DNA of 64,000 nt from Maribellus sediminis (lineage in GTDB: Bacteria > Bacteroidota > Bacteroidia > Bacteroidales > Prolixibacteraceae). The position numbers were made by a program, and so were the translations under genes. This document shows positions 1-64,000 of the stretch, piece by piece. How positions within the stretch are numbered: the first letter of the stretch is position 1; each line of letters opens with the position of its first letter. Under the pieces are notes generated by a model, which saw nothing but the letters and a program-made list of their open reading frames with translations, made no database searches and was not told the DNA's origin. The stretch is from positions 434,001 to 498,000 of the forward strand of contig NZ_WXUB01000001.1 of the NCBI RefSeq assembly GCF_011799805.1. The letters run 5' to 3'.

Positions 1-2
1 GA

Positions 3-464
3 CAGGCCGACTGGGCCGTGAGGCCAAATATGGTAATAGCTGTTGCGCTCGATTACAGCCCACTTTCAAAAGAACAACAAAAACAGGTACTCAGTGTAGC
101 CAAACGTAAATTGCTCACCAACCGTGGCTTGAGGTCTTTATCGCCAGATCACTTGCGGTACAAAGGCAGCGTGAGAGGGAATCAGCAGGAGCGTGAAGCA
201 GCGGTACATATGGGAGCGGTTTATCCCTGGTTGTTGCAGTTCTTTGTCGAGGCCTACCTCAAGATTCACAAAAGAGGGGGACTTCCTTTTGTGAAGCAGA
301 TTGTGGAAAGTTTCGAACAGGAAATGACCGAAAATTGTGTGGGTACCGTTTCTGAAATGTACGACGGAAACCCGCCACACAGCGGAAAAGGAGCTTTATC
401 GCAGGCCTGGAATGTTGCCGGGGTATCATATGCTCTGAACCTGATTCAGAAATACAGGGAGTAG
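3..464 (+). CDS. Glycogen debranching enzyme (amylo-alpha-1,6-glucosidase), C-terminal fragment
   Basis: This is the 3' end of a gene that starts before the window; the frame is open from base 3 and reads QADWAVRPN, so the GTG at 18 is an internal Val codon rather than a start. The fragment has the closing motifs of the GDE_C (alpha/alpha-barrel) domain: an RPN segment, then GTVSEMYDGNPPH, then QAWNVAGV. Such enzymes hydrolyse alpha-1,6 branch points left after phosphorylase action, in the cytoplasm. The next gene, a glycogen-synthase-like GT4, begins 54 bp downstream on the same strand, followed by GH57 and glycogen phosphorylase, which supports a role in glycogen turnover. The family is assigned with good confidence; the fragment is too short to tell subtypes apart. 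Confidence 0.85.
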   Translation, partial: QADWAVRPNMVIAVALDYSPLSKEQQKQVLSVAKRKLLTNRGLRSLSPDHLRYKGSVRGNQQEREAAVHMGAVYPWLLQFFVEAYLKIHKRGGLPFVKQIVESFEQEMTENCVGTVSEMYDGNPPHSGKGALSQAWNVAGVSYALNLIQKYRE

Positions 465-518
465 TAGAAAAGGGGAAGGATTTTTGGGGAGGAAAACAGA
501 AAACTAAAATTAGTAAAC

Positions 519-1805
519 ATGAAAATACTAATGTTTGGATGGGAATTTCCACCGCATATCTCAGGAGGCCTGGGGACAGCTTGCTACGGCCTTACCCGGG
601 GGCTTTCGGAGATAAAAGATTTGGAAGTAACCTTTGTTGTGCCCAAAGCCTTTGGCGATGAGGAACAGACGGCCATGAAACTGATTGGAGCTAACAATAT
701 CCCGATAAACAGGAAAGAGATATTTTTGAAAGAAGGCAGTAAATCGATGGATTACATCGAAGTGGATTCGTTGATTGTTCCCTATGTTGGAGAAGAAGAA
801 TTCTGGAAGCAGAAGAGCAAAAAATATCCGCGTTCTACACGCTTTGTTGAAACCAACGATGGTGTTACCGTTAATTTTAGCGGAAGCTATGGTGACGGCT
901 TGTTACAGGAGATAAAAAATTACGGTCTGGTGGCCGAAATAATTGCTGCCACTACCGATTTCGATATAATCCATGCCCACGACTGGCTGGCTTATCCGGC
1001 AGGGATAGCAGCCAAACAAGTGAGCGGAAAACCCTTGGTAGTTCATGTGCATGCTACCGATTTCGATCGCAGTGGCGGAAGTGTCAATCCGAATGTCTAT
1101 TCCATCGAACGCGAAGGAATGGAAATTGCCGATAAAGTGATCACCGTAAGCAATCTGACACGCGATACTGTAATTAATAAATATGGTGTTGATCCTGAAA
1201 AAGTGAAAACCGTGTACAATGCGGTTGAACCCGTTGACGATGAACCCGGAACATTGCCACCCAAAGGAATCGACGAAAAAGTGGTGACTTTCCTGGGAAG
1301 GGTCACGATGCAAAAAGGTCCGGAGTATTTTATTGAGGCAGCCAGTCTGGTACTTCGTAAAATGAACAACGTGCGTTTTGTAATGGCAGGCAGCGGAGAT
1401 ATGCTCGATGCCATGATCAACCGAACTGCTGAACTTGGTATCGCCGACAAATTCCATTTCACCGGCTTTCTCAAAGGTTCCGATGTTAACGATCTCTTTA
1501 GAATGACCGATGTGTTTGTAATGCCTTCGGTTTCTGAACCATTCGGAATTGTACCGCTTGAAGCCATGCAGTTGAAAGTACCGGTTATTATTTCGAATCA
1601 GTCGGGTGTTGCCGAAGTTTTGGAAAATGCGATTAAAATCGATTTCTGGGACACCTTCGCCATGGCCGATTCCATTTATGGAATATTAAACTATGCCTCG
1701 CTGGCAACGTATTTTAAGGAAGAAGGAAAGCACGAAGTCGATGAACTACGGTGGTTAGATTCGGCCTTAAAAGTGAAAAATATATACGACCAGGTGTTAA
1801 CCTGA
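519..1805 (+). CDS. GT4-type glycogen/starch synthase-like glycosyltransferase
   Basis: The 428-residue protein begins MKILMFGWEFPPHISGGLG; the GGLG (16-19) is the glycogen-synthase-type nucleotide-sugar loop. HAHDWL lies at 152-157. The C-terminal Rossmann domain has FLGR (258-261), QKGPE, and the donor-binding SEPFGIVPLEAM (339-350) with its EX7E-type spacing. It should transfer glucose from a nucleotide sugar to an alpha-glucan in the cytoplasm. The ATG follows an A-rich leader and a gap of 54 bp from the debranching gene, so the two are probably co-transcribed. In Bacteroides the same order (debranching enzyme, GT, GH57) is conserved, as far as I recall. Donor (UDP- or ADP-glucose) cannot be read from the sequence. 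Confidence 0.85.
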   Translation: MKILMFGWEFPPHISGGLGTACYGLTRGLSEIKDLEVTFVVPKAFGDEEQTAMKLIGANNIPINRKEIFLKEGSKSMDYIEVDSLIVPYVGEEEFWKQKSKKYPRSTRFVETNDGVTVNFSGSYGDGLLQEIKNYGLVAEIIAATTDFDIIHAHDWLAYPAGIAAKQVSGKPLVVHVHATDFDRSGGSVNPNVYSIEREGMEIADKVITVSNLTRDTVINKYGVDPEKVKTVYNAVEPVDDEPGTLPPKGIDEKVVTFLGRVTMQKGPEYFIEAASLVLRKMNNVRFVMAGSGDMLDAMINRTAELGIADKFHFTGFLKGSDVNDLFRMTDVFVMPSVSEPFGIVPLEAMQLKVPVIISNQSGVAEVLENAIKIDFWDTFAMADSIYGILNYASLATYFKEEGKHEVDELRWLDSALKVKNIYDQVLT

Positions 1806-1950
1806 TAATTATAATTCAGCAAGATGAAACGACCATTGAATAATAATTATTTGAATAGAAGAAACGAATATCGAAGAATACTTTTAATGTACAGTGCCAT
1901 GACTGAGGGAGTTACATCGAATTCCATTGAAAACATACAATTTTAATGAG

Positions 1951-3279
1951 ATGAAATCAATTTGCTTATTTTTTCAAGTTCATCAGCCATTCAGGCACCG
2001 TCGTTACCGTTTTTTCGATATTGGTAACGACCACTACTATTACGACGATTATTCAAATGATGCCATTTTGCGAAAAGTGGCGGATAAATCCTATCTCCCG
2101 GGAAATAAATTATTATTGGAGCTGATTGATAAACTGGAAGGGAAGTTTAAGGTTTCGTTTTCGATAACCGGAACAGCGCTCGAACAATTCGAATTATATG
2201 CCCCCGAAGTGCTCGATTCGTTTCGCGATCTGGCCAAAACAGGCTGTGTTGAGTTTTTGTCGGAGACCTATTCTCATTCCTTATCCTCGTTAAAGGATGA
2301 AAATGCTTTTAAGGATCAGGTAAAACAACATAGCGAAAGGATTTTCGGTTTGTTTGGACAAAAACCGCGGGTTTTTCGAAATACCGAAATGATTTATTCG
2401 AACGAAATTGGAGAGTTGATTTCGAAAATGGGATACACGGCCATACTCACCGAGGGAGCTAAACAGGTGTTAGGCTGGAAAAGCCCGAATTTCGTTTATG
2501 TAAATGCACTTAACCCGCGCCTAAAGGTTTTGATGCGCAACTTTAAACTCAGCGACGACCTTGCTTTTCGTTTTTCAAACGGCAACTGGTCGGAATTTCC
2601 GCTAACGGCTGAAAAATATATTGGTTGGCTAAACCGTCTCGATAAAAGCGAGGAGGTGGTAAACCTGTTTTTAAGCTATGAAGCCTTTGGAGAACGCCAG
2701 CCTGCTGAAAGCGGTATATTCAATTTCCTGGAAGCTTTTGCTTCTCAGGTTGTAAAAAGCGATGAGTTGAAGTTTGCAACTCCATCAGAAGTAGTTGAGA
2801 AGCTGCAACCAGTTTCAGTGGTAAACGTTCCGGAATCAATATCCTGGGCCGATGAAGAGCGCGACCTTACTGCCTGGTTAGGTAACGGCATGCAAAAAGA
2901 AGCCTTCAATAAACTTTACGAGCTCAGTTCGAGAATGAAGCGATGCACCGATGAGAATCTGCTTAAGGATTGGAATTACCTGCAGGTCAGTGATCATTTT
3001 TATTACATGTCGACCAAGCATTCGCTCGACGGTAATCCGAACCGCCAGCAAAATCCTTTCGATTCGCCCTACGAAGCTTTCATCAATTACATGAATGTAC
3101 TGAGTGATTTTAAGATTAGGTTAAATGCTGTTGAGCCTGAAAATGAAACAGAAAGCGAAATTGCCATCCTTCAACGGATTATTCAGGAAAAAGATGAAAA
3201 ACTGAAAAAGCTGGAAGCCGACCTGAGTCGCCTGCAGAAGCCTAAAAGGCCAAGAAATCCCAGATCAAAAAAGAGCTGA
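1951..3279 (+). CDS. GH57 alpha-amylase-like protein, putative acid/base Asp replaced
   Basis: A GH57-family protein of 442 residues from ATG 1951; an in-frame TTG at 1927 would add eight residues but is less likely. Family signatures are visible: FFQVHQPFRH at the N-terminus (conserved region 1), FRNTEMIYSNEI (region 2) and ILTEGA, whose Glu 168 fits the nucleophile. The region-4 motif, usually MDYETFGEHQ, reads LSYEAFGERQ here, so the Asp expected as acid/base aligns with Ser 242 (bases 2674-2676). From memory, a Bacteroidetes group of GH57 'amylase-like' proteins lacking one or both catalytic residues is known. The C-terminus is a charged coiled coil with a basic tail. It may be a glycogen-binding or regulatory partner rather than an amylase. 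It lies in the glycogen gene cluster. Confidence 0.8.
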   Translation: MKSICLFFQVHQPFRHRRYRFFDIGNDHYYYDDYSNDAILRKVADKSYLPGNKLLLELIDKLEGKFKVSFSITGTALEQFELYAPEVLDSFRDLAKTGCVEFLSETYSHSLSSLKDENAFKDQVKQHSERIFGLFGQKPRVFRNTEMIYSNEIGELISKMGYTAILTEGAKQVLGWKSPNFVYVNALNPRLKVLMRNFKLSDDLAFRFSNGNWSEFPLTAEKYIGWLNRLDKSEEVVNLFLSYEAFGERQPAESGIFNFLEAFASQVVKSDELKFATPSEVVEKLQPVSVVNVPESISWADEERDLTAWLGNGMQKEAFNKLYELSSRMKRCTDENLLKDWNYLQVSDHFYYMSTKHSLDGNPNRQQNPFDSPYEAFINYMNVLSDFKIRLNAVEPENETESEIAILQRIIQEKDEKLKKLEADLSRLQKPKRPRNPRSKKS

Positions 3280-3352
3280 TATTTTGAACATTGAGTTAAA
3301 ACAGGACCAATCCTATAAAATTGTGTAAATAACAGTAAGTCAAAATAAAAAT

Positions 3353-3360
3353 TAATTTTG
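3353..3360 (+). promoter_or_regulatory. Candidate promoter -7 box of glgP
   Basis: TAATTTTG matches the Bacteroidota sigma-ABfr -7 consensus TAnnTTTG. It lies 110 bp before the phosphorylase start in a 190-bp intergenic gap, which suggests glgP has its own promoter although it follows the GH57 gene on the same strand. Confidence 0.5.
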
Positions 3361-3469
3361 CATTCCTTTTTCTGAGGGTTCAGAACAATGAACCAATAAC
3401 ACAGAAGTCTGTTTCAGAATAGAATTTAAGATGCATAGTTGTTAGTTATTAATTTAATATCCGAAAACA

Positions 3470-6046
3470 ATGAGTACTGAAAAATTAAGATATATCCCGA
3501 CTCCGGAAATAGAGATGCCTGAGTGGAAAAAAATTAGTGTTGATTCGAACCTGCCTGACAGTTTGCAACCCTTGCGCGAGCTTTCGAAAAACCTTTGGTG
3601 GGTTTGGAACAGCGATGCGAGAGACTTGTTTCGTGCGATCGATGAAGAAATTTGGGAAGAATGTGAACACAATCCAATCCTCCTGCTCGACAGGGTAAGT
3701 TACAACCGCCTTATCGAGCTTACCAAAGATGAGGAGTTCATCGCCAAAATGCACCATGTCTACAATTCGCTGAATGCTTACCTCGAAGATAGAAAAGCAC
3801 TGGAAGGACCTGAAATAGCCTATTTTAGTATGGAGTATGGTCTGCACGACAGTTTGAAAATATTCTCCGGAGGATTGGGAATTCTTGCAGGTGATTACCT
3901 GAAAGAGGCCAGCGATTCAAAAGTAAACCTGATTGCTGTTGGCTTGCTTTACCGTTACGGATACTTCAAACAAACCTTGAACCTGCACGGCGAGCAAATG
4001 GCCAATTATGAGGCGCAGCAATTCACTAAAATACCGGTTCAACCTGCCGTTGATAAGGACGGAAATTGGGTAAGTGTTGAGGTTGAGTATCCCGGCCGTA
4101 AAGTTGTTGCGCGTGTATGGCAGGTGAATGTAGGTTCCGTAAAACTGTTTCTACTCGATACCGATCATCCCGGAAACAGCGATGAAGACCGTTTTGTAAC
4201 ACACCATCTTTATGGTGGCGATAATGAAAACCGTTTGAAACAGGAAATGCTGCTTGGTCTGGGAGGTATTAAAGCTCTGAAAAAATTGGAATACAACTCC
4301 GATATTTATCACTGTAACGAAGGGCATGCAGCCTTTATAGGTATCGAGCGGATCATCAATATAATCAGCGAACAAGGACTGTCTTTTGCCGAAGCGCAGG
4401 AAGTGGTTCGCGCTTCAACAGTATTTACTACGCACACCCCTGTTCCTGCGGGTCACGACTCCTTCCATAACGACATGTTCAAGCATTATATGGGCGGATT
4501 CCCGGATAAATTGGGATTGAAATGGGAAGAGTTTGATATGCTGGGTAAAGCGTTTAAAACCGAAGATCATTTTAACATGAGCTACCTGGCCAGCAACTTG
4601 TCGCAGGGAATTAACGGTGTGAGTATGTTGCATGGCGATGTTAGTAAAGAAGTGCTTAAAAACCTGTATCATGGCTATCTTCCGGAAGAACTCGAAATTG
4701 GTTACGTAACCAACGGTGTCCACTATCCGTCGTGGACGGCACCTGAATGGAAACAGGTTCATAAACGCTATTTCGGAGAGAACTTCCCGGCTAACCAGTT
4801 GGATTTTGATGTTTGGAAAAACATATACAATGTTCCCGATCAGGAAATCTGGGAGCTTCGTAAAACACTGCGTTTGAAAATGATCAATTACGTGAAGCAG
4901 CGTTTTACCAACAACTGGATCAAAAGGAATGAGAATCCAAAAATTATTACCGAAATTTTGGGTAAACTCAATCCAAACGTGCTTACCATTGGTTTTGCGC
5001 GAAGGTTTGCTACCTATAAACGTGCGCACCTCCTATTTCGTAACCTCGATCGTTTGGCAAAGATTGTAAACAATCCCGAACGACCGGTACAGTTTATTTT
5101 TGCAGGCAAAGCTCACCCGGCCGACAAAGCCGGGCAGGATTTGATCAAATACATTGTTGAAGTATCAAAACAACCTGAATTCCGGGGAAAGATTTTGTTT
5201 GTACAAAATTACGACATCAACCTGGCAAAGATGCTGTTACAGGGAGTTGACGTTTGGATGAACACACCAACTCGTCCGCTGGAAGCATCTGGTACCAGTG
5301 GTGAAAAAGGCGTGATGAACGGAACCTTGCACTTCTCTGTACTCGACGGATGGTGGGTTGAAGGTTATCGCGAAAATGCCGGTTGGGCCTTACCTGCCGA
5401 GCGTGCTTACGATGTGCAGGACTTCCAGGATGAACTGGATGCTGAAACCATTTACAATATTCTTGAAGAAGAAGTTGTGCCGGCTTATTACGATCGAAAC
5501 ATGGGCGACATTCCTGAAAGGTGGATTGGTTATGTAAAAAATACAATTGCCCAGGTGGCTCCTGATTTTACAACCGGAAGGATGATCCGTGATTATCAGG
5601 ATCGTTACTATAATCCGCAGTTTGAACGTTCGAAGCGTGTAATTGCTGACGATTATAAAATGGCCAAAGAATTAGTGGCCTGGAAAGAACACATCATCTC
5701 GAAATGGGGGGGAGTGAAAGTGAAGAAAGTTGAAATGGTGGAAGGTTTCACAACCAGTTTTGTGATGGGCAACGATTATCCGGTGAAGGTGAAAGTCGAC
5801 CTGAACGGATTGTCGCCAAAAGAGGTGGGAGTAGAATTGGTAATTACTGAAACCAGTGAAGAAGAAGGCACCAAAATATTTGATGCCTGGGAATTTGAAC
5901 CAACAGGTTGCGAAGGAAATCTTTGTACTTATGAATACCTGGTAAAACCCGATCATCCGGGATCATTCAATTACAGTTTCAGGTTGTTCGCTAAAAACGA
6001 AAACCTGCCACACCGCCAGGATTTTAAATACATCAAATGGATTTAA
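3470..6046 (+). CDS. glgP: Alpha-glucan (glycogen) phosphorylase, GT35
   Basis: An 858-residue protein of the shorter bacterial alpha-glucan phosphorylase subfamily. It catalyses phosphorolysis of alpha-1,4-glucan ends to glucose-1-phosphate using pyridoxal phosphate. Visible signatures are AYFSMEYGL and FSGGLGILAGDYL in the N-terminal domain, NEGHAAF, THTPVPAGHD and IGFARRFATYKRA, and the PLP site EASGTSGEKGVMNG with Lys 613 as the Schiff-base lysine. In most relatives the residue before the Lys is Met rather than Glu. It follows the debranching, GT4 and GH57 genes and completes a cytoplasmic glycogen synthesis and breakdown set. It is followed by a clear intrinsic terminator. Identification is firm. 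Confidence 0.95.
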   Translation: MSTEKLRYIPTPEIEMPEWKKISVDSNLPDSLQPLRELSKNLWWVWNSDARDLFRAIDEEIWEECEHNPILLLDRVSYNRLIELTKDEEFIAKMHHVYNSLNAYLEDRKALEGPEIAYFSMEYGLHDSLKIFSGGLGILAGDYLKEASDSKVNLIAVGLLYRYGYFKQTLNLHGEQMANYEAQQFTKIPVQPAVDKDGNWVSVEVEYPGRKVVARVWQVNVGSVKLFLLDTDHPGNSDEDRFVTHHLYGGDNENRLKQEMLLGLGGIKALKKLEYNSDIYHCNEGHAAFIGIERIINIISEQGLSFAEAQEVVRASTVFTTHTPVPAGHDSFHNDMFKHYMGGFPDKLGLKWEEFDMLGKAFKTEDHFNMSYLASNLSQGINGVSMLHGDVSKEVLKNLYHGYLPEELEIGYVTNGVHYPSWTAPEWKQVHKRYFGENFPANQLDFDVWKNIYNVPDQEIWELRKTLRLKMINYVKQRFTNNWIKRNENPKIITEILGKLNPNVLTIGFARRFATYKRAHLLFRNLDRLAKIVNNPERPVQFIFAGKAHPADKAGQDLIKYIVEVSKQPEFRGKILFVQNYDINLAKMLLQGVDVWMNTPTRPLEASGTSGEKGVMNGTLHFSVLDGWWVEGYRENAGWALPAERAYDVQDFQDELDAETIYNILEEEVVPAYYDRNMGDIPERWIGYVKNTIAQVAPDFTTGRMIRDYQDRYYNPQFERSKRVIADDYKMAKELVAWKEHIISKWGGVKVKKVEMVEGFTTSFVMGNDYPVKVKVDLNGLSPKEVGVELVITETSEEEGTKIFDAWEFEPTGCEGNLCTYEYLVKPDHPGSFNYSFRLFAKNENLPHRQDFKYIKWI

Positions 6047-6066
6047 TTTTAAATTAAGTATACAGC

Positions 6067-6091
6067 AAGGTGCCATTTGGCACCTTTTTTT
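6067..6091 (+). terminator. Rho-independent terminator after glgP
   Basis: An 8-bp perfect stem AAGGTGCC/GGCACCTT with an ATTT loop is followed by a run of T residues, 20 bp after the glgP stop codon. Confidence 0.9.
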
Positions 6092-6292
6092 ATGTCGTAA
6101 AATGTGGCAGGTTTAAGGAATCGGTATATAATCTGAAAATCGATATGGATTGATTGACAAAGATTTTTTTCAATTCATTCAAACTGTTATTTTTACTGCT
6201 CAATAAAAAAACCGATTACTTTTAAGACAGTTGCAGCGGTTTTCCCTGGGATTTTTGTGCACGCTTATAAGTTAATGCTTAAAGGAATTCTT

Positions 6293-6868
6293 ATGAAGAA
6301 CAAAAAAAGAATAGGTAAGAAGATAAAGGATTTTAGAGAGTTTCGTCAGATTAGCCGTGAAGACCTGGCATTAAAAGCAAATCTCGATCCGGTTCAGTTG
6401 GAAATGATCGAAGAAAAGGGATCGGTTCCTTCACTAGGGCATCTAATAAAAATTTCCAGGGCCTTTGGCGTGCGAATTGGTACCTTCCTCGATGATCAGG
6501 AAAAAATCGGTCCTGCTATCGTAAAAAGAGGAGAGGAGCAGGCAGGGTTCAGTTTTTCAACAAAAGATGAAACGGCGCGTGAACATCTCAACTTCTTCTC
6601 ACTGGCTCAGGCAAAAGCCGGAAGACACATGGAGCCTTTTATCGTAGAAATTGAACCAACAGCAGAATCTGATTATAAATTGTCGTCGCACGAGGGTGAA
6701 GAATTCATGTATGTGCTTGAAGGCAGAATAGAGATCAATTATGGCAAAGAGATATACCAGCTCGAACAGGGCGACAGTATTTATCTCGATTCAATAGTGG
6801 CACACAATGTACATGCAGTTGCCAACGAAAAAGCCAAGTTGCTGGCCGTTGTTTACACACCGGTTTAA
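6293..6868 (+). CDS. XRE-family regulator with C-terminal cupin domain
   Basis: From ATG 6293 the protein has 191 residues: a helix-turn-helix (about 8-62) and a cupin-2 domain (about 110-188) with the [13 protein letters not shown] strand pair. ATG 6293 is preferred over the upstream GTG 6257 because AAAGGA sits 6 bp before it and the basic HTH start follows at once. Proteins of this layout (MerR/PuuR-like XRE-cupin) are DNA-binding regulators whose cupin senses a small ligand. The acyl-CoA synthetase gene starts 17 bp downstream, so the two form an operon and this regulator probably controls it or senses its substrate or product. The ligand is unknown. Confidence 0.85.
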
Positions 6869-6885
6869 CCATAAACAGAAGCATT

Positions 6886-8538
6886 ATGCAGCTACTCGAT
6901 TATACCCTTGGCCAGATGCTCGAAAAATGGGCCTACGAAACTCCCGACCAGGATTTTATTGTTTATCCCGACCGCGATCTGCGTTTTTCGTACAAACAAT
7001 TTAACGATCGGGTAGACCAGTTGGCAAAAGGTTTATTATTTATAGGGATTAAACCCGGCGACAAAGTAGGAATATGGGCCAAAAATGTTCCTGATTGGAC
7101 AACGTTGATGTTTGCGACTGCAAAAATCGGCGCAATTCTGGTTACCATTAATACCAATTATAAACTGCACGAACTCGACTTTCTGCTGCGTAATGCCGAT
7201 ATCCATTCTTTGTTTCTTTTTGAAGGATATCGTGACAGTGATTATGTGCAGATGATCTTTGAGTTGGTTCCCGAATTGAAAACTCAAGCACGTGGCGAGT
7301 TAAAAAGCGAACGTTTTCCGGAACTCAAAAATGTAGGTTTTATCGGTCAGCAAAAGCACCGTGGAATGTACAGCACTGCAGAGTTGATCTTGCTGGGTAC
7401 TCATATTGATGACCTGGAGCTGGAGAGTGTAAAAGAAACGGTGAATTGTCACGATGTGGTGAATATGCAGTACACTTCGGGAACAACAGGCTTTCCGAAA
7501 GGAGTAATGTTGTCACATCATAACATTGTGAACAATGGTTTTGCTACAGGCGAATGCATGAAGTACACACGCGATGAACGTTTGCTGGTATGTGTTCCGC
7601 TGTTCCATTGCTTTGGATGTGTGCTTGCCGTGTGCGCCATTGTTACTCACGGGGCAACCATGGTGCTTACCGAAGATTTCGATCCGCTAATGGTTTTGGC
7701 TTCGGTTCAAAAAGAAAAATGTACGGCACTTTACGGTGTCCCTACTATGTTTATAGCAGAGTTGAATCATCCCATGTTTGAGATGTTTGACCTGTCGAGC
7801 CTGAGAACTGGAATCATGGCAGGTTCTCCCTGTCCGATCGAAACCATGAATCAGGTGATGGACAAAATGAACATGAAGGACATTATTATTGTGTATGGTT
7901 TAACTGAGTCGTCGCCCGGAATGACGGCCACGCGAACACACAATTCCCCTGAAGTTCGTTCGACAACCGTTGGATTTGAATATCCGAATGTTGAAGTAAA
8001 GATTGTGGATCTCGAGACCGGTGAAGATTGTGAAACGGGAAAACAGGGAGAAATTTGTTGCCGTGGTTACAATGTAATGAAGGGTTACTATAATAATCCT
8101 GAAGCTACAGCAAAGGCCATCGACGATAATGGTTGGTTGCATTCGGGCGACCTGGCAGTAAAAACACAGGAAGGCTTCTACAAAATTACCGGACGTATTA
8201 AAGATATGATCATCCGGGGTGGTGAAAATATTTACCCGCGTGAAATAGAGAATTACCTGTACGGAATGCCCGAGATTGAAGCAGTTGAAGTGGCTGGTGT
8301 TCCGAGTAAAAAATATGGTGAAGCAGTTGGTGCATTCATCAAATTGAAAAAGGGGCAGACCCTGACTGAGGCTGACGTGCAGGATTTCTGCAGAGGCAAT
8401 ATTTCCCGTTTTAAAATTCCTAAGTACATTTTTTTTGTTGATGAGTTCCCGATGACTGCCAGCGGTAAAATTCAGAAATATAAATTAAGCGAGCTTTCGC
8501 TTGAACTTTGCAAGCAAAAAGGCATTGAAATAATATAA
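6886..8538 (+). CDS. AMP-forming acyl-CoA synthetase (FadD-like)
   Basis: A 550-residue ANL-superfamily ligase. The P-loop [11 protein letters not shown] is at residues 196-206, followed by the A5-type YGLTESSP, the hinge [21 protein letters not shown] split over the two domains, and the C-terminal catalytic Lys in [11 protein letters not shown]. It should activate a carboxylate, probably a medium- or long-chain fatty acid, to acyl-AMP and then acyl-CoA in the cytoplasm. Length and motifs fit fatty-acid CoA ligases better than acetyl-CoA synthetase. It lies 17 bp behind the XRE-cupin regulator. The substrate is not certain; aryl acids are possible. Confidence 0.85.
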
Positions 8539-8756
8539 TTGAAAGCCTGGATTTATTTCCGGTAATGATTGTATTTTCCAAATTTCACCGGGCTAATATA
8601 AAACATATTTGTTCGGCTGTAATTCGCTGTAATACTGACTTTCATCATTTTTACACCCTGCGAAAACAATCAACTTTGCAGCGAAATAGTTATGAGCAAT
8701 TTTTATAGATTTTTTAACCCATTTTACGAAGGGTAATAATTAGACAGCGCAGTAAA

Positions 8757-8788
8757 AAAGGCCAACCGTCAATTGACAGTTGGCCTTT
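8757..8788 (-). terminator. Strong inverted repeat in the 299-bp gap before pyrH
   Basis: AAAGGCCAAC and GTTGGCCTTT form a 10-bp perfect stem, extended by GTC/GAC after one mismatch, around an AATT loop. Read on the minus strand it is followed by six T residues, so as an intrinsic terminator it faces left; read on the plus strand the tail is weak (ATATTT). It may end stray minus transcription or act as a plus-strand stop for read-through from the acyl-CoA synthetase. Apart from the pyrH promoter I see no gene in 8539-8837. Confidence 0.55.
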
Positions 8789-8809
8789 ATATTTACCCAA
8801 AAACTATTT

Positions 8810-8817
8810 TATCTTTG
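8810..8817 (+). promoter_or_regulatory. Promoter -7 box of pyrH
   Basis: TATCTTTG fits TAnnTTTG and lies 21 bp before the pyrH ATG, giving a very short leader. Confidence 0.6.
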
Positions 8818-8837
8818 CAACAGAAAATTCAATTCTT

Positions 8838-9548
8838 ATGGCAAAATACAAACGTATTTTATTAAAACTTAGCGGAGAGTCGCTAATGGGCGACCAACAA
8901 TATGGTATCGATCAACAGCGACTGAGCGATTACGCTGAAGAAATCTCAGAAATAGTTAAGGGAGGTACGCAGGTCGGCATTGTAATTGGTGGTGGCAATA
9001 TTTTTCGCGGACTTAGTGGGGCAGCCAAAGGTTTCGACCGTGTAAAAGGTGACCAGATGGGGATGTTGGCAACAGTGATCAATAGCCTGGCACTGAATTC
9101 TGCTCTGGTAAATGCAGGTGTAAAGTCAAAAGTACTAACAGCCATAAGAATGGAACCCATTGGTGAATACTATTCGAAAGATAAAGCCGTTGAGTTATTG
9201 GAGAGAGGTGAAGTGGTAATTATTTCTGCAGGTACGAGTAATCCGTATTTTACGACAGATACAGCAAGTGCGCTGCGCGGAATAGAAATTGAAGCAGATG
9301 TGATGCTGAAAGGAACCCGGGTTGATGGTATCTATTCGGCCGATCCGGAAAAAGATTCTTCGGCAACCCGTTTCGATGAAATAAGCTTTGACGAGATTTA
9401 TGCCAGAAATCTTAGAATTATGGATTTGACGGCAACCACTTTATGTAAAGAAAATAATTTGCCGATCCTGGTATTCAACATGGATCAAAAAGGTAATTTA
9501 AAGCGAGTTATGCAAGGTGAACCAATTGGAACTATTGTGCATAACTAG
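8838..9548 (+). CDS. pyrH: Uridylate (UMP) kinase
   Basis: The 236-residue protein is a bacterial UMP kinase of the amino-acid-kinase fold, phosphorylating UMP to UDP in the cytoplasm. It starts MAKYKRILLKLSGESLMG, the classic phosphate-binding Lys/Gly/Glu start, and has VIGGGNIFRG, the uridine-site GTSNPYFTTDTA and LKGTRVDGIYSADP motifs. Length is typical for the family. It is followed by frr after about 107 bp, a common bacterial neighbourhood (tsf-pyrH-frr), though frr seems to have its own promoter. Confidence 0.97.
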   Translation: MAKYKRILLKLSGESLMGDQQYGIDQQRLSDYAEEISEIVKGGTQVGIVIGGGNIFRGLSGAAKGFDRVKGDQMGMLATVINSLALNSALVNAGVKSKVLTAIRMEPIGEYYSKDKAVELLERGEVVIISAGTSNPYFTTDTASALRGIEIEADVMLKGTRVDGIYSADPEKDSSATRFDEISFDEIYARNLRIMDLTATTLCKENNLPILVFNMDQKGNLKRVMQGEPIGTIVHN

Positions 9549-9610
9549 AGGAATCTTATTTTAACTCGCAATAAATTATTTAAAAAATTTTCAAGTATTT
9601 ATATTTTTTC

Positions 9611-9618
9611 TATATTTG
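9611..9618 (+). promoter_or_regulatory. Promoter -7 box of frr
   Basis: TATATTTG matches TAnnTTTG exactly and lies 38 bp upstream of the frr start. Confidence 0.6.
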
Positions 9619-9655
9619 CTAACAGTCCTTGGTTGGAAACTCAGTGTTTTAACGA

Positions 9656-10219
9656 ATGCAAGAAGAAGTAGATTTTGTTTTAGACGTTTGTAAGGAGAAG
9701 ATGGAGGGGGCAGTTGAACACCTCGATAAAGAGTTGGCTCATATTAGAGCCGGAAAAGCAAGTCCAGCCATGTTAGACGGCGTTCTCGTTGAATATTATG
9801 GAAGTCAAACACCTTTAAATCAGGTGTCGAATGTAAGCACACCGGATGCGCGGACAATTGCCATTCAGCCCTGGGAGAAGAATCTGATCCCGGAAATCGA
9901 AAAGGCAATTATCAACTCAAATCTCGGGCTTAATCCGGATAATAACGGTGAGATCATTCGATTAAATGTTCCGGTACTTACCGAAGAGCGAAGAAGATCG
10001 CTGGTAAAACAGGTTCATGGAGAAGGTGAAAAGGCGAAGATAAGTGTTAGAGGGGCAAGAAAAGATGCCAACGACAGCTTAAAAAAGCTTCAGAAAGATG
10101 GTTTATCCGAAGATTTGGAGAAAGATGCTGAGGCTGATGTTCAACAAATGACTGATGCTTATAATAAAAAGATTGATGCTTTAGTGGAAGCTAAAGAAAA
10201 AGATATTATGACAATATAA
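9656..10219 (+). CDS. frr: Ribosome recycling factor
   Basis: A 187-residue RRF. It works with EF-G to split the post-termination ribosome. The family features are the helical hairpin start with [12 protein letters not shown], then [26 protein letters not shown] in two parts around the head domain, then [16 protein letters not shown] and the long C-terminal helix with RGARKDAND. Length is normal (about 185). It sits directly behind pyrH and ahead of a strong terminator. Confidence 0.97.
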
Positions 10220-10273
10220 TTGTTTCTAGTTTTCTGTTTTCTGAACATTGTTTAATTGTTTTCATGGCTTTGA

Positions 10274-10301
10274 GGCAGCTTGTAGAAGCTGCCTTTTTTT
10301 T
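10274..10301 (+). terminator. Rho-independent terminator after frr
   Basis: A perfect 8-bp stem GGCAGCTT/AAGCTGCC with a GTAG loop is followed by eight T residues. It separates frr from the convergent minus-strand gene that ends at 10318. Confidence 0.92.
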
Positions 10302-10317
10302 GTCCTTTTTTTCGGGA

Positions 10318-10944
10318 TTATCTTCTTTTGAAATAGTAACTTTTCTTTTCCGATCGCACATCATAGGTAAATACTTCCCTGTGTCTGTAAAAGATTGAAA
10401 GTAGTCCAATATCTCCCGCACAAAAGAAACTATGTACAGCCATAATCATGATCATCAGATAGAATACCGGAGAGTTGAAAAAAATTAGCAGACCTATTAT
10501 TGTTAATATTTTCACCACAACCAAAGGAGCTAATGCGATCAATTCGAATTGCGACTTGTTCAGTACGTGTTGGTCAGCTTCAGCATAAAAAATGAATTTT
10601 CGAAAATAAGCCCCGTAATAAATTTTTTCTGCCCCGGTTAATTTAAGTGCTAAACCGTGTAATAATTCATGAATGGGAATAAGCAGGGTGAAGCAAAATA
10701 GCAGGGCAATTCCGCTGAGAATTAAGGGCTCGTTTATACCGTGGTATGCCATTACGATAGAACGGGTCACGAAAAATATTCCAGCTAACAACATAATCAC
10801 CTGGTACACCATAAAAGCAGTAATTATTTTACCGCCTGTAGCCAGTTGTTCCAGAACAAATTCTTTGATGGTAGCATGTTCCAGTTCTGCTATCAACTCA
10901 AATTGTTCCCCGTCGAGTAATTCTTCAATTGTAGGATTTGACAT
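10318..10944 (-). CDS. DUF3267 membrane protein, putative zinc metalloprotease
   Basis: A 208-residue protein with about four hydrophobic segments and an HELLHG motif (His 92, Glu 93, His 96) at the end of the second membrane segment, followed by YYGAYFRK. This matches DUF3267 proteins, which are thought to be integral-membrane zincins; no substrate is established. The start codon lies 2 bp after the stop of the flippase gene on the same strand, so the two are transcribed together. The active-site HExxH is intact. A role in envelope or exopolysaccharide biology is only suggested by the neighbour. Confidence 0.75.
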   Translation of the reverse strand: MSNPTIEELLDGEQFELIAELEHATIKEFVLEQLATGGKIITAFMVYQVIMLLAGIFFVTRSIVMAYHGINEPLILSGIALLFCFTLLIPIHELLHGLALKLTGAEKIYYGAYFRKFIFYAEADQHVLNKSQFELIALAPLVVVKILTIIGLLIFFNSPVFYLMIMIMAVHSFFCAGDIGLLSIFYRHREVFTYDVRSEKKSYYFKRR

Positions 10945-10946
10945 AC

Positions 10947-12389
10947 CTATTCGTAACGGATTATCTTATAAAGGTCTTTCAGATTAAAAAGTTTAATTAG
11001 AACGGCAAAAACTACCGAAGCCAGAATCATAGTCAGATAACCGGTGAACCAGTGGCCGATATTTTTAGAGAATGTTCCGACAGCGAAAACTACACCTATG
11101 AAAATCAGAATCTGAAATACATACCTGAAGTTGGTCTGAAGTCGAAAAATTTTAACCGCAAGAAAGAGTTGTACGCCACCTGTGAAAAGCTGTGTGACCA
11201 GGCTGGCATAGGCTGATCCGAATGCCTGGTAGCGCGGAATTAAAACGATATTTAGAATCAGGTTAATTACCATGCCGGTGAAGGCCATAATGTTGAGTTG
11301 TTTCAAACTACCATTTGCCGTTAACAGCGTTCCAAAAATGTAGGTGGTAGCGATTCCGATAAAACCCGTCATAAGAATACCCAGAATATCAGCATATTCT
11401 CCGGTGTCGGAAGTGTACAATGCATCCATGATTTCGCCGGAATAATAGATGCTTGAAATGGCCAGAATAATGGCCGGCACAATTAGCAAGGTAAACGATA
11501 GTTTTACCATTTGCCCAACATGCTTCTTCTGTTTGAGCATTTTCGAAAAAATGGGAAGCAGTAATCCGGCAAACAAAACGCCGAACATCGAAACGGCATC
11601 GAGCAAACGGAAAGCCTGGGCATAAATACCAGCCTGTTCCTTACCCAGTGGGTGAGGCAAGAGGCGTTCGAGCATCACCGAATCGATCCGGTTATAAAAC
11701 GACATCAGCAAAATCAGCAAGGCATAGGGATATGATTTTCGGAGGAAAACCATAAAGAATGCGGGGTTAAACTGAATTTGTATTCTACCCGATTTTTGGA
11801 GTACTATAATCATCGTAATAAGTGCAGTGATGGCATAGGCAATCGTCTGTGCATAAACAAACCAGTTGATGGTAAATTCAATTTTGAAAACATTCGTGAA
11901 CAGCAAAAGACTGCAAATAATGATCATCAAACTGCGGTCGAGTACCGAGATCAGGCTGTCGGTTCTGAAGAGGTGAAGGGCGCTGATATTTGACCGGAGG
12001 TAAAGTGTGAATGAAATGAGAAACTGATTAAAAACCAGGAAGACCAGCAAATGAAACTGTACTTTATTATATCCAATAATTGCAGCGACACCAAAGGTAA
12101 AAACAGCATAAACAATCGCCAGCAGGAACTTCAAACTAATAATGTGCGACAGGTGCTTTGGTAAAAGGAAGTTGTGCTGCGCAATGTTTCGGTTGTTAAA
12201 ATTGGTGATTCCAACATCGAGCAAAATATTCAGCAACATCGAAAAGTTGAACAGGGCAAAATATAAGCCGTAGGTTTCGTCGCCAACCATATTCTGAACC
12301 GTTCTGTCGATACCGAAAATCCAGAATGGTTTGATCAGCAGGTTGAGGAAAAGTAATAATATGAGGTTGGTTACAAATTTACGTTTCAA
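10947..12389 (-). CDS. Polysaccharide flippase (Wzx-like, MOP superfamily)
   Basis: A 480-residue integral membrane protein with about 12-14 hydrophobic segments and very few polar stretches, opening MKRKFVTNLILLLFLNLL. The repeated pattern of paired helices and the segment YNRIDSVMLERL after helix 6 are typical of O-antigen/capsule flippases and PST transporters. It would move lipid-linked oligosaccharide across the inner membrane. The divergent glycosyltransferase gene starting about 120 bp away supports a role in cell-surface polysaccharide synthesis. The substrate cannot be read from the sequence. Confidence 0.85.
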   Translation of the reverse strand: MKRKFVTNLILLLFLNLLIKPFWIFGIDRTVQNMVGDETYGLYFALFNFSMLLNILLDVGITNFNNRNIAQHNFLLPKHLSHIISLKFLLAIVYAVFTFGVAAIIGYNKVQFHLLVFLVFNQFLISFTLYLRSNISALHLFRTDSLISVLDRSLMIIICSLLLFTNVFKIEFTINWFVYAQTIAYAITALITMIIVLQKSGRIQIQFNPAFFMVFLRKSYPYALLILLMSFYNRIDSVMLERLLPHPLGKEQAGIYAQAFRLLDAVSMFGVLFAGLLLPIFSKMLKQKKHVGQMVKLSFTLLIVPAIILAISSIYYSGEIMDALYTSDTGEYADILGILMTGFIGIATTYIFGTLLTANGSLKQLNIMAFTGMVINLILNIVLIPRYQAFGSAYASLVTQLFTGGVQLFLAVKIFRLQTNFRYVFQILIFIGVVFAVGTFSKNIGHWFTGYLTMILASVVFAVLIKLFNLKDLYKIIRYE

Positions 12390-12510
12390 AACGCCAGGAT
12401 AAGTTATTTGCCGTACTGTAATTAACGCCTAAAAGTAGCAAATATTGAACAACCCAACTGATAAAATAAATACAAACTTTGTACATTTACGGAAACTTGA
12501 ATTCTACTCA

Positions 12511-13635
12511 ATGGTTATTGCGGTTAATACGCGTTTACTTTTAAAAGGCAAGCTCGAAGGAATTGGCTGGTTCACTTACGAAACCCTGAAACGGATGACT
12601 TTGAACCACCCCGAGCACGAGTTTATCTTCATTTTCGACAGGCCTTATAATCAGGATTATATTTTTGCCGATAATATAAAGCCGGTAGTGATCGGACCAC
12701 CAACAAGGCACCCGGTTTTGTGGTACCTGTGGTTCGAATTCCAGATACCACGAATATTGAAAAAGTATAAGGTGGATCTGTTTCTTTCGCCCGATGGTTA
12801 TCTTTCGCAGCGGACAAAAGTTCCTCAGTTGGGTGTGATCCACGATATTAACTTCGTGCACCGTCCCGATGACCTTCCGTGGCTGAAAGCCAAATATTAT
12901 AACTATTATTTCCCGAAATTCGCGCGTTTTGCTAAGCGCCTGGCAACGGTTTCGTTTTATTCGAAGGAGGACATTAGCCGCTCGTTTAAGGTTGATTACG
13001 ACAAAATCGACGTGGTTTACGACGGCATCAACCAGATATTTGAACCCATTTCTAAAGAGGAGATCGTTAAAATCAGAGAGAAATATACCGGAGGAGCCGA
13101 ATATTTCCTATTTGTTGGTGCACTGCATCCGCGGAAAAATGTAAGTGGTTTGCTGAAGGCTTTCGATGCGTTTAAGAGTGTGAACGGCAACAATACAAAA
13201 TTGGTAGTGGTTGGTGGCGAAATGCATAAAACGGGCGATATTTTTGAGACATACGAGAACATGCGGAATAAAGATGAAGTAGTGTTTACCGGCCGTGTAT
13301 CAACAAGCGAACTGCACGATATTTTCGGGGCAGCTCTTGCGCTTACGTTTGTTCCTTTTTTCGAAGGTTTTGGTATCCCGATTGTGGAAGCGATGAGCGC
13401 CGGAATTCCGGTAATTTGTTCCAATACTACATCAATTCCGGAGGTGGGTGGCAATGCTGTTCTTTATGCCGATCCAATTAAAATTGAACAGATTACCGAT
13501 GCCATGATCAAAATTCAAAAGGATGTTGAACTGCGCAAAACACTGGTGGAAAAAGGATTTATTCAGAAGAACAAATTTAGCTGGGACGAAACCGCCCGAC
13601 TGCTCTGGATGAGCGTAGAGAAAGCGTTGCAGTGA
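12511..13635 (+). CDS. GT4 family glycosyltransferase
   Basis: The family start is MVIAVNTRLLLKGKLEGIGW at ATG 12511 (374 residues). A TTG at 12445 would add 22 non-conserved residues and sits upstream of a promoter-like AAACTTTG at 12474-12481, so it is rejected. The protein has the GT-B fold: N-terminal IGW glycine loop, GVIHDINFVH in the middle, FVGALHPRKNVSGLLKAF at the start of the donor domain, and PFFEGFGIPIVEAMSAGIPVI, the donor-binding EX7E motif. It is a retaining sugar transferase, probably making a surface polysaccharide together with the divergent flippase. Sugar and acceptor are unknown. Confidence 0.88.
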   Translation: MVIAVNTRLLLKGKLEGIGWFTYETLKRMTLNHPEHEFIFIFDRPYNQDYIFADNIKPVVIGPPTRHPVLWYLWFEFQIPRILKKYKVDLFLSPDGYLSQRTKVPQLGVIHDINFVHRPDDLPWLKAKYYNYYFPKFARFAKRLATVSFYSKEDISRSFKVDYDKIDVVYDGINQIFEPISKEEIVKIREKYTGGAEYFLFVGALHPRKNVSGLLKAFDAFKSVNGNNTKLVVVGGEMHKTGDIFETYENMRNKDEVVFTGRVSTSELHDIFGAALALTFVPFFEGFGIPIVEAMSAGIPVICSNTTSIPEVGGNAVLYADPIKIEQITDAMIKIQKDVELRKTLVEKGFIQKNKFSWDETARLLWMSVEKALQ

Positions 13636-13823
13636 TCAGTCACAGTTTAAAGTCTCAGTTTGAACTATGGCAATTTATCAGTTTAATAACTGACTTCGAT
13701 TTTAGAATGATGATTAACGATTTGCGATTTATGAAGTGGCATCAAACAAACTTTTAGCAGAACAGTTGATTTTGAATGGAAGAAAAAGCTTAGCTCGTGG
13801 CTTGTGGCTCATAACTAACAACA

Positions 13824-14435
13824 ATGAAGAAACAAAAGCTAGTATCATATTTTAATGAGGGACAGATAGAAGCCGGTTGCGATGAAGCCGGCCGCGGATG
13901 TTTGGCGGGGCCTGTTTTTGCTGCCGCGGTTATTCTTCCTCCCTATTTTGAAAGTGAGCTGTTGAACGATTCAAAAAAACTTACCGAAAAACAGCGTTAT
14001 CAGCTTCGTCCCTTAATCGAAGAACAAGCCATTTCCTGGGCTGTGGTGGCGGTCGATAATCACGAGATTGATGAGGTAAATATTCTGAATGCGTCATTTC
14101 TGGCCATGAACCGGGCAGTTCAGAAACTGGAAACAAAACCTGAGCATTTATTAATTGACGGAAACCGTTTTCGTCCGCAAACAAAAATTCCGTATACCTG
14201 CATGATAAAAGGCGACGGACGGTTCTATTCCATCGCCGCGGCTTCGGTGCTGGCAAAAACTTACCGCGACGATTTCATGCTGAAAATTCATGCCGAGTTT
14301 CCACATTACGACTGGGACCGCAACAAAGGTTACCCCACCAAAAAACACCGCGCCGCAATAAAAGAATACGGGCCTACAAAATACCACCGGATGACATTTC
14401 GCCTGCTGGATGAACAGCTGGTGCTGGATTTCTGA
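13824..14435 (+). CDS. rnhB: Ribonuclease HII
   Basis: A 203-residue RNase HII, which cuts RNA in RNA-DNA hybrids and at single ribonucleotides. Catalytic residues are present: Asp 20 and Glu 21 in [13 protein letters not shown], Asp 112 in LLIDGNRF and Asp 149 in [10 protein letters not shown]. The closing [19 protein letters not shown] is the family's conserved C-terminal stretch. The 188-bp gap before it holds no clear gene. Confidence 0.96.
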
Positions 14436-14455
14436 AACGCGAAACAATGGCGGGG

Positions 14456-14640
14456 AAGAATTACTGCAAAATTCTTGCCGCGCATGAAAAGGCCGACGAC
14501 GTTACCATAACATTCCCTGCTCAATCGACAGGAGGAGCAACGTTACCATAACGTTTGTCGCCCAATTGAAAAGTGAGGCAATGTTACCGTAACGTTTGCC
14601 ATCCGGTGTAAAAACGAAGCAATGTACCCGGTTCATTAGT
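14456..14640 (+). repeat. Array of palindromes with 41-bp period in the 307-bp gap upstream of an ECF sigma gene
   Basis: The gap 14436-14742 holds no gene but a regular array. The best unit, AACGTTACCATAACGTT (14539-14555), is a perfect inverted repeat with 7-bp arms and a CCA centre. Related units are centred at 14506, 14547, 14588 and 14629, each exactly 41 bp apart; the second and third agree best and the fourth is degenerate. A further inverted repeat AAGAATT/AATTCTT is centred at 14466, 40 bp before the first. The unit begins GCAAYGTTACC in most copies. A 41-bp period is about four helical turns, so all palindromes face the same side of the DNA. It ends about 100 bp before the sigma gene. 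Function is unknown; an operator array or a hairpin repeat family are both possible. Confidence 0.75.
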
Positions 14641-14742
14641 GGTTTGAAGCCGGAGATAGTAAAAACCATATTTTTTTAGCGGGCAGGCAACGTTTAACCA
14701 ACATTCTGCATTTTACTAATGAAAGAAAAACAAACTGACTAA

Positions 14743-15282
14743 GTGCAGCTTCAAAAAATAATTCATAAGAGCTCGAAAGGAGACCGACGGGCACAAAAGC
14801 AGTTTTTCGAACTGTATGCCGATCGTTTGTTTGCCGTGGCCAAACGGTATGCGGTTTCGTATGAATCGGCGGAAGAGGCGCTTTTTCAGGCTTTCCTGAA
14901 GATATTTGAAAAATTACCGGATTTCGAGTTTATCAATGAACCTGCACTGGTTGGCTGGCTTTCTCGTATCGTTATCAACCAAGCGTTGATGGACAGACGA
15001 AAGGAGCTAAGTACGCTTTACAAACTGGAAACCATCGATGAAGAGCACTATAACATTGCTGGGACAGAAACCGTGGACGATGCCGTTTTAATTGAAGTGG
15101 TGAACCGACTTCCCGACGGGTACAAGACGGTTTTTATGATGCATGTGGTTGATGGATATGCGCACAAAGAAATTGCAGAAACGCTGGGGATCTCGGAAAG
15201 CACTTCGCGTTCGCAGTTTTTTAAAGCACGGAAATTATTACAAAAGAAATTGAATTACAACTATGGACAAGCTGGAACATAA
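14743..15282 (+). CDS. ECF-type RNA polymerase sigma factor
   Basis: A 179-residue sigma-70 family protein of the ECF group. Region 2 is seen as AQKQFFELYADRLFAVAKRY and region 4 as VVNRLPDGYKTVFMMHVVDG followed by HKEIAETLGISEST, the DNA-binding helix pair. The start is a GTG at 14743; no ATG gives a full region 2. The next gene overlaps it by 20 bp and encodes a membrane protein, the usual place for an anti-sigma factor. The palindrome array lies directly upstream and may regulate it. Confidence 0.88.
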   Translation: MQLQKIIHKSSKGDRRAQKQFFELYADRLFAVAKRYAVSYESAEEALFQAFLKIFEKLPDFEFINEPALVGWLSRIVINQALMDRRKELSTLYKLETIDEEHYNIAGTETVDDAVLIEVVNRLPDGYKTVFMMHVVDGYAHKEIAETLGISESTSRSQFFKARKLLQKKLNYNYGQAGT

Positions 15283-15943
15283 CATACAAAAGGCATTTGA
15301 AGAAGATGATGCCGGATTCCGTTATCAGGGGAAAGAGGTCATGTGGAAACAGCTCGACAATTCGCTGGGCACTTCCAAAAAAGTGGCGGCCTGGTGGCGG
15401 GTGGCTGCCGTTTTTCTGGGCTTGTTACTTGCAGGTGGCGTTTTTGCCGGACTAAACTACCAAAGGCAGCATGCGGCCGAAATTGCAGAGCTGGAAAATT
15501 TCAATTCGCAACTTCAGTTCGAGCTTGATTCCATAAAATCGATACCAACTCAGGTAAAAACAGAAACAAAAATTGTGGAGAAGGTGGTTTACCGCGATCG
15601 ATTCGTTCAGCAAAAACAAGGAGCAAATGAAACCGACTGGGAGCAAAAATACGTGCAGTTGCAGGACTCAACTGAACACATACTTTTTGAGCAGCATCAA
15701 ACCTACAAAGAAGAACTCGCAAAACTGACGGCTGATTTACAGGCTGCCCAAACCGAACTTACCGCACTTAAAAATGCAGATAACCCGGAGCAAACAGAGC
15801 CTTTTCAATTAAAAAGCGAGCGGGTGGAACTGGGCGTTCAGAAAAAACCGGCGGTAAATAATCCGGAATTGGAAGTCAAAATATTTCCGAAAAACTTCGG
15901 CGGCAAAACAAACGACTTAAACAGAACACTTTTTAAAAAATAG
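15263..15943 (+). CDS. Membrane-anchored coiled-coil protein, putative anti-sigma factor
   Basis: A 226-residue protein overlapping the sigma gene by 20 bp, which implies translational coupling. It has a cytoplasmic N-terminus of about 42 residues, one membrane segment (43-64), then a periplasmic coiled coil rich in Glu and Gln (about 70-175) and a polar tail. I see no FecR domain and no zinc-binding HxxxCxxC motif. Position and topology suggest an anti-sigma factor or a tether for the sigma factor, but no conserved domain proves it. The barrel-like protein gene follows 2 bp later. Confidence 0.6.
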   Translation: MDKLEHNIQKAFEEDDAGFRYQGKEVMWKQLDNSLGTSKKVAAWWRVAAVFLGLLLAGGVFAGLNYQRQHAAEIAELENFNSQLQFELDSIKSIPTQVKTETKIVEKVVYRDRFVQQKQGANETDWEQKYVQLQDSTEHILFEQHQTYKEELAKLTADLQAAQTELTALKNADNPEQTEPFQLKSERVELGVQKKPAVNNPELEVKIFPKNFGGKTNDLNRTLFKK

Positions 15944-15945
15944 CC

Positions 15946-16986
15946 ATGAAAACAATTAAAACCATTGCAATCGTAATTATTCTCACCATTATTTCTCAAT
16001 CGGCGAATGCTGTAAGCGATATTTTTAAAGGAGATACCATCCGGTACAAATTCGATAAGATGTTGGTGGAGGTGGCAAGTACCAATTTTATAGCGAATAG
16101 CCCCGAGAAACTGCAACTGGCAGAAAAAACCGGGCAGCTACAAAAAATTCTTGACCAGCTGGCGATTGTCAGTCCAGCTGAAGATGAGTATGTGCTTATT
16201 GAGTATAAAAGTACAAATGACAACCAGTATGTTGAAAACACCAGGGATCTTTCATTGAAAAACCAGAAAAAGAATACGAAGCAGTTGGTCATTTTCGGCG
16301 ATGGCACCATTTTCGAAAAAGACTTTGGGAAATATTGCCTGCACCTTATTTACCGTGAAATTGAATTCAAAATCTTTGTCGATCAGCCTTCAGATCTGTC
16401 TTATTTTTCTTCGGAAGCGTTTAAACAGAAAAGCAAAAGCGGGACAGTTGCATTAGGTGATAAGATAGGTAAAGGCTATCGTAAAAATCCCGTTCAGGCC
16501 TGGGTCGATTTACGTGATGATGAAGCGAAAGTTTTTATACAGGAACCAGCGTATAAGCCAATGGATATGCTTATTCTTAGCGGAGGAATTGGCGCCGGTT
16601 GGGTAAAAAATACCTTTGTTTCTGATTTCAATTTTCGACTTGGCCTTGGATTCGTGAATCGGGGAATGATGAAGAATATCTACTCCATCGACTGGAGCAT
16701 GATGTATGATTTTTCCAATTCAAGCGATGACAATTATTTCGATCTGAATCATTTTGTATCCCTGGGTTGGGAACATAACTTTTCGAATTCTCCGTTGGAT
16801 GAAAAATGGTACGGACTTTCCTTTGGTTACCTCGTCAGTCGAAACAACGATTTCTTCAAAGAAAATACCTTCCGCTTATCGATGAACAAGAAGATCAACA
16901 ATACATTTTCGGTAAAGCCGGAGCTGTATTTCAACGACTTTTTCAAGAATATTTACCCGGGCATTCGCGTTTCGGTGGCCTTCTAA
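15946..16986 (+). CDS. Predicted outer-membrane beta-barrel protein of unknown function
   Basis: A 346-residue protein with a Sec signal peptide (about 1-22, cut near SANA). The C-terminal half has alternating hydrophobic strands (GGIGAGWVKN, FRLGLGFVNRG, YGLSFGYLVSR) and ends in VSVAF, with the terminal Phe common in outer-membrane proteins. The N-terminal half, about 23-190, is a soluble part I do not recognise. It follows the sigma and putative anti-sigma genes with a 2-bp gap, so the three form an operon; it may be the sensor or the target of that system. It ends shortly before a bidirectionally placed terminator. Confidence 0.6.
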   Translation: MKTIKTIAIVIILTIISQSANAVSDIFKGDTIRYKFDKMLVEVASTNFIANSPEKLQLAEKTGQLQKILDQLAIVSPAEDEYVLIEYKSTNDNQYVENTRDLSLKNQKKNTKQLVIFGDGTIFEKDFGKYCLHLIYREIEFKIFVDQPSDLSYFSSEAFKQKSKSGTVALGDKIGKGYRKNPVQAWVDLRDDEAKVFIQEPAYKPMDMLILSGGIGAGWVKNTFVSDFNFRLGLGFVNRGMMKNIYSIDWSMMYDFSNSSDDNYFDLNHFVSLGWEHNFSNSPLDEKWYGLSFGYLVSRNNDFFKENTFRLSMNKKINNTFSVKPELYFNDFFKNIYPGIRVSVAF

Positions 16987-17011
16987 CAAACATTGTTCAA
17001 GTCTGAAAGTT

Positions 17012-17035
17012 ATCCCGGAGAAATCCGGGATTTTT
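17012..17035 (+). terminator. Rho-independent terminator of the sigma operon
   Basis: Stem ATCCCGGA/TCCGGGAT with a GAAA tetraloop and five T residues. The T run overlaps the stop codon of the convergent GH97 gene by 2 bp. Confidence 0.88.
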
Positions 17036-18923
17036 ACAGTTGGCGGAATTGAATAGCTAATCCTGAATTCGGCCGAATATCAAAATTCAACAACGAAGTG
17101 GAATTCACTTCCTGCTTATCAATACGTACTTTTGTAGGAATGTCAATTTCGGGATCGTACGAATAAACAATGGCTTCGTAACTCTTCCCGGTATCCAGAA
17201 AAGATAAGTTCAGTTGTAATGCATGTGAATTTTTTCCCGTTAAGGAGCCGAGAAACCAGTCGTTACCCGATTTTCTGGCAACGGTAGCGTAATCAGCAAT
17301 TTTACCTTCCAACACTTTTGTATCGTTCCAAACCGTTGGCATATTTTTGAAAAATTCCAGTTCAGGAGTCAGTTCAATATAATCTTTGGCTCCGGGAACG
17401 CCGCCAATCACATCCGAAGAATTTGGTGGCCTGTCGTACCAGAACAAAAACTGCCACGGGCTGTAAAGCATTACAGCTTTGGCGAGTTGCGACACGTGTC
17501 CGCCCATTTTTTCGGTAACTCTTGGGGCAAAGTAACAAATGGTGTTGTCGCCGGCGCCGGCAAGCATGCGTGTAAAAAGCGTGGTAAGTGTGTGCGCATT
17601 CGCTGGGCTTTCTTCGTCGCCGCGAATACCTTCCTGCGTCATTAAATTAGGATAAGTGCGCGAAAAACCGGTGGGGCGATATTCGTCATGGATGTCAACC
17701 ATCAATTCATTTTCAGCAGCTTTTTTTACTGCCTCGTGGAGCCAGGTCGTCCACTCCTGCGAACCCACCTGGACGAACCCATATTTTAAGCCTTTCACTC
17801 CCCACGACCGGTAAAGCGGAAGAATCTCATCAATTTGTTTTTCAAGGGCGCGCCGGTTGACATAGAGAATGATGCCAATTCCTTTGCTGTTAGCATAGTC
17901 GATTACTTTGTGCAGATCGAGCGGGCCAGGCGAGCGTTTCGGATCGACGGTAATTGTTGTGGCATCCGAGGCATCGTCGTATTCAAGCCCGTACCAGCCG
18001 GCATCAAATTCAACATATTGCAAGCCGTTTTCAACAGCAAAATCCACACAGGCAATTCCTCCTTTGGTGGTAAGTGTAACTTCGCGAATGACCTTACCCG
18101 ATTTTATCCACGAAACATCATCAATTGCGCAGGGATCATTCAGGTTTTGCAGGAAATAATTGTGCTCAAGCAGTTCTCCCGGAGAATCCCCAACCATAAT
18201 TGTCCGCCAGGGTGTTGTGTACGGAAGCGTGACTGTTGGTTCGTCGTGGAGTGTGGCCACAAGCGTGTTCGCACTTTCTCCTGCCATCAACTTCATGCGC
18301 GAAAAATCGATCAGTTTTGCTTCGCCGATTGCCAGGTATTTTTTATCTGCCTCGATCACCAGCGGCCGTTCAACAGGTGCAGCGATCTCGCTTATCGGAA
18401 CCTTTCGGTATTCGGATTGTGCCCGGTCAGAAACCCAGCATTCATAATCATTTGCCAATTTGAACTCGGTAAGTTCTTTCTGAATAGTAAGTGTCGGATT
18501 GTTATCGTCGGAAAGAAAATTCAGATTAAAAGCCACTCCCTCGTTGTACACCCGGAATGTTAGTTCAAATTCCCTCGGAGTTTGGGTAGTTTCCTTTAGT
18601 CGAATTACTATTTGATTATATACATCAGGCACTTCAGCGAGTTCTCCGTAAACTGGTGTCCAGCTGTCAGCTACTTTTGTTTTCTGAACTGAAACGATCT
18701 TTACATTCGTCCCGATTTTCTCTCCATTTTCAAGTTCGAACCCCAAAAATGAAGGTTGAATAAGGATTTCCCCATCCTGGTTTACTGAATAATAGTTGTT
18801 GGATGCTTCGTCGATCCAATAGTCGACTTTTATTTTTCCATCGGGACTTTGTACGGAAACAGAGTTGGAATTGCTGCAGGCAAACAGTGCAAATGCCAGA
18901 ATAACAAGAATCAGGTTTTTCAT
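17034..18923 (-). CDS. GH97 family glycoside hydrolase, lipoprotein
   Basis: A 629-residue protein with a lipoprotein signal (LFAC, Cys 16) and the GH97 three-part layout: N-terminal beta-sandwich, TIM-barrel (about 280-550) and C-terminal beta-sandwich. Landmarks are YVEFDAGWYG (304-312), GIGIILYVN, VKGLKYGFVQVG, IHDEYRPTGFSRTYPN and YSPWQFLFWYDRP. GH97 contains inverting alpha-glucosidases (SusB type) and retaining alpha-galactosidases. The retaining nucleophile Asp, expected in a K-x-D-F motif, is Gly 382 here (KYGF). The general-base position of the inverting type reads HDEYRPTG (412-419) rather than HEATRPTG. Substrate is therefore open. It stands alone, not in a SusC/D locus. Confidence 0.85.
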   Translation of the reverse strand: MKNLILVILAFALFACSNSNSVSVQSPDGKIKVDYWIDEASNNYYSVNQDGEILIQPSFLGFELENGEKIGTNVKIVSVQKTKVADSWTPVYGELAEVPDVYNQIVIRLKETTQTPREFELTFRVYNEGVAFNLNFLSDDNNPTLTIQKELTEFKLANDYECWVSDRAQSEYRKVPISEIAAPVERPLVIEADKKYLAIGEAKLIDFSRMKLMAGESANTLVATLHDEPTVTLPYTTPWRTIMVGDSPGELLEHNYFLQNLNDPCAIDDVSWIKSGKVIREVTLTTKGGIACVDFAVENGLQYVEFDAGWYGLEYDDASDATTITVDPKRSPGPLDLHKVIDYANSKGIGIILYVNRRALEKQIDEILPLYRSWGVKGLKYGFVQVGSQEWTTWLHEAVKKAAENELMVDIHDEYRPTGFSRTYPNLMTQEGIRGDEESPANAHTLTTLFTRMLAGAGDNTICYFAPRVTEKMGGHVSQLAKAVMLYSPWQFLFWYDRPPNSSDVIGGVPGAKDYIELTPELEFFKNMPTVWNDTKVLEGKIADYATVARKSGNDWFLGSLTGKNSHALQLNLSFLDTGKSYEAIVYSYDPEIDIPTKVRIDKQEVNSTSLLNFDIRPNSGLAIQFRQL

Positions 18924-19012
18924 GGTTCAGTTTAGTTTATGAACCAAATATCACAAATGTTGCTGAGATTTCAGGAAAGTTTTGGAAAAAATCTGGTGAA
19001 ATTTCTGATGTA

Positions 19013-19981
19013 TTACAGGCCATTCAGTGGCGATGCAATCTTTTCGCCCATCTTAATGGTCGTTTCCAGTTCTTTGCCGGTGTTATCAATAAGGTCGGAA
19101 TCGAATTGAATTTTGCCTTGTTCGAAAAGCAGCACCAGCGTTGAACCGCCAAAAGCAAAATAGCCCTTTTCGTCGCCTTTTTTAACTTCGCCCGGCTGGT
19201 ATGTTTGAAGAATACTACCAACCATTGTGGCGCCAACATCTACAATCAGAATTTCTCCAAATTCCTGTGTTGCAAGGGTGCAATATTCACGTTTGTTCTC
19301 GCAAAATATCTCCAGGCTTTTTTGCAGCGCCAGTGGCGAAACCGAGAAATAATGCCCTTTTATTTTTGTTGTTTCCGACGCCAAACCTGAAGCCGGGAAA
19401 TGGTAACGGTGGTAATCGGGTGGTGCCAGTCGGACAATGGCCATTGCGCCACCGGCATATTTTTCTGCCAGGACCTTATCTCTCAGGAAGTCTGTCAACG
19501 TGAATTCTATACCTTTTACAAAGAAGGAAAGAACATCTTTGATTGTGGGAAAAACCAAAATCTTTCCATCGGCCGGCGAAACCAGGTGTTCACCAATTGG
19601 CCGCGCTCCGGGCTTTAGTTTTCTGTAAAAGAAATCATTAAAGGAACTAAAATCCTGAACCGAGTCGCGTTGGTATTCATTCAGGTTTATATTGTGTTCT
19701 GCTATGAATTCGGGAATTCTGTTTTTCGAGATTCGTGTATTCATGTACCAGCCTCCCAATGCAGAAAAGAACTTCCGTTTAAACAACACGTTCAAAGCCA
19801 GCTTCCCCGATGGCGATGAATACAGCCATTTTAGCATTCCTTCGCTCGGAACCTTCTCGGTGCGGGCTTCTCCACTTGCCCTGTCTATGTAATTTATGGT
19901 TTTCATTTTTTGGCCTGAATCATCTTTGTTTTGGCAGGCAATCAGTGTCAAAAACAAAACGATCAAACTAAAGTACTTCAT
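19013..19981 (-). CDS. psd: Phosphatidylserine decarboxylase with lipoprotein-like N-terminus
   Basis: A 322-residue phosphatidylserine decarboxylase precursor, making phosphatidylethanolamine. Catalytic features are SPADGK (Asp 138), DYHRYHFP (His 191/194) and the self-cleavage site GGST, where Ser 280 becomes the pyruvoyl group. The family core starts at Met 26 (MKTINYIDRASGE). In front of it lie 25 residues with a textbook lipoprotein signal, MKYFSLIVLFLTLIAC followed by QNKDDSG. The ATG at 19981 directly follows the rnhA stop at 19982, so the longer form is well placed for coupled translation. If used, the beta chain would be lipid-anchored outside the inner membrane, which is unusual. 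The short form from 19906 is the conservative alternative. Confidence 0.92.
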   Translation of the reverse strand: MKYFSLIVLFLTLIACQNKDDSGQKMKTINYIDRASGEARTEKVPSEGMLKWLYSSPSGKLALNVLFKRKFFSALGGWYMNTRISKNRIPEFIAEHNINLNEYQRDSVQDFSSFNDFFYRKLKPGARPIGEHLVSPADGKILVFPTIKDVLSFFVKGIEFTLTDFLRDKVLAEKYAGGAMAIVRLAPPDYHRYHFPASGLASETTKIKGHYFSVSPLALQKSLEIFCENKREYCTLATQEFGEILIVDVGATMVGSILQTYQPGEVKKGDEKGYFAFGGSTLVLLFEQGKIQFDSDLIDNTGKELETTIKMGEKIASPLNGL

Positions 19982-20443
19982 TTATTCCGGTTTATATCCC
20001 ACGTCTTCCAAAAGCACCGGCTTGAATGATGCTTCCACAGCAAGCTCATCGCAGCGTTCGTTTAGCGGATTGTTGGCATGTCCTTTCACCCAAACAAATT
20101 TAACAAGATGCTTTTTGTAAATCTCGAGAAAACGCATCCAAAGATCGGGATTTTTCTTCCCCTTAAAGCGCTTTTTTACCCAGTTAAAAACCCAGCCTTT
20201 TTCAACAGCGTCGGCAACGTATTTCGAGTCGGTGTAAATGGTGACTTCGCTTCCGGGTATTTTCAGCGTTTCCAGGGCAACGATCACCGCCAGTAATTCC
20301 ATGCGGTTGTTGGTCGTAAGCTTGTAGCCTTCTGAAAGTTCCTTGCGGTGTTCCCCCGACAAGAGAACGACTCCGTAGCCTCCCGGCCCCGGGTTTCCGC
20401 GTGCAGCGCCGTCAGTATAAATGGTTATTTTGGGTCGAGCCAT
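19982..20443 (-). CDS. rnhA: Ribonuclease HI
   Basis: A 153-residue RNase HI from the ATG at 20443 (MARPKITIYTDG); the longer open frame to 20557 adds 38 residues with no family match. Catalytic Asp, Glu and Asp lie in YTDGAARGNPGPGG, NNRMELLAVIVALE and YTDSKYVADAV, and the late His/Asp part in WVKGHANNPLNERCDELA. It degrades RNA in RNA-DNA hybrids. The psd gene starts at the next base, so the two share a transcript. Together with rnhB at 13824 the window holds both RNase H types. Confidence 0.95.
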   Translation of the reverse strand: MARPKITIYTDGAARGNPGPGGYGVVLLSGEHRKELSEGYKLTTNNRMELLAVIVALETLKIPGSEVTIYTDSKYVADAVEKGWVFNWVKKRFKGKKNPDLWMRFLEIYKKHLVKFVWVKGHANNPLNERCDELAVEASFKPVLLEDVGYKPE

Positions 20444-20554
20444 TTTCTTTGTTGGTGAGTATTGAGAAAATTGTATCGAGTACAAAGTAGTGAGCTTTAT
20501 TTGGAAGTTGCAACATTTATTAGAATTAGTCGCACTACTTACTACTAATAATCT

Positions 20555-20562
20555 CAAATTTA
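20555..20562 (-). promoter_or_regulatory. Candidate promoter -7 box for rnhA-psd
   Basis: On the minus strand the sequence reads TAAATTTG (TAnnTTTG). It gives a leader of about 105 bases to the rnhA ATG at 20443. Confidence 0.4.
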
Positions 20563-20597
20563 AAAAAATAAAACCCCGCCATAACTGACGAGGTTTT
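20562..20597 (-). terminator. Terminator after the S46 peptidase gene
   Basis: On the minus strand AAAACCTCG pairs with CGGGGTTTT (one G-U pair) and is followed by an A/T tail rich in T. It lies just after the stop of the S46 gene at 20618 and overlaps the rnhA promoter box. Confidence 0.75.
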
Positions 20598-20617
20598 ATG
20601 CTTTATTTTTTTGAAAA

Positions 20618-22771
20618 TTATTTGATAATTTCCATTTCTTCGATGAGGTGGTCGGCACCGGCATACACATCGATTACCCACAGTACAAAGCGAATATCGA
20701 CATTGATACAACGTTGCAGTTCTGGCTCAAAAGCCAGGTCACCACTCATGGCTTCCCAGTTGCCGTCGAAGGCAATACCGATCAGTTCGCCTTTACCGTT
20801 AATGACCGGGCTACCTGAGTTACCACCAGTAATGTCGTTATTGGTGATGAATGCCGCGTGTAATTTTCCATCGGCATCAGCATATTGTCCGTAGTTTTTG
20901 TCCAGCAAGAGTTCCTTCATGCGGGCAGGTACATCGAACTCGTAATCGCCCGGAATTTCTTTTTCAAGGTAACCGTCGGTGGTGGTGTAGAATTTATAGG
21001 TTACACCGTCGCGTGGGTCGTAATCGAGCACCTTACCATAAGTTAAACGCATGGTGGAGTTGGCGTCGGGATAGAACTTCTTGTCGGGCTGCATTTCCAT
21101 TAAACCGGCAAGGAACAGTCTTCTTCCTTTTGCCAGTTCGTCGCCTTTTGTTGAAATCTGGTTGCTGATTTCGCGGTATTTTGCGAAAATATCATCGGCA
21201 GCCATAAATGCCATATCTTTCTTCAGCACTTTAACCGACGGATTATCCAGGAAGGCCATGAACTCGTCTTTATCATCGAAAATCGACTTCTGGAACATCT
21301 TGTCGGCATACTTATCGTAATCGCCTTTGTATTTCTTCTGAATCTCAGCAAAGAAAGCGGGCTGATATTCCGAAGTGTTTTTAGCAGCATAGATACGCAT
21401 TAAAGCACCAGCGATCTGCTGGTCGGTATATGCGCTGTAATCTTTAAAATATTCTTCGGCAGCAGCTTTCAGCGCCTGAGAATAGCGTTCGATTCTGTCC
21501 TTATTCCCTTTCGGATCTTTTAGTAACTCTTCCAGGGGTTTTACACGGTTGGCAAACAGGAAGATCTCCGGTCCGCGCAATAAAGCCTCCGACATGTATT
21601 CACGAGCTTTATCGGCCTCAATATTGGTGTAGTAATTTTCGATCAGATTCAGTGCTTCACCATATTTTGCTTTTCTGCTTTCACTGGCGTTTGTCCAGCT
21701 GGTGAATTGCTTTTCGAGACCTTGCTTTTGAGCAATCACTTTTAACTTGGTAAGCGCTTCGTTCTGACCGATAGCATTTTTGTAGTAGTTGGCGCTTCTG
21801 GCGTGTTTTGAAGCGTATTGGATTTTTGCTTTTTGGCTGCTGGCCATGTAGTCGGCAATAATATCCAGTTTTTTCTCCCTTACTTCGATACGTGCGGTGT
21901 TGGTCACTTTCATGGTGTAGTCGATACCGTATGAAGTTTTGTATCGGGCAGTGCTGCCGGGATAACCCATCACCATGGCAAAATCACCTTCCTGAACACC
22001 TTTCAACGAAATAGGCAGAAAATGTTTTGGCTGGTAAGGAATGTTGTCTTCCGAGTATTCTGCAGGTTTTCCATCGGGACCGCAATAAACGCGGAACATC
22101 GAGAAGTCGTTGGTGTGACGAGGCCACATCCAGTTGTCGGTGTCGCCACCAAATTTACCAAGTGCTTGCGGAGGTGCGCCTACCAAACGAACGTCTTTGA
22201 ACGTTTCGGTAACAAACAGGTAAAATTTATTTGAATTGAAAAAGTCGCGCACATAAACTTCGTAATGAGTGGTGCCTTTTGCTTCCTCTTTTAGTTTGTC
22301 GGCGGCTTCGTTAATTTTTGCATCACGTTCCGATTCGGTCATCTCATCAGTTACCTCGGCAAGTACTTTTTCGGTTACGTCATCAACACGAACCAAAAAA
22401 GTAACCGTTTTTCCCGGATTAGGGAGTTCTTCTTCTCTCGACATGGCCCAGAATCCGTCCTGCAGGTAGTCGTGTTCAACACTCGAATGTTTTTGAATTT
22501 CGCCAAAACCACAGTGGTGGTTGGTCAGCAGGAGTCCGTCTTTCGAAACCAGTTCAGCAGTACACGATCCGCGATCGAGTGCCACGACAGCATCTTTCAG
22601 GCTCGAATTGTTAATGCTGTAAATTTCTTCAGCACTCAGTTCGCAACCCATTTCCTGCATGGTGTTAATATTCAGTTTGTGAATCAGCGAAGGAAGCCAC
22701 ATCCCTTCGTCGGCTACTGCTGTACCGAAAAGAAACACAGTTAAGAGCAGTATCAGATTTAATCTTTTCAT
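20618..22771 (-). CDS. S46 family dipeptidyl-peptidase, DPP7-like
   Basis: A 717-residue exported serine peptidase (signal peptide about 1-20). The S46 triad is visible: His 85 in LLTNHHCGFG, Asp 221 in RHTNDFSMFR and Ser 652 in GGNSGSPV. Such enzymes remove dipeptides from the N-terminus of oligopeptides in the periplasm. In Porphyromonas enzymes the residue 18 after the catalytic Ser sets the P1 preference: Gly (673) in DPP7 for hydrophobic residues, Arg in DPP11 for acidic ones. Here it is Gly (FDGNW), so a DPP7-type specificity is inferred. The gene has its own promoter and terminator. Confidence 0.93.
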   Translation of the reverse strand: MKRLNLILLLTVFLFGTAVADEGMWLPSLIHKLNINTMQEMGCELSAEEIYSINNSSLKDAVVALDRGSCTAELVSKDGLLLTNHHCGFGEIQKHSSVEHDYLQDGFWAMSREEELPNPGKTVTFLVRVDDVTEKVLAEVTDEMTESERDAKINEAADKLKEEAKGTTHYEVYVRDFFNSNKFYLFVTETFKDVRLVGAPPQALGKFGGDTDNWMWPRHTNDFSMFRVYCGPDGKPAEYSEDNIPYQPKHFLPISLKGVQEGDFAMVMGYPGSTARYKTSYGIDYTMKVTNTARIEVREKKLDIIADYMASSQKAKIQYASKHARSANYYKNAIGQNEALTKLKVIAQKQGLEKQFTSWTNASESRKAKYGEALNLIENYYTNIEADKAREYMSEALLRGPEIFLFANRVKPLEELLKDPKGNKDRIERYSQALKAAAEEYFKDYSAYTDQQIAGALMRIYAAKNTSEYQPAFFAEIQKKYKGDYDKYADKMFQKSIFDDKDEFMAFLDNPSVKVLKKDMAFMAADDIFAKYREISNQISTKGDELAKGRRLFLAGLMEMQPDKKFYPDANSTMRLTYGKVLDYDPRDGVTYKFYTTTDGYLEKEIPGDYEFDVPARMKELLLDKNYGQYADADGKLHAAFITNNDITGGNSGSPVINGKGELIGIAFDGNWEAMSGDLAFEPELQRCINVDIRFVLWVIDVYAGADHLIEEMEIIK

Positions 22772-22869
22772 TATTTGAAATTATTACAACACCCAAAAAT
22801 TAACTATGAAATTTTCCCTACAGGTAAGGTATAGTCAATTTAGGTGTATCCTTATTAAAATTAAAGTCG

Positions 22870-22877
22870 CAAATATA
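22870..22877 (-). promoter_or_regulatory. Promoter -7 box of the S46 peptidase gene
   Basis: Minus-strand TATATTTG matches TAnnTTTG exactly, about 100 bp before the start codon. Confidence 0.55.
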
Positions 22878-23039
22878 GTTTTTCCCAGCACTTCTAAAAG
22901 TGATATTTCTCTTAAAAATCAGTTTATTTCAATCTGTTTTTAGGAATTCGATTAGCGTTGAATTCAATTCTTTTAGGAATGGTTTCAAGGATAGGTATCA
23001 GATAATCTTCAAAAATTACACCCTTAAGAGTTTTTAAGT

Positions 23040-23804
23040 TTATTCGTAAAGATCGTGAATGTTGCTCTCCTCCAGTTCCACAAAATAGGCGGCGATTTTT
23101 TCGGTGACATCATGCACAAATTTTTCGCCTTTGGTGGCAGTGGCTTGGCGCGGATCGCCAATTCCGGTGTCTTCCGAAACCTTATCCCATTGCCGCGGTG
23201 CCCAGGCCGTTTTTTCGCGAATGGCTTTTAGTTTTGATGCTTTTTGTTTTCCGTTTCCTGCTTCGGAAAGTGGCAACACCAGTTCGGGGAAGAAGTGTAA
23301 AATGATGCTGGTCTCCATTTCGTTGGCATGGTCGCCACCCTTTTCAAAATAGTTTTCTTCATCAAGAATCTTGAACCATTCAACCAACGATAAAAATAGT
23401 TCGGGAAACTGTGGCTGAAGTTCGCGGATCATCGGTTTAAAATCGTTTCCGCCGTGGCCATTCATAATTACCAGTTTTTTTATGCCTTGCCTGTCGAGCG
23501 CAGAAACAAGGTCTTTCAAAATAAGCATTTGGGTTGAAGGTGGCGTGTGCAAACAAAAGGGCATATCGATTTGCCCCACATTTTGCGCTCCTAACGGAAT
23601 GGTTGGCAACACCATGACTTTTGCGCCCTGTTCCCAGGCTTTTTCGGCAGCCAATGCTGCAATTTTTTCTGTTTCCAGCGAATCAGTTCCGTATGGTAAA
23701 TGGTAGTTGTGGGGCTCGGTAGCACCCCAGGGAAGGATGGCCACTTCGTATTTCTGGTGTTTGATCTGTTTCCAGTTAGTTTCTTCAAGTATGTAAGGTC
23801 TCAT
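23040..23804 (-). CDS. Creatininase-family amidohydrolase
   Basis: A 254-residue cytoplasmic protein of the creatininase family (creatinine amidohydrolase, also MftE and FAPy deformylase-like members). Metal ligands fit the family: Glu 30 and His 32 in GATEPHNYHLPYGTD, Asp 41, His 117 in NGHGGND and Glu 162/164 in GDHANEMETS. The true substrate of most members is unknown, so no reaction is assigned. It is directly downstream of the sialidase gene (5 bp gap) on the same strand, so they are co-transcribed; whether the two functions are linked is unknown. Confidence 0.82.
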   Translation of the reverse strand: MRPYILEETNWKQIKHQKYEVAILPWGATEPHNYHLPYGTDSLETEKIAALAAEKAWEQGAKVMVLPTIPLGAQNVGQIDMPFCLHTPPSTQMLILKDLVSALDRQGIKKLVIMNGHGGNDFKPMIRELQPQFPELFLSLVEWFKILDEENYFEKGGDHANEMETSIILHFFPELVLPLSEAGNGKQKASKLKAIREKTAWAPRQWDKVSEDTGIGDPRQATATKGEKFVHDVTEKIAAYFVELEESNIHDLYE

Positions 23805-23809
23805 AGCGT

Positions 23810-24910
23810 CTATTTTTCAATTTGAACAGTAGTGAAAACAATCCCTTGATAAGGATTCTCCATTCCTCCTTCGAACAAACAGCCTATGGTGTTTTTGTTT
23901 ATTTGGCACAAGTCGGAATAAGCCGCCGGTCCGGGATGAAGTACCGTATGAGTTTTCCAGGTTTTACCCTCGTCGCTACTCATTTTTAAGGTCATATTGG
24001 TGCGGCTGTCAGTGTTTGCCGGATTCAGAAACCACAGAAAATTGTTGTCACTGGTGTACAGTAAACTAGCCTGGCAAATTGGTTCAATTAAGGCCGTATC
24101 CGACTGAATATCCGACCAGGTTAAACCACCGTCCTCACTGCAACTTATTTTTCGTGCTTTCTGCGAGCGGTCGTAGTTTCGCATGTTTAGCAGAAGTTTC
24201 CCGTCCGGGAGTTCTGCAACTGTGCTTTCGTTAACCTGATGTTGCGGAGTAGTTCCTCCAAGTAACCAGGTTTTTCCGTGATCATCGGAAAATATTGTAT
24301 GCGAATAATACTGCTTGCTTTCTGCTTCAATGTGATCGCAGGGAATAAGCAAACGGCCTTTGATTTTGCTTGATTTTAGTTGAATGCCATGACAGGGACC
24401 TGTGGCATACCAGGTCCAGTTTTCTTTTTTTACGCTTGAAGTGATTTCTTTTGGAGTTGTCCAGCTATCGCCGTCATCCGACGATGAAGAAACAAATACG
24501 CGCCTTGTATCTTTACTTTTCAGGTCGATAATGTCACGTTCATGATCCTCACCTAAATTCCAGGTCATCAACAAATGAATTTCACCGGTTTGGACATCAA
24601 CAACCGGCGCCGGATTTCCACATACATTGTTGCCGTCGTCCCAAATTATTTTTAGAGGGCTCCAGGTTTTTCCATCGTCGTCCGAACTTCTCATTACCAG
24701 ATCGATATTGCCCGTGTCGGAACTTCCGTTAACACGTCCTTCGGCAAAAGTAAGCAGCCTGCCCGAGTTTGTTTGTACAATTGCAGGTATGCGAAAGGTG
24801 TTATAACCTTCGGAACCGGAAATATAAATACTACCTTTTAAAGCATTGTCTTTTTGTGAAAACAATAAAAAAGGTAGGGAAATAAAAATGAGGATGAACA
24901 GATGCTTCAT
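23810..24910 (-). CDS. Exported sialidase (GH33)
   Basis: A 366-residue protein with a Sec signal peptide (cut near FSQ, residue 19) and no lipobox Cys, so probably periplasmic or secreted. GH33 features are FRIP (Arg 40 is the first of the arginine triad) and five Asp boxes, for example SSDDDGKTW, FSDDHGKTW and SSDEGKTW, the six-bladed propeller signature. It should remove terminal sialic acid by hydrolysis, or may act on a related sugar. A second GH33 gene at 40613 lies in the sialic acid locus and carries a lipobox; this one lies 10 kb away on the opposite strand next to a creatininase-family gene. Confidence 0.85.
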   Translation of the reverse strand: MKHLFILIFISLPFLLFSQKDNALKGSIYISGSEGYNTFRIPAIVQTNSGRLLTFAEGRVNGSSDTGNIDLVMRSSDDDGKTWSPLKIIWDDGNNVCGNPAPVVDVQTGEIHLLMTWNLGEDHERDIIDLKSKDTRRVFVSSSSDDGDSWTTPKEITSSVKKENWTWYATGPCHGIQLKSSKIKGRLLIPCDHIEAESKQYYSHTIFSDDHGKTWLLGGTTPQHQVNESTVAELPDGKLLLNMRNYDRSQKARKISCSEDGGLTWSDIQSDTALIEPICQASLLYTSDNNFLWFLNPANTDSRTNMTLKMSSDEGKTWKTHTVLHPGPAAYSDLCQINKNTIGCLFEGGMENPYQGIVFTTVQIEK

Positions 24911-24955
24911 CTTTTTCGGTTTAATTTGGACAGCTATTTTTTTCTGAATTTCATT

Positions 24956-25786
24956 TTAAAATCGTATCAGCGTAATCCCAAATGAAAAAGGTGTTAATTC
25001 AGGTCCCTTTTCTTCTTTGAAAAAGCTGACCAGATCGTAACTCGCATACAGGTTTATCCAGCGATAGCCGGTGCGAAACATCAGACCGTAATTAAAGTCG
25101 CGCAACGAAAAATGATCAACTACTTTGAGTTTTTCATTCTGTTCGACCTTGTACTTAACTTTTGTGTGGCTTGTAAGTTTTACTCCGCCGTACATTCCTC
25201 CGGAGATATAAATGCGGTTTTTGTAGTTATTGACAGGAATCTGAACCTCCGCCAGAACCGGAAGCACCAGCGACATTATTCCGAGTTTTGATTTTTTTAT
25301 GTTTTCGAAATTGGGTTCATGGGGTTGTACCACATTGTTGTTATCAAGCACGATTGTGGTGTTATCATCCAAACGGTAACTTTGTAATCGGAGTCCGAGC
25401 CCGGTAACCAGTCCAAATGTATTCCGGTAGCGTTGCAGGCTTATACTTTGCTGCACAAAATTGATGTACATAGAATTTGAACGAAGCACATCGTTACTCA
25501 TAAAGTCGGTTTCATATGCGCTGTAATCCTCATTCAGAAACATGTTGAATCCAAAGTCGATACCTGCCCAATGGCCAGAGAAATCATCCCTCCATAAATT
25601 AAACCCGTTAGTTGATATGTTTCGAATGTCGATCCTGCTCAGAATTTTCTCAGTATCTTCATCAACCGGCACGATGGTATCGCTAACCTGAGCAAAGGTG
25701 CTGGCAGAAATACTGAGCATCAAACTCCAAAAAAACAGTAAGTGATTGAGGTAAAAGTTATTTTTCAGTGGACTCGAAAGCTTCAT
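24956..25786 (-). CDS. PorT-like outer-membrane beta-barrel protein
   Basis: A 276-residue protein with a signal peptide (about 1-33, ending STFAQ). The rest shows alternating strands (GIDFGFNMFLNEDYSAY, FGLVTGLGLRLQSY, IYISGGMYGGVKL, YGLMFRTGYRWINLYASYDL) and ends with FGITLIRF. The start of the mature part, with GHWAGIDFGFN, resembles PorT/outer-membrane beta-barrel proteins common in Bacteroidota. No enzymatic function is suggested. It precedes the sialidase gene on the minus strand by 45 bp. Confidence 0.65.
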   Translation of the reverse strand: MKLSSPLKNNFYLNHLLFFWSLMLSISASTFAQVSDTIVPVDEDTEKILSRIDIRNISTNGFNLWRDDFSGHWAGIDFGFNMFLNEDYSAYETDFMSNDVLRSNSMYINFVQQSISLQRYRNTFGLVTGLGLRLQSYRLDDNTTIVLDNNNVVQPHEPNFENIKKSKLGIMSLVLPVLAEVQIPVNNYKNRIYISGGMYGGVKLTSHTKVKYKVEQNEKLKVVDHFSLRDFNYGLMFRTGYRWINLYASYDLVSFFKEEKGPELTPFSFGITLIRF

Positions 25787-25805
25787 ATCTTCGTTTTTAT
25801 TAAAA

Positions 25806-25813
25806 CAAATGTA
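25806..25813 (-). promoter_or_regulatory. Promoter -7 box for the PorT-like gene
   Basis: Minus-strand TACATTTG (TAnnTTTG), 20 bp before the start codon at 25786; it may drive the barrel, sialidase and creatininase genes together. Confidence 0.5.
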
Positions 25814-25961
25814 AGAGAATCCGTACTAAAATGCCGTGCATCCGATCGTAAAAATCGTAAACAAAAGTTGGAACAAACAGCCGCTGTTTTTGTGCGAAGT
25901 TCCTTGAACGTTAAATTTCATGAAAGTTTTTCGTAAATCGCTGTAATACAAATAAAACAAG

Positions 25962-25969
25962 TACCTTTG
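25962..25969 (+). promoter_or_regulatory. Promoter -7 box for the DEAD-box helicase gene
   Basis: TACCTTTG (TAnnTTTG), 22 bp before the ATG, in the divergent gap with the PorT-like gene. Confidence 0.6.
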
Positions 25970-25991
25970 CGGCCACTTTTAAAAATTATAA

Positions 25992-27662
25992 ATGAATTTA
26001 TTTGAATCAATGGGTTTAAGGTCTGAAATTCTGGAGGCTATTCAGGAAATAGGATTTGAGAAGCCCACGCCGATACAGGAAAAAACAGTTCCGTTTTTAC
26101 TGGAAAGCGATCAGGATATGGTTGCGTTGGCTCAAACAGGAACAGGAAAGACCGCTGCTTTTGGCTTGCCCATCATTCAGCAAATTGACCACACAGTTAA
26201 CTCACCCCAGGCACTGATTTTAAGTCCAACCAGGGAACTGGCGCTGCAAATTGCAGCCGACCTGAATCAGTTCTCGAAAAACCTCAGCAAACTAAATGTT
26301 GCAGTTTTATATGGTGGATCCGATATTAGGAAACAGATTAAGGATCTTGAGAAAGGTGCACAGGTAGTGGTGGGAACACCAGGTAGAACTTTCGACCTCA
26401 TTCGCAGGAAAAAGCTGAAAGTTCAGGGTATTAAATGGTTGGTGCTCGATGAAGCCGACGAAATGTTGTCCATGGGATTTAAAGATGATCTGGATGGCAT
26501 TCTGGAAGACACACCGAAGGAAAAGCAAACCTTGCTTTTTTCGGCCACCATGCCAAAAGAGATCGTTACGATTGCCAACAAGTACATGACCGATCCGCAT
26601 GAAATTTCAGTAGGAAAGAAAAACATCGGTGCTGATAATGTGGAACACCATTATTACCTGGTTCATGCTAAAGACCGTTATGTAGCCCTAAAACGAATTG
26701 CAGATATCAACCCGAATATATACGGAATTATTTTCTGCCGCACGCGCGCTGAAACTAAAGATGTTGCTGATAAACTGATGAAAGATGGTTACAATGCCGA
26801 TGCATTGCATGGCGATCTTTCGCAGGCTCAACGCGATCACGTAATGTCGCGTTTCCGTACAGGACACTTACAAATGCTGGTAGCTACCGATGTTGCTGCC
26901 CGTGGTCTGGATGTAAACGATCTTACTCACGTAATCAACTACAACCTGCCCGACGATCCTGAGGTGTATATTCACCGAAGTGGCCGTACAGGCCGTGCCG
27001 GTAAGCGTGGTATTTCAATCACCCTTATCCACATGCGCGAAAAGGGTAAACTGAAAGATGTTGAGCGCAAGATAGGGAAACAGTTTGCGAAAGTGGCGGT
27101 TCCAAGCGGAAAAGAAATTTGTGAGAAACAGTTGTTTAACCTTATCGACAAAATGGAAAAGGTAGAGGTTAACAACGAGCAGATTGAACCATTTTTGCCG
27201 GTGATATATAAAAAACTGGCCTGGCTCGATCGTGAAGAATTGATCAAACATTTTGTTTCGGTGGAGTTCAACCGATTTCTGCAATATTACGAGAATGCCG
27301 AGGATATTAATGTCGATGAGACTTTTGAAAGAGAGTCGCAGCGTGGCGAACGCAGTAATAAACGTGGTCGCGAAGATCGCATGCGTGGCGACCGTGGCAG
27401 AGGAAGAGGTGGCAACTACAATTACTCACGTTTTTTCTTTAGCCTGGGCAAGAAAAATGGTGTGAGCAAGCGTACCATCATCGACCTTATCAATCAGAAC
27501 ATGCCTGGTAAAAGTGTGGAAATCGGAAGCATCGAGGTGTTGAAAGGGTTTTCATTCTTTGAAGTCGATCAGCGTTACGAGAAGGAGCTGACAAAGGCAT
27601 TTAAAAATGCCCGCTACAAGGGACAACGCGTTGGTATTGAATTAGCCAATAAGAAAAAGTAA
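25992..27662 (+). CDS. deaD: DEAD-box ATP-dependent RNA helicase with DbpA-type RNA-binding domain
   Basis: A 556-residue helicase. The Q motif (FEKPTPIQE) is followed by motif I AQTGTGKT (47-54), motif Ia PTRELALQ, motif II DEAD (153-156), motif III SAT, and motifs IV-VI ending HRSGRTGRAG. An Arg/Gly-rich linker (about 445-475) leads to a DbpA-like RRM (FFFSLGKKNGVSKRTIIDLI onward). This layout is that of CsdA/DeaD helicases that help ribosome assembly and RNA turnover, often in the cold. A strong terminator follows. Confidence 0.93.
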   Translation: MNLFESMGLRSEILEAIQEIGFEKPTPIQEKTVPFLLESDQDMVALAQTGTGKTAAFGLPIIQQIDHTVNSPQALILSPTRELALQIAADLNQFSKNLSKLNVAVLYGGSDIRKQIKDLEKGAQVVVGTPGRTFDLIRRKKLKVQGIKWLVLDEADEMLSMGFKDDLDGILEDTPKEKQTLLFSATMPKEIVTIANKYMTDPHEISVGKKNIGADNVEHHYYLVHAKDRYVALKRIADINPNIYGIIFCRTRAETKDVADKLMKDGYNADALHGDLSQAQRDHVMSRFRTGHLQMLVATDVAARGLDVNDLTHVINYNLPDDPEVYIHRSGRTGRAGKRGISITLIHMREKGKLKDVERKIGKQFAKVAVPSGKEICEKQLFNLIDKMEKVEVNNEQIEPFLPVIYKKLAWLDREELIKHFVSVEFNRFLQYYENAEDINVDETFERESQRGERSNKRGREDRMRGDRGRGRGGNYNYSRFFFSLGKKNGVSKRTIIDLINQNMPGKSVEIGSIEVLKGFSFFEVDQRYEKELTKAFKNARYKGQRVGIELANKKK

Positions 27663-27670
27663 AATACTTC

Positions 27671-27706
27671 AAAAAGCTGTCTGAGATTTCAGGCAGCTTT
27701 TTTTTT
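27671..27706 (+). terminator. Rho-independent terminator after the helicase gene
   Basis: AAAAGCTGTCTGA pairs with TCAGGCAGCTTTT (one G-U pair) and is followed by nine T residues. Confidence 0.92.
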
Positions 27707-27964
27707 GCTTTCAGCTTTTCCAAAGTTCCACACTTTGGAAAAGTTCCCGATTCGAAGAACTCATTTCCCACTCGTACCCCAAAACATCCCACTCAGCAAA
27801 TCTTTCTTTTTAATGTTTTTGTGAATTTGGAAATTTGGATCAGTATTCAATCCAAAAAAGAAGAAATCATGAAATGAGCATGAGGATGGAATTCGTATCA
27901 AGCAAGAATGATTGAATATCATGCGAATTCCATACGATGCCGTAAAACAAACAATTTTAATCGT

Positions 27965-28783
27965 ATGAAAACAATTTATCTGTTCATCGCAATGCTAGTA
28001 GCAACAAATGTAAGTGCACAGCAAAGAGCGAAGTTTGATATTCCAGTAAAATTGCCTCAAAGCCTTGAATTGAACGACGAAATCCAGCACTTTCAGGTGA
28101 CGACCACACATTATAATGGCGATATTTTTGGGAACTTTTACAACAAACAGCAGGTTTGTGGCGAATACACCCGCGGCCTTCCGGGTGGTAAAGTCAAATG
28201 GAACAATGTAAGTTTTGCACAATCGAATTCAAACAATCGAAACGCTGAATTTCCAAAAGCAACTCCTGTTTACTACATGGAAGATTTTACATATCAGCCG
28301 AACGAAGAAATGCTAAAAGCCGAAAAATTCGAAACGTTTACCGAGTATGCCGATTTCACCAAAAACCTGGTTTGGGACATGCTCGGAATTGAAGGATTTG
28401 CCTGGGCTTATTTCGACAAGCTGCAACTGAATGTTCCATATGCAGTTGAAGAAATGAACGGTAAAGTGGATCTTGCCGGACAGGGTTATTTCGAGAACAA
28501 AGACATTCAACTTACCTGGACAGGAATTTCGGAGCAAAACAATGAAAACTGTGCAGTTATTGAATACCGTACAATGAATAATCCATTGGAGGTAAAGTCG
28601 GAAGTAGTTGAAATGAAAGGGCGCAGCCACTATTGGGGAACCATTTGGGTATCGCTTGAAGACAAACAGATTGAACACGCGGTATTATTCGAAGATGTAA
28701 TGATGGAATTATTATTCCCGGGGGCCACTCAAAAACAACTAATGGATGCTACACGTGAAATTACGTATAAGCGCATTTTCTAA
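27965..28783 (+). CDS. Secreted protein of unknown function
   Basis: From ATG 27965 (MKTIYLFIAMLVATNVSAQ) a 272-residue protein with a Sec signal peptide. The longer open frame to 27908 adds 19 polar residues before the signal and is rejected. I recognise no domain. The mature part is rich in aromatic and acidic residues and probably beta-rich; a segment near the C-terminus reads GRSHYWGTIWVSLEDKQIEHAVL. The LytS-type kinase and LytTR regulator genes lie 125 bp downstream, past a GC-rich hairpin, so a link is possible but not shown. Confidence 0.65.
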   Translation: MKTIYLFIAMLVATNVSAQQRAKFDIPVKLPQSLELNDEIQHFQVTTTHYNGDIFGNFYNKQQVCGEYTRGLPGGKVKWNNVSFAQSNSNNRNAEFPKATPVYYMEDFTYQPNEEMLKAEKFETFTEYADFTKNLVWDMLGIEGFAWAYFDKLQLNVPYAVEEMNGKVDLAGQGYFENKDIQLTWTGISEQNNENCAVIEYRTMNNPLEVKSEVVEMKGRSHYWGTIWVSLEDKQIEHAVLFEDVMMELLFPGATQKQLMDATREITYKRIF

Positions 28784-28805
28784 ATAGAGTTGATATTAGA
28801 TTTGG

Positions 28806-28829
28806 GTGTCGGCGGATCGTCGCCGGCAC
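28806..28829 (+). terminator. GC-rich hairpin, possible terminator
   Basis: GTGTCGGCG pairs with CGCCGGCAC (one G-U pair) around a six-base loop, 22 bp after the stop codon of the secreted-protein gene. The T tail is short (TCGTTTT), so termination may be partial. Confidence 0.55.
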
Positions 28830-28908
28830 TCGTTTTACGGCCGGTCAAATATTCTGCATTGCCTTAACGGCAGAAACAATTAGTTTTAGTATTTTCAAAA
28901 ACGAAATC

Positions 28909-29976
28909 ATGAAACATCCAACCGCAAATAAAACCCTTCGGCAAAAGGTAGTCTGGCACCTGCTGATTTTAGCCGGCGCCGTAGTTATCAGTTCCTTGTT
29001 CAGCCTGGCAATAGCCCAAAAACTCATTCACCCGGGAACGCTAAGTATGCTCGTTCTTACTTTCCTTCAACTGGAATTGTTTTTATGGATCGGTTATTTA
29101 TTCTTTTATGGCGTAAAACCCGATGCGCCCGGAGTTGTAAAGAGCACTTTAATAAGATTCGTACTTTTTTACTTGTCTGTAATGGTTATTGCCGTGATCG
29201 TATTTTTGGCACTTTTTACATACCATTTCTCGCGCACAGGAGCCGGTTTTTCTGAATTTATTCCCAGTCTTATTCACTCCGATTTTAAATCGTTTTTAAC
29301 GGCTGCCGGTATTGGTTTTGCCATTGGAGCTTTGTTTTTCTTCTATACTCAGTGGTACGATGCCGTAAAACGCACGCAAAAACTAAAACAGGAAAAGCTC
29401 ATTTTTCAGTACGAAACTTTAAAGAGCCAGGTAAATCCGCATTTTCTTTTTAACAGTTTGAATACGCTCTCGTCGTTAATTCGAAAGGATGTTGAGCTGT
29501 CAGAGCAATTCATTCTGAAATTATCGTCGGTTTATCGTTACGTACTCGAAAATCAGGATAAAGACCTGGTGCCTGTTGAAAATGAACTGGCATTTGTAAA
29601 AGATTTTTTTTCCCTGCAGCAGGTAAGAGATCAGGAAAAGATCGAACTTCAAATTGATTCAAACGGGGCAGGTTCAGAAAAGATCATTCCTGTTTCGTTG
29701 CAAATGCTGGTCGAAAATGCGCTCAAACACAACAAAGCTTCACGGAACGAACCACTTCGGATTACCATTCATTACGAAGGTTTGGATAAAATGGTCGTTC
29801 GTAATAATTTACAGGAGAAAGATCAATTAGGGCCTAAATCGGGAATTGGTTTGAAGAATCTCGATGAGCGTTGTAAACTCATACTAGACAGGGGGATCGA
29901 GCTAATGAAAAACGAAGACGAATTTGTAGTGAAATTACCTGTTCAAGCTGAAAAAAATGAAGATAGTAATTGTTGA
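28909..29976 (+). CDS. LytS-type membrane sensor histidine kinase
   Basis: A 355-residue sensor kinase of the His_kinase (LytS/YehU) family. Four membrane segments (about 15-37, 44-68, 80-105, 128-147) are followed by a short linker coil and the phospho-acceptor His 178 in LKSQVNPHFLFNSLNTLSSL. An HATPase domain follows with MLVENALKHNK and a GIGLKNLDER G box. No extracytoplasmic sensing domain of any size is present, so the signal is probably sensed in the membrane. The response-regulator gene overlaps its 3' end by 20 bp. Confidence 0.92.
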   Translation: MKHPTANKTLRQKVVWHLLILAGAVVISSLFSLAIAQKLIHPGTLSMLVLTFLQLELFLWIGYLFFYGVKPDAPGVVKSTLIRFVLFYLSVMVIAVIVFLALFTYHFSRTGAGFSEFIPSLIHSDFKSFLTAAGIGFAIGALFFFYTQWYDAVKRTQKLKQEKLIFQYETLKSQVNPHFLFNSLNTLSSLIRKDVELSEQFILKLSSVYRYVLENQDKDLVPVENELAFVKDFFSLQQVRDQEKIELQIDSNGAGSEKIIPVSLQMLVENALKHNKASRNEPLRITIHYEGLDKMVVRNNLQEKDQLGPKSGIGLKNLDERCKLILDRGIELMKNEDEFVVKLPVQAEKNEDSNC

Positions 29977-30706
29977 AGACGAACAACTGGCTGCCGAAAA
30001 ACTGGCAGATCAATTGACAAGGATTACTGCCGATATTGAAGTGGTGAAAGTTCTTGAGTCGGTTGAGTCGGCTGTTAACTGGTTTAGCCTTAATCCGTCA
30101 CCTGACCTGGTTTTTATGGATATTCAGCTGGAAGACGGAATATCATTCGAGATTTTTGATGCCATCAAACTTCATGCTCCGGTGATTTTTACAACAGCAT
30201 ACGACGAATATGCTATTCGTGCTTTTAAAGTAAACAGTGTTGATTATCTTCTGAAACCGATCGGTGAAAATGATCTGAAACAGGCGCTGCAAAAGTTCAG
30301 AAAAATATTCGACGAATCGGATTTTGCCAGCAAAGTTACCCGGGTTATTGAGCAGGTTTCCAAAAGGTACAAAACAAGGTTTTTTATGAAAGTCGGTACA
30401 CGTTTCCAATCGATAAAAGTGGCCGATATTTGTTGCTTTTTTGTTGAGGAGCGAAATACTTTCCTAAAAACCACCGGAGGAAAAACCTACGATATCGATC
30501 ACTCGCTCGATCAGTTGCAGGGGATGGTCGATCCGGAGCAGTTTTTCAGAATAAACCGAAATTACCTCGTAAACATTAATTGCATTTCTGAAATTATAAG
30601 TTATTCAACCACACGTTTAAAGCTGAAATTGGAAGTGAATTTCCAGGAGGACCTGATCGTCAGCCGCGACCGGGTTACCGAATTCAAACACTGGATGGAT
30701 AAATGA
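29957..30706 (+). CDS. LytTR-family response regulator
   Basis: A 249-residue regulator with a receiver domain (phospho-acceptor Asp 55 in LVFMDIQLEDG; conserved Lys in YLLKPI) and a LytTR DNA-binding domain (about 140-249, with FFVEERNTFLKT and FFRINRNYLVNINCI). It overlaps the LytS-type kinase gene and is its expected partner. LytTR regulators bind direct repeats upstream of target promoters; no target is evident here. Confidence 0.93.
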   Translation: MKIVIVEDEQLAAEKLADQLTRITADIEVVKVLESVESAVNWFSLNPSPDLVFMDIQLEDGISFEIFDAIKLHAPVIFTTAYDEYAIRAFKVNSVDYLLKPIGENDLKQALQKFRKIFDESDFASKVTRVIEQVSKRYKTRFFMKVGTRFQSIKVADICCFFVEERNTFLKTTGGKTYDIDHSLDQLQGMVDPEQFFRINRNYLVNINCISEIISYSTTRLKLKLEVNFQEDLIVSRDRVTEFKHWMDK

Positions 30707-30885
30707 AACAGACATGATCCCCGACAATCACCAACGGTAATGAAAGTAAAGAAATAGACTCCTGTCTGGGATTAGTTTTAATTTTAAAGTCAGAATAATC
30801 AATACACAATTTCGAATATCCAATTTCCTGCTTTTGTTGGATATTTTACATTCAAAATTGAGTATTGAATATTTTTACGTTACAT

Positions 30886-30911
30886 AAAAAAAGGAGCCCG
30901 AAAGCTCCTTT
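30886..30911 (-). terminator. Terminator of the peroxiredoxin-OsmC operon
   Basis: AAAGGAGC/GCTCCTTT stem with a six-base loop. On the minus strand it is followed by seven T residues, placed after the osmC-like stop at 30978. It also lies downstream of the plus-strand LytTR gene (stop 30706). Confidence 0.8.
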
Positions 30912-30977
30912 ATTCCTCTTCTAACAAGTTAATTACATTAACTTTTCCCTTCTCTCACTCACTATTTTGTGTGAACC

Positions 30978-31403
30978 TTAAACCAGTGTGGCGTCAAGTT
31001 CAATTGTTGCTGTTCCTCCGGCATACAGTCTCGAAATCGGACATTTTACTTTGGCGGCCTGCGCGAGTTCTTCAAATTTTTCTTGCGACAAACCTTCACA
31101 TTTTACTACACTGGTCAGTTTAATGTTGGTAATAGCCGGGCCACCGTCGAGTTCACCCAGTGTAACTGCAGCTTCTGTTTCAATGCTTTCAGGAGTAAGC
31201 TCTTCTCCGCTTATCAGAGCTGACAGAAACATGGAATAACATCCGGCTTGTGCTGCGCCAACAAGTTCTTCCGGGTTTGTTCCTTTTCCGTTTTCAAAAC
31301 GCGACGCAAATGTAAACGGGCCGGTGTAGCCTGTAATATTCATTTCGCCTGTACCTCCTTTCAAGGTTCCGTTCCATACCGATTTTACTTTTCTTACTGT
31401 CAT
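30978..31403 (-). CDS. OsmC-family thiol peroxidase
   Basis: A 141-residue OsmC/Ohr-fold protein. The two catalytic cysteines are in AQAGCYSMFL (Cys 55) and KVKCPISRLY (Cys 121), as in OsmC peroxidases that reduce organic hydroperoxides. The start MTVRKVKSVWNGTLKGGTG matches OsmC rather than Ohr. It lies 12 bp downstream of the peroxiredoxin gene on the same strand, forming an oxidative-stress operon. Confidence 0.9.
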   Translation of the reverse strand: MTVRKVKSVWNGTLKGGTGEMNITGYTGPFTFASRFENGKGTNPEELVGAAQAGCYSMFLSALISGEELTPESIETEAAVTLGELDGGPAITNIKLTSVVKCEGLSQEKFEELAQAAKVKCPISRLYAGGTATIELDATLV

Positions 31404-31415
31404 AATTTCAATTTT

Positions 31416-31949
31416 TTAGTTTACTGATATTAAAGTGTCGCCGGGCTGCCAGTCACATCCGGTTAATCCCGGGTTTTGAGTGGCTTCTAAAGCTCTCAGA
31501 ACTTCCTGTACGTTTCGTCCGGTTGTATCATTATTACAATTAACCCACTGAATTGTTCCTTCCGGATCGACAATAAAAGTAGCTCGGTAGGCAACACTTC
31601 CTGGTTGTAAGATACCTAATTTCTTACACAATGACTTGGAAGTATCTTCAATTAATGGGAACCTCAGATTCGATAAACGCGGATCGTTTGCTTTCCATGC
31701 CAGGTGTACTTCCTGTGTGTCGGTTGATACTCCGTACAGGGTGGCATTTAAGGCATTAAACTTGTCGAAGTTATTGTTAAACTCAACAATTTCGGTCGGG
31801 CAAACAAAAGTAAAGTCTTTTGGATAGAAAAAAATGACCATCCATTTTCCTTCTTTTTTATGATCTTCATTCGTAATAGTATCAAACTGATTGTTGGCCA
31901 GTACTGCCTCCTTTTTAAACTTGGGAAACTTTTCTCCTACTGATTTCAT
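31416..31949 (-). CDS. AhpC/TSA peroxiredoxin
   Basis: A 177-residue 2-Cys peroxiredoxin. The peroxidatic Cys 50 is in DFTFVCPTEI, and a late Cys 165 in GCDWQPGD is in the place of the resolving Cys. It reduces hydrogen and alkyl peroxides. No AhpF is adjacent, so reduction presumably depends on thioredoxin or another carrier (inference). A promoter box lies about 50 bp upstream and the OsmC-family gene follows after 12 bp. Confidence 0.93.
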   Translation of the reverse strand: MKSVGEKFPKFKKEAVLANNQFDTITNEDHKKEGKWMVIFFYPKDFTFVCPTEIVEFNNNFDKFNALNATLYGVSTDTQEVHLAWKANDPRLSNLRFPLIEDTSKSLCKKLGILQPGSVAYRATFIVDPEGTIQWVNCNNDTTGRNVQEVLRALEATQNPGLTGCDWQPGDTLISVN

Positions 31950-31997
31950 GATTTTTTGTTTTTATAAGATGTTAAATAGTTCGCATTTTTAATGTCA

Positions 31998-32005
31998 CAA
32001 AAGTA
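31998..32005 (-). promoter_or_regulatory. Promoter -7 box of the peroxiredoxin-OsmC operon
   Basis: Minus-strand TACTTTTG (TAnnTTTG), 49 bp before the peroxiredoxin start. The rest of the 310-bp divergent gap 31950-32259 shows no gene and no clear plus-strand box. Confidence 0.5.
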
Positions 32006-32259
32006 GATTGAAAAATTTCCTGCATCAAATCGATTTTTTTTAAGGAGAATAGACGAAAATTATATCGTTGTATCTAATGTGTTGATAGCTAGAATTAAAT
32101 TCTAATTGTGAAATTCACAGTAACAATTGGGGGATTTAGCTTATGATATCGACCAACATTAGTTTAACAACATTTGATGCTGTTTTGCGCGTCAATATCA
32201 TTATATTTATGAGCTTTTTAGCAAATTGTAAATACCTATCCGATTAAACAAATATTAGT

Positions 32260-33756
32260 ATGGAGAAAAAATCAAACAAAAGTACAGTATCAAGAAGAGC
32301 ATTTATTGGTACTTCGGCAGCTGTTGCTGCCGGAATCACAATTGTACCCAGTCATGCGGTCGCAGGTTTGGGACATAAGGCGCCCAGCGATAAACTCAAC
32401 ATTGCAGGTGTTGGGGTTGGTGGAATGGGATTCGCTAACCTGAAGAACCTGAAGTCGGAAAACATTATTGGTCTTTGTGATGTGGATTGGAAATACACCG
32501 GAGGTAATGGTGTTTTCGATGCTTTCCCCAATGCCAGAAAGTATAAAGACTGGCGCCGTATGTACGATGAAATTGGTAAAGAAATTGACGGGGTAGTTGT
32601 GGCAACTGCCGACCATACCCACGCGATTGTCGCAGCCACTGCAATGACAATGGGTAAACACGTTTATGTGCAGAAACCTTTGACTCACTCGGTATACGAG
32701 TCACGCCTGTTAACCAAACTTGCCAAAAAGTACAACGTGGCTACTCAAATGGGTAACCAGGGGTCTTCGGGTGAAGGGGTAAATCTTACCTGCGAGTGGT
32801 TAGCAAATGGCGAAATTGGTGACGTTACAAAAGTAGAAGCTTTTACCGACCGTCCGATTTGGCCTCAAGGTTTAAATACGCCGGAACAGGGACAGTGGGT
32901 TCCTGAAACCCTGGATTGGGATTTATTCATTGGTCCTGCAAAAATGCGTCCGTATAACGAAATTTACCACCCATGGAACTGGCGTGGCTGGTGGGATTAC
33001 GGTACAGGAGCTCTTGGCGATATGGCTTGTCATATTCTTCACCCGGTATTCGTTGGCCTTGAATTAGGTTATCCGACTCATGCACAGGGTAATTCAAGCT
33101 TATTGCTGAATGATTGCGCACCTGTATCACAATCTGTAAAATTGACTTTCCCTGAAAGGAAGGCCAAGAAAAAAATGAAAATGAAACTTCCTGAAGTGGA
33201 TGTTCACTGGTACGATGGTGGTATAAAACCTATGTTGCCGGAAGGTTGGCCAGATGGAAGAGATCCAAATGATGCTGGTGGTGGTGTATTGTTCCACGGA
33301 ACCAAAGATACCTTAGTTTGCGGATGTTATGGAAAAGATCCATGGTTGCTTTCAGGTCGCACACCAAATGCACCTAAATTCCGCCGCCGTGTAGAAACCA
33401 GCCACGAAATGGATTGGGTTCGCGCATGTAAGGAAAATCCTGAAAACCGTATTCCTACTGCATCTGATTTTAGTGAAGCCGGTCCTTTCAACGAAATGGT
33501 AGTAATGGGCGTTCTTGCTGTTCGTTTGCAGTCGTTGAATAAAGTACTGGATTGGGACGGAGAAAACATGCAGTTCACCAACCTCACAGATGATGAAACG
33601 ATCAAAACTGTTGTAAGAGATGGTTTCAAAATCCACGATGGTCACCCAACATTTGCCAAAACCTGGACAGATCCAATTTCTGCCAAGGAATTTGCAGCTG
33701 AACTGATTAAGCATACCTACCGTAAACCATGGAGTTTACCTGATATGCCTGCATAA
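32260..33756 (+). CDS. Tat-exported Gfo/Idh/MocA-family oxidoreductase
   Basis: A 498-residue protein with a twin-arginine signal (SRRAFIG, Arg 12-13, then a hydrophobic stretch and an Ala-rich cut site near 35). The NAD(P)-binding Rossmann motif is IAGVGVGGMGFANL, and the EKP-type motif reads YVQKPLTH (Gln in place of the usual Glu). The C-terminal half has HPWNWRGWWDYGTGALGDMACH, the usual signature of the large Bacteroidetes/Planctomycetes Tat-exported group. Folded export with cofactor explains the Tat signal. Substrates are sugars or related polyols in general; the specific one is unknown. It stands alone with its own terminator. Confidence 0.9.
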   Translation: MEKKSNKSTVSRRAFIGTSAAVAAGITIVPSHAVAGLGHKAPSDKLNIAGVGVGGMGFANLKNLKSENIIGLCDVDWKYTGGNGVFDAFPNARKYKDWRRMYDEIGKEIDGVVVATADHTHAIVAATAMTMGKHVYVQKPLTHSVYESRLLTKLAKKYNVATQMGNQGSSGEGVNLTCEWLANGEIGDVTKVEAFTDRPIWPQGLNTPEQGQWVPETLDWDLFIGPAKMRPYNEIYHPWNWRGWWDYGTGALGDMACHILHPVFVGLELGYPTHAQGNSSLLLNDCAPVSQSVKLTFPERKAKKKMKMKLPEVDVHWYDGGIKPMLPEGWPDGRDPNDAGGGVLFHGTKDTLVCGCYGKDPWLLSGRTPNAPKFRRRVETSHEMDWVRACKENPENRIPTASDFSEAGPFNEMVVMGVLAVRLQSLNKVLDWDGENMQFTNLTDDETIKTVVRDGFKIHDGHPTFAKTWTDPISAKEFAAELIKHTYRKPWSLPDMPA

Positions 33757-33775
33757 TCAGCATAAAATATATGAT

Positions 33776-33807
33776 AAAGGGTGTCGCGGAGTGGCACCCT
33801 TTTTTTT
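33776..33807 (+). terminator. Rho-independent terminator after the oxidoreductase gene
   Basis: AAAGGGTG/CACCCTTT stem, extended by a weaker inner part, followed by a T run to 33807. Confidence 0.9.
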
Positions 33808-33961
33808 GTGCTTAGCGAAAACAAGTTAAATATACCGATTGGAAGTTGTAATAAGCCTTTGGAGCGTGCGCCCTCAAAGCCTTTTCAATTTGCTGCCGGC
33901 ATTAACGATTGTAATCTCAAAGTTTCGCATAATGCTTACTTTGAAAAACAATTCGTATTAC

Positions 33962-33992
33962 TTGCGTAATTTCATTCAAATTCGTAAACTTG
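33962..33992 (+). promoter_or_regulatory. Candidate promoter of the tRNA gene
   Basis: A TTG at 33962-33964 and TAAACTTG at 33985-33992 (one mismatch to TAnnTTTG) are spaced 20 bp apart, about 40 bp before the tRNA. The rest of 33808-34030 shows no gene. Confidence 0.45.
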
Positions 33993-34030
33993 CACGCCGA
34001 AAATCATAATTATGTATTGATTTTCATCCC

Positions 34031-34104
34031 GGGCCTATAGCTCAGTTGGTTAGAGCACCTGACTCATAATCAGGGGGTCCCTGGTTCAAGCCCAGGTGGG
34101 CCCA
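34031..34104 (+). tRNA. tRNA with CAT anticodon (Met or lysidine-modified Ile2)
   Basis: A 74-base cloverleaf: acceptor arm GGGCCTA/TGGGCCC (one G-U), D arm with GCTCAGTTGGTTAGAGC, anticodon stem CTGA/TCAG around CTCATAA (anticodon CAT), and T arm CCTGG-TTCAAGC-CCAGG; discriminator A. No CCA is encoded. CAT in this context can be elongator tRNA-Met or tRNA-Ile2; sequence alone cannot decide. The last 21 bases of the gene plus one downstream base recur at 49184-49205. Confidence 0.95.
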
Positions 34105-34105
34105 C
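34084..34105 (+). repeat. Left attachment-like repeat (tRNA 3' end)
   Basis: This 22-bp segment covers the T arm loop, the 3' acceptor strand, the discriminator base and one base beyond. It matches 49184-49205 except at one position (G here, A there, in the T stem). The tRNA stays intact on this side. Confidence 0.75.
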
Positions 34106-34112
34106 GGATTTA

Positions 34113-34157
34113 AAATGAAGCACTTAGATATATTCTTTAAGTTGCTTCATTTTTTTT
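34113..34157 (+). terminator. Terminator behind the tRNA gene
   Basis: AAATGAAGCA (34113-34122) pairs with TGCTTCATTT (34143-34152), extended inside by CTTA/TAAG, and is followed by T residues to 34157. Confidence 0.8.
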
Positions 34158-34179
34158 ATTTGCACACAATTTGCACACA
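34158..34179 (+). repeat. Tandem 11-bp direct repeat ATTTGCACACA x2
   Basis: Two adjacent exact copies, 34158-34168 and 34169-34179, about 53 bp inside the left tRNA repeat. The 11-bp period is about one helical turn, as in binding sites for recombinases or accessory factors (inference). Confidence 0.8.
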
Positions 34180-34380
34180 GAATTTGGATGTGATCGCTCT
34201 TGAGAGTGGAAATGGAATTCTAAAGTATCGGGCTGTGCTTAAACCAAGAGAATGACATTCTTCTATTTACGGCTGGATTCTTCTGAAGTTCCGAGACAAT
34301 AACTTCATAAACTGACGTTTGCCTGGCTGTTATTTTGTATTGCTTGCGGCGGGGCTTATAACTTGTTTTTTGTCTAAGAA

Positions 34381-34483
34381 TATCTAGTTTATCTATTATT
34401 TGACATCTCAATTCCCTCTTATTTAACACTCTAGCGACTCAAGAATATCTAAGTCTATCTAAAAGTTTATCTAAATCTATCTT
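34381..34483 (+). repeat. Cluster of TATCTA hexamers
   Basis: TATCTA occurs at 34381, 34390, 34446, 34456 and 34468, with TATCTT at 34478; the spacing in the second group is 10, 12 and 10 bp. An inverted TAGATAA follows at 34498. The phasing with the DNA helix suggests protein-binding sites near the left end of the putative island. Confidence 0.6.
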
Positions 34484-34794
34484 GCATTTTCATTTTTAGA
34501 TAAACTTAAGATCCAAATCGGATAACGATTTGTCCCAATATTGATTATGGTTTTATCTTTCTTTGACATTGCATATAGAATGTTCCTTCCTTTATTCTCT
34601 TTTTGTTTAACTTCCAATACTGAGGGGAAGATATCAAGGACCAAATTATCATTGTCCTTTTTAGTGGCTTCCGAGCGTTTTATACGTATCCTATATTCAA
34701 GGATTTTTTGGAAACAAGAGCATAATACAGTACTACCTTTCCAATGCATTTGTATTAAAGCAGGACGTTTTCTGTAGGTTTATAATGCGATGGG

Positions 34795-35502
34795 TTATTC
34801 GTACAATCGATTAAAATGATTTTCGAGATGCTTACGCATACCTTCCCTGAATTTTTTTGCACTACCGTTTTTTAATATTTGAACAAGCTCTTTATGCGAA
34901 ACATGTTTCTTCTTCTTGATCGGCTTGTTTATTAAACCACTGTCGTAGGCAAAGTTAAATACCGGAAGCAGGATGGTTTGAAAATTCTTGAGTGTATTAT
35001 TCCTTGTTATTTCATAAAGTTTACCGTGAAACTGTATTTCATGTTCAATGTCGAAAAGAACATTACCGGTCGATTCGGGTTCAGAATTGACAATATTTTC
35101 CAGTTCTGCAATGTCGTCATCAGTAATGTGTTGAAATATGGAATCGGCCATTCCTATCTCGAGGATTAGTCGAATTTCAAATATATTTCTTAGTGTTTCG
35201 TCATCAAGGACTTTAGGAATCATTGATTTCTGAAGAATCTGTGCCAGGTTTGGACTCGTGAGCACCGTTCCTTTGTGTTTAATGGAGTCTACTAATCCCA
35301 TTGCCTTCAACCTGGTAAGTGACTCCCGAATCACAGTTCGGCTTACGCCCATGGCGCTGGCCAATTCCAGTTCTTTAGGTATTGTATCACCGGTCTTCAA
35401 TCCTTTATTAATAAAAATCTCCAGCAACTGCATTTCTACGCGATCAACTAAACTGCTTGTGTCGATTGTAGATATCTGATTTAACAAGTTATTTTCTGCC
35501 AT
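34795..35502 (-). CDS. GntR-family (FadR subgroup) transcriptional regulator of the sialic acid locus
   Basis: A 235-residue regulator with a winged-helix GntR domain (about 15-85: ELELASAMGVSRTVIRESLTRLKAMGLV) and an all-helical FCD ligand domain (about 95-230), with the Asp/His-type metal-ligand region near IEHEIQFHGKLYE. The FadR subgroup includes E. coli NanR, which responds to sialic acid. It is divergent from the SusC gene (79 bp between its start and the upstream open frame; 124 bp to the likely susC ATG), and a fitting palindrome lies at 35590-35604. It is therefore inferred to repress the nan genes. Confidence 0.88.
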   Translation of the reverse strand: MAENNLLNQISTIDTSSLVDRVEMQLLEIFINKGLKTGDTIPKELELASAMGVSRTVIRESLTRLKAMGLVDSIKHKGTVLTSPNLAQILQKSMIPKVLDDETLRNIFEIRLILEIGMADSIFQHITDDDIAELENIVNSEPESTGNVLFDIEHEIQFHGKLYEITRNNTLKNFQTILLPVFNFAYDSGLINKPIKKKKHVSHKELVQILKNGSAKKFREGMRKHLENHFNRLYE

Positions 35503-35554
35503 ATTGTAAGTATAACACTATAAAAATTAAAAACATACAAATTTTAAAAAACAT

Positions 35555-35584
35555 TTTGAATTAAAAAACTAATCCCTATATTTG
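35555..35584 (+). promoter_or_regulatory. Promoter of the sialic acid operon
   Basis: TTTG (35555-35558) and TATATTTG (35577-35584) match the Bacteroidota -33 and -7 boxes with about 18 bp between. It places transcription start just before the palindrome at 35590 and about 35 bp ahead of the susC ATG at 35627. Confidence 0.65.
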
Positions 35585-35589
35585 TCGCA

Positions 35590-35604
35590 TTATGTCATAC
35601 ATAA
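35590..35604. promoter_or_regulatory. Candidate GntR operator
   Basis: TTATGTCATACATAA has 6-bp inverted arms around CAT and the GT-N3-AC core of FadR-subgroup GntR operators. It starts 6 bp after the -7 box, at the transcription start, where a bound repressor would block initiation. Confidence 0.5.
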
Positions 35605-35626
35605 AACATTAATTAATATCAAATTT

Positions 35627-38600
35627 ATGGAAAAAGTTCTAACTAAAAAAGCTATCATTTTACTTTTCCTACTCTTTATGGGCATAGTAAATGGTATGTC
35701 ACAAATTGTGATAGAGGGCAAAGTCTTGGATGCCTCGCAAAATACCCCGCTGCCCGGTGTTAACGTAATTCTTCTTGGCACCACAACTGGTGTTTCTACA
35801 GATGTTGACGGAGCATTCTCTATTGAAGTACCTTCTGAAGAATCACAGTTGATGTTCTCTATGATCGGTTTCACATCGCGAACGATCACGGTTGGTACAT
35901 CACGGTATTTCGATGTAGTATTAGAGGTTGAAACCACGGCTTTGGATGAAGTAGTTGTCACAGGTTATTCAACGCAATCTCGTGCAGAGATGACTACATC
36001 AATTTCGAAACTTGATACAAAAGTATTGCAAAGTGTTCCCCGTTCGAATGCGGCGACAGCCTTGCAGGGAACCATTGCAGGTTTGAAAGTTACACAAACA
36101 ACAGGTCAGCCTGGAACTACTCCTTCTCTGGTGGTTCGTGGAGGTACAAGCTTCGATGGAAGCGGTTCTCCGCTGATTCTTGTGGATGGAGTCCCCAGTT
36201 CGTTTTATGCACTCAATTCCGACGACATAGAGTCGATGGAAGTGCTGAAAGATGCAGCCTCGACTGCTATTTACGGAGCAAGGGCAGCCAATGGTGTTAT
36301 TCTTATTACCACGAAAAAAGGAAAGGTTGGAAAATCAAACATCAATTTCAGGGCGAAATTTACTTCAAATCAAAAACGCGATGATCCTATGGAATATTTA
36401 GGGGCAGCCGATTACGTAAAATATAATCGTTTGGGTGTGCGTGCAGCACAGGATGTTATGGGGTATCCGTGGCTTGATGTGTTTTTAACAGGCGGTCATG
36501 CAGCAGCGACAGGTAATAATACCACCAATTCAATATACACCACTATGGTTCTCACTGATGAGAACAAGTATTTGTTGAATTACGATGGATGGCAAACTAT
36601 TGAAGATCCCATCAATCCCGGAACAACACTGATTTTCATGGAAAATCAAATGAACGAATTGTTTTACCAGGAAAGCTATTCGCAGGATTACAGTTTGTCG
36701 TTCGACGGCGGAAACGATAAAGGAACTTATTACCTGGGATTGGGATACATGGATGACAATGGATTGGTATTCGGCTCATCGTTCACTCGTGTCTCAGGAA
36801 CCTTTAACGGATCGTATAAGATTACCGAAAATTTCAAGGTCAGTTCAAATATTATTTTTGCACATTCAAGCCAGGATTTGCCTTATGATTCAGAATACAA
36901 CCTGTTTCAACGAACTGCCGGCTTAGCTCCGACTTCACGGATTTACAATAATAATCCTGATGGCAGTTTGTCAGATGAATACCAGCCGGGAACCTACCTT
37001 GGATTTGGAAATCCATTGTATTACAAAGATAAATTTGTCCGAACAAATCTTGAAGAACGTTTTACCGGCTCAGTTCAGTTTGATTATAAATTTCTGAACG
37101 ATTTTAATCTTACCGTTCGCGGAAGTCATTTTTCAATCAATAATACAAATGAATCGTTTGATAAAGCATACTTGAACTCAGGGTCTTTAAGAACGGAAAG
37201 AAAATCAGCAGCCTCTTACCGGAGGACTCTGCGCGATCAGATAACAGCAATGCTGAATTACAAAAAGTCTTTTGACGGGCACAATGTTACTGCTTTGTTA
37301 GGATCGGAATATTTCATGGAGAAGTATTTCACATTTAATGCAGCAACACGGCTTTCACCAACCGATTTAATTTACACGATGAACGTTGGTTCCGAAGCCA
37401 GTGGTGTCCCTTATTCCTATAAAACCGGATACGAAATAGCATCGCTTTTTGGTCAGGTAAACTATGATTTCGATTATAAATACCTCTTTGGATTTACGTT
37501 TAGATACGATGGTACATCTCGCTTAGGAAATAATAAATACGATTTCTTCCCGGGCGTTTCGGCAGGATGGAACATCCATAATGAAGACTTCTTCAGCAAA
37601 TCAAAAATTAAATCTACCATCAGTAAAATCAAACCACGTTTGAGTTACGGGGTGAACGGAAACATCGACGTCTTGAGTAATTTTGGTGTATTTGGTACAT
37701 ACGCTCTCACCAGTGTTTACGATACTCAAACGGGTTATGCCAATACACAACTTCCTTTGCTCGATTTGAAATGGGAACGATCAACTACTTTCAATATGGG
37801 CTTGGATATTGGTTTCTTCAACGACAGGCTGACCTTGATTGGAGATTATTTCATACGTGATGTGAAGGATAAACTGGCAGGCTTGACTTTGCCGCTTTGG
37901 ACCGGTTTCTCTTCCATTACAACCAATAATGGCACCTTGCAAAACCGTGGCCTGGAATTACAGGTGAATGCTGATGTTATTAAAACTGCCGATTTTAACT
38001 GGAATGTAGGACTTACCTATTATTCAGTTAAAAATTATGCCAAATCGCTTCCCGATAATGGAATTGAAAAGAATCGACAGGGAGGTACCGAAATCTATGA
38101 TCCGGCAACTGATGGAACAAAATATGTTGGTGGTTTGCAGGAAGGTGAACGTGTTGGACTGGATTTGATTACTGCCTATGTATTCGACGGTGTTTACCAG
38201 ACACAAGCCGAAATCGATGAACACGATGGAAGGATTGTGGATTTTGCCACTAAAAAAGATGTAAGATTTCTTGGTGACACCAGATGGAAAGATTTAAATG
38301 GAGACAACATCATTAATTATCTCGATCGGGTTGTAATAGGAAGGAGAACTCCCAAATTTACGGGGGGTTTTACAAATGAATTTAATTATAAAGGCTTTAG
38401 TTTATTTGTAAAATCAGACTTTGCCGTGGGCCATTATATCATTAATGGTCGCCGGGTAAAAGGTATTGCACAAACTCAAGGGAACCAGAATGGGCCGGCC
38501 GAAATTGCAGATTCCTGGACAACAGAAAATCCAACTTCGAATATACCAATCTTCACTTTAGTTGACCGCCAACGTAACCATCTTGCCGCTGGAGGAGACC

Positions 38601-38863
38601 AGGGATCAATGGATAACAGCAGCTCCCGTATGTGGGAGAAGGGTGATTACCTTGCTTTACGTGAACTAACCTTGAGTTATGATTTGGATGGAAAAATTGC
38701 AAAGAATATTTTCCAAAACGCAAGATTATATATCAGTGGTTCTAACCTGGCTTATTTCAATGGTTTTTCAGGCAGTTCTCCTGAAGAATCGTCATCAGGT
38801 CTTGATACCGGTAGATTTCCTCTGCCTCGGACCTATACACTCGGATTAAATGTAACTTTTTAA
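35627..38863 (+). CDS. nanO: SusC/RagA-type TonB-dependent receptor for sialic acid or sialoglycans
   Basis: From ATG 35627 (MEKVLTKKAIILL) a 1078-residue SusC-like outer-membrane receptor; the open frame could begin at a TTG at 35582, but that lies inside the promoter. Signal peptide about 1-25; carboxypeptidase-regulatory-like domain (VLDASQNTPLPGVNVILLG, about 30-110); TonB box region VVVTGYSTQ; plug with the SusC signature DVLKDAASTAIYGARAANG (here EVLKDAAST); then a 22-strand barrel. It imports a ligand with energy from TonB. Its place before susD, sialidase and lyase genes makes it the likely counterpart of Tannerella NanO. Confidence 0.88.
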   Translation: MEKVLTKKAIILLFLLFMGIVNGMSQIVIEGKVLDASQNTPLPGVNVILLGTTTGVSTDVDGAFSIEVPSEESQLMFSMIGFTSRTITVGTSRYFDVVLEVETTALDEVVVTGYSTQSRAEMTTSISKLDTKVLQSVPRSNAATALQGTIAGLKVTQTTGQPGTTPSLVVRGGTSFDGSGSPLILVDGVPSSFYALNSDDIESMEVLKDAASTAIYGARAANGVILITTKKGKVGKSNINFRAKFTSNQKRDDPMEYLGAADYVKYNRLGVRAAQDVMGYPWLDVFLTGGHAAATGNNTTNSIYTTMVLTDENKYLLNYDGWQTIEDPINPGTTLIFMENQMNELFYQESYSQDYSLSFDGGNDKGTYYLGLGYMDDNGLVFGSSFTRVSGTFNGSYKITENFKVSSNIIFAHSSQDLPYDSEYNLFQRTAGLAPTSRIYNNNPDGSLSDEYQPGTYLGFGNPLYYKDKFVRTNLEERFTGSVQFDYKFLNDFNLTVRGSHFSINNTNESFDKAYLNSGSLRTERKSAASYRRTLRDQITAMLNYKKSFDGHNVTALLGSEYFMEKYFTFNAATRLSPTDLIYTMNVGSEASGVPYSYKTGYEIASLFGQVNYDFDYKYLFGFTFRYDGTSRLGNNKYDFFPGVSAGWNIHNEDFFSKSKIKSTISKIKPRLSYGVNGNIDVLSNFGVFGTYALTSVYDTQTGYANTQLPLLDLKWERSTTFNMGLDIGFFNDRLTLIGDYFIRDVKDKLAGLTLPLWTGFSSITTNNGTLQNRGLELQVNADVIKTADFNWNVGLTYYSVKNYAKSLPDNGIEKNRQGGTEIYDPATDGTKYVGGLQEGERVGLDLITAYVFDGVYQTQAEIDEHDGRIVDFATKKDVRFLGDTRWKDLNGDNIINYLDRVVIGRRTPKFTGGFTNEFNYKGFSLFVKSDFAVGHYIINGRRVKGIAQTQGNQNGPAEIADSWTTENPTSNIPIFTLVDRQRNHLAAGGDQGSMDNSSSRMWEKGDYLALRELTLSYDLDGKIAKNIFQNARLYISGSNLAYFNGFSGSSPEESSSGLDTGRFPLPRTYTLGLNVTF

Positions 38864-38876
38864 GCAATATCAGATT

Positions 38877-40361
38877 ATGAAAAAGTATATCATATTATTT
38901 GTGTCAATCGTATTCCTGATTTCATGTGAGCTCGACATGAAACCGGAAAGTGATTTAACTTACAATGGATTCTGGGATACAGAGGAAGCAGCCAAAGCTG
39001 CACACGTTGGAATTTATGCTAATTTCCGAAACTATCACTCTACAATCTGGAGAATGGGAGAAGTTCGTGCGGATCTATGGGGTGGAGCAACTTTTGCAAA
39101 TTCACCTTCTGATCTTGATTTGATAGAAAACAACATTAGTACTTCAATAGTGTACTTTTCGAACTGGGCGAACTTTTATGGTTTGCTGCATTACATCAAC
39201 GACTTCATAAAAAATGCACCTGAGGTTGAGTTTTCAAATGAACAGGATTTAAATCACATGCTGGGACAGGTATACGGACTACGTGCATTTGTATATTACA
39301 CTATGGTAAAAGCCTGGGGTGACGTACCGATTAGTACTGAACCACTTTTAGAGGTAGATCTGGAAACATTGAAGAAACCACGCGCTCCAAAAACAGAAGT
39401 GATGAATCAAATTAAAAGCGACATTGCTAAATCGCTTGAATATTTTGGTAATGACAATAGTTTGTGGCTGGGGAAAACAATATACTGGTCGAAGGCTGCT
39501 ACATTAGCTTTAAAAGGTGATGCATTCATTTGGTCAGGAAAAGTGCTTGGAGGCGGTAATGCAGATTTTAACGAGGCCAAATCGGCACTGGAGCAGATGA
39601 CAGAATTCGAATTGGAGTCATACTCCAATCTTTGGGGACAGGTAAACGAAAATAACTTAGAGTTTATATTTACGGTTGATTATCAGAAGGACCAGGCCAG
39701 TAATTTTTATGGAAGCTGGACTACAACAAGAGCCGTTGATCTGGTTAATTTGACAGATGAACACGGAAACCCGATGGACAATTTTGTAGTGAATGGTCTG
39801 AGCCGTTACGGTGTTTCTGAGAAAGTTCTTCTAATGATGGATGATACCCTCGATCAACGACGGAATACTTTTCTACGTGTGTATGATGATGGAAGTGTTC
39901 ATGTGCCGTTTCAGGCAGGAGATCCCAGTTATCAGGGGTCCATCCTTAATAAATTTTTAGGTGTAATAGGTGATGACGGAACACGTTGGGATTATAATAA
40001 TGTTCCATTATACCGATATGCCGATGTATTACTCTTGCTGGCAGAGGCGAAGAATAACCTGAATGAAGATCCGTCAGAGTTGATCAATCTGGTCCGTGCA
40101 AGGGCTTATGGCGACAACTTTACCGGACATGAATATATCAATGGTACAAAAGCCGAGAATACACAAGCGATACTCGACGAAAGATTAAAAGAATTTTTCG
40201 CTGAAGGCAAACGCTGGTGGGATTTGGTTAGAGCAGGTGATAACTATGTTTTCGAAGAGGTGGCAACACTGGATGCTGACGAAGCATATAAAATTTACTA
40301 CTCAATATCTGAGTCGATGCTCGCTAACGATCCGGAATTAAAACAGACCGATGGCTATTAA
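38877..40361 (+). CDS. nanU: SusD/RagB-type surface lipoprotein for sialic acid or sialoglycans
   Basis: A 494-residue SusD homologue with a lipobox (LISC, Cys 17). The helical TPR-like family pattern is present (QVYGLRAFVYYTMVKAWGDVP, then YRYADVLLLLAEAKN and the closing LKEFFAEGKRWWDLVRAG). It starts 14 bp after the SusC stop. It would form the lid of the SusC pore and bind the ligand; by position it is the counterpart of Tannerella NanU. A hairpin follows before the sialidase gene. Confidence 0.88.
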   Translation: MKKYIILFVSIVFLISCELDMKPESDLTYNGFWDTEEAAKAAHVGIYANFRNYHSTIWRMGEVRADLWGGATFANSPSDLDLIENNISTSIVYFSNWANFYGLLHYINDFIKNAPEVEFSNEQDLNHMLGQVYGLRAFVYYTMVKAWGDVPISTEPLLEVDLETLKKPRAPKTEVMNQIKSDIAKSLEYFGNDNSLWLGKTIYWSKAATLALKGDAFIWSGKVLGGGNADFNEAKSALEQMTEFELESYSNLWGQVNENNLEFIFTVDYQKDQASNFYGSWTTTRAVDLVNLTDEHGNPMDNFVVNGLSRYGVSEKVLLMMDDTLDQRRNTFLRVYDDGSVHVPFQAGDPSYQGSILNKFLGVIGDDGTRWDYNNVPLYRYADVLLLLAEAKNNLNEDPSELINLVRARAYGDNFTGHEYINGTKAENTQAILDERLKEFFAEGKRWWDLVRAGDNYVFEEVATLDADEAYKIYYSISESMLANDPELKQTDGY

Positions 40362-40402
40362 TCAGGATGTTCGCATAGATTTAGTTTGGTTAGATTCATT
40401 AG

Positions 40403-40429
40403 AGGAGAGTCGTGTACTGCGACTCTCCT
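40403..40429 (+). terminator. Hairpin after the SusD gene (partial terminator or mRNA processing element)
   Basis: AGGAGAGTCG pairs perfectly with CGACTCTCCT (10 bp) with a seven-base loop. The tail TTGAATT is not a T run, so it probably reduces rather than stops read-through, or protects the susCD mRNA, making less transcript of the sialidase and catabolic genes. Confidence 0.65.
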
Positions 40430-40612
40430 TGAATTAAATCTATTCGAATATAATTTTTCTGTTATTACGAAGCGTTTTGTTACCTTGTTAACGGTACTCA
40501 TTAAGTAGTACCGGCAATTTTAAAAGAATAGTTTAAAGTTAGGAAGGAACAGCTAGCGTAATGCATTTTTGAAACTTACCCGACTACAGATTAGATATAA
40601 AATAGTTAAGAA

Positions 40613-41740
40613 ATGAAGATTACGGTTTTAAATATTATTGTTTTACTTTTTGCATTAGCAGCTTGTGCTCAGGAAGATTTGCTTCAGAAAACGGAGAACG
40701 ATCTGCTTTTACAAGATTTGTTTGATGCAGGAAATAATGACGCAGTTTCATGTTATCGAATCCCTGCAATCGTAACAGCTCCGAATGGAGATCTGGTTGC
40801 TGCAATTGATGAACGTGTTCCGTCGTGTGGCGATCTGAAATGGAGCAAAGACATCAACATTGTAATCCGGCGCAGTACCGACTTGGGCAAAACATGGACA
40901 GAAATTGAAAGAGTAGTCGATTTTCCGTTCGGACAATCTGCTTCCGATCCATCGATGATTGTTGATGAAGAAACGAAGGAGATTTTCCTGTTCTATAATT
41001 TTATGGACCTCGAAAAGGAAAAAGATGTGTATTACCTTCATTACACCAAAAGTGCCGACAACGGAAAAACCTGGAGTGATCCGGTTGATATTACAGCTCA
41101 AATTACAAAGCCGGAATGGGACACCGGTTTTAAATTTATTACATCGGGCCGCGGGATTTATACCAGCACCGGAAAAATGTTGCATTGCATGGTTAACCTT
41201 AGCTACGGAGTAAATGTGTTTGGCAGCAACGATCATGGGAAAACCTGGTATTTTATCGATACGCCGATTTCGCCAGCTGACGAATCAAAGATTGTAGAGC
41301 TCGAAGATGGCAGCTGGATGATAAACAGTCGTGTTAACGGGAAAGGAATGCGATATGTGCACATTTCAACAGACGAAGGGAAATCGTGGCAAACACGACC
41401 GGAATCGCATCTGATAGATCCGGGTTGCAATGCAAGTATAATTCGATATACTTCCGTAAAGGATGGCGACGACAAAAACCGTCTTCTTTTTTCAAATGCA
41501 AAAATGAAAGATGCCCGGGTGAACATGACGGTTCGTATTAGTTACGACGAGGGTGAAACATGGTCGGAAGGAAAAACGATTTATGCCGGGAGTTCGGCTT
41601 ATTCATCGCTGACAGTTCTTGACAACGGTGACATTGGATTATTCTTCGAAAAAGATGAGTATTCTAAAAATACCTTCGTCAGCTTTTCTTTAGAATGGCT
41701 AACTGACGGTGAAGATGGTTTAAGAAAATCAAAAAATTGA
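40613..41740 (+). CDS. nanH: Sialidase (GH33), lipoprotein
   Basis: A 375-residue GH33 sialidase with a lipobox (LAAC, Cys 18), so probably anchored at the cell surface or in the outer membrane. YRIP carries the first triad Arg (49), and five Asp boxes are present: STDLGKTW, SADNGKTW, SNDHGKTW, STDEGKSW and SYDEGETW. It should release terminal Neu5Ac from glycans. It lies between SusD and GH20 genes in the sialic acid locus. A sequence-divergent second GH33 protein lies at 23810. Confidence 0.88.
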   Translation: MKITVLNIIVLLFALAACAQEDLLQKTENDLLLQDLFDAGNNDAVSCYRIPAIVTAPNGDLVAAIDERVPSCGDLKWSKDINIVIRRSTDLGKTWTEIERVVDFPFGQSASDPSMIVDEETKEIFLFYNFMDLEKEKDVYYLHYTKSADNGKTWSDPVDITAQITKPEWDTGFKFITSGRGIYTSTGKMLHCMVNLSYGVNVFGSNDHGKTWYFIDTPISPADESKIVELEDGSWMINSRVNGKGMRYVHISTDEGKSWQTRPESHLIDPGCNASIIRYTSVKDGDDKNRLLFSNAKMKDARVNMTVRISYDEGETWSEGKTIYAGSSAYSSLTVLDNGDIGLFFEKDEYSKNTFVSFSLEWLTDGEDGLRKSKN

Positions 41741-41778
41741 AACAAAAAACCAATAGAACCAAATAAACAAACAGGAAT

Positions 41779-43767
41779 ATGCACAAATTCAACTTAAATC
41801 GGGGTTGGAGACAATTCATTAAATTGAATCTGCTGATACTATCAGTCCTGTTTTTCTTTGCGTGTAAAAAGCAGCACATTGAAAAGCCTGCGCTTATTCC
41901 CATGCCACAAAAGTTGGAATGGAACGGGGAGGTTTTTAAAATGACAGACAGTAGTGCATGTTTTGTGCAGCATATTGTTCCACGCATCGCTGAAGTCCCT
42001 TTTCACCAGCAAGAAGCCTACAGACTGCATATTACAGCTGATTCTGTAATTCTTGAAGCAACAACTGCAAAAGGTTTATACTGGGGACAACAAACCATTC
42101 GGCAAATCAAGCAAACGATTAACGGTAAGAAAGTTCTTCAGGGATGCGAAATCATTGACTGGCCGGCGTTTTCCGTGCGTGGATTTATGCAGGATGTAGG
42201 AAGAAATTATCAGTCGATTCAGATGCTGAAAGAGCAAATCGACGTGCTCTCGGCGTATAAGATGAACACCTTTCACTTACATCTCACCGATAATCCGGGG
42301 TGGAGGCTGGAAAGTAAAATATATTCGCAGTTGAAGAATCCCGAGACCATGAGTCGTTGGCCGGGAAAATACTATTCACAAGAACAGTTTGTAGAATTGT
42401 CAAATTACTGTGCAGGCAAAAATATTACCTTGATTCCGGAATTTGATGTACCGGGCCATAGTCAGGCTTTCCGCGAAGCATTCGAGTTGGACAGCATGAG
42501 CGATCCGAGCGTAAGAGCGATTTTGTTAGGTTTGATAGACGAACTTTGCAGTCTCCTGCCCCCGGAACAAATGCCTTTTATTCATATTGGAACCGATGAA
42601 GTTTGGCATGCCTACGAAAAACCTGATCCACAATTGTTATCAGATCTCATCGACCGAATTCAAAGCCACGGCAGGGAGGTCATTGTTTGGCGTCCTGGTA
42701 TCGAGATACAAAGAGATACGGTTTCCATCACACAACTTTGGTCTTCAAATGGTCATCCAAAACCCGGGCATCGCTTCCTTGATTCGCGTTTGAATTACCT
42801 TAATCATCTTGATCCTCTGGCCGGAGTTACACAGTTATTTTTTGAACGTATTGGTGGCGCGGCTCATGGCGATTCCATTCGCCTGGGAGGAATTTTGTGT
42901 TGCTGGAACGATAACAACGTAAACGACGAATACGACATTATTAAACAGAATCCGGTTTACCCGGGAATACTCACCTACGCCGAAACTTCGTGGACAGGAC
43001 AGGAAAACGAATTTGGCGAAACCTATCTTGCTAAACTGCCCGAAAAAGGAAGCGAGCTGTTTAACGAATTCAGTGCTTTTGAGGACAGGATGATTCAGCA
43101 CCGCGATAAATATTTTACCGAAAAACCTTTCCCTTACATCAAACAAGCAAATATTGAATGGAAAATTTTAGGACCGATAGCAAATGATAGCGATGTTGAT
43201 GCTAAGTTCCCGGTTGAAAATACTTTACAGGAAAATTACCAGATCGACACGACAAATTATACCTGGCAAGGACCTTTTTATGGAGGGACGATTCATTTGA
43301 CTCACTTTTTTGGCTACCCGTCTAATTTTCCAAAAGAAGAGGGAACTTACTACGCATACACGAAAATTTGGTCACCCAAAGAACAAACTGCTGGGGCATG
43401 GATCGGTTTTCACGACTGGTCGCGTTCGGGTGGCAGAAGAGGAGGACCGTTTCCGAAAGAAGGAGAATGGCACAATACACAACCGAAAGTTTGGTTGAAT
43501 GGTAAGCTTGTTGATGCTCCTAAATGGAATAATCCCGGGGTGGCAAGTAGTACGGAAGAAATTCCATTCTCTGACGAAAATTATTTTTTCAGAAAGCCGA
43601 GTTCCATTCACCTGAATAAAGGTTGGAACGAAGTGCTGCTGAAAATTCCAGTGAAAAAAGATACCTGGAAAAGAATGTTCACGTTCATTCCTGTTCAAAT
43701 CGAAAACGAGAATGTAAAGGAAGTGCCAGGTTTAAAATATAATTCAGAAATAAATTTTAAAAATTAA
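41779..43767 (+). CDS. GH20 beta-N-acetylhexosaminidase, lipoprotein
   Basis: A 662-residue protein with a lipobox (FFAC, Cys 29). The GH20 N-terminal alpha/beta domain (about 40-130) leads into the TIM barrel (about 130-440) with FMQDVGRNYQSIQMLKEQID, the FHLHLTDNPGWR motif and the catalytic pair Asp 273-Glu 274 in HIGTDEVW. About 200 further residues form C-terminal beta domains of uncertain type. It would remove beta-linked GlcNAc or GalNAc exposed after sialidase action. It resembles the HexA placement in the Tannerella sialic acid cluster. Confidence 0.88.
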   Translation: MHKFNLNRGWRQFIKLNLLILSVLFFFACKKQHIEKPALIPMPQKLEWNGEVFKMTDSSACFVQHIVPRIAEVPFHQQEAYRLHITADSVILEATTAKGLYWGQQTIRQIKQTINGKKVLQGCEIIDWPAFSVRGFMQDVGRNYQSIQMLKEQIDVLSAYKMNTFHLHLTDNPGWRLESKIYSQLKNPETMSRWPGKYYSQEQFVELSNYCAGKNITLIPEFDVPGHSQAFREAFELDSMSDPSVRAILLGLIDELCSLLPPEQMPFIHIGTDEVWHAYEKPDPQLLSDLIDRIQSHGREVIVWRPGIEIQRDTVSITQLWSSNGHPKPGHRFLDSRLNYLNHLDPLAGVTQLFFERIGGAAHGDSIRLGGILCCWNDNNVNDEYDIIKQNPVYPGILTYAETSWTGQENEFGETYLAKLPEKGSELFNEFSAFEDRMIQHRDKYFTEKPFPYIKQANIEWKILGPIANDSDVDAKFPVENTLQENYQIDTTNYTWQGPFYGGTIHLTHFFGYPSNFPKEEGTYYAYTKIWSPKEQTAGAWIGFHDWSRSGGRRGGPFPKEGEWHNTQPKVWLNGKLVDAPKWNNPGVASSTEEIPFSDENYFFRKPSSIHLNKGWNEVLLKIPVKKDTWKRMFTFIPVQIENENVKEVPGLKYNSEINFKN

Positions 43768-43768
43768 G

Positions 43769-44686
43769 ATGAATAAAATAAAAGGCCTTATCACAGCACC
43801 GTTCACCCCAATGGATGAAAAAGGAGAAATTGTTTTTGGGAAAATTCCCGATTACGTCAGGCTATTGTTGAAGAATAAGGTGGTTGGTGCATTTATAAAT
43901 GGTTCAACAGGTGAGGGAGTTTCTCTTTCGCAAAAAGAAAGAATGCAATTGACAGAGCATTGGATAAAAGCTGCTTCTGGTACAAAGGAATTAAAAATCA
44001 TTAACCTGGTTGGCGGGACATCATATAAGGAATCTATAGAAAATGCACAGCACTCGAGGGAGTGTGGGGTAGATGCAATTGCGTTGCTTGCACCGTATTA
44101 TTTTAAGCCCGCGAATGCTGGTTTGTTAGCAGAGTTCTGCGCGAAAGTAGCCGAAGCTGTTCCGGATATACCTTTCTACTTCTACCACATACCGGTGCTA
44201 TCGGGGTGTTATGTTTCCATGTATGATTTTCTTCAGGAAGCGGACTCGATGATTCCGAACCTTGCTGGTATAAAATACACTCATGAAGATTTTATGGATT
44301 TCCAAAGCTGTTTGAATTTTATGGACAGAAAATACGACATGCTTTGGGGGCGCGATGAGAACCTGTTATCTGCATTGGTATTAGGAGCCCGCGGAGGAGT
44401 TGGAAGTACGTTTAACTATGCTGCTCCTCTCTACTATCAACTTATTGATGCATTTGACAATGGTGATCTCGATAAAGCACGAAAATTACAACATCAGTCA
44501 ATCGACATGATTCGCCTGCTTGGAAAATACGGTGGAATTGCGACCGGCAAAGCCTATATGCGATACATTGGTTTTGAATGCGGAGAATTCCGTTTACCTG
44601 TGAAGAATATGAGCGACGATGCTTACAAAGAGTTTGAAAAAGATGTTCATGATTTACAAATGCAGGAACTTTTCAGTTCGCTTTAA
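43769..44686 (+). CDS. nanA: N-acetylneuraminate lyase
   Basis: A 305-residue class I aldolase of the DHDPS/NAL superfamily, splitting Neu5Ac into ManNAc and pyruvate in the cytoplasm. GSTGEG (45-50) binds the carboxylate; Tyr 139 is in FYFYHIPVLSG; the Schiff-base Lys 169 is in AGIKYTHEDF. The HIPVLSG and KYTHEDF forms fit NAL rather than DapA. It starts 1 bp after the GH20 stop. It corresponds to nanL of the Bacteroides fragilis nanLET operon. Confidence 0.93.
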   Translation: MNKIKGLITAPFTPMDEKGEIVFGKIPDYVRLLLKNKVVGAFINGSTGEGVSLSQKERMQLTEHWIKAASGTKELKIINLVGGTSYKESIENAQHSRECGVDAIALLAPYYFKPANAGLLAEFCAKVAEAVPDIPFYFYHIPVLSGCYVSMYDFLQEADSMIPNLAGIKYTHEDFMDFQSCLNFMDRKYDMLWGRDENLLSALVLGARGGVGSTFNYAAPLYYQLIDAFDNGDLDKARKLQHQSIDMIRLLGKYGGIATGKAYMRYIGFECGEFRLPVKNMSDDAYKEFEKDVHDLQMQELFSSL

Positions 44687-45854
44687 GCAAAAACTAAGAT
44701 TGGTTTCATTTATCCTTTTAGGGGGAATTGTACTTCAATGCTCTCCCGATGATAAAATAACAGCAATGAAAATCAAATGGGGGAGTCTACCGGATCTACC
44801 ACCGGTAAGTGACCAACTGGAACAAAAAGGACTTGCAGGTGCTCTGATTGGAGTATCTTCAGAAATGCTTATTGTTGCAGGAGGTTCCAATTTTCCGGAT
44901 TCTTTGCCCTGGCGGGGAGGAACTAAAACCTATTACGACGATATTTATTTCGTTAACCTGAAGGGAAAAGGTGCTACATGGCACCTTGCTAAAGAAAAAC
45001 TTCCGGAACCATTGGCCTATTCGAGCTGTGTATCGGTAGGTGACAAAATTATTTGTATTGGTGGCGAAAATCCGAATGGACCGCTACCAGGCGTTTTACA
45101 ATTGAAGTATATTAACAATGAGGTGCTAATCAACAAGCTGACTGATTTTCCTGTACCCATTTCGAATAGCGGGGCAGCAGCCGTTGGTACCATGGTTTAT
45201 GGTGTCGGAGGTATAGGTCCGAAAGGCAATCTATCATCGTTTTATTGTGCTGATGTGCAAAAAGCTGATTTCGAATGGGAAAAACTCCCCGACTTGCCAC
45301 GAGAGGTATCCAATGCAGTAGTTGTAAGTCAGTGGGATGGGGTAGAGGATTGTGTTTATGTTTTAGGAGGTCGCAATAAGGAGGCGGCATTAAGCAATTT
45401 TTACAACACGGTTTGGAAATATACGCCGTCGAAGAAAGTGTGGCATCTTGTCGGTGAAATAAACAATGACCAAAATGAACCATTAACACTGGCTGCTGGA
45501 ACAGGAGTTGCTGTAGGGAAAAACCATATCCTGCTTTTTGGTGGTGACAACGGTCAATTATACAACAAAACTGAAGCGTTTATCAATGCTGCTGCTGAAG
45601 CTGAAACACTCGGGCAAAAAACGGAAATAAACAGTAAGAAAATAAAGCATTTGGAAAGCCATCCTGGATTCAGTAAACAGGTGCTTTTATACAACACGCT
45701 TACTAACGAATGTGTGGAGATAACAACACTCCCGTTTCCGGCCCAGGTAACTACCAGCTCTGTAAAGTACGGTAATAAAATATTTATACCGAGTGGAGAA
45801 ATCAGGCCGGGTGTGCGTACCCCAAAAGTAAATATTGCCGAAATATCAGAATAA
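44649..45854 (+). CDS. nanM: Kelch-type sialic acid mutarotase, lipoprotein
   Basis: About 401 residues from ATG 44649; ATG 44619 and 44643 are also in frame, and all overlap the end of nanA, so the start is uncertain. A lipoprotein signal (FILLGGIVLQC) precedes a six-bladed Kelch propeller (repeats such as IICIGGENPNG, YGVGGIG, VYVLGGRN, LLFGGDNG, FIPSGEI). It matches the 'cyclically permuted mutarotase' group, which converts alpha- to beta-Neu5Ac outside the inner membrane. The overlap with nanA shows tight coupling. Confidence 0.85.
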   Translation: MIYKCRNFSVRFKQKLRLVSFILLGGIVLQCSPDDKITAMKIKWGSLPDLPPVSDQLEQKGLAGALIGVSSEMLIVAGGSNFPDSLPWRGGTKTYYDDIYFVNLKGKGATWHLAKEKLPEPLAYSSCVSVGDKIICIGGENPNGPLPGVLQLKYINNEVLINKLTDFPVPISNSGAAAVGTMVYGVGGIGPKGNLSSFYCADVQKADFEWEKLPDLPREVSNAVVVSQWDGVEDCVYVLGGRNKEAALSNFYNTVWKYTPSKKVWHLVGEINNDQNEPLTLAAGTGVAVGKNHILLFGGDNGQLYNKTEAFINAAAEAETLGQKTEINSKKIKHLESHPGFSKQVLLYNTLTNECVEITTLPFPAQVTTSSVKYGNKIFIPSGEIRPGVRTPKVNIAEISE

Positions 45855-45878
45855 TTGGAAGTAGTAAAACAGGAAGAA

Positions 45879-47048
45879 ATGGATTTCAAAATTTTATCGG
45901 AAAAATATAAAAGCGAACTATTTGATAAGGTGATTCCTTTTTGGGAAGAGCATTCGGTCGATCAGGAATATGGAGGATATTTCACGTGCTTAGACCGTGA
46001 AGGGAAGATTTTTGATACCGATAAATTTATATGGCTACAAGCCCGCCAGGTGTGGATGTTCTCAAAATTATACAATGAAGTAGAACAGAAGCCGGAATGG
46101 TTAGAGATTGCTTTAAACGGTGCAGCTTTTCTGCAACAGTATGGACATGACGGGAACCTGAATTGGTATTTTTCGCTTACCCGCGAGGGCGAGCCGTTGG
46201 TTCAGCCGTACAATGTTTTTTCCGATTGTTTTGCAACAATGGCCTTTGGGCAACTAAGCAAAGCTACCGGCAGCGATGAGTTCGCGACCATTGCAAAAGA
46301 TACTTTTCAGAATATTTTAAAACGAAGCGATAATCCTAAGGGAGCATTCAACAAGTTAATGCCTGGCACACGTCCGTTAAAGGGATTTTCACTGCCCATG
46401 ATTATGTGTAACCTGGCGCTCGAAATTGAGCATCTGCTGGCGCCTGAGTTGGTCTACAACACAGTCGAAAGAGTATTGCACGAAGTGATGGATGTTTTTT
46501 ATCAGCCGGATTCCGGATTGATTTTGGAAAATGTTCATCCCGATGGTAGTTTTTCCGACTCTTTTGAAGGTCGCTTATTAAATCCGGGGCACGCCATCGA
46601 AGCCATGTGGTTCATATTAGACTTGTCTGAACGACTTCAAAAGCCTGAACTGGCGCAAAAGGCAGTAACCATTGCTCTGCGCACATTAAAATACGGATGG
46701 GATGAAGAATACGGTGGTATTTATTATTTCCTCGATATAAAAGGAAATCCGCCTCAGCAATTGGAATGGGACCAGAAACTCTGGTGGGTACATATCGAGA
46801 CATTAATAACGCTGATAAAAGGATACACACTTACTGGAAACAAGGAATGTTTGAGCTGGTTTGAAAAAGTTCATGATTATACCTGGTCGCATTTTACCGA
46901 CCCGGAATATGGTGAATGGTTTGGATACCTAAACCGGCAGGGCGATGTGTTGCTGAATCTGAAAGGCGGCAAATGGAAAGGTTGTTTTCATGTACCACGC
47001 GGTTTATTTCAGGTATGGAAAACATTGGAGAAAATAAACAACAGATAA
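45879..47048 (+). CDS. nanE: N-acetylmannosamine/N-acetylglucosamine 2-epimerase (RnBP type)
   Basis: A 389-residue AGE-family (alpha/alpha)6-barrel protein; ATG 45879 follows AGGAAG and is preferred over TTG 45855. Conserved parts are GGYFTCLDREGKIFD, WLQARQVWMFSKLY, FLQQYGHDG, NPGHAIEAMWF and KLWWVHIETL with catalytic histidines. It interconverts ManNAc and GlcNAc. In Bacteroides fragilis a renin-binding-protein-like epimerase does this directly, in place of the NanK/NanE route through ManNAc-6-P. No kinase is in the locus, which agrees with this route. Confidence 0.92.
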   Translation: MDFKILSEKYKSELFDKVIPFWEEHSVDQEYGGYFTCLDREGKIFDTDKFIWLQARQVWMFSKLYNEVEQKPEWLEIALNGAAFLQQYGHDGNLNWYFSLTREGEPLVQPYNVFSDCFATMAFGQLSKATGSDEFATIAKDTFQNILKRSDNPKGAFNKLMPGTRPLKGFSLPMIMCNLALEIEHLLAPELVYNTVERVLHEVMDVFYQPDSGLILENVHPDGSFSDSFEGRLLNPGHAIEAMWFILDLSERLQKPELAQKAVTIALRTLKYGWDEEYGGIYYFLDIKGNPPQQLEWDQKLWWVHIETLITLIKGYTLTGNKECLSWFEKVHDYTWSHFTDPEYGEWFGYLNRQGDVLLNLKGGKWKGCFHVPRGLFQVWKTLEKINNR

Positions 47049-47077
47049 ACGGTAAAAAAGAATCAAATCAAACATAT

Positions 47078-48337
47078 ATGAATCAAAGCAAAGTAAAATC
47101 AATATATCCCTGGGTCGTAGTTGGACTTTTATGGGTGGTGGCTTTGTTAAATTACATGGATCGCCAGATGTTATCGACGATGAAAGTCTCGATGATGATC
47201 GATATAAAGGAGCTTGAAACAGCCGAAAATTTTGGTCGCTTAATGGCAGTTTTTCTTTGGATTTACGGTTTCATGAGCCCGGTGGCCGGATTGATTGCCG
47301 ACCGTGTTAACCGTAAGTGGCTTATTGTCGGCAGTCTGGCTGTTTGGTCTGGGGTAACATTGTCAATGGGGTATTCAACAAACTTTCATGTTCTTTACAT
47401 CCTACGTGCTATTATGGGGATTAGCGAAGCGCTATACATCCCTGCGGCCCTTGCATTAATTGCCGATTACCATAAGGAAGGAACACGCTCTCTGGCCATA
47501 GGAATACACATGACCGGATTATATTTTGGACAGGCTATTGGTGGTTTTGGAGCGACCGTGGCACACGAATTTTCGTGGCAAACTACATTTCATTCATTTG
47601 GACTTATCGGGATCGCTTACAGTATTGTCCTAATCTTTTTTCTGCGTGAAAAAAAGGATCGTTTTGCATCGAAACAAATCGAAACAAGTGGAGGTATTAA
47701 AATTCGAGGGTTTAAATCGATATCTCAAAGTCTTGGAATGTTACTGGGAACTGTAAGTTTCTGGGTGATCCTGTTTTATTTTGCAGCTCCCAGTTTTCCC
47801 GGATGGGCTACAAAAAACTGGCTGCCTACACTATTCTCAGAAAGTCTCGGAATGGACATGTCTAAAGCGGGTCCACTGGCAACCATTACCATTGCTGCTT
47901 CTTCGTTCATCGGTGTAATATTTGGAGGTATTCTGGCTGACCGTTGGATTATGAAGAACCTGCGTGGAAGGATTTACACGGGAGCCATTGGTTTGAGTTT
48001 GCTTATTCCTTCTTTGATACTACTCGGGTTTGGCCATGGATTAATAGGAATTCTTGGTGGTGGTGTATTGTTTGGGATTGGCTTTGGGATGTTTGATGCG
48101 AACAACATGCCCATATTGTGTCAGTTTGTTTCGCCGAGGCACCGTGCAGCAGGTTACGGATTAATGAACCTCACCGGTGTTTTTGCCGGTGCTTTTGTAA
48201 CTGAATTACTCGGGAAATCTACCGATTCAGGTCATTTGGGAAGAGACATGGCATTGCTTGCTATTCCGGTTGCTTTGGCCGTTGTGCTCCAGCTACTGGT
48301 TTTGAAGCCAAAAGTGGCCAACAAGGAAGAGGATTAA
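47078..48337 (+). CDS. nanT: MFS transporter, probable sialic acid permease
   Basis: A 419-residue major facilitator with about 12 membrane segments; ATG 47078 (MNQSKVKSIYPWVVVGLLW) is chosen because the open frame upstream of it overlaps nanE. Typical MFS loop motifs are ADRVNRK after helix 2 and ADRWIMKNLRGR after helix 8. The LNYMDRQMLSTM opening resembles anion:cation symporter members. Between nanE and the esterase, it is the likely inner-membrane carrier for Neu5Ac (NanT of the nanLET operon). Confidence 0.88.
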   Translation: MNQSKVKSIYPWVVVGLLWVVALLNYMDRQMLSTMKVSMMIDIKELETAENFGRLMAVFLWIYGFMSPVAGLIADRVNRKWLIVGSLAVWSGVTLSMGYSTNFHVLYILRAIMGISEALYIPAALALIADYHKEGTRSLAIGIHMTGLYFGQAIGGFGATVAHEFSWQTTFHSFGLIGIAYSIVLIFFLREKKDRFASKQIETSGGIKIRGFKSISQSLGMLLGTVSFWVILFYFAAPSFPGWATKNWLPTLFSESLGMDMSKAGPLATITIAASSFIGVIFGGILADRWIMKNLRGRIYTGAIGLSLLIPSLILLGFGHGLIGILGGGVLFGIGFGMFDANNMPILCQFVSPRHRAAGYGLMNLTGVFAGAFVTELLGKSTDSGHLGRDMALLAIPVALAVVLQLLVLKPKVANKEED

Positions 48338-48388
48338 TCTGTAAAATTCTAATTTGTATACATAAATTGAATAAGCCATAATGGAGTT

Positions 48389-49051
48389 ATGAAGAAGATT
48401 ATTTTGAACCTTGTATTGCTGTTCTCTCTGTTCATCGTTTCGGCTCAGGAAAACGAGTTTGGCACCTATTATAACCAACGGTTGAGCCTTTTTATAAGTC
48501 TGCCTGATGAACCAAATGAGATAATAATGCTGGGTAACAGCATCACCGATGGCGGGGAATGGAGTGAGTTACTTCCTGGGTATAATGTAAAAAATCGTGG
48601 AATTAGCGGAGATGTTACCGCAGGTGTTTTGTACCGACTTAACGAGGTGACGAGCGCAAAACCCGCAAAAGTATTTCTGTTGATCGGGATCAACGATCTG
48701 GCAAGGGGAATTCCTGCAGACACAGTTTTCAAAAATATTTGTTTGATTGCGGAAAAGATCAGGGCGACAACTCCCGAAACTGAAGTTTATATTCAGAGTA
48801 TCCTGCCGGTAAATCCTTCATTTAAGAAGTTCGCCGGACATGTTGACAAAACAAATGCTGTTAAGCAGATCAACCAAAAATTGAACGACTGGTGCAGCGA
48901 AAATGATGTTGAGTTTGTTAATCTGTTTGATGCTTTTATCGAAAGTGATTCTGACTATTTGGATCCTGAATTTACTAACGATGGTTTACATCTTACAGCG
49001 AAAGGGTATTTGACCTGGATCAAAATAATCTATCCATTCATCAAAAGTTAA
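48389..49051 (+). CDS. Exported SGNH/GDSL esterase, possible sialate O-acetylesterase
   Basis: A 220-residue protein with a signal peptide (cut near VSAQ, residue 20). SGNH blocks: Ser 51 in MLGNSITDGG (I), Gly 71 in NRGISGD (II), Asn 102 in IGINDL (III), and Asp 198/His 201 in NDGLHLTAKG (V). All four catalytic residues are present. As the last gene of the sialic acid locus it may remove O-acetyl groups from host sialic acid, which block sialidase; this is inferred from position, since the SGNH fold covers many esters. Confidence 0.85.
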   Translation: MKKIILNLVLLFSLFIVSAQENEFGTYYNQRLSLFISLPDEPNEIIMLGNSITDGGEWSELLPGYNVKNRGISGDVTAGVLYRLNEVTSAKPAKVFLLIGINDLARGIPADTVFKNICLIAEKIRATTPETEVYIQSILPVNPSFKKFAGHVDKTNAVKQINQKLNDWCSENDVEFVNLFDAFIESDSDYLDPEFTNDGLHLTAKGYLTWIKIIYPFIKS

Positions 49052-49183
49052 TTCAATAATTTAAACGCAAATACTACATTAAACACTTGAAGTGTAATGA
49101 TATACGTAATAAGAGGCGTATAAATCGGGAGTAGACGATTTTCGACTTTTGTAATATGCTGATAACGAAATTCATAATAAAGA

Positions 49184-49205
49184 GTTCAAGCCCAGATGGG
49201 CCCAC
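49184..49205 (+). repeat. Right attachment-like repeat (tRNA 3' end copy)
   Basis: This 22-bp copy of tRNA bases at 34084-34105 has one mismatch. No full tRNA precedes it: only a TCATAAT like the anticodon loop lies 8-14 bp upstream, at the wrong distance. It falls in the 306-bp non-coding gap 49052-49357. Confidence 0.75.
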
Positions 49206-49226
49206 TTCTGGAAATTTAAGTTTGTG

Positions 49227-49257
49227 AAACGCTCGTTATAAATAACGGGCGTTTTTT
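49227..49257 (+). terminator. Strong terminator behind the right tRNA-end copy
   Basis: AAACGCTCGTTAT pairs with ATAACGGGCGTTT (13 bp, one G-U), then a T run to 49257. It sits 22 bp after the tRNA fragment, as a tRNA terminator would, and also ends the nan operon. Confidence 0.88.
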
Positions 49258-49357
49258 ATTGTGAATAAGATCAACTTGAATATCCAGTTTCTTTTGCAGA
49301 TGCTTGAATAAAGGCTATTTTTATTCCCTGTCAATTTAAAACCAAATTCAGCTAAAT

Positions 49358-50623
49358 ATGAAACACCGGATCATTTTATTTATCCTGATTAGCTTCTCTC
49401 TTTACTCATGTAAAAACATAAATACAATTCAGCTTGTCAATCCGCTTTCAGAAGATCGTACCGATGAAGTGGTAGTAATTTCCCGTGCGGAAATAGAGCA
49501 ACAAATTTCTTTGGAAAAAGGCAATGTTCCGGTTTTTAAAACAGGGGAAAATCTTGTTCCTTACCAGTTAGATGATATGAATGGTGACGGAAATTGGGAT
49601 GAAGCAGCACTACTTCTCGACTTCGCAGCTAACGAAAGCAAGAACATTACGATTGGTCAGGCTGCCGAAGACGAAGCTCCAAAATTTGAAAAACGTACCA
49701 ACCTTCGACTTGGCATTCACCAGGAAGAAGGTGGTTATAAAGAGGTGGATTATTATGAAGCTTTGCCATGTACTTCCGATTTCAAAATTATCGCTCAGGG
49801 TGAAAGCGTAAGTTGGGAGAATGATAAGATTGCCTTCCGGGTGTATTTCGATTGTAGAAACGTGAAAGATTTATTTGGTAAGCTAAAGCCCGAAATGATC
49901 ATCGATAAGATTCATACACCTGCCATTCCGAATTACCACGATCTGAATGACTGGGGAATGGATATCCTTCACTGTGGAAGTTCGCTGGGATCGGGAGGAA
50001 TTGCCTTGTTAAAGAATGACTCGCTTTACCGTCTTGGATCGACCGATGTTTACGAGTATCACAAAATCACGGAAGGACCGGTTCGTTCGGTTTTCGACCT
50101 GGTTTACAAAGGCTGGCATGTTGATGGTGATGATCTGGAGGCAACTGAAAGAATTTCAATCTATCCGGGAAAGTATTGGTTTCAGTCGGATGTTACGGTA
50201 AAAGGTGCGCCTGAAGGGTCGCAGATTGTTACCGGAATAGTAACCAGCATGTTGAAACGCGAACCATTTTCTTTCGAAGCTCACAGATTTCAATGCATTG
50301 GAACACAGGATGTTCAATCGCTGAACAACGATGAACTGGGAATGGCAGTGATGGTGCCACAAGATGAACTCGGAAAGATTGGTCGCAGCAGTGATACCAA
50401 TTTCTATAAACTGGGTTATAAAACGGTTCCTGCGAAATCATTCAGCAACATTATTTCTGAAACCTATTACATCAGCCAAAACTTTAAGAATGAGGTGCCT
50501 GCCCGACATTACTTTTTTTCGGTTTGGGGGCTTGAAAAAAATCAGTGGAAAACAGAAGAAGGATTTAGGGCCTATCTTAGCGATGAAGCATTCCTGCTAA
50601 ATTCGCCGATTAACACAAAGTAG
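49358..50623 (+). CDS. DUF4861 family lipoprotein
   Basis: A 421-residue protein with a lipobox (LYSC, Cys 18). The body is beta-rich and matches DUF4861 as I recall it, with VPYQLDDMNGDGNWDEAALLLDF near the N-terminus, WGMDILHCGSSLGSGGIALL in the middle and ISETYYISQNF near the end. DUF4861 proteins occur in polysaccharide loci of Bacteroidota, but no reaction is established. It lies just outside the sialic acid island. Confidence 0.72.
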   Translation: MKHRIILFILISFSLYSCKNINTIQLVNPLSEDRTDEVVVISRAEIEQQISLEKGNVPVFKTGENLVPYQLDDMNGDGNWDEAALLLDFAANESKNITIGQAAEDEAPKFEKRTNLRLGIHQEEGGYKEVDYYEALPCTSDFKIIAQGESVSWENDKIAFRVYFDCRNVKDLFGKLKPEMIIDKIHTPAIPNYHDLNDWGMDILHCGSSLGSGGIALLKNDSLYRLGSTDVYEYHKITEGPVRSVFDLVYKGWHVDGDDLEATERISIYPGKYWFQSDVTVKGAPEGSQIVTGIVTSMLKREPFSFEAHRFQCIGTQDVQSLNNDELGMAVMVPQDELGKIGRSSDTNFYKLGYKTVPAKSFSNIISETYYISQNFKNEVPARHYFFSVWGLEKNQWKTEEGFRAYLSDEAFLLNSPINTK

Positions 50624-50636
50624 CTCGATTTACCAT

Positions 50637-50918
50637 TTACAGCACAATTACGCCTTCTATTTTATCTGCCTGTTCGGTGATCTCAACAATCTGATCGGCG
50701 GAGTCCATCAGTGCTATACAGGTTACCGAAACATGTTTCAAATTGGAAGTATGCTTGAATGTTGTTTTACCGCTGTTAGGCAGTAAAGCTTTTATTTGAT
50801 CCACTTTCCCATCGTGGTTCGGGGTTATAAACTTGAACATGTATTTCAATGGCCAGTTATTATTTTCCATTAGGCGGTAACGCAGGTTTTTATATTTATC
50901 TATATCCATAAAATTCAT
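50637..50918 (-). CDS. DUF493 family protein
   Basis: A small cytoplasmic protein of 93 residues (or 90 from the Met at 50909). WPLKYMFKFITPN followed by a ferredoxin-like fold pattern (TSNLKHVSVTCIALMDSADQIVEI) fits DUF493 (YbeD-like), thought to bind ligands or act in regulation. It is convergent with the DUF4861 gene and separated from the regulator gene downstream on the plus strand by 189 bp with no clear promoter box. Confidence 0.7.
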   Translation of the reverse strand: MNFMDIDKYKNLRYRLMENNNWPLKYMFKFITPNHDGKVDQIKALLPNSGKTTFKHTSNLKHVSVTCIALMDSADQIVEITEQADKIEGVIVL

Positions 50919-51107
50919 CTTCTGTTAGTAATACATCTGATAGCTCTTTTTCGTTCACCATTTCAAGAAGAAAATTCAGTTTTTCTTTTGCAGGGAGACT
51001 TTGAACTGCGCATCAAATATTAGATTTTTCGGCTAATTTCACAACTTGACATTTAAATTGTATTTTAGAAACCATTAAATATTCTGTAAGCTGTACCAGA
51101 TAAAGAT

Positions 51108-53975
51108 TTGAAAAAGATTCTATACATACTGTTCGTTTTAATTCCGTTTTTTGGATTTACCCAGGTGAAAAAAATTGGGGTTCCAAATATATTAAACTAC
51201 CCCAAAAAAGAATACAAAGCCGGAACACAAAACTGGAATATAGCGCAGGATCCTGATGGCTTCATGTATTTTGCCAATAACGACGGTTTGCTTCGTTTCG
51301 ATGGACTAAACTGGGATTTGTTCAGAGTTTCGATATCGCCTGTTAGGTCGGTATGCATTGATGATGAGGGAATTATTTATATTGGCCTTGATGACGATTT
51401 TGGAATATTTAATCCAAATTCGCAAAATGGTCCCGAATTTATCAGTTTGCTCAATAAATTACCTGAAGATATTGATGAAGTAGATATTATTTGGAAAATA
51501 TATGACACGCAGTACGGCATAGTTTTTCAGTCGTATCAATACATATTTATTTATCGCGATGAGAAAATCTGGACGATCAAACCGGAGAGAGCCTTTTTCT
51601 ATTCCTTTTATGTAAACAAGCGCTTATTTTTTCACGAACCGGGAGTTGGTTTATTTGAATTCATAAATGGCTTTGTAAATAAAGTTCCATGGGCAGAACC
51701 TTTAAAAGATACCGAGATTCTTTCTATCATTAGTTTTTATGAAAATCAACTGTTGATTGGAACAGGGCAGGATGGTTGGTTTGAATATAAGAACGGAAGA
51801 TTGGGGAAATGGGATGTGCCTGCCAACAGGCAGGTTGAAAAGGATATTTTGTTTAGCGCCCTCAAACTCGACGGAAATAATGTGGCCATCGGAACCATTC
51901 TGAACGGATTGATAATAGCCAATTCTGATGGTGCGATCATTCAGCAATTAAACCGTTCAAAGGGGCTTCAGAACAATACCATATTGAGCCTCTTTAAAGA
52001 TCACTCGGGAAATTTATGGCTGGGACTCGATAACGGGATTGATTACATTGAGCTGAACTCTCCACTGAGCTACATATCCAGTTCAGAAGGTATTAGCACT
52101 GGGTATTGTTGCGTTATTCATAATGATATGCTTTACCTGGGCACAAACCAGGGGCTTTTTACAAGATCCTTTGCTTCACCTTCGCAAGATAACAGCGACA
52201 AGTTTGAACTGGTTCCGGGAACTGAGGGGCAGGTTTGGAGTTTAAAGGTAATTAACAACGAATTGTTATGCGGACACCACATGGGTACCTTCGTTGTGAA
52301 AGACAAAAAGGCATTTCAAATCAGCGATGAGCCAGGAGGGTGGACTTTTATTCAAAAGGATGAAAATCCAGCAATGGCAATTGGCGGAAATTATACGGGA
52401 TTGTCGATTTATGATTATAAAGACAACACCTGGAAATTTCGGAATAAGGTGAAAGGATTCAGCGAATCGAGTAGATTTATTACTGAAGATAAAAACGGAA
52501 ATATATGGGTGAGCCATGGAACAAGGGGAGTTTTTCGTGTTCGCTTGAATAATGAAAGTGATTCTGCAGTTCAGGTAAAACTGTACGGAAAAAATGAAGG
52601 GTTGCCTTCCGATAAACTCAATGTATTACTTTCGGTTGATGATTCGTGGTACATTTCTGCAATCGACGGCATTTATACCTACAATGAAAGTGTCGATTTT
52701 TTCGTAAAAGATGAACGTATGAATTCCTTGTTCGATTTGAATGAGCGCTTAAAATATGTTCAAAAAGATAATGAGGGTAATTATTGGTATATAACGGAAA
52801 CAGGAGCCGGAGTTTTTCACCTGAACGACGACGGCACTTATACAAACATTACAACTCCATTTAAGCAATTGAGCAATAAATTGGTACAGGAGTGGGAGTT
52901 TTTATATGTTTACGGAACCGACAATGTATTTATTGCTACCGAAGATGGTTTTGCTCATTACTCTTCACGAATAGTAGCTACCTACAACCAGCCTTTCAGA
53001 AGTTACATTACCAAGGTTGATGTTCCATATTTAGATACAGCTATTTATCCTGATATTCAGCAGGAAATGCCGGAATTGCCATTTAAAAAGAATGCTTTCC
53101 GATTCTATTTTTCTGCTCCTTTTTACCAGAATCCGGAGCAGTTGGAATTTTCTTATTTTATTGAGAATTACTCGGATAAGTGGTCGTCGTGGTCGCACGA
53201 TAATTATCGCGATTTAACCAATCTACCCGAAAACGAATATGTATTTCGTGTGAAAGCAAAAAACAGCTTCGATATTGAGAGTGAAGAAGCCAGCTTTTCA
53301 TTTTTGATAGATCCACCCTGGTATCGTTCGAAAATGGCCATGTACATCTATATATTTGTCGTTATTCTGATCGGTTTATTGGTTGTTCGGCTTGTTAACA
53401 AACGCTTTGAGAGATCGAAACAAAAAGAACGTAAAAAACACGAAAAAGAGCTCAGAAAAAAGGAGAAAGAGTTCGAACAGCAGTCGGTATTGGCCGAGAA
53501 GGAAATTATACGCCTGAAAAATGAAAAACTGGAAGCCGAAAAACTTTCTCTGGATAAAGAGCTGGCCAATCAAACGTTGAGCATTGTAAATAAAAACAAG
53601 TTCCTGATGAAAATTAACCAGGAACTAAAACGTGTTTCCGAAGAAACCAGCGACGGCGCAGTGGCATCAAAAATGGCTATTCTTAAAAAGCGGATCGATA
53701 AGGAAATCGATAATCAGCATCAAAAGAAAATATTTGAAAGTTATTTTGAAGAAGTGCACGCCGATTTCTTCGTTAGAATGAAAGAACAATTCCCTCAGCT
53801 ATCTCCAAATGATTTAAGGTTGTGTGCGTATATCCGCATGAACATGTCGACCAAGGAAATTGCAACCCTGCAAAATATTACTGAAAGGGGAGTTGAAATC
53901 AGTCGTTACCGCCTTCGTAAAAAGCTCGATATTTCTCGCGAAATCAATCTGTCAACCTACCTGCTTAATTTCTGA
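51108..53975 (+). CDS. Membrane-spanning PUL regulator: propeller sensor, Y_Y_Y domain and LuxR-like HTH, no kinase
   Basis: A 955-residue protein starting at a TTG (51108): no ATG is available and the TTG gives a perfect signal peptide, MKKILYILFVLIPFFGFTQ. The periplasmic part (about 20-660) has two-component-regulator propeller repeats (for example DPDGFMYFANNDGLLRFDG, DHSGNLWLGLDNGIDYI), followed by a Y_Y_Y domain (about 665-735), one membrane helix (about 743-764), a long charged coiled coil (about 770-880) and a C-terminal helix-turn-helix (LSPNDLRLCAYIRMNMSTKE onward). Unlike hybrid two-component systems it lacks histidine kinase and receiver domains, so it should pass the ligand signal directly to DNA. 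It lies just upstream of SusC. Confidence 0.88.
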   Translation: MKKILYILFVLIPFFGFTQVKKIGVPNILNYPKKEYKAGTQNWNIAQDPDGFMYFANNDGLLRFDGLNWDLFRVSISPVRSVCIDDEGIIYIGLDDDFGIFNPNSQNGPEFISLLNKLPEDIDEVDIIWKIYDTQYGIVFQSYQYIFIYRDEKIWTIKPERAFFYSFYVNKRLFFHEPGVGLFEFINGFVNKVPWAEPLKDTEILSIISFYENQLLIGTGQDGWFEYKNGRLGKWDVPANRQVEKDILFSALKLDGNNVAIGTILNGLIIANSDGAIIQQLNRSKGLQNNTILSLFKDHSGNLWLGLDNGIDYIELNSPLSYISSSEGISTGYCCVIHNDMLYLGTNQGLFTRSFASPSQDNSDKFELVPGTEGQVWSLKVINNELLCGHHMGTFVVKDKKAFQISDEPGGWTFIQKDENPAMAIGGNYTGLSIYDYKDNTWKFRNKVKGFSESSRFITEDKNGNIWVSHGTRGVFRVRLNNESDSAVQVKLYGKNEGLPSDKLNVLLSVDDSWYISAIDGIYTYNESVDFFVKDERMNSLFDLNERLKYVQKDNEGNYWYITETGAGVFHLNDDGTYTNITTPFKQLSNKLVQEWEFLYVYGTDNVFIATEDGFAHYSSRIVATYNQPFRSYITKVDVPYLDTAIYPDIQQEMPELPFKKNAFRFYFSAPFYQNPEQLEFSYFIENYSDKWSSWSHDNYRDLTNLPENEYVFRVKAKNSFDIESEEASFSFLIDPPWYRSKMAMYIYIFVVILIGLLVVRLVNKRFERSKQKERKKHEKELRKKEKEFEQQSVLAEKEIIRLKNEKLEAEKLSLDKELANQTLSIVNKNKFLMKINQELKRVSEETSDGAVASKMAILKKRIDKEIDNQHQKKIFESYFEEVHADFFVRMKEQFPQLSPNDLRLCAYIRMNMSTKEIATLQNITERGVEISRYRLRKKLDISREINLSTYLLNF

Positions 53976-54073
53976 TAATCGTCTTCTGTTGTACAACATA
54001 CTTTCAAAAGAGGTAGTAATATTATGTGTTGTTGATTTTTAAATATCAAAAAATCAGCATCATAGAATATTTG

Positions 54074-54093
54074 TGATGTATTTTTGATGTATT
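54074..54093 (+). promoter_or_regulatory. Direct repeat TGATGTATT x2 upstream of SusC
   Basis: Two copies (54074-54082, 54085-54093) are 11 bp apart, one helical turn, in the 416-bp gap 53976-54391. It is a candidate binding site for the membrane regulator encoded just upstream. Confidence 0.4.
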
Positions 54094-54212
54094 GTCTTAT
54101 GGGTCGAGATGTGTTTTTGTAGAGCCGGTTTATTCTTTTTTTAGCATTTGAACTCCCAAATTCGTAATGTGAAATTTTGTTAATAACAATAAGTTTAATT
54201 AAGATTGTATCG

Positions 54213-54233
54213 TTATTGTACATATTACAATAA
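54213..54233. promoter_or_regulatory. Perfect 21-bp palindrome upstream of SusC
   Basis: TTATTGTA and TACAATAA form perfect 8-bp arms around CATAT, 158 bp before the SusC start. It is a candidate dimer-binding operator. The gap holds no other convincing gene; a 27-codon open frame at 54258-54341 is noted under findings. Confidence 0.45.
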
Positions 54234-54391
54234 ACTGAACTAATCTAATTTAAAACTATGGAATTGAAAACATCATACATTGGACCCCAAAGAGTATTTA
54301 TCATTTTGAAAAAATCGTTTTACTGGATTCTTGCATGTTGAACGTGATGTTCTAACATGAACTATTTTATACTAATATCAAAATTAGATCT

Positions 54392-57300
54392 ATGAAAGAA
54401 AAACTATTGATGAGAAAAATTCTCATGTTGCTTTTAGGTACATTTTTTACCTGGGGCGTATTCGCTCAGGAAATTGTACTAAAAGGTGTGGTAACTTCAG
54501 CCGAAGATGGTCAGCCAATTCCCGGAGTCACCCTGGTGGTTAAAGGAACGGCGAATGGTACTATTACCAACATCGACGGAGAATATCAATTAAATGTGTC
54601 TTCCGACGATGTTCTTGTTTTTTCATTTGTAGGAATGAAAACCCAGGAAGTAGCTGTTGAAGGACGTTCTGAAATTAATGTTGAGATGTCAGCAGAATTG
54701 TTTAATGTTGACGAAGTGGTTGTTGTGGGTTATGGTGTTCAGAAAAAAGCCTTAACAACTGGTGCTAATTTAAATGTTAAAGGTGAAGATATTGCCGAGC
54801 TTAACACCGGTTCTGCAATGGAAGCCCTACAAGGGGTGGCAGCCGGTATAAGCATTACCAGGAATAATGGTGCTCCCGGAGCAGGGACCAGAGTAACCAT
54901 CCGTGGTTTAGGAACCATTGGTAACTCTAACCCATTGTACATTGTTGATGGTGTAGCGGTTGGTAATATCGATTATTTGAACCCTTCGGATATCGAAAGC
55001 ATTGATGTATTAAAGGATGCGGCATCAGCTGCTATTTACGGTTCGAGGGCTGCTAACGGAGTTGTTCTGGTAACTACTGTAAAGGGTAGCCAGGACCGCC
55101 CAGCCAAAATTACTTACGATGCTTATTATGGTGTTCAGAATATCTACAAAAACCTGGATCCGCTAACAGCTCAGGAGTACATGTACATTATGGACGAAGG
55201 CAGAGTGAACGATGGCCTTCAGCCATGGGACTGGGAATCGAAGATAAAGGACAACGACTGGCTTAGCAATAATTTCGGTAGCGAAATAGGCGGCCAATTG
55301 GGGCAGGAAGTATGGGATGCACTTCAAAATGGTTGGGAAGGAACCAACTGGATTGATGAAATGACCAGTAAAAATGTTCCGATCCAAAGTCATGCTTTAA
55401 ACATCACAGGTGGAAGCAAAGACATAACTTACTCGCTTGGTGTATCGTATTTCGATCAGAAAAGTATCATTGGCAGCGAAATAACCGATGCCGGCTACAA
55501 AAGAATGACGGCAAGGTTGAATACGCAAATGATATTAAAGAAAAACAGCCGACACAATATCCTTACAGTTGGTGAAAATATTACTTATACGAACAGTGAG
55601 AACAGGAGTGCCCGTACAGGAAACATTTACTGGAACGACTTGCATAATGCGCTGGTTCAGCATCCGTTAATGCCTGCTTACTGGCAGCCAGCTATCGATA
55701 ATAATATCAATCAATTCGGTTTTACTCCAACCATGGATGGTATCAATCAGGCTACAAATCCAATTGCATCGATGTACTATGCAACCAACTACAACTATGG
55801 CAAAGGAAACAATGTTGTTGGTAATGTATTCGCTGAGTTGGAGCCAATCAAAAACCTGAAACTAAGATCGTCGTACGGTATCGATGCATGGTTTGGCTGG
55901 GGCAGATCTATGAATCCTACATATGCCTTAGGAACCTTGTATACCGACAATGTTGATGGAGCTCAGCAAAGCCAGTATTTAGGAAATAACTGGACCTGGA
56001 CTACCACGCTTTCTTACGATTATGAATTGGGTGATCATGCAATTTCGGCGCTGGTGGGTTACGAGTTGTTGCAAAACCACATTAATACCGAAGTTGGTGG
56101 ATCGAGAACCAATTTATTATTCCCTGGTGATCCTAAATATGCGTACGTAAATAACACGCAAAGTCCGGAATCGATTAGTGATATCAATACCTGGGGTGCC
56201 GACTGGGCCGCTGGTGGTGGTGGCTTGATGTCGTACATGGCCAGGGCACAATACAATTACCTCGAGAAATACCTGCTTTCTGTAACTATGCGTGCTGATG
56301 GTTCGTCCAACTTTGCCAAAGGTAATCGTTGGGGATATTTCCCATCGGTTTCAGCAGGTTGGGTATTTACCAGTGAAGATTTTATGGAAAGCGCTTCGAG
56401 CATAGTTAACTTTGGTAAATTGAGGGTAAGCTGGGGACAGAACGGTAACCAGTCTATCGACAACTTTATCTACTCTTCTCAAATTACTTATGCTTTCCCC
56501 GGATATTTCTTTGGAGATACAAAACCGGTATCCGGAACCACGGCATATCCGGCAAAAGTTCCAAACCCGGATGTTACCTGGGAAACTTCAGAACAGTTAA
56601 ATATTGGTGTTGATACGCGCATGCTCGATTCGAGACTGGGAGTAACACTCGACTGGTATAAGAAAACTACAAAAGACTGGTTGCTGGTAGCACCGATTTT
56701 GGGTACATCAGGCGCCGGTGCCCCATTTATTAATGGTGGCGATATTGAGAACACCGGATTTGAAATGGTTGTTAACTGGAACGACAGGGTAGGCGATTTT
56801 AAATATACCGTTTCGTTAAGCGGAGCGCACAACAAAAACGAGGTAACAAGAATTGCTAACACCGATGGTATTATTCATGGACCTTCACATGTGTTATCGC
56901 AAGGTACTGCCGAAGTATCAAGGGTGGAAGTTGGATACCCGATCGGTTATTTCTATGGTTACAAAACCGCCGGAATTTTGCAGAACCAGGACGAGGTTGA
57001 AGCTTATGTTGGTCCCGATGGATCTCCATATTTCAACGATCAGCGCCCGGGTGATGTTCGCTTTGTTGATCAAAACCTGGATGGAGTAATTGATGAAAAT
57101 GATAAGGTTTATCTGGGAAATCCAAATCCTGATTTCGAACTGGGTATTCAGATTAACCTCGAATACAAAGGAGTTTATTTGAACACAACTTTGGCCGGGA
57201 AATTCGGTATGCAGGTTATGCAATCGTATCGTTCGTTCGCCGACAGTCCAACGCAAAACTATACCTCAACCGTATTTGATCGCTGGCATGGTGAAGGAAC

Positions 57301-57622
57301 CTCAACCAAGATGCCGCGTTTGTCGAATGTTTCAAACAGAAATCAGCAATACGTTTCCGATATTTATATGCACAACGCAGATTATGTGAGAGTTAACAAC
57401 TTGACCATTGGGTACGATTTCGGAAAAATGCTTTCAAATTTCGAAGCCATTTCATCTTTGAAAGTGTATGCAGCAGTAAATAACCTGCACACGTTTACAA
57501 AATATGATGGTATGGATCCTGAAGTTCGTTTTGGTCATGATGCTGGTTGGGCGTCGGGAATCGACCTCGGATTATATCCGTTGCCAAGAACAGTGATGTT
57601 TGGACTAAATGTTGCATTTTAA
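54392..57622 (+). CDS. SusC/RagA-type TonB-dependent receptor, beta-glucan locus
   Basis: A 1076-residue outer-membrane receptor. Signal peptide about 1-25 (VFAQ); carboxypeptidase-regulatory-like domain (VVTSAEDGQPIPGVTLVVKG); TonB-box region DEVVVVGYGVQKK; plug with SIDVLKDAASAAIYGSRAANG (SusC signature) and then the barrel, ending FGLNVAF with terminal Phe. It imports oligosaccharides in partnership with the SusD that starts 12 bp later. The locus continues with a glycan-binding protein, GH16 and GH3. Confidence 0.92.
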   Translation: MKEKLLMRKILMLLLGTFFTWGVFAQEIVLKGVVTSAEDGQPIPGVTLVVKGTANGTITNIDGEYQLNVSSDDVLVFSFVGMKTQEVAVEGRSEINVEMSAELFNVDEVVVVGYGVQKKALTTGANLNVKGEDIAELNTGSAMEALQGVAAGISITRNNGAPGAGTRVTIRGLGTIGNSNPLYIVDGVAVGNIDYLNPSDIESIDVLKDAASAAIYGSRAANGVVLVTTVKGSQDRPAKITYDAYYGVQNIYKNLDPLTAQEYMYIMDEGRVNDGLQPWDWESKIKDNDWLSNNFGSEIGGQLGQEVWDALQNGWEGTNWIDEMTSKNVPIQSHALNITGGSKDITYSLGVSYFDQKSIIGSEITDAGYKRMTARLNTQMILKKNSRHNILTVGENITYTNSENRSARTGNIYWNDLHNALVQHPLMPAYWQPAIDNNINQFGFTPTMDGINQATNPIASMYYATNYNYGKGNNVVGNVFAELEPIKNLKLRSSYGIDAWFGWGRSMNPTYALGTLYTDNVDGAQQSQYLGNNWTWTTTLSYDYELGDHAISALVGYELLQNHINTEVGGSRTNLLFPGDPKYAYVNNTQSPESISDINTWGADWAAGGGGLMSYMARAQYNYLEKYLLSVTMRADGSSNFAKGNRWGYFPSVSAGWVFTSEDFMESASSIVNFGKLRVSWGQNGNQSIDNFIYSSQITYAFPGYFFGDTKPVSGTTAYPAKVPNPDVTWETSEQLNIGVDTRMLDSRLGVTLDWYKKTTKDWLLVAPILGTSGAGAPFINGGDIENTGFEMVVNWNDRVGDFKYTVSLSGAHNKNEVTRIANTDGIIHGPSHVLSQGTAEVSRVEVGYPIGYFYGYKTAGILQNQDEVEAYVGPDGSPYFNDQRPGDVRFVDQNLDGVIDENDKVYLGNPNPDFELGIQINLEYKGVYLNTTLAGKFGMQVMQSYRSFADSPTQNYTSTVFDRWHGEGTSTKMPRLSNVSNRNQQYVSDIYMHNADYVRVNNLTIGYDFGKMLSNFEAISSLKVYAAVNNLHTFTKYDGMDPEVRFGHDAGWASGIDLGLYPLPRTVMFGLNVAF

Positions 57623-57634
57623 TTCTAAAAAATA

Positions 57635-59353
57635 ATGAAGATGAAGAAACTAATATATATAGCATTCATTGCAGGCTTGGTTTTTGCAACGAGCTGTAGT
57701 CAGGATTATCTGGATACAGATAATATCTATGGAAAAAGTCTGGAGACCTTTTACAGCACTCCGACTGATATTAATGAGGCAATGGCAGGGGTTTACAATG
57801 CCATTTATACGCCCAATGTACACAGTAACGAATCGGTTGCTGCGAGTTTAATGTCAGACCTGATGCTGGGAGGCGGTGGTGCTGATGATAAATCGGCAAA
57901 ATGGGTTGACAATTTCGAAGACCCTGCTGAAGATACTTACCGCGATACGTGGGTGCAAAGTTACAACGGTATTTCAAGGGCAGCCGCTATTATCGACAAT
58001 ACGGCAGAAGCAGATTTCTCGCCATACTTTAGTAGCCCTGAAGAAGCCGAGGCTTTCAAAAATCAGTCGATTGGAGAAGCACTTTTTATGCGTGCCTTCT
58101 ATTATTTCCGATTGGGGAAATTCTTCGGCGGTGTTCCTTTAATTATAAAATTCGACGACCCAAGGGATGTAGCAAGATCGACCTATACCGAGACTTTTGC
58201 ACAAATTGCAAGCGATTTGGTTCAGGCCATCGAAATGTTGCCATCTACTCCTTTCTCCGAAATTCCGGAATCGCGTTACGGTCATGCAAACAAATGGGTG
58301 GCCGAAGCTTATTTGGCCAGGGTATATTTACATTATACCGGTTATATGACCAATATTGAAGGTCAGGCTACCACCGAATTACCATTGGTTGAAGGTGGAT
58401 CGTTGTCAGCTTCCGATGTTAAAACGTATTTGGAAGATTGTATCAATAACAGCGGTTATGGACTTGTAAGCGATTTCAGAAACTTGTGGCCTTACTCGTA
58501 TGTGAATATTGCTTCAGGCGATACTACTCTCTTACCTTGGGCTCATGCTGAAGGTTTATCGTGGGTAGGCCAGGATGGTCATACTCCTACTTTCGGAACA
58601 GGAAATAACGAAACCATGTTTGTTCAACGCTTCTCTTTCGGAGACTGGGGATGGTCAAACGGAAATATTTACACCAACCGGTTGGCTTTGTTCACAGGCC
58701 TTCGCGATAATTCTCTGGTACCATTCGGACAAGGATGGGGATGGTGTACCATTAATCCAAAACTGTTTACAGGTTGGAGCGATGACGATCCCCGAAAACT
58801 TGGTTCTATTCTTCAGGTTGGTCAGGCCGATCAGGGAACCGGTGATTACAAGGGTGATAAAGGTGACCACGAAACAGGTTTCTTTAACAAAAAATATACT
58901 GCGCTTCAATACAACGATGGAACCGGAGCTAATGTAGGGATGTTTGTTCAACTCTATAACTGGGGAAATACCGATATGCAGTTAATGCACGCACAGGATT
59001 TTATTTTTATGCGTTTTGCCGATGTACTGTTAATGCATTCTGAAATTACCGGAACTGCTGATGGAATGAATGCTGTAAGAGCACGTGCCGGTTTGGATCC
59101 TGTTGCTTATTCCTTGGAAGCACTTAAAGAAGAGCGTATGCACGAATTGGCATTCGAAGGATTGCGTTGGTTCGACCTGGTACGCTGGGGCGATGTAAAC
59201 AACGCTTTCAACGATGTAATTGACGTAAGAAATTCAGGTTCCAGTGCCAAGTATAAAGTAACTTATCGCCCGGAAATAAAAGGCTTGATGCCAATTCCTG
59301 AAACAGAAATGAGACTCTCTAACGGCGTTTACGAGCAAAACCCTGGGTGGTAA
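57635..59353 (+). CDS. SusD/RagB-type surface lipoprotein, beta-glucan locus
   Basis: A 572-residue SusD homologue with a lipobox Cys 21 (ATSC). SusD features include the Met/aromatic-rich helical N-terminal half (SIGEALFMRAFYYFRLGKFFGGVP) and the C-terminal FMRFADVLLMHSEI and ELAFEGLRWFDLVRWG motifs. It binds the target glycan at the cell surface and caps the SusC pore encoded before it. Confidence 0.92.
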   Translation: MKMKKLIYIAFIAGLVFATSCSQDYLDTDNIYGKSLETFYSTPTDINEAMAGVYNAIYTPNVHSNESVAASLMSDLMLGGGGADDKSAKWVDNFEDPAEDTYRDTWVQSYNGISRAAAIIDNTAEADFSPYFSSPEEAEAFKNQSIGEALFMRAFYYFRLGKFFGGVPLIIKFDDPRDVARSTYTETFAQIASDLVQAIEMLPSTPFSEIPESRYGHANKWVAEAYLARVYLHYTGYMTNIEGQATTELPLVEGGSLSASDVKTYLEDCINNSGYGLVSDFRNLWPYSYVNIASGDTTLLPWAHAEGLSWVGQDGHTPTFGTGNNETMFVQRFSFGDWGWSNGNIYTNRLALFTGLRDNSLVPFGQGWGWCTINPKLFTGWSDDDPRKLGSILQVGQADQGTGDYKGDKGDHETGFFNKKYTALQYNDGTGANVGMFVQLYNWGNTDMQLMHAQDFIFMRFADVLLMHSEITGTADGMNAVRARAGLDPVAYSLEALKEERMHELAFEGLRWFDLVRWGDVNNAFNDVIDVRNSGSSAKYKVTYRPEIKGLMPIPETEMRLSNGVYEQNPGW

Positions 59354-59379
59354 TGTTTAATTTTTAACACTGAAGAAAA

Positions 59380-60168
59380 ATGAAAAGAAATAAAATTATA
59401 TACAGTCTTTTTATTGGATTAATGATGCTGATGATTGGCTCATGCGATTCAATTGTAGACGAACAATACCTGGAAAACAGCACGGATGTTGCAGGTGTTG
59501 AACTGGTGGCCAAGCAAAATGATGCCAAAGGTAACCTGATTGAACTGAGCATGAATACTCCCGGAGTTACCGGGTACTGGGACTACAACCTGGGTAAAGC
59601 ACTTACAAATAAAGTAGAAATAGTGTATCCAATTCCCGGAACATCGACTTTTACTTTTACAGGTACCCTGGGAGCCGAGTTTTTTGAAAAAACCATTGAT
59701 GTTACTATCGATGTGCTTGATACGCCACTGGAGCAGGATTGGTACGATTTGGTAAGCGAAGCTACCTCGGCAGGAAAAACCTGGGTTTTCGACGGAGGTC
59801 CTGCATCTGATGGCAGATTGTGGTGGTTCATGTCCGATCCAAATAATGCGTGGGCAGTATGGTGGAATGCAGCAGGCGATTGCTGCCCTCCCGCTGATGC
59901 CGCCGGAAAAATGAAATTCGACCTGGATGGAGCTGCCAATTATTCCTATTACAGTGGTCCCGATGCAACACCGGTGAAAGGAAGTTTTGTTTTGGATGTA
60001 GAAAACCAAACATTGACACTTACCGGTGCAAGCCTGCTGGGTTCAATGGACGGCGGTGGCAATGCCGGTGTATTTAGGATAATGGAACTTACCGAAGATA
60101 AAATGGTGTTGTTTGTTCCCGATGCAGCCTGGGCAACAGGTTGGACCTGGATATTTCGACCCGAATAA
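59380..60168 (+). CDS. Surface glycan-binding lipoprotein (SusE/F position)
   Basis: A 262-residue lipoprotein (Cys 22 in MIGSC) encoded 27 bp after SusD. A PKD-like N-terminal domain (about 30-115) leads to a Trp-rich C-terminal domain (about 120-262: WVFDGGPASDGRLWWFMSDPNNAW, CCPPADAAGKMKFDL, WATGWTWIFRPE). The exposed Trp residues suggest carbohydrate binding. No catalytic motif is seen. It matches surface glycan-binding proteins found in laminarin loci, so binding of the target glucan is inferred. Confidence 0.75.
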   Translation: MKRNKIIYSLFIGLMMLMIGSCDSIVDEQYLENSTDVAGVELVAKQNDAKGNLIELSMNTPGVTGYWDYNLGKALTNKVEIVYPIPGTSTFTFTGTLGAEFFEKTIDVTIDVLDTPLEQDWYDLVSEATSAGKTWVFDGGPASDGRLWWFMSDPNNAWAVWWNAAGDCCPPADAAGKMKFDLDGAANYSYYSGPDATPVKGSFVLDVENQTLTLTGASLLGSMDGGGNAGVFRIMELTEDKMVLFVPDAAWATGWTWIFRPE

Positions 60169-60215
60169 GAAAACGCTCGATTGTTTGATAAATAGAGCTT
60201 AGTTTAGAAATGGAC

Positions 60216-60242
60216 ATAAGGGGAGGAAAGACCTCCCCTTAT
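60216..60242 (+). terminator. Hairpin after the glycan-binding protein gene
   Basis: ATAAGGGGAGG pairs perfectly with CCTCCCCTTAT (11 bp) around AAAGA; T residues follow at 60249 after a short spacer. It divides the transport genes from the enzyme genes and may lower read-through. Confidence 0.75.
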
Positions 60243-60376
60243 AGACCCTTTTTTGTGCTGAAATTGTCAGTATTTAGGGAAGTTATGCCTGTAAAAATTG
60301 AAGTAAACCTGAAAGTTAAGGCTAATATTCCATCGACAGAATCCCAATACCAATAATAGAGAATGCATCATTTCAC

Positions 60377-61663
60377 GTGAAAACTTACTGGTCCATACTT
60401 GTATTTTGCTTGTTTAGCCGTAGTGCACTTGCGCAGGTAGGTGATTTATTGTGGGAAGACAATTTTAATGATGGCCAACTCAATACCGAATATTGGAACA
60501 TTGAAACCGGCACCGGTGTAAATGGCGATTTTGGAACAGGACAGGTGGATCGTGCCACCGATCGTGCAAAAAATATAAGTTTTCAGAATAACATTGAAGG
60601 GGCGGATGATGGCTGTCTGGTAATTACTACTCAAAAGGAATTTTACATCGATAGAAATTATACCAGTGGCCGTATAAACACAGCAGCTAAAAAATCCTGG
60701 GGACCTGGTCACCGTATAGTTGCAAAAATCTATCCCAGGAATGTAAAACACCCGGGACAAGGTTTCGCATTCTGGATGATGCCCGATGAATTACCTGCCG
60801 GATGGGACTATATCATGTGGCCGCAGGGAGGCGAAATTGACATTATGGAATATGTTGGAGCTATCCCGTATCATAACCTCGGAAGTGTGCACTATGCCTG
60901 GTTCTGGCAAAATAATGAATGGGCCGATTGGAATCATGGCCACCAGGGAGCTTATTACAGTTATGAAACCCGGGAGGTACCTAATCCGAAGGAACCCGGA
61001 TACGGAAATTATCCACCTCCGGCAAACGATCCAAATGCCGGAAGCGCAGGTTTTCATGAATATGGAATTGATTGGTATGCCGATCGGATGGAGTTTTTTA
61101 TCGACGACCATGTATACCACATTCACTACCTGAACGATGGTGGTGCTTATTCAAAAGATGGCGAAGATCAGTCTGCAGTTCAGTACATCGATGGACGAAG
61201 AGTAAACATTTCGGAATATTCCAATCATTTTTCCGAGTGGCATCCTTTCGAACATAAAATGTATGTGATTTTAAGCGCAGGAGTTGGAGGCAGAGATTAT
61301 TCCTATGGAGGTGCAATTGTTCCTGAAGCTGAATTTCCGTGTTCGGTTTATATCGATTGGGTACGTGTTTATCAACTCGATGTAAATGTTGGAATTAATC
61401 AGCCGGAGAAAACCGACAAGTTCGAAATTTATCCCAACCCGGTAGACGACAGACTGGTAGTGAGTTTACCTGGCAATGAAAAAGGATTTAAAAAACTGGG
61501 TATTGCAAATATGCAGGGACTTGAAATTCAAGAATTATTAACTGAAGGCAGCGAACAAATTAGTATCGATGTAAGTGCATTTGCCGAAGGCATGTATGTG
61601 GTTTACGAGAAAGGAAACAAGGAAGCAACAATTAAAAAATTTATCGTGGCAAAACACGAGTAA
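60377..61663 (+). CDS. GH16 family glucanase with type IX secretion tail
   Basis: A 428-residue protein starting at a GTG (60377) that gives a signal peptide (MKTYWSILVFCLFSRSALAQ). The GH16 jelly-roll (about 22-335) carries GEIDIMEYVG with nucleophile Glu 153, Asp 155 and acid/base Glu 158. The C-terminal about 80 residues (IYPNPVDDRLVVSLPGNE, ending ATIKKFIVAKHE) form a T9SS sorting domain, so the enzyme is secreted or attached to the surface by the Por system. GH16 covers laminarinases, agarases and others; the exact class is not certain. It stands before a second GH16 gene. Confidence 0.88.
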   Translation: MKTYWSILVFCLFSRSALAQVGDLLWEDNFNDGQLNTEYWNIETGTGVNGDFGTGQVDRATDRAKNISFQNNIEGADDGCLVITTQKEFYIDRNYTSGRINTAAKKSWGPGHRIVAKIYPRNVKHPGQGFAFWMMPDELPAGWDYIMWPQGGEIDIMEYVGAIPYHNLGSVHYAWFWQNNEWADWNHGHQGAYYSYETREVPNPKEPGYGNYPPPANDPNAGSAGFHEYGIDWYADRMEFFIDDHVYHIHYLNDGGAYSKDGEDQSAVQYIDGRRVNISEYSNHFSEWHPFEHKMYVILSAGVGGRDYSYGGAIVPEAEFPCSVYIDWVRVYQLDVNVGINQPEKTDKFEIYPNPVDDRLVVSLPGNEKGFKKLGIANMQGLEIQELLTEGSEQISIDVSAFAEGMYVVYEKGNKEATIKKFIVAKHE

Positions 61664-61817
61664 AGAGAAAAGAACATTGGTTAAGAATACCTGAAATCAT
61701 AAACGAAATCAGGGGCCAAAACAAAAATTGATTACTAATATTTTGAATTTTACAATAAGTACAGTTTAAAAGCAAATATACGCTGCCCAAAATAAGAACT
61801 GAAGAAGAACTATAACG

Positions 61818-63146
61818 ATGAAGAAATTGCATTTTATAAATAAATGGACTGCCTTGCTGATATTGATAAGTCTGAGCCTTCCATTTGCCGGTTGTGGCGA
61901 GGAAGATAATCCGGCTGATGCATTTTCGGTCGACTTTTCATACACATTTATCGATGATAATAATGTTCGCTTCAGCAACACATCCGAAGGCGAATATCAC
62001 ATCATGAACTGGGATTTTGGAAACGGACGTACCGAATCAACTACCTCAAAAAGTAAAACCTACGACGTGTATTACCCCGAAGCCGGCGACTACGATGTTG
62101 AATTACTTGTTGTTGGTCTGCAGGGTGACAAAAAATCGGCGGCAAAAACTGTTAACATTTCCAAAACCGATTTTGCACTGAGTTTTACAGCAACAGTTAA
62201 CACTTCCAATCCGAACACTGTCAACCTCGTTAATACTTCAGAAGGTACTTTTGGTGCGTTCAGCTGGTCGTTTCGAAATAAAGTAATCGAGAATGAAACG
62301 AATGCCGTAGCCTATTTCCCATACGCCGGAACATACGAAATTGAATTGCAGGTTGAAAAAGATGGCGAAACTTATTCTTCTGTTCAGTCGGTGAGTATCG
62401 CTGCAAACGATCCCGATTATTTCTCGAAACTGGAGCTGGTTTGGTCGGACGAATTTGACGGAACTGGAGTTAATACTGATAACTGGACTTTTGAAACCGG
62501 CTCGGGAGGTTGGGGCAACAACGAACTTCAGAATTATACCAGTGGTAACAACTCCGAAATTCAGGATGGTATTTTAACCATTACGGCTAAAAAGGTAAAC
62601 GACGATCAGCTTGCCGGATCTTACACTTCGAGCCGGATGATCACAAGCGGCAAAAAAGAATTCACTTATGGCCGAATGGAAATTCGTGCCAAGCTTCCGT
62701 CGGGAAGAGGAATTTGGCCTGCAATCTGGATGTTGGGAGCCGACATCGGATCGACCGGTTGGCCGGCTTGCGGCGAAATCGATATCATGGAGTATGTGGG
62801 CTACCAGCCAAATACCGTCCATGCAACCGTTCACACATCGGCTGGTTATGGCGGTAATGGCAGCGGAAGCAGCAAATCTTTCGAAACCGCCGAAGAAGAA
62901 TTTCATATTTACGGATTATTCTGGACCGAAAAGGAACTGGTTTTTTATACCGATTCCCCAGAAAATGTGACACACCGCTATGCCCCGGCCAGCAAAACCA
63001 TTGAAAACTGGCCATTTGATAAACCACAGTTTTTTATTCTGAATGTAGCTGTTGGCGGCAATTGGGGAGGTGCCCAAGGAATTGATAATAGCATTTTCCC
63101 GCAATCTATGCAAGTGGACTACGTTCGCGTTTACCAGGAAAAATAA
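61818..63146 (+). CDS. GH16 laminarinase-like lipoprotein with two PKD domains
   Basis: A 442-residue lipoprotein (Cys 26 in FAGC). Two PKD-like domains (about 35-115 and 120-195, with FSNTSEGEYHIMNWDFGNG and LVNTSEGTFGAFSWSFRN) precede a GH16 domain (about 205-442) with WSDEFDGTG, GGWGNNELQNYT, PSGRGIWPAIWML and GEIDIMEYVG (Glu 320, Asp 322, Glu 325). The GGWGNNELQ and WPAIWM motifs fit endo-beta-1,3-glucanase (laminarinase) members. It cuts glucan at the cell surface for the SusC/D pair. Confidence 0.9.
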   Translation: MKKLHFINKWTALLILISLSLPFAGCGEEDNPADAFSVDFSYTFIDDNNVRFSNTSEGEYHIMNWDFGNGRTESTTSKSKTYDVYYPEAGDYDVELLVVGLQGDKKSAAKTVNISKTDFALSFTATVNTSNPNTVNLVNTSEGTFGAFSWSFRNKVIENETNAVAYFPYAGTYEIELQVEKDGETYSSVQSVSIAANDPDYFSKLELVWSDEFDGTGVNTDNWTFETGSGGWGNNELQNYTSGNNSEIQDGILTITAKKVNDDQLAGSYTSSRMITSGKKEFTYGRMEIRAKLPSGRGIWPAIWMLGADIGSTGWPACGEIDIMEYVGYQPNTVHATVHTSAGYGGNGSGSSKSFETAEEEFHIYGLFWTEKELVFYTDSPENVTHRYAPASKTIENWPFDKPQFFILNVAVGGNWGGAQGIDNSIFPQSMQVDYVRVYQEK

Positions 63147-63165
63147 ATTCAAAAAAATAAAAGAA

Positions 63166-64000
63166 ATGAAAATCAGAATTTTATTATCGATCGTTGGACT
63201 TGGGTTTCTGGCTGCGTGCTCGGCTGGCTCCGGGAATAACCTGGATACACAGGAAGAAAAGATCCGGCAGATGATTAGTGAGATGACGTTGGAGGAGAAG
63301 ATTGGTCAGATGCAACAGGTTAACGACGGATTTTTTGGAGATGATGAGGCAACAAAACAGGCCATTAGAGAAGGGAAAGTTGGATCGTTTCTGAATATGA
63401 TTGAACCGGATCGTATAGCTGAATTTCAGAAGGTAGCCATCGAAGAGAGCAAACACGGAATTCCGCTTTTGTTTGGCCGTGATGTGATTCACGGATTCCG
63501 AACAATCTTTCCTATTCCATTAGGAATGGCTTCGTCGTGGGAGCCTGAACTGGCAGAAAAAGCCATGCGTATTGCAGCCATCGAAGCATCGTCGATGGGA
63601 ATTAACTGGACTTTTGCCCCCATGATGGATGTAAGCTGGGACCCGCGTTGGGGACGCATTGCCGAAGGTTGTGGCGAAGATCCTTTGCTGACCTCCGAAT
63701 TCGCAGTTGCCATGGTCAAAGGGTTTCAGGGCGACCTGAACGACCCTACTGCAGTGGCAGCCTGTGCCAAGCATTATGTGGGTTACGGCATGTCGGAAGC
63801 CGGCCGCGATTATAATACTACTTACATTCCCGAACCGCTGTTGCGAAATGTACATTTACGTCCGTTTAAAGCGGCGGCTGATGCGGGAGCTCTGACTTTC
63901 ATGTCGGCTTTTAACGATTTGAATGGTGTGCCAACATCGGGTAACGAATTTACCCTTAAAACCATTTTGCGCGACGAGTGGGGCTACAAAGGAATGGTAG
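63166..64000 (+). CDS. GH3 beta-glucosidase, lipoprotein, 5' part
   Basis: The gene begins at ATG 63166, 19 bp after the GH16 stop, and runs off the right edge. The visible 278 residues have a lipobox (LAAC, Cys 18), the GH3 start MTLEEKIGQM, LLFGRDVIHGF, FAPMMDVSWDPRWGRIAEGCGEDP split over the barrel, ACAKHYVGYG and the approach to the nucleophile region DEWGYKGMV. The nucleophile Asp (usually SDW) should be just past the edge. It would release glucose from beta-glucan oligosaccharides made by GH16 enzymes. Confidence 0.93.
   Translation, partial: MKIRILLSIVGLGFLAACSAGSGNNLDTQEEKIRQMISEMTLEEKIGQMQQVNDGFFGDDEATKQAIREGKVGSFLNMIEPDRIAEFQKVAIEESKHGIPLLFGRDVIHGFRTIFPIPLGMASSWEPELAEKAMRIAAIEASSMGINWTFAPMMDVSWDPRWGRIAEGCGEDPLLTSEFAVAMVKGFQGDLNDPTAVAACAKHYVGYGMSEAGRDYNTTYIPEPLLRNVHLRPFKAAADAGALTFMSAFNDLNGVPTSGNEFTLKTILRDEWGYKGMV

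Follow-up and report, generated by a model that had tools for sequence, protein, structure and literature searches.

A sialic acid utilisation locus between copies of a tRNA-Met 3′ end in Maribellus sediminis: a probable remnant of an integrative element

A 64,000-nt stretch of Maribellus sediminis DNA (the window) contains a set of sialic acid utilisation (nan) genes lying between a tRNA gene and a second copy of the 3′ end of that tRNA (Table 1). Were these genes brought to the tRNA as a unit, as a first-pass annotation of the window had proposed, and by what kind of element?

A nan locus bounded by tRNA 3′ ends

The tRNA gene has the anticodon CAT and is assigned to Met by ARAGORN; this anticodon by itself does not distinguish tRNA-Met from tRNA-Ile2. 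The terminal 22 bases of the gene recur at a distance of 15,100 bp, with a single mismatch, as had been noticed earlier. A 21-base pattern of the tRNA 3′ end was found at these two places only in the 5,595,594-base genome when up to three mismatches were allowed; the reversed pattern, used as a control in the same genome, gave no matches. The end of the tRNA gene and the far copy are attL and attR, respectively. Each is followed, again as annotated, by a terminator hairpin and a T run (-15.7 kcal/mol, z -5.5, after the intact tRNA; -16.0 kcal/mol, z -3.7, after the far copy), and none of 200 shuffles was as good at either terminator. The window therefore shows two of the features by which tRNA islands are recognised: an intact target tRNA with a terminator after it, and a direct repeat of the tRNA 3′ end flanking the insert.

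Table 1. Features of the island and its surroundings (positions in the window)
Feature	Position	Strand	Remark
Left anchor, Gfo/Idh/MocA oxidoreductase gene	32260..33756	+	directly upstream of the tRNA in 21/37 genus genomes
tRNA-Met(CAT), insertion target	34031..34105	+	attL at 3′ end (34083-34105)
Terminator behind intact tRNA	34112..34157	+	
Gene-poor stub, tRNA terminator to GntR	34160..34794		without recognisable integrase remnant
GntR/FCD regulator	34795..35502	-	
SusC-like TonB-dependent receptor	35582..38863	+	NanO-like by position
SusD-like binding protein	38877..40361	+	NanU-like by position
Sialidase (BNR), 375 aa	40613..41740	+	
GH20 hexosaminidase	41779..43767	+	
N-acetylneuraminate lyase-like, DHDPS family (NanA)	43769..44686	+	
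NanM-type kelch N-acetylneuraminate epimerase	44619..45854	+	listed start overlaps NanA
N-acylglucosamine 2-epimerase family (ManNAc epimerase)	45855..47048	+	
MFS permease, NanT-like	46916..48337	+	listed start overlaps epimerase
GDSL/SGNH esterase	48389..49051	+	
Right-end module, ~95-bp arm + tRNA 3′-end copy	49090..49205	+	related ends stand behind other cargo at this tRNA
attR, 22-bp tRNA 3′-end copy	49184..49205	+	1 mismatch
Terminator behind far copy	49226..49255	+	
DUF4861 gene	49358..50623	+	counted to the variable region because its relatives sit elsewhere in other genus genomes
Right anchor, DUF493-family gene	50637..50918	-	

Judged by Pfam families, the 15.1 kb between the repeats is predicted to be a complete nan locus for sialic acid use: SusC/SusD, sialidase, lyase, ManNAc epimerase and MFS permease genes occur together, as in the nanOU-type loci of Bacteroidota. 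The earlier gene list was correct by the same families, except that the supposed mutarotase is a NanM-type kelch epimerase (PF24996). The GDSL/SGNH esterase is probably a sialate O-acetylesterase. The sialidase differs from the ~550-aa sialidase found at the same place in the nan loci of relatives.

The comparison of base composition recommended in the first-pass annotation did not set the island apart. Its GC content (0.405, against 0.422 and 0.415) shows no anomaly, and its tetranucleotide distance is exceeded by 32 of the 85 windows of 184 kb. Atypical base composition is common in genomic islands, and is not required of them.

No recombinase had been visible in the island, and the searches made here agree with this. 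The ten island ORFs scanned all belong to families other than integrases; tblastn with five integrases from the hotspot described below gave no match in the window at 1e-15; none of the eight PF00589 matches listed, of nine in this genome, falls in the window; and neither the stub behind the tRNA nor the sequence past the far copy yielded an integrase remnant (lowest E 0.097). Since no integrase was seen in the window, the island is classed as a remnant rather than a working element. Lacking both an integrase and an unusual composition, it could be missed by searches relying on those features.

The tRNA gene is an insertion hotspot in the genus

In nine other genomes of the genus (genomes are designated G002, G003, etc.), the tRNA 3′ end recurs as ten copies of 43-47 bp. 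Seven copies lie downstream of the tRNA on the same contig (two in G003 and one each in G005, G014, G018, G030 and G034), and three are on other contigs (G036, G011 and G025). Of the ten, seven have a tyrosine-integrase domain no more than ~1.2 kb away. An integrase gene near one end of the island, of which none was seen in the window, is present in relatives at this tRNA. In G010 and G241, a tyrosine integrase or the N-terminal portion of one begins ~240 and ~165 bp past the tRNA, respectively. The top-scoring G241 match of the G010 integrase is an internal recombinase (30% identity over 408 aa); the G241 part beside the tRNA is 34% identical over 278 aa. The tRNA is a genus-wide insertion hotspot between the Gfo/Idh gene and the DUF493 gene, which forms the conserved right border, the variable region of the window extending to 50636.

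An empty site, in which the tRNA would be directly followed by the sequence from 49206 onwards, had been named as a check. No strict empty site was found among the 37 genus genomes. In 10 of the 18 anchor-bearing genomes the tRNA and the anchor share a contig and are no more than 160 kb apart; the shortest interval between tRNA and DUF493 gene is 7.3 kb (G029). In the G010 array, the 75 bp that follow the far copy match the sequence with which the tRNA is directly continued in G013 (score 112) and G008 (score 64; shuffled maximum, 39). The window sequence past the far copy resembles the post-tRNA sequence of G024 (score 43, 561 pairs compared; maximum of 39 in 3000 shuffled pairs), and that G024 sequence itself resembles the left end of an element in G010, so that either side of the window island may be the original one.

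A nan locus is present in 10 of the 37 genomes, downstream of this tRNA in four and elsewhere in six. It adjoins the tRNA in the window and in G009, and lies ~17 kb further on in G007 and G002; the loci of G004, G032 and G018 have one other address in common. A copy of the tRNA 3′ end follows the esterase ORF by 126-132 bp in the window (one mismatch), G009 (four mismatches) and G007 (none), and in G007 nan is flanked by such copies, one of which has decayed. Neither the module described below nor a second tRNA-end copy was found at the G002 nan locus or at the six ectopic loci. A tRNA beside sialidase loci was considered as a general rule in other taxa and discarded, only 5 of 49 loci holding any tRNA.

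Related right ends close different cargo

The far copy forms the 3′ end of a ~120-bp module, and other genomes have related modules at this tRNA. A profile built from four ends (that of the window, that of G009 and two of G007) found five copies outside its training set, with E values of 2.5e-26 to 9.2e-10 (two in G010 and one each in G003, G036 and G007); the G003 and G036 copies are identical, leaving four distinct matches. A rebuilt model detected one more G010 copy, without the tRNA-end part (E 2.5e-13), and a diverged copy in another family (E 8.8e-6; one of 295 genomes of the order). The latter ends a 36.6-kb tRNA-Arg island in which the tRNA 3′ end and terminator are repeated. Different species have different cargo behind related ends at this one tRNA (nan, nitric-oxide-reductase-type, sulfatase or Fic), and the ~120-bp end offers a handle for finding such islands after integrase loss.

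The matches outside the training set, the similar arrangement in G007 and G009 and the occurrence of the repeat at just two places in 5.6 Mb make it extremely unlikely that the repeat arose by chance or as a stray piece of tRNA having nothing to do with the nan genes, even though the window arm has diverged from the other nan ends.

The window arm is nearest to that of G003 and G036 (66 of 92 positions), in both of which the module adjoins the DUF493 gene without nan; in G003 it follows a Fic gene. It agrees with the G007 nan end at 46 of 92 positions, and 5 of 300 shuffles were not beaten in a free alignment with the G007 arm. It is not clearly like the G009 arm (32 of 93 positions, with 209 of 2000 in-place shuffles as good). 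When the arm was compared with the sequence upstream of the tRNA as its possible source, 82 of 300 shuffles were as good for the window and 5 of 300 for one G007 copy. In 12 pairings of arms with right ends of islands that carry an integrase (G003, G014 and G018), 4-273 of 300 shuffles were as good, five pairs being at or below 34 and none at 0; these ends were provisionally treated as another family, and might yet prove to be shared. An RNA structure was also considered for the module; as none of its three consensus pairs is changed on both sides, it was treated as DNA and not as structured RNA.

nan and core genes have mixed histories

G002, G005, G006 and G010 are 93-99% identical in two core proteins and 78-99% identical in NanA, and carry nan at different places. 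Three concatenated nan proteins reject this clade (AU test, p 6e-7), and also G007 with G009 (p 2e-4). The gene trees advised earlier gave a divided answer when taken singly: GH20 (p 3e-5 and 2e-5) and the permease (p 0.0018 and 0.0076) each reject both core clades, whereas NanA alone and the epimerase alone reject neither. Patchy presence (10 of 37 genomes, several addresses) and discordant gene history, as looked for in tRNA islands, are thus both seen. The nan loci at the tRNA were also considered as one lineage, a grouping with 89/92 support in the concatenate; this reading was dropped because NanA (p 0.019) and the permease (p 0.0012) singly reject it.

These trees bear on whether the genus had nan at this tRNA ancestrally, with later loss or relocation in the other species and no horizontal transfer. 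Four of the ten loci downstream of the tRNA, the grouping in the NanA tree of the three genomes that share another address, and the single-gene results for NanA and the epimerase would fit such a history. It is nevertheless very unlikely given the rejection of the core clades by GH20 and the permease, and given G002 and G010, which are 99 and 94% identical in the core proteins and only 79, 86, 87 and 62% identical in nan proteins placed differently.

Origin of the island

The 15.1 kb at the tRNA-Met 3′ end is probably the remnant of an integrative element that carried nan as cargo, together with a tRNA terminator, and lost its integrase. Such an element would have inserted into the tRNA 3′ end by site-specific recombination, bringing the complete sialic acid locus and the terminator with it. 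Its right end would consist of the ~95-bp arm, which may be an integrase-binding arm, followed by a 23-bp core. A tyrosine integrase of the Arm-DNA-bind_5 + SAM_5 + Phage_integrase type was probably encoded at the left end, immediately beyond the tRNA, before it was lost; the enzyme used may have been of the G010/G241 type. Elements with different cargo would stack in tandem at the hotspot. The proposal that nan was acquired or moved as a unit at this tRNA is supported by the integrase-bearing islands of the hotspot, the four of ten nan loci found there and the concatenate trees; the empty site that it predicts did not appear.

That nan arrived together with the element is suggested by the position of the tRNA-end copy, at nearly the same distance past nan in three genomes, and by the copies flanking nan in G007, both as expected for a unit with its own ends. 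These observations speak against a somewhat unlikely alternative, in which the tRNA, arm and far copy form an old boundary and nan came to lie between them afterwards, through homologous recombination or an exchange of cargo among strains rather than through the action of an integrase on nan. Later placement would account for the nearest version of the window's right end standing beside DUF493 without nan, for the differing sialidase and for the doubtful likeness of the window and G009 arms. It would also account for G007 and G009, which are 94-96% identical in the core but 78% in NanA and 66% in GH20 downstream of the same tRNA.

Relation to known systems

Islands of this kind are already known, and the present one is a further example; it shows a whole sugar-use pathway being gained, lost and reshuffled within one Bacteroidota genus. 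The ssrA islands (vcr) of Dehalococcoides stand in tandem downstream of one small-RNA gene, with 20-bp copies of its 3′ end (PMC3146451). They resemble the hotspot in their varied cargo with its own history and in a 15-bp motif that immediately precedes the copies, and differ in having a tmRNA target and a putative serine recombinase next to attL (PMC3146451); the integrases seen at the present hotspot belong to the tyrosine recombinases, and none accompanies the nan island. Vibrio pathogenicity island-2 is likewise a tRNA island with sialic acid catabolism genes and a tyrosine-family integrase, but it is 57 kb long, lies at a tRNA-Ser, keeps its integrase IntV2 and excises (PMC3014918), whereas the island described here is 15.1 kb long, lies at a tRNA-Met, lacks an integrase and carries a SusC/SusD-type locus. 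The nanOU loci of Tannerella forsythia and Bacteroides fragilis share the SusC/SusD pair, sialidase, lyase, epimerase and MFS permease; in the parts of PMC3969230 consulted they are not called a tRNA island, whereas the window locus is bounded by tRNA repeats. Among the matches listed in a search of the open-access literature, none described a tRNA-associated nan island from Bacteroidota.

A broader, doubtful reading is that there is a family of integrase-less catabolic or respiratory cassettes with ~120-bp ends, moved in trans by one tyrosine-integrase family and stacked at tRNAs, and having related cassettes at different tRNAs in further families of the Bacteroidota. Described in such terms, the G007 array would comprise a nitric-oxide-reductase/molybdoenzyme cassette, a nan cassette and a sulfatase-PUL cassette.

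A putative sialic acid locus between two copies of a tRNA 3′ end

In the 5.6-Mb Bacteroidota genome that contains the window, at C5:434001-498000, the last 22 bases of the tRNA(CAT) gene recur with one mismatch, and a terminator follows each copy; both had been proposed in the first-pass annotation and both stand. A 21-base pattern allowing up to three mismatches revealed no third place for this tRNA 3′ end in the genome. The annotated cargo (GntR regulator, SusC, SusD, sialidase, GH20, lyase-family protein, N-acylglucosamine 2-epimerase, MFS permease and GDSL esterase) was borne out, except that the supposed mutarotase belongs to the NanM-type epimerases. To judge by these families, the cargo is a predicted sialic acid locus (nan) of the Bacteroidota nanOU type, as characterized in PMC3969230.

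Coordinates of the features discussed
Feature	Genome	Position	Remark
tRNA, anticodon CAT	window	34031-34105	insertion target
Second copy of tRNA 3′ end	window	49184-49205	
Variable region	window	34106-50636	nan island and DUF4861 gene
DUF493 gene	window	50637	right anchor
SusC/SusD locus with GH16	window	51108-65406	
tRNA-Arg(ACG) island, 36.6 kb (L324-L327)	G241	C40:88324-125024	other family
Possible second integrase half	G241	118170-118694	
New nine-copy-model match	G010	C27:139447	
Weak module match (L328)	G010	C27:93973-94064	
Serine recombinase gene (L236)	G010	L236:13619-15070	Resolvase and Recombinase domains
Sialidase cluster (L129)	Draconibacterium sp. CSMAG_289	L129:4677-11116	same DNA as part of G028:C301

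The tRNA(CAT) site across the genus

The Gfo/Idh gene lies directly 5′ of tRNA(CAT) in 21 of the 37 genus genomes; two of the 37 gave no tRNA match. The DUF493 gene was found in 18 of the 37; ten of these (the window among them) have it downstream of the tRNA at a distance of 7.3 to 159 kb, and in the other eight it is upstream, distant or on a different contig. This placement, and the fact that relatives of the window's DUF4861 gene sit elsewhere in other genomes, delimit the variable region of the window. A strict empty site, for which the first-pass annotation had suggested looking, was not found among the 37 genomes. Several relatives carry the SusC/SusD locus with GH16 to the right of the hotspot, inverted in G003.

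Ten further tRNA 3′-end copies of 43-47 bp (E 1e-10, too strict for 23-bp copies) are spread over nine other genus genomes, seven downstream of the tRNA on the same contig (G003 twice, G005, G014, G018, G030 and G034) and three on other contigs (G036, G011 and G025). At least seven of these copies (G003 twice, G005, G014, G018, G034 and G036) have a tyrosine-integrase domain no more than about 1.2 kb away, counted among the matches listed for 14 genomes, with G011 and G025 outside that set; the distance in G030 is about 7 kb. The serine recombinase gene of G010 overlaps a tRNA 3′-end copy with its 3′ end.

Location and history of nan in relatives

A search of 61 genomes gave homologues of NanA (N-acetylneuraminate lyase-like) with at least 75% identity in ten of the genus's 37, the window's included. 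The locus begins immediately past the tRNA terminator in G009, lies about 17 kb downstream of the tRNA in G007 and G002, and is away from it in six. Of these, G004, G032 and G018 share one address, while the right-hand flanks in G005, G006 and G010 resemble neither each other nor that address.

The histories of the nan proteins conflict with those of the core (MetH and Gfo/Idh only, 27 genomes). Both core genes back the clades G002/G005/G006/G010 and G007+G009; they part over G018, which MetH groups with G004/G032 but Gfo/Idh with the first of these clades. Within the four-genome clade, identity was 93-99% for the core, 78-99% for NanA and 62-96% for GH20. Combined, NanA, epimerase and GH20 rejected this clade (p 6e-7) and G007+G009 (p 2e-4). 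The gene-tree comparison suggested at first pass gave a divided answer: GH20 (p 3e-5, 2e-5) and the permease (p 0.0018, 0.0076) singly rejected both clades, whereas NanA rejected neither (0.155, 0.275) and the epimerase did not reject the core clade (0.254) and grouped G007+G009 at 100/99.

The nan locus is a mosaic, since the 375-aa window sialidase differs from the ∼550-aa one of the relatives' nan loci (two of these were scanned) and its nearest kin, at 63-74% in six genus genomes, lie on other contigs or far from tRNA(CAT).

A right-end module shared by different cargoes

In the window as in G009 and G007, the tRNA 3′-end copy starts 126-132 bp past the esterase ORF. The ∼95-bp arms preceding it in G007 and G009 agree at 58 of 93 positions (0 of 300 shuffles did as well). 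The window arm matched G003/G036 at 66 of 92 positions, the G007 nan end at 46 of 92 (a free alignment reached by 5 of 300 shuffles) and G009 at 32 of 93, a level shuffles often reached (209/2000). Carriage of nan by a decayed tRNA-targeted integrative element is the best reading, and a probable one; we hold it no higher because the window arm is closest to copies that do not adjoin nan, because the G241 integrase pairing described below is fairly weak, and because the competing readings are mutually exclusive. The main rival, that nan was put later into an already old island, seems unlikely.

A profile of four ends (window, G009 and two of G007), searched on 272 sequences, found five copies from outside its training set: a pair in G010, one copy apiece in G003 and G036 (identical, both adjoining DUF493), and a third G007 copy that precedes the conserved right flank. 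The resulting nine-copy model gave ten matches (E ≤2.5e-13) in 6 of the 37 genomes, nine being training sequences and the tenth, in G010, lacking the tRNA-end part; eleven weak matches followed (E 5.8e-5 to 0.0096). Since 98 of the 1,575 to 5,506 first-look candidates were scored per genome, a lack of matches elsewhere does not prove that the module is missing there. The search found no module in the ectopic nan loci, and in G002 just the bare tRNA end. At L328, a weak match in G010 is preceded by sequence like the same genome's post-tRNA terminator, as though the left end of an element directly abutted its right end.

The order in G007 is tRNA, 16.5 kb, module, nan, module, about 12 kb, module and the HcyBio-MetH flank. 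The 16.5-kb cargo (L191; 5 of 15 ORFs scanned) encodes a nitric-oxide-reductase-like protein, hemerythrin-domain proteins, a molybdopterin enzyme and a ferredoxin-type protein; ORFs of the 12-kb cargo resemble, in translation, sulfatases and a SusC/SusD pair (SusC by similarity). The module stands after a Fic gene in G003. Arrays of a similar sort are known from the Dehalococcoides ssrA islands (PMC3146451).

A related end at another tRNA

Across 295 genomes of the order, the module model (1e-4, with tighter filtering and scoring of 12 candidates in each genome) matched only the window's own genome and G241. The final 25 bases of the G241 match correspond, with four mismatches, to the tRNA-Arg(ACG) 3′ end 36.6 kb upstream, and an almost identical terminator follows both copies. 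An N-terminal integrase part begins about 165 bp beyond tRNA-Arg; a second piece, 29 kb away, may be its other half, and the island contains more recombinases. Of five hotspot integrases, that of G010, starting about 240 bp beyond the tRNA, was closest to both pieces (34% and 42% identity), scoring 149 and 135 bits against them versus 223 and 191 bits against two of the internal recombinases. From these two cases we infer that the G010/G241 integrase family pairs with the ∼120-bp end.

The open-access literature matches listed contained neither this Bacteroidota nan island nor its hotspot nor the ∼120-bp end behind varied cargo; a sialic acid island at tRNA-Ser is known in Vibrio (PMC3014918). 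The L129 cluster, made up of a GntR-like gene, two sialidase genes and a GH20 gene, begins about 330 bp past a tRNA-Ser gene, with no tRNA-Ser 3′-end repeat in the 11.3 kb covered. In two Candidatus Hydrogenedentota MAGs (L153, L154), a tRNA-Pro gene on the opposite strand abuts a sialidase match.
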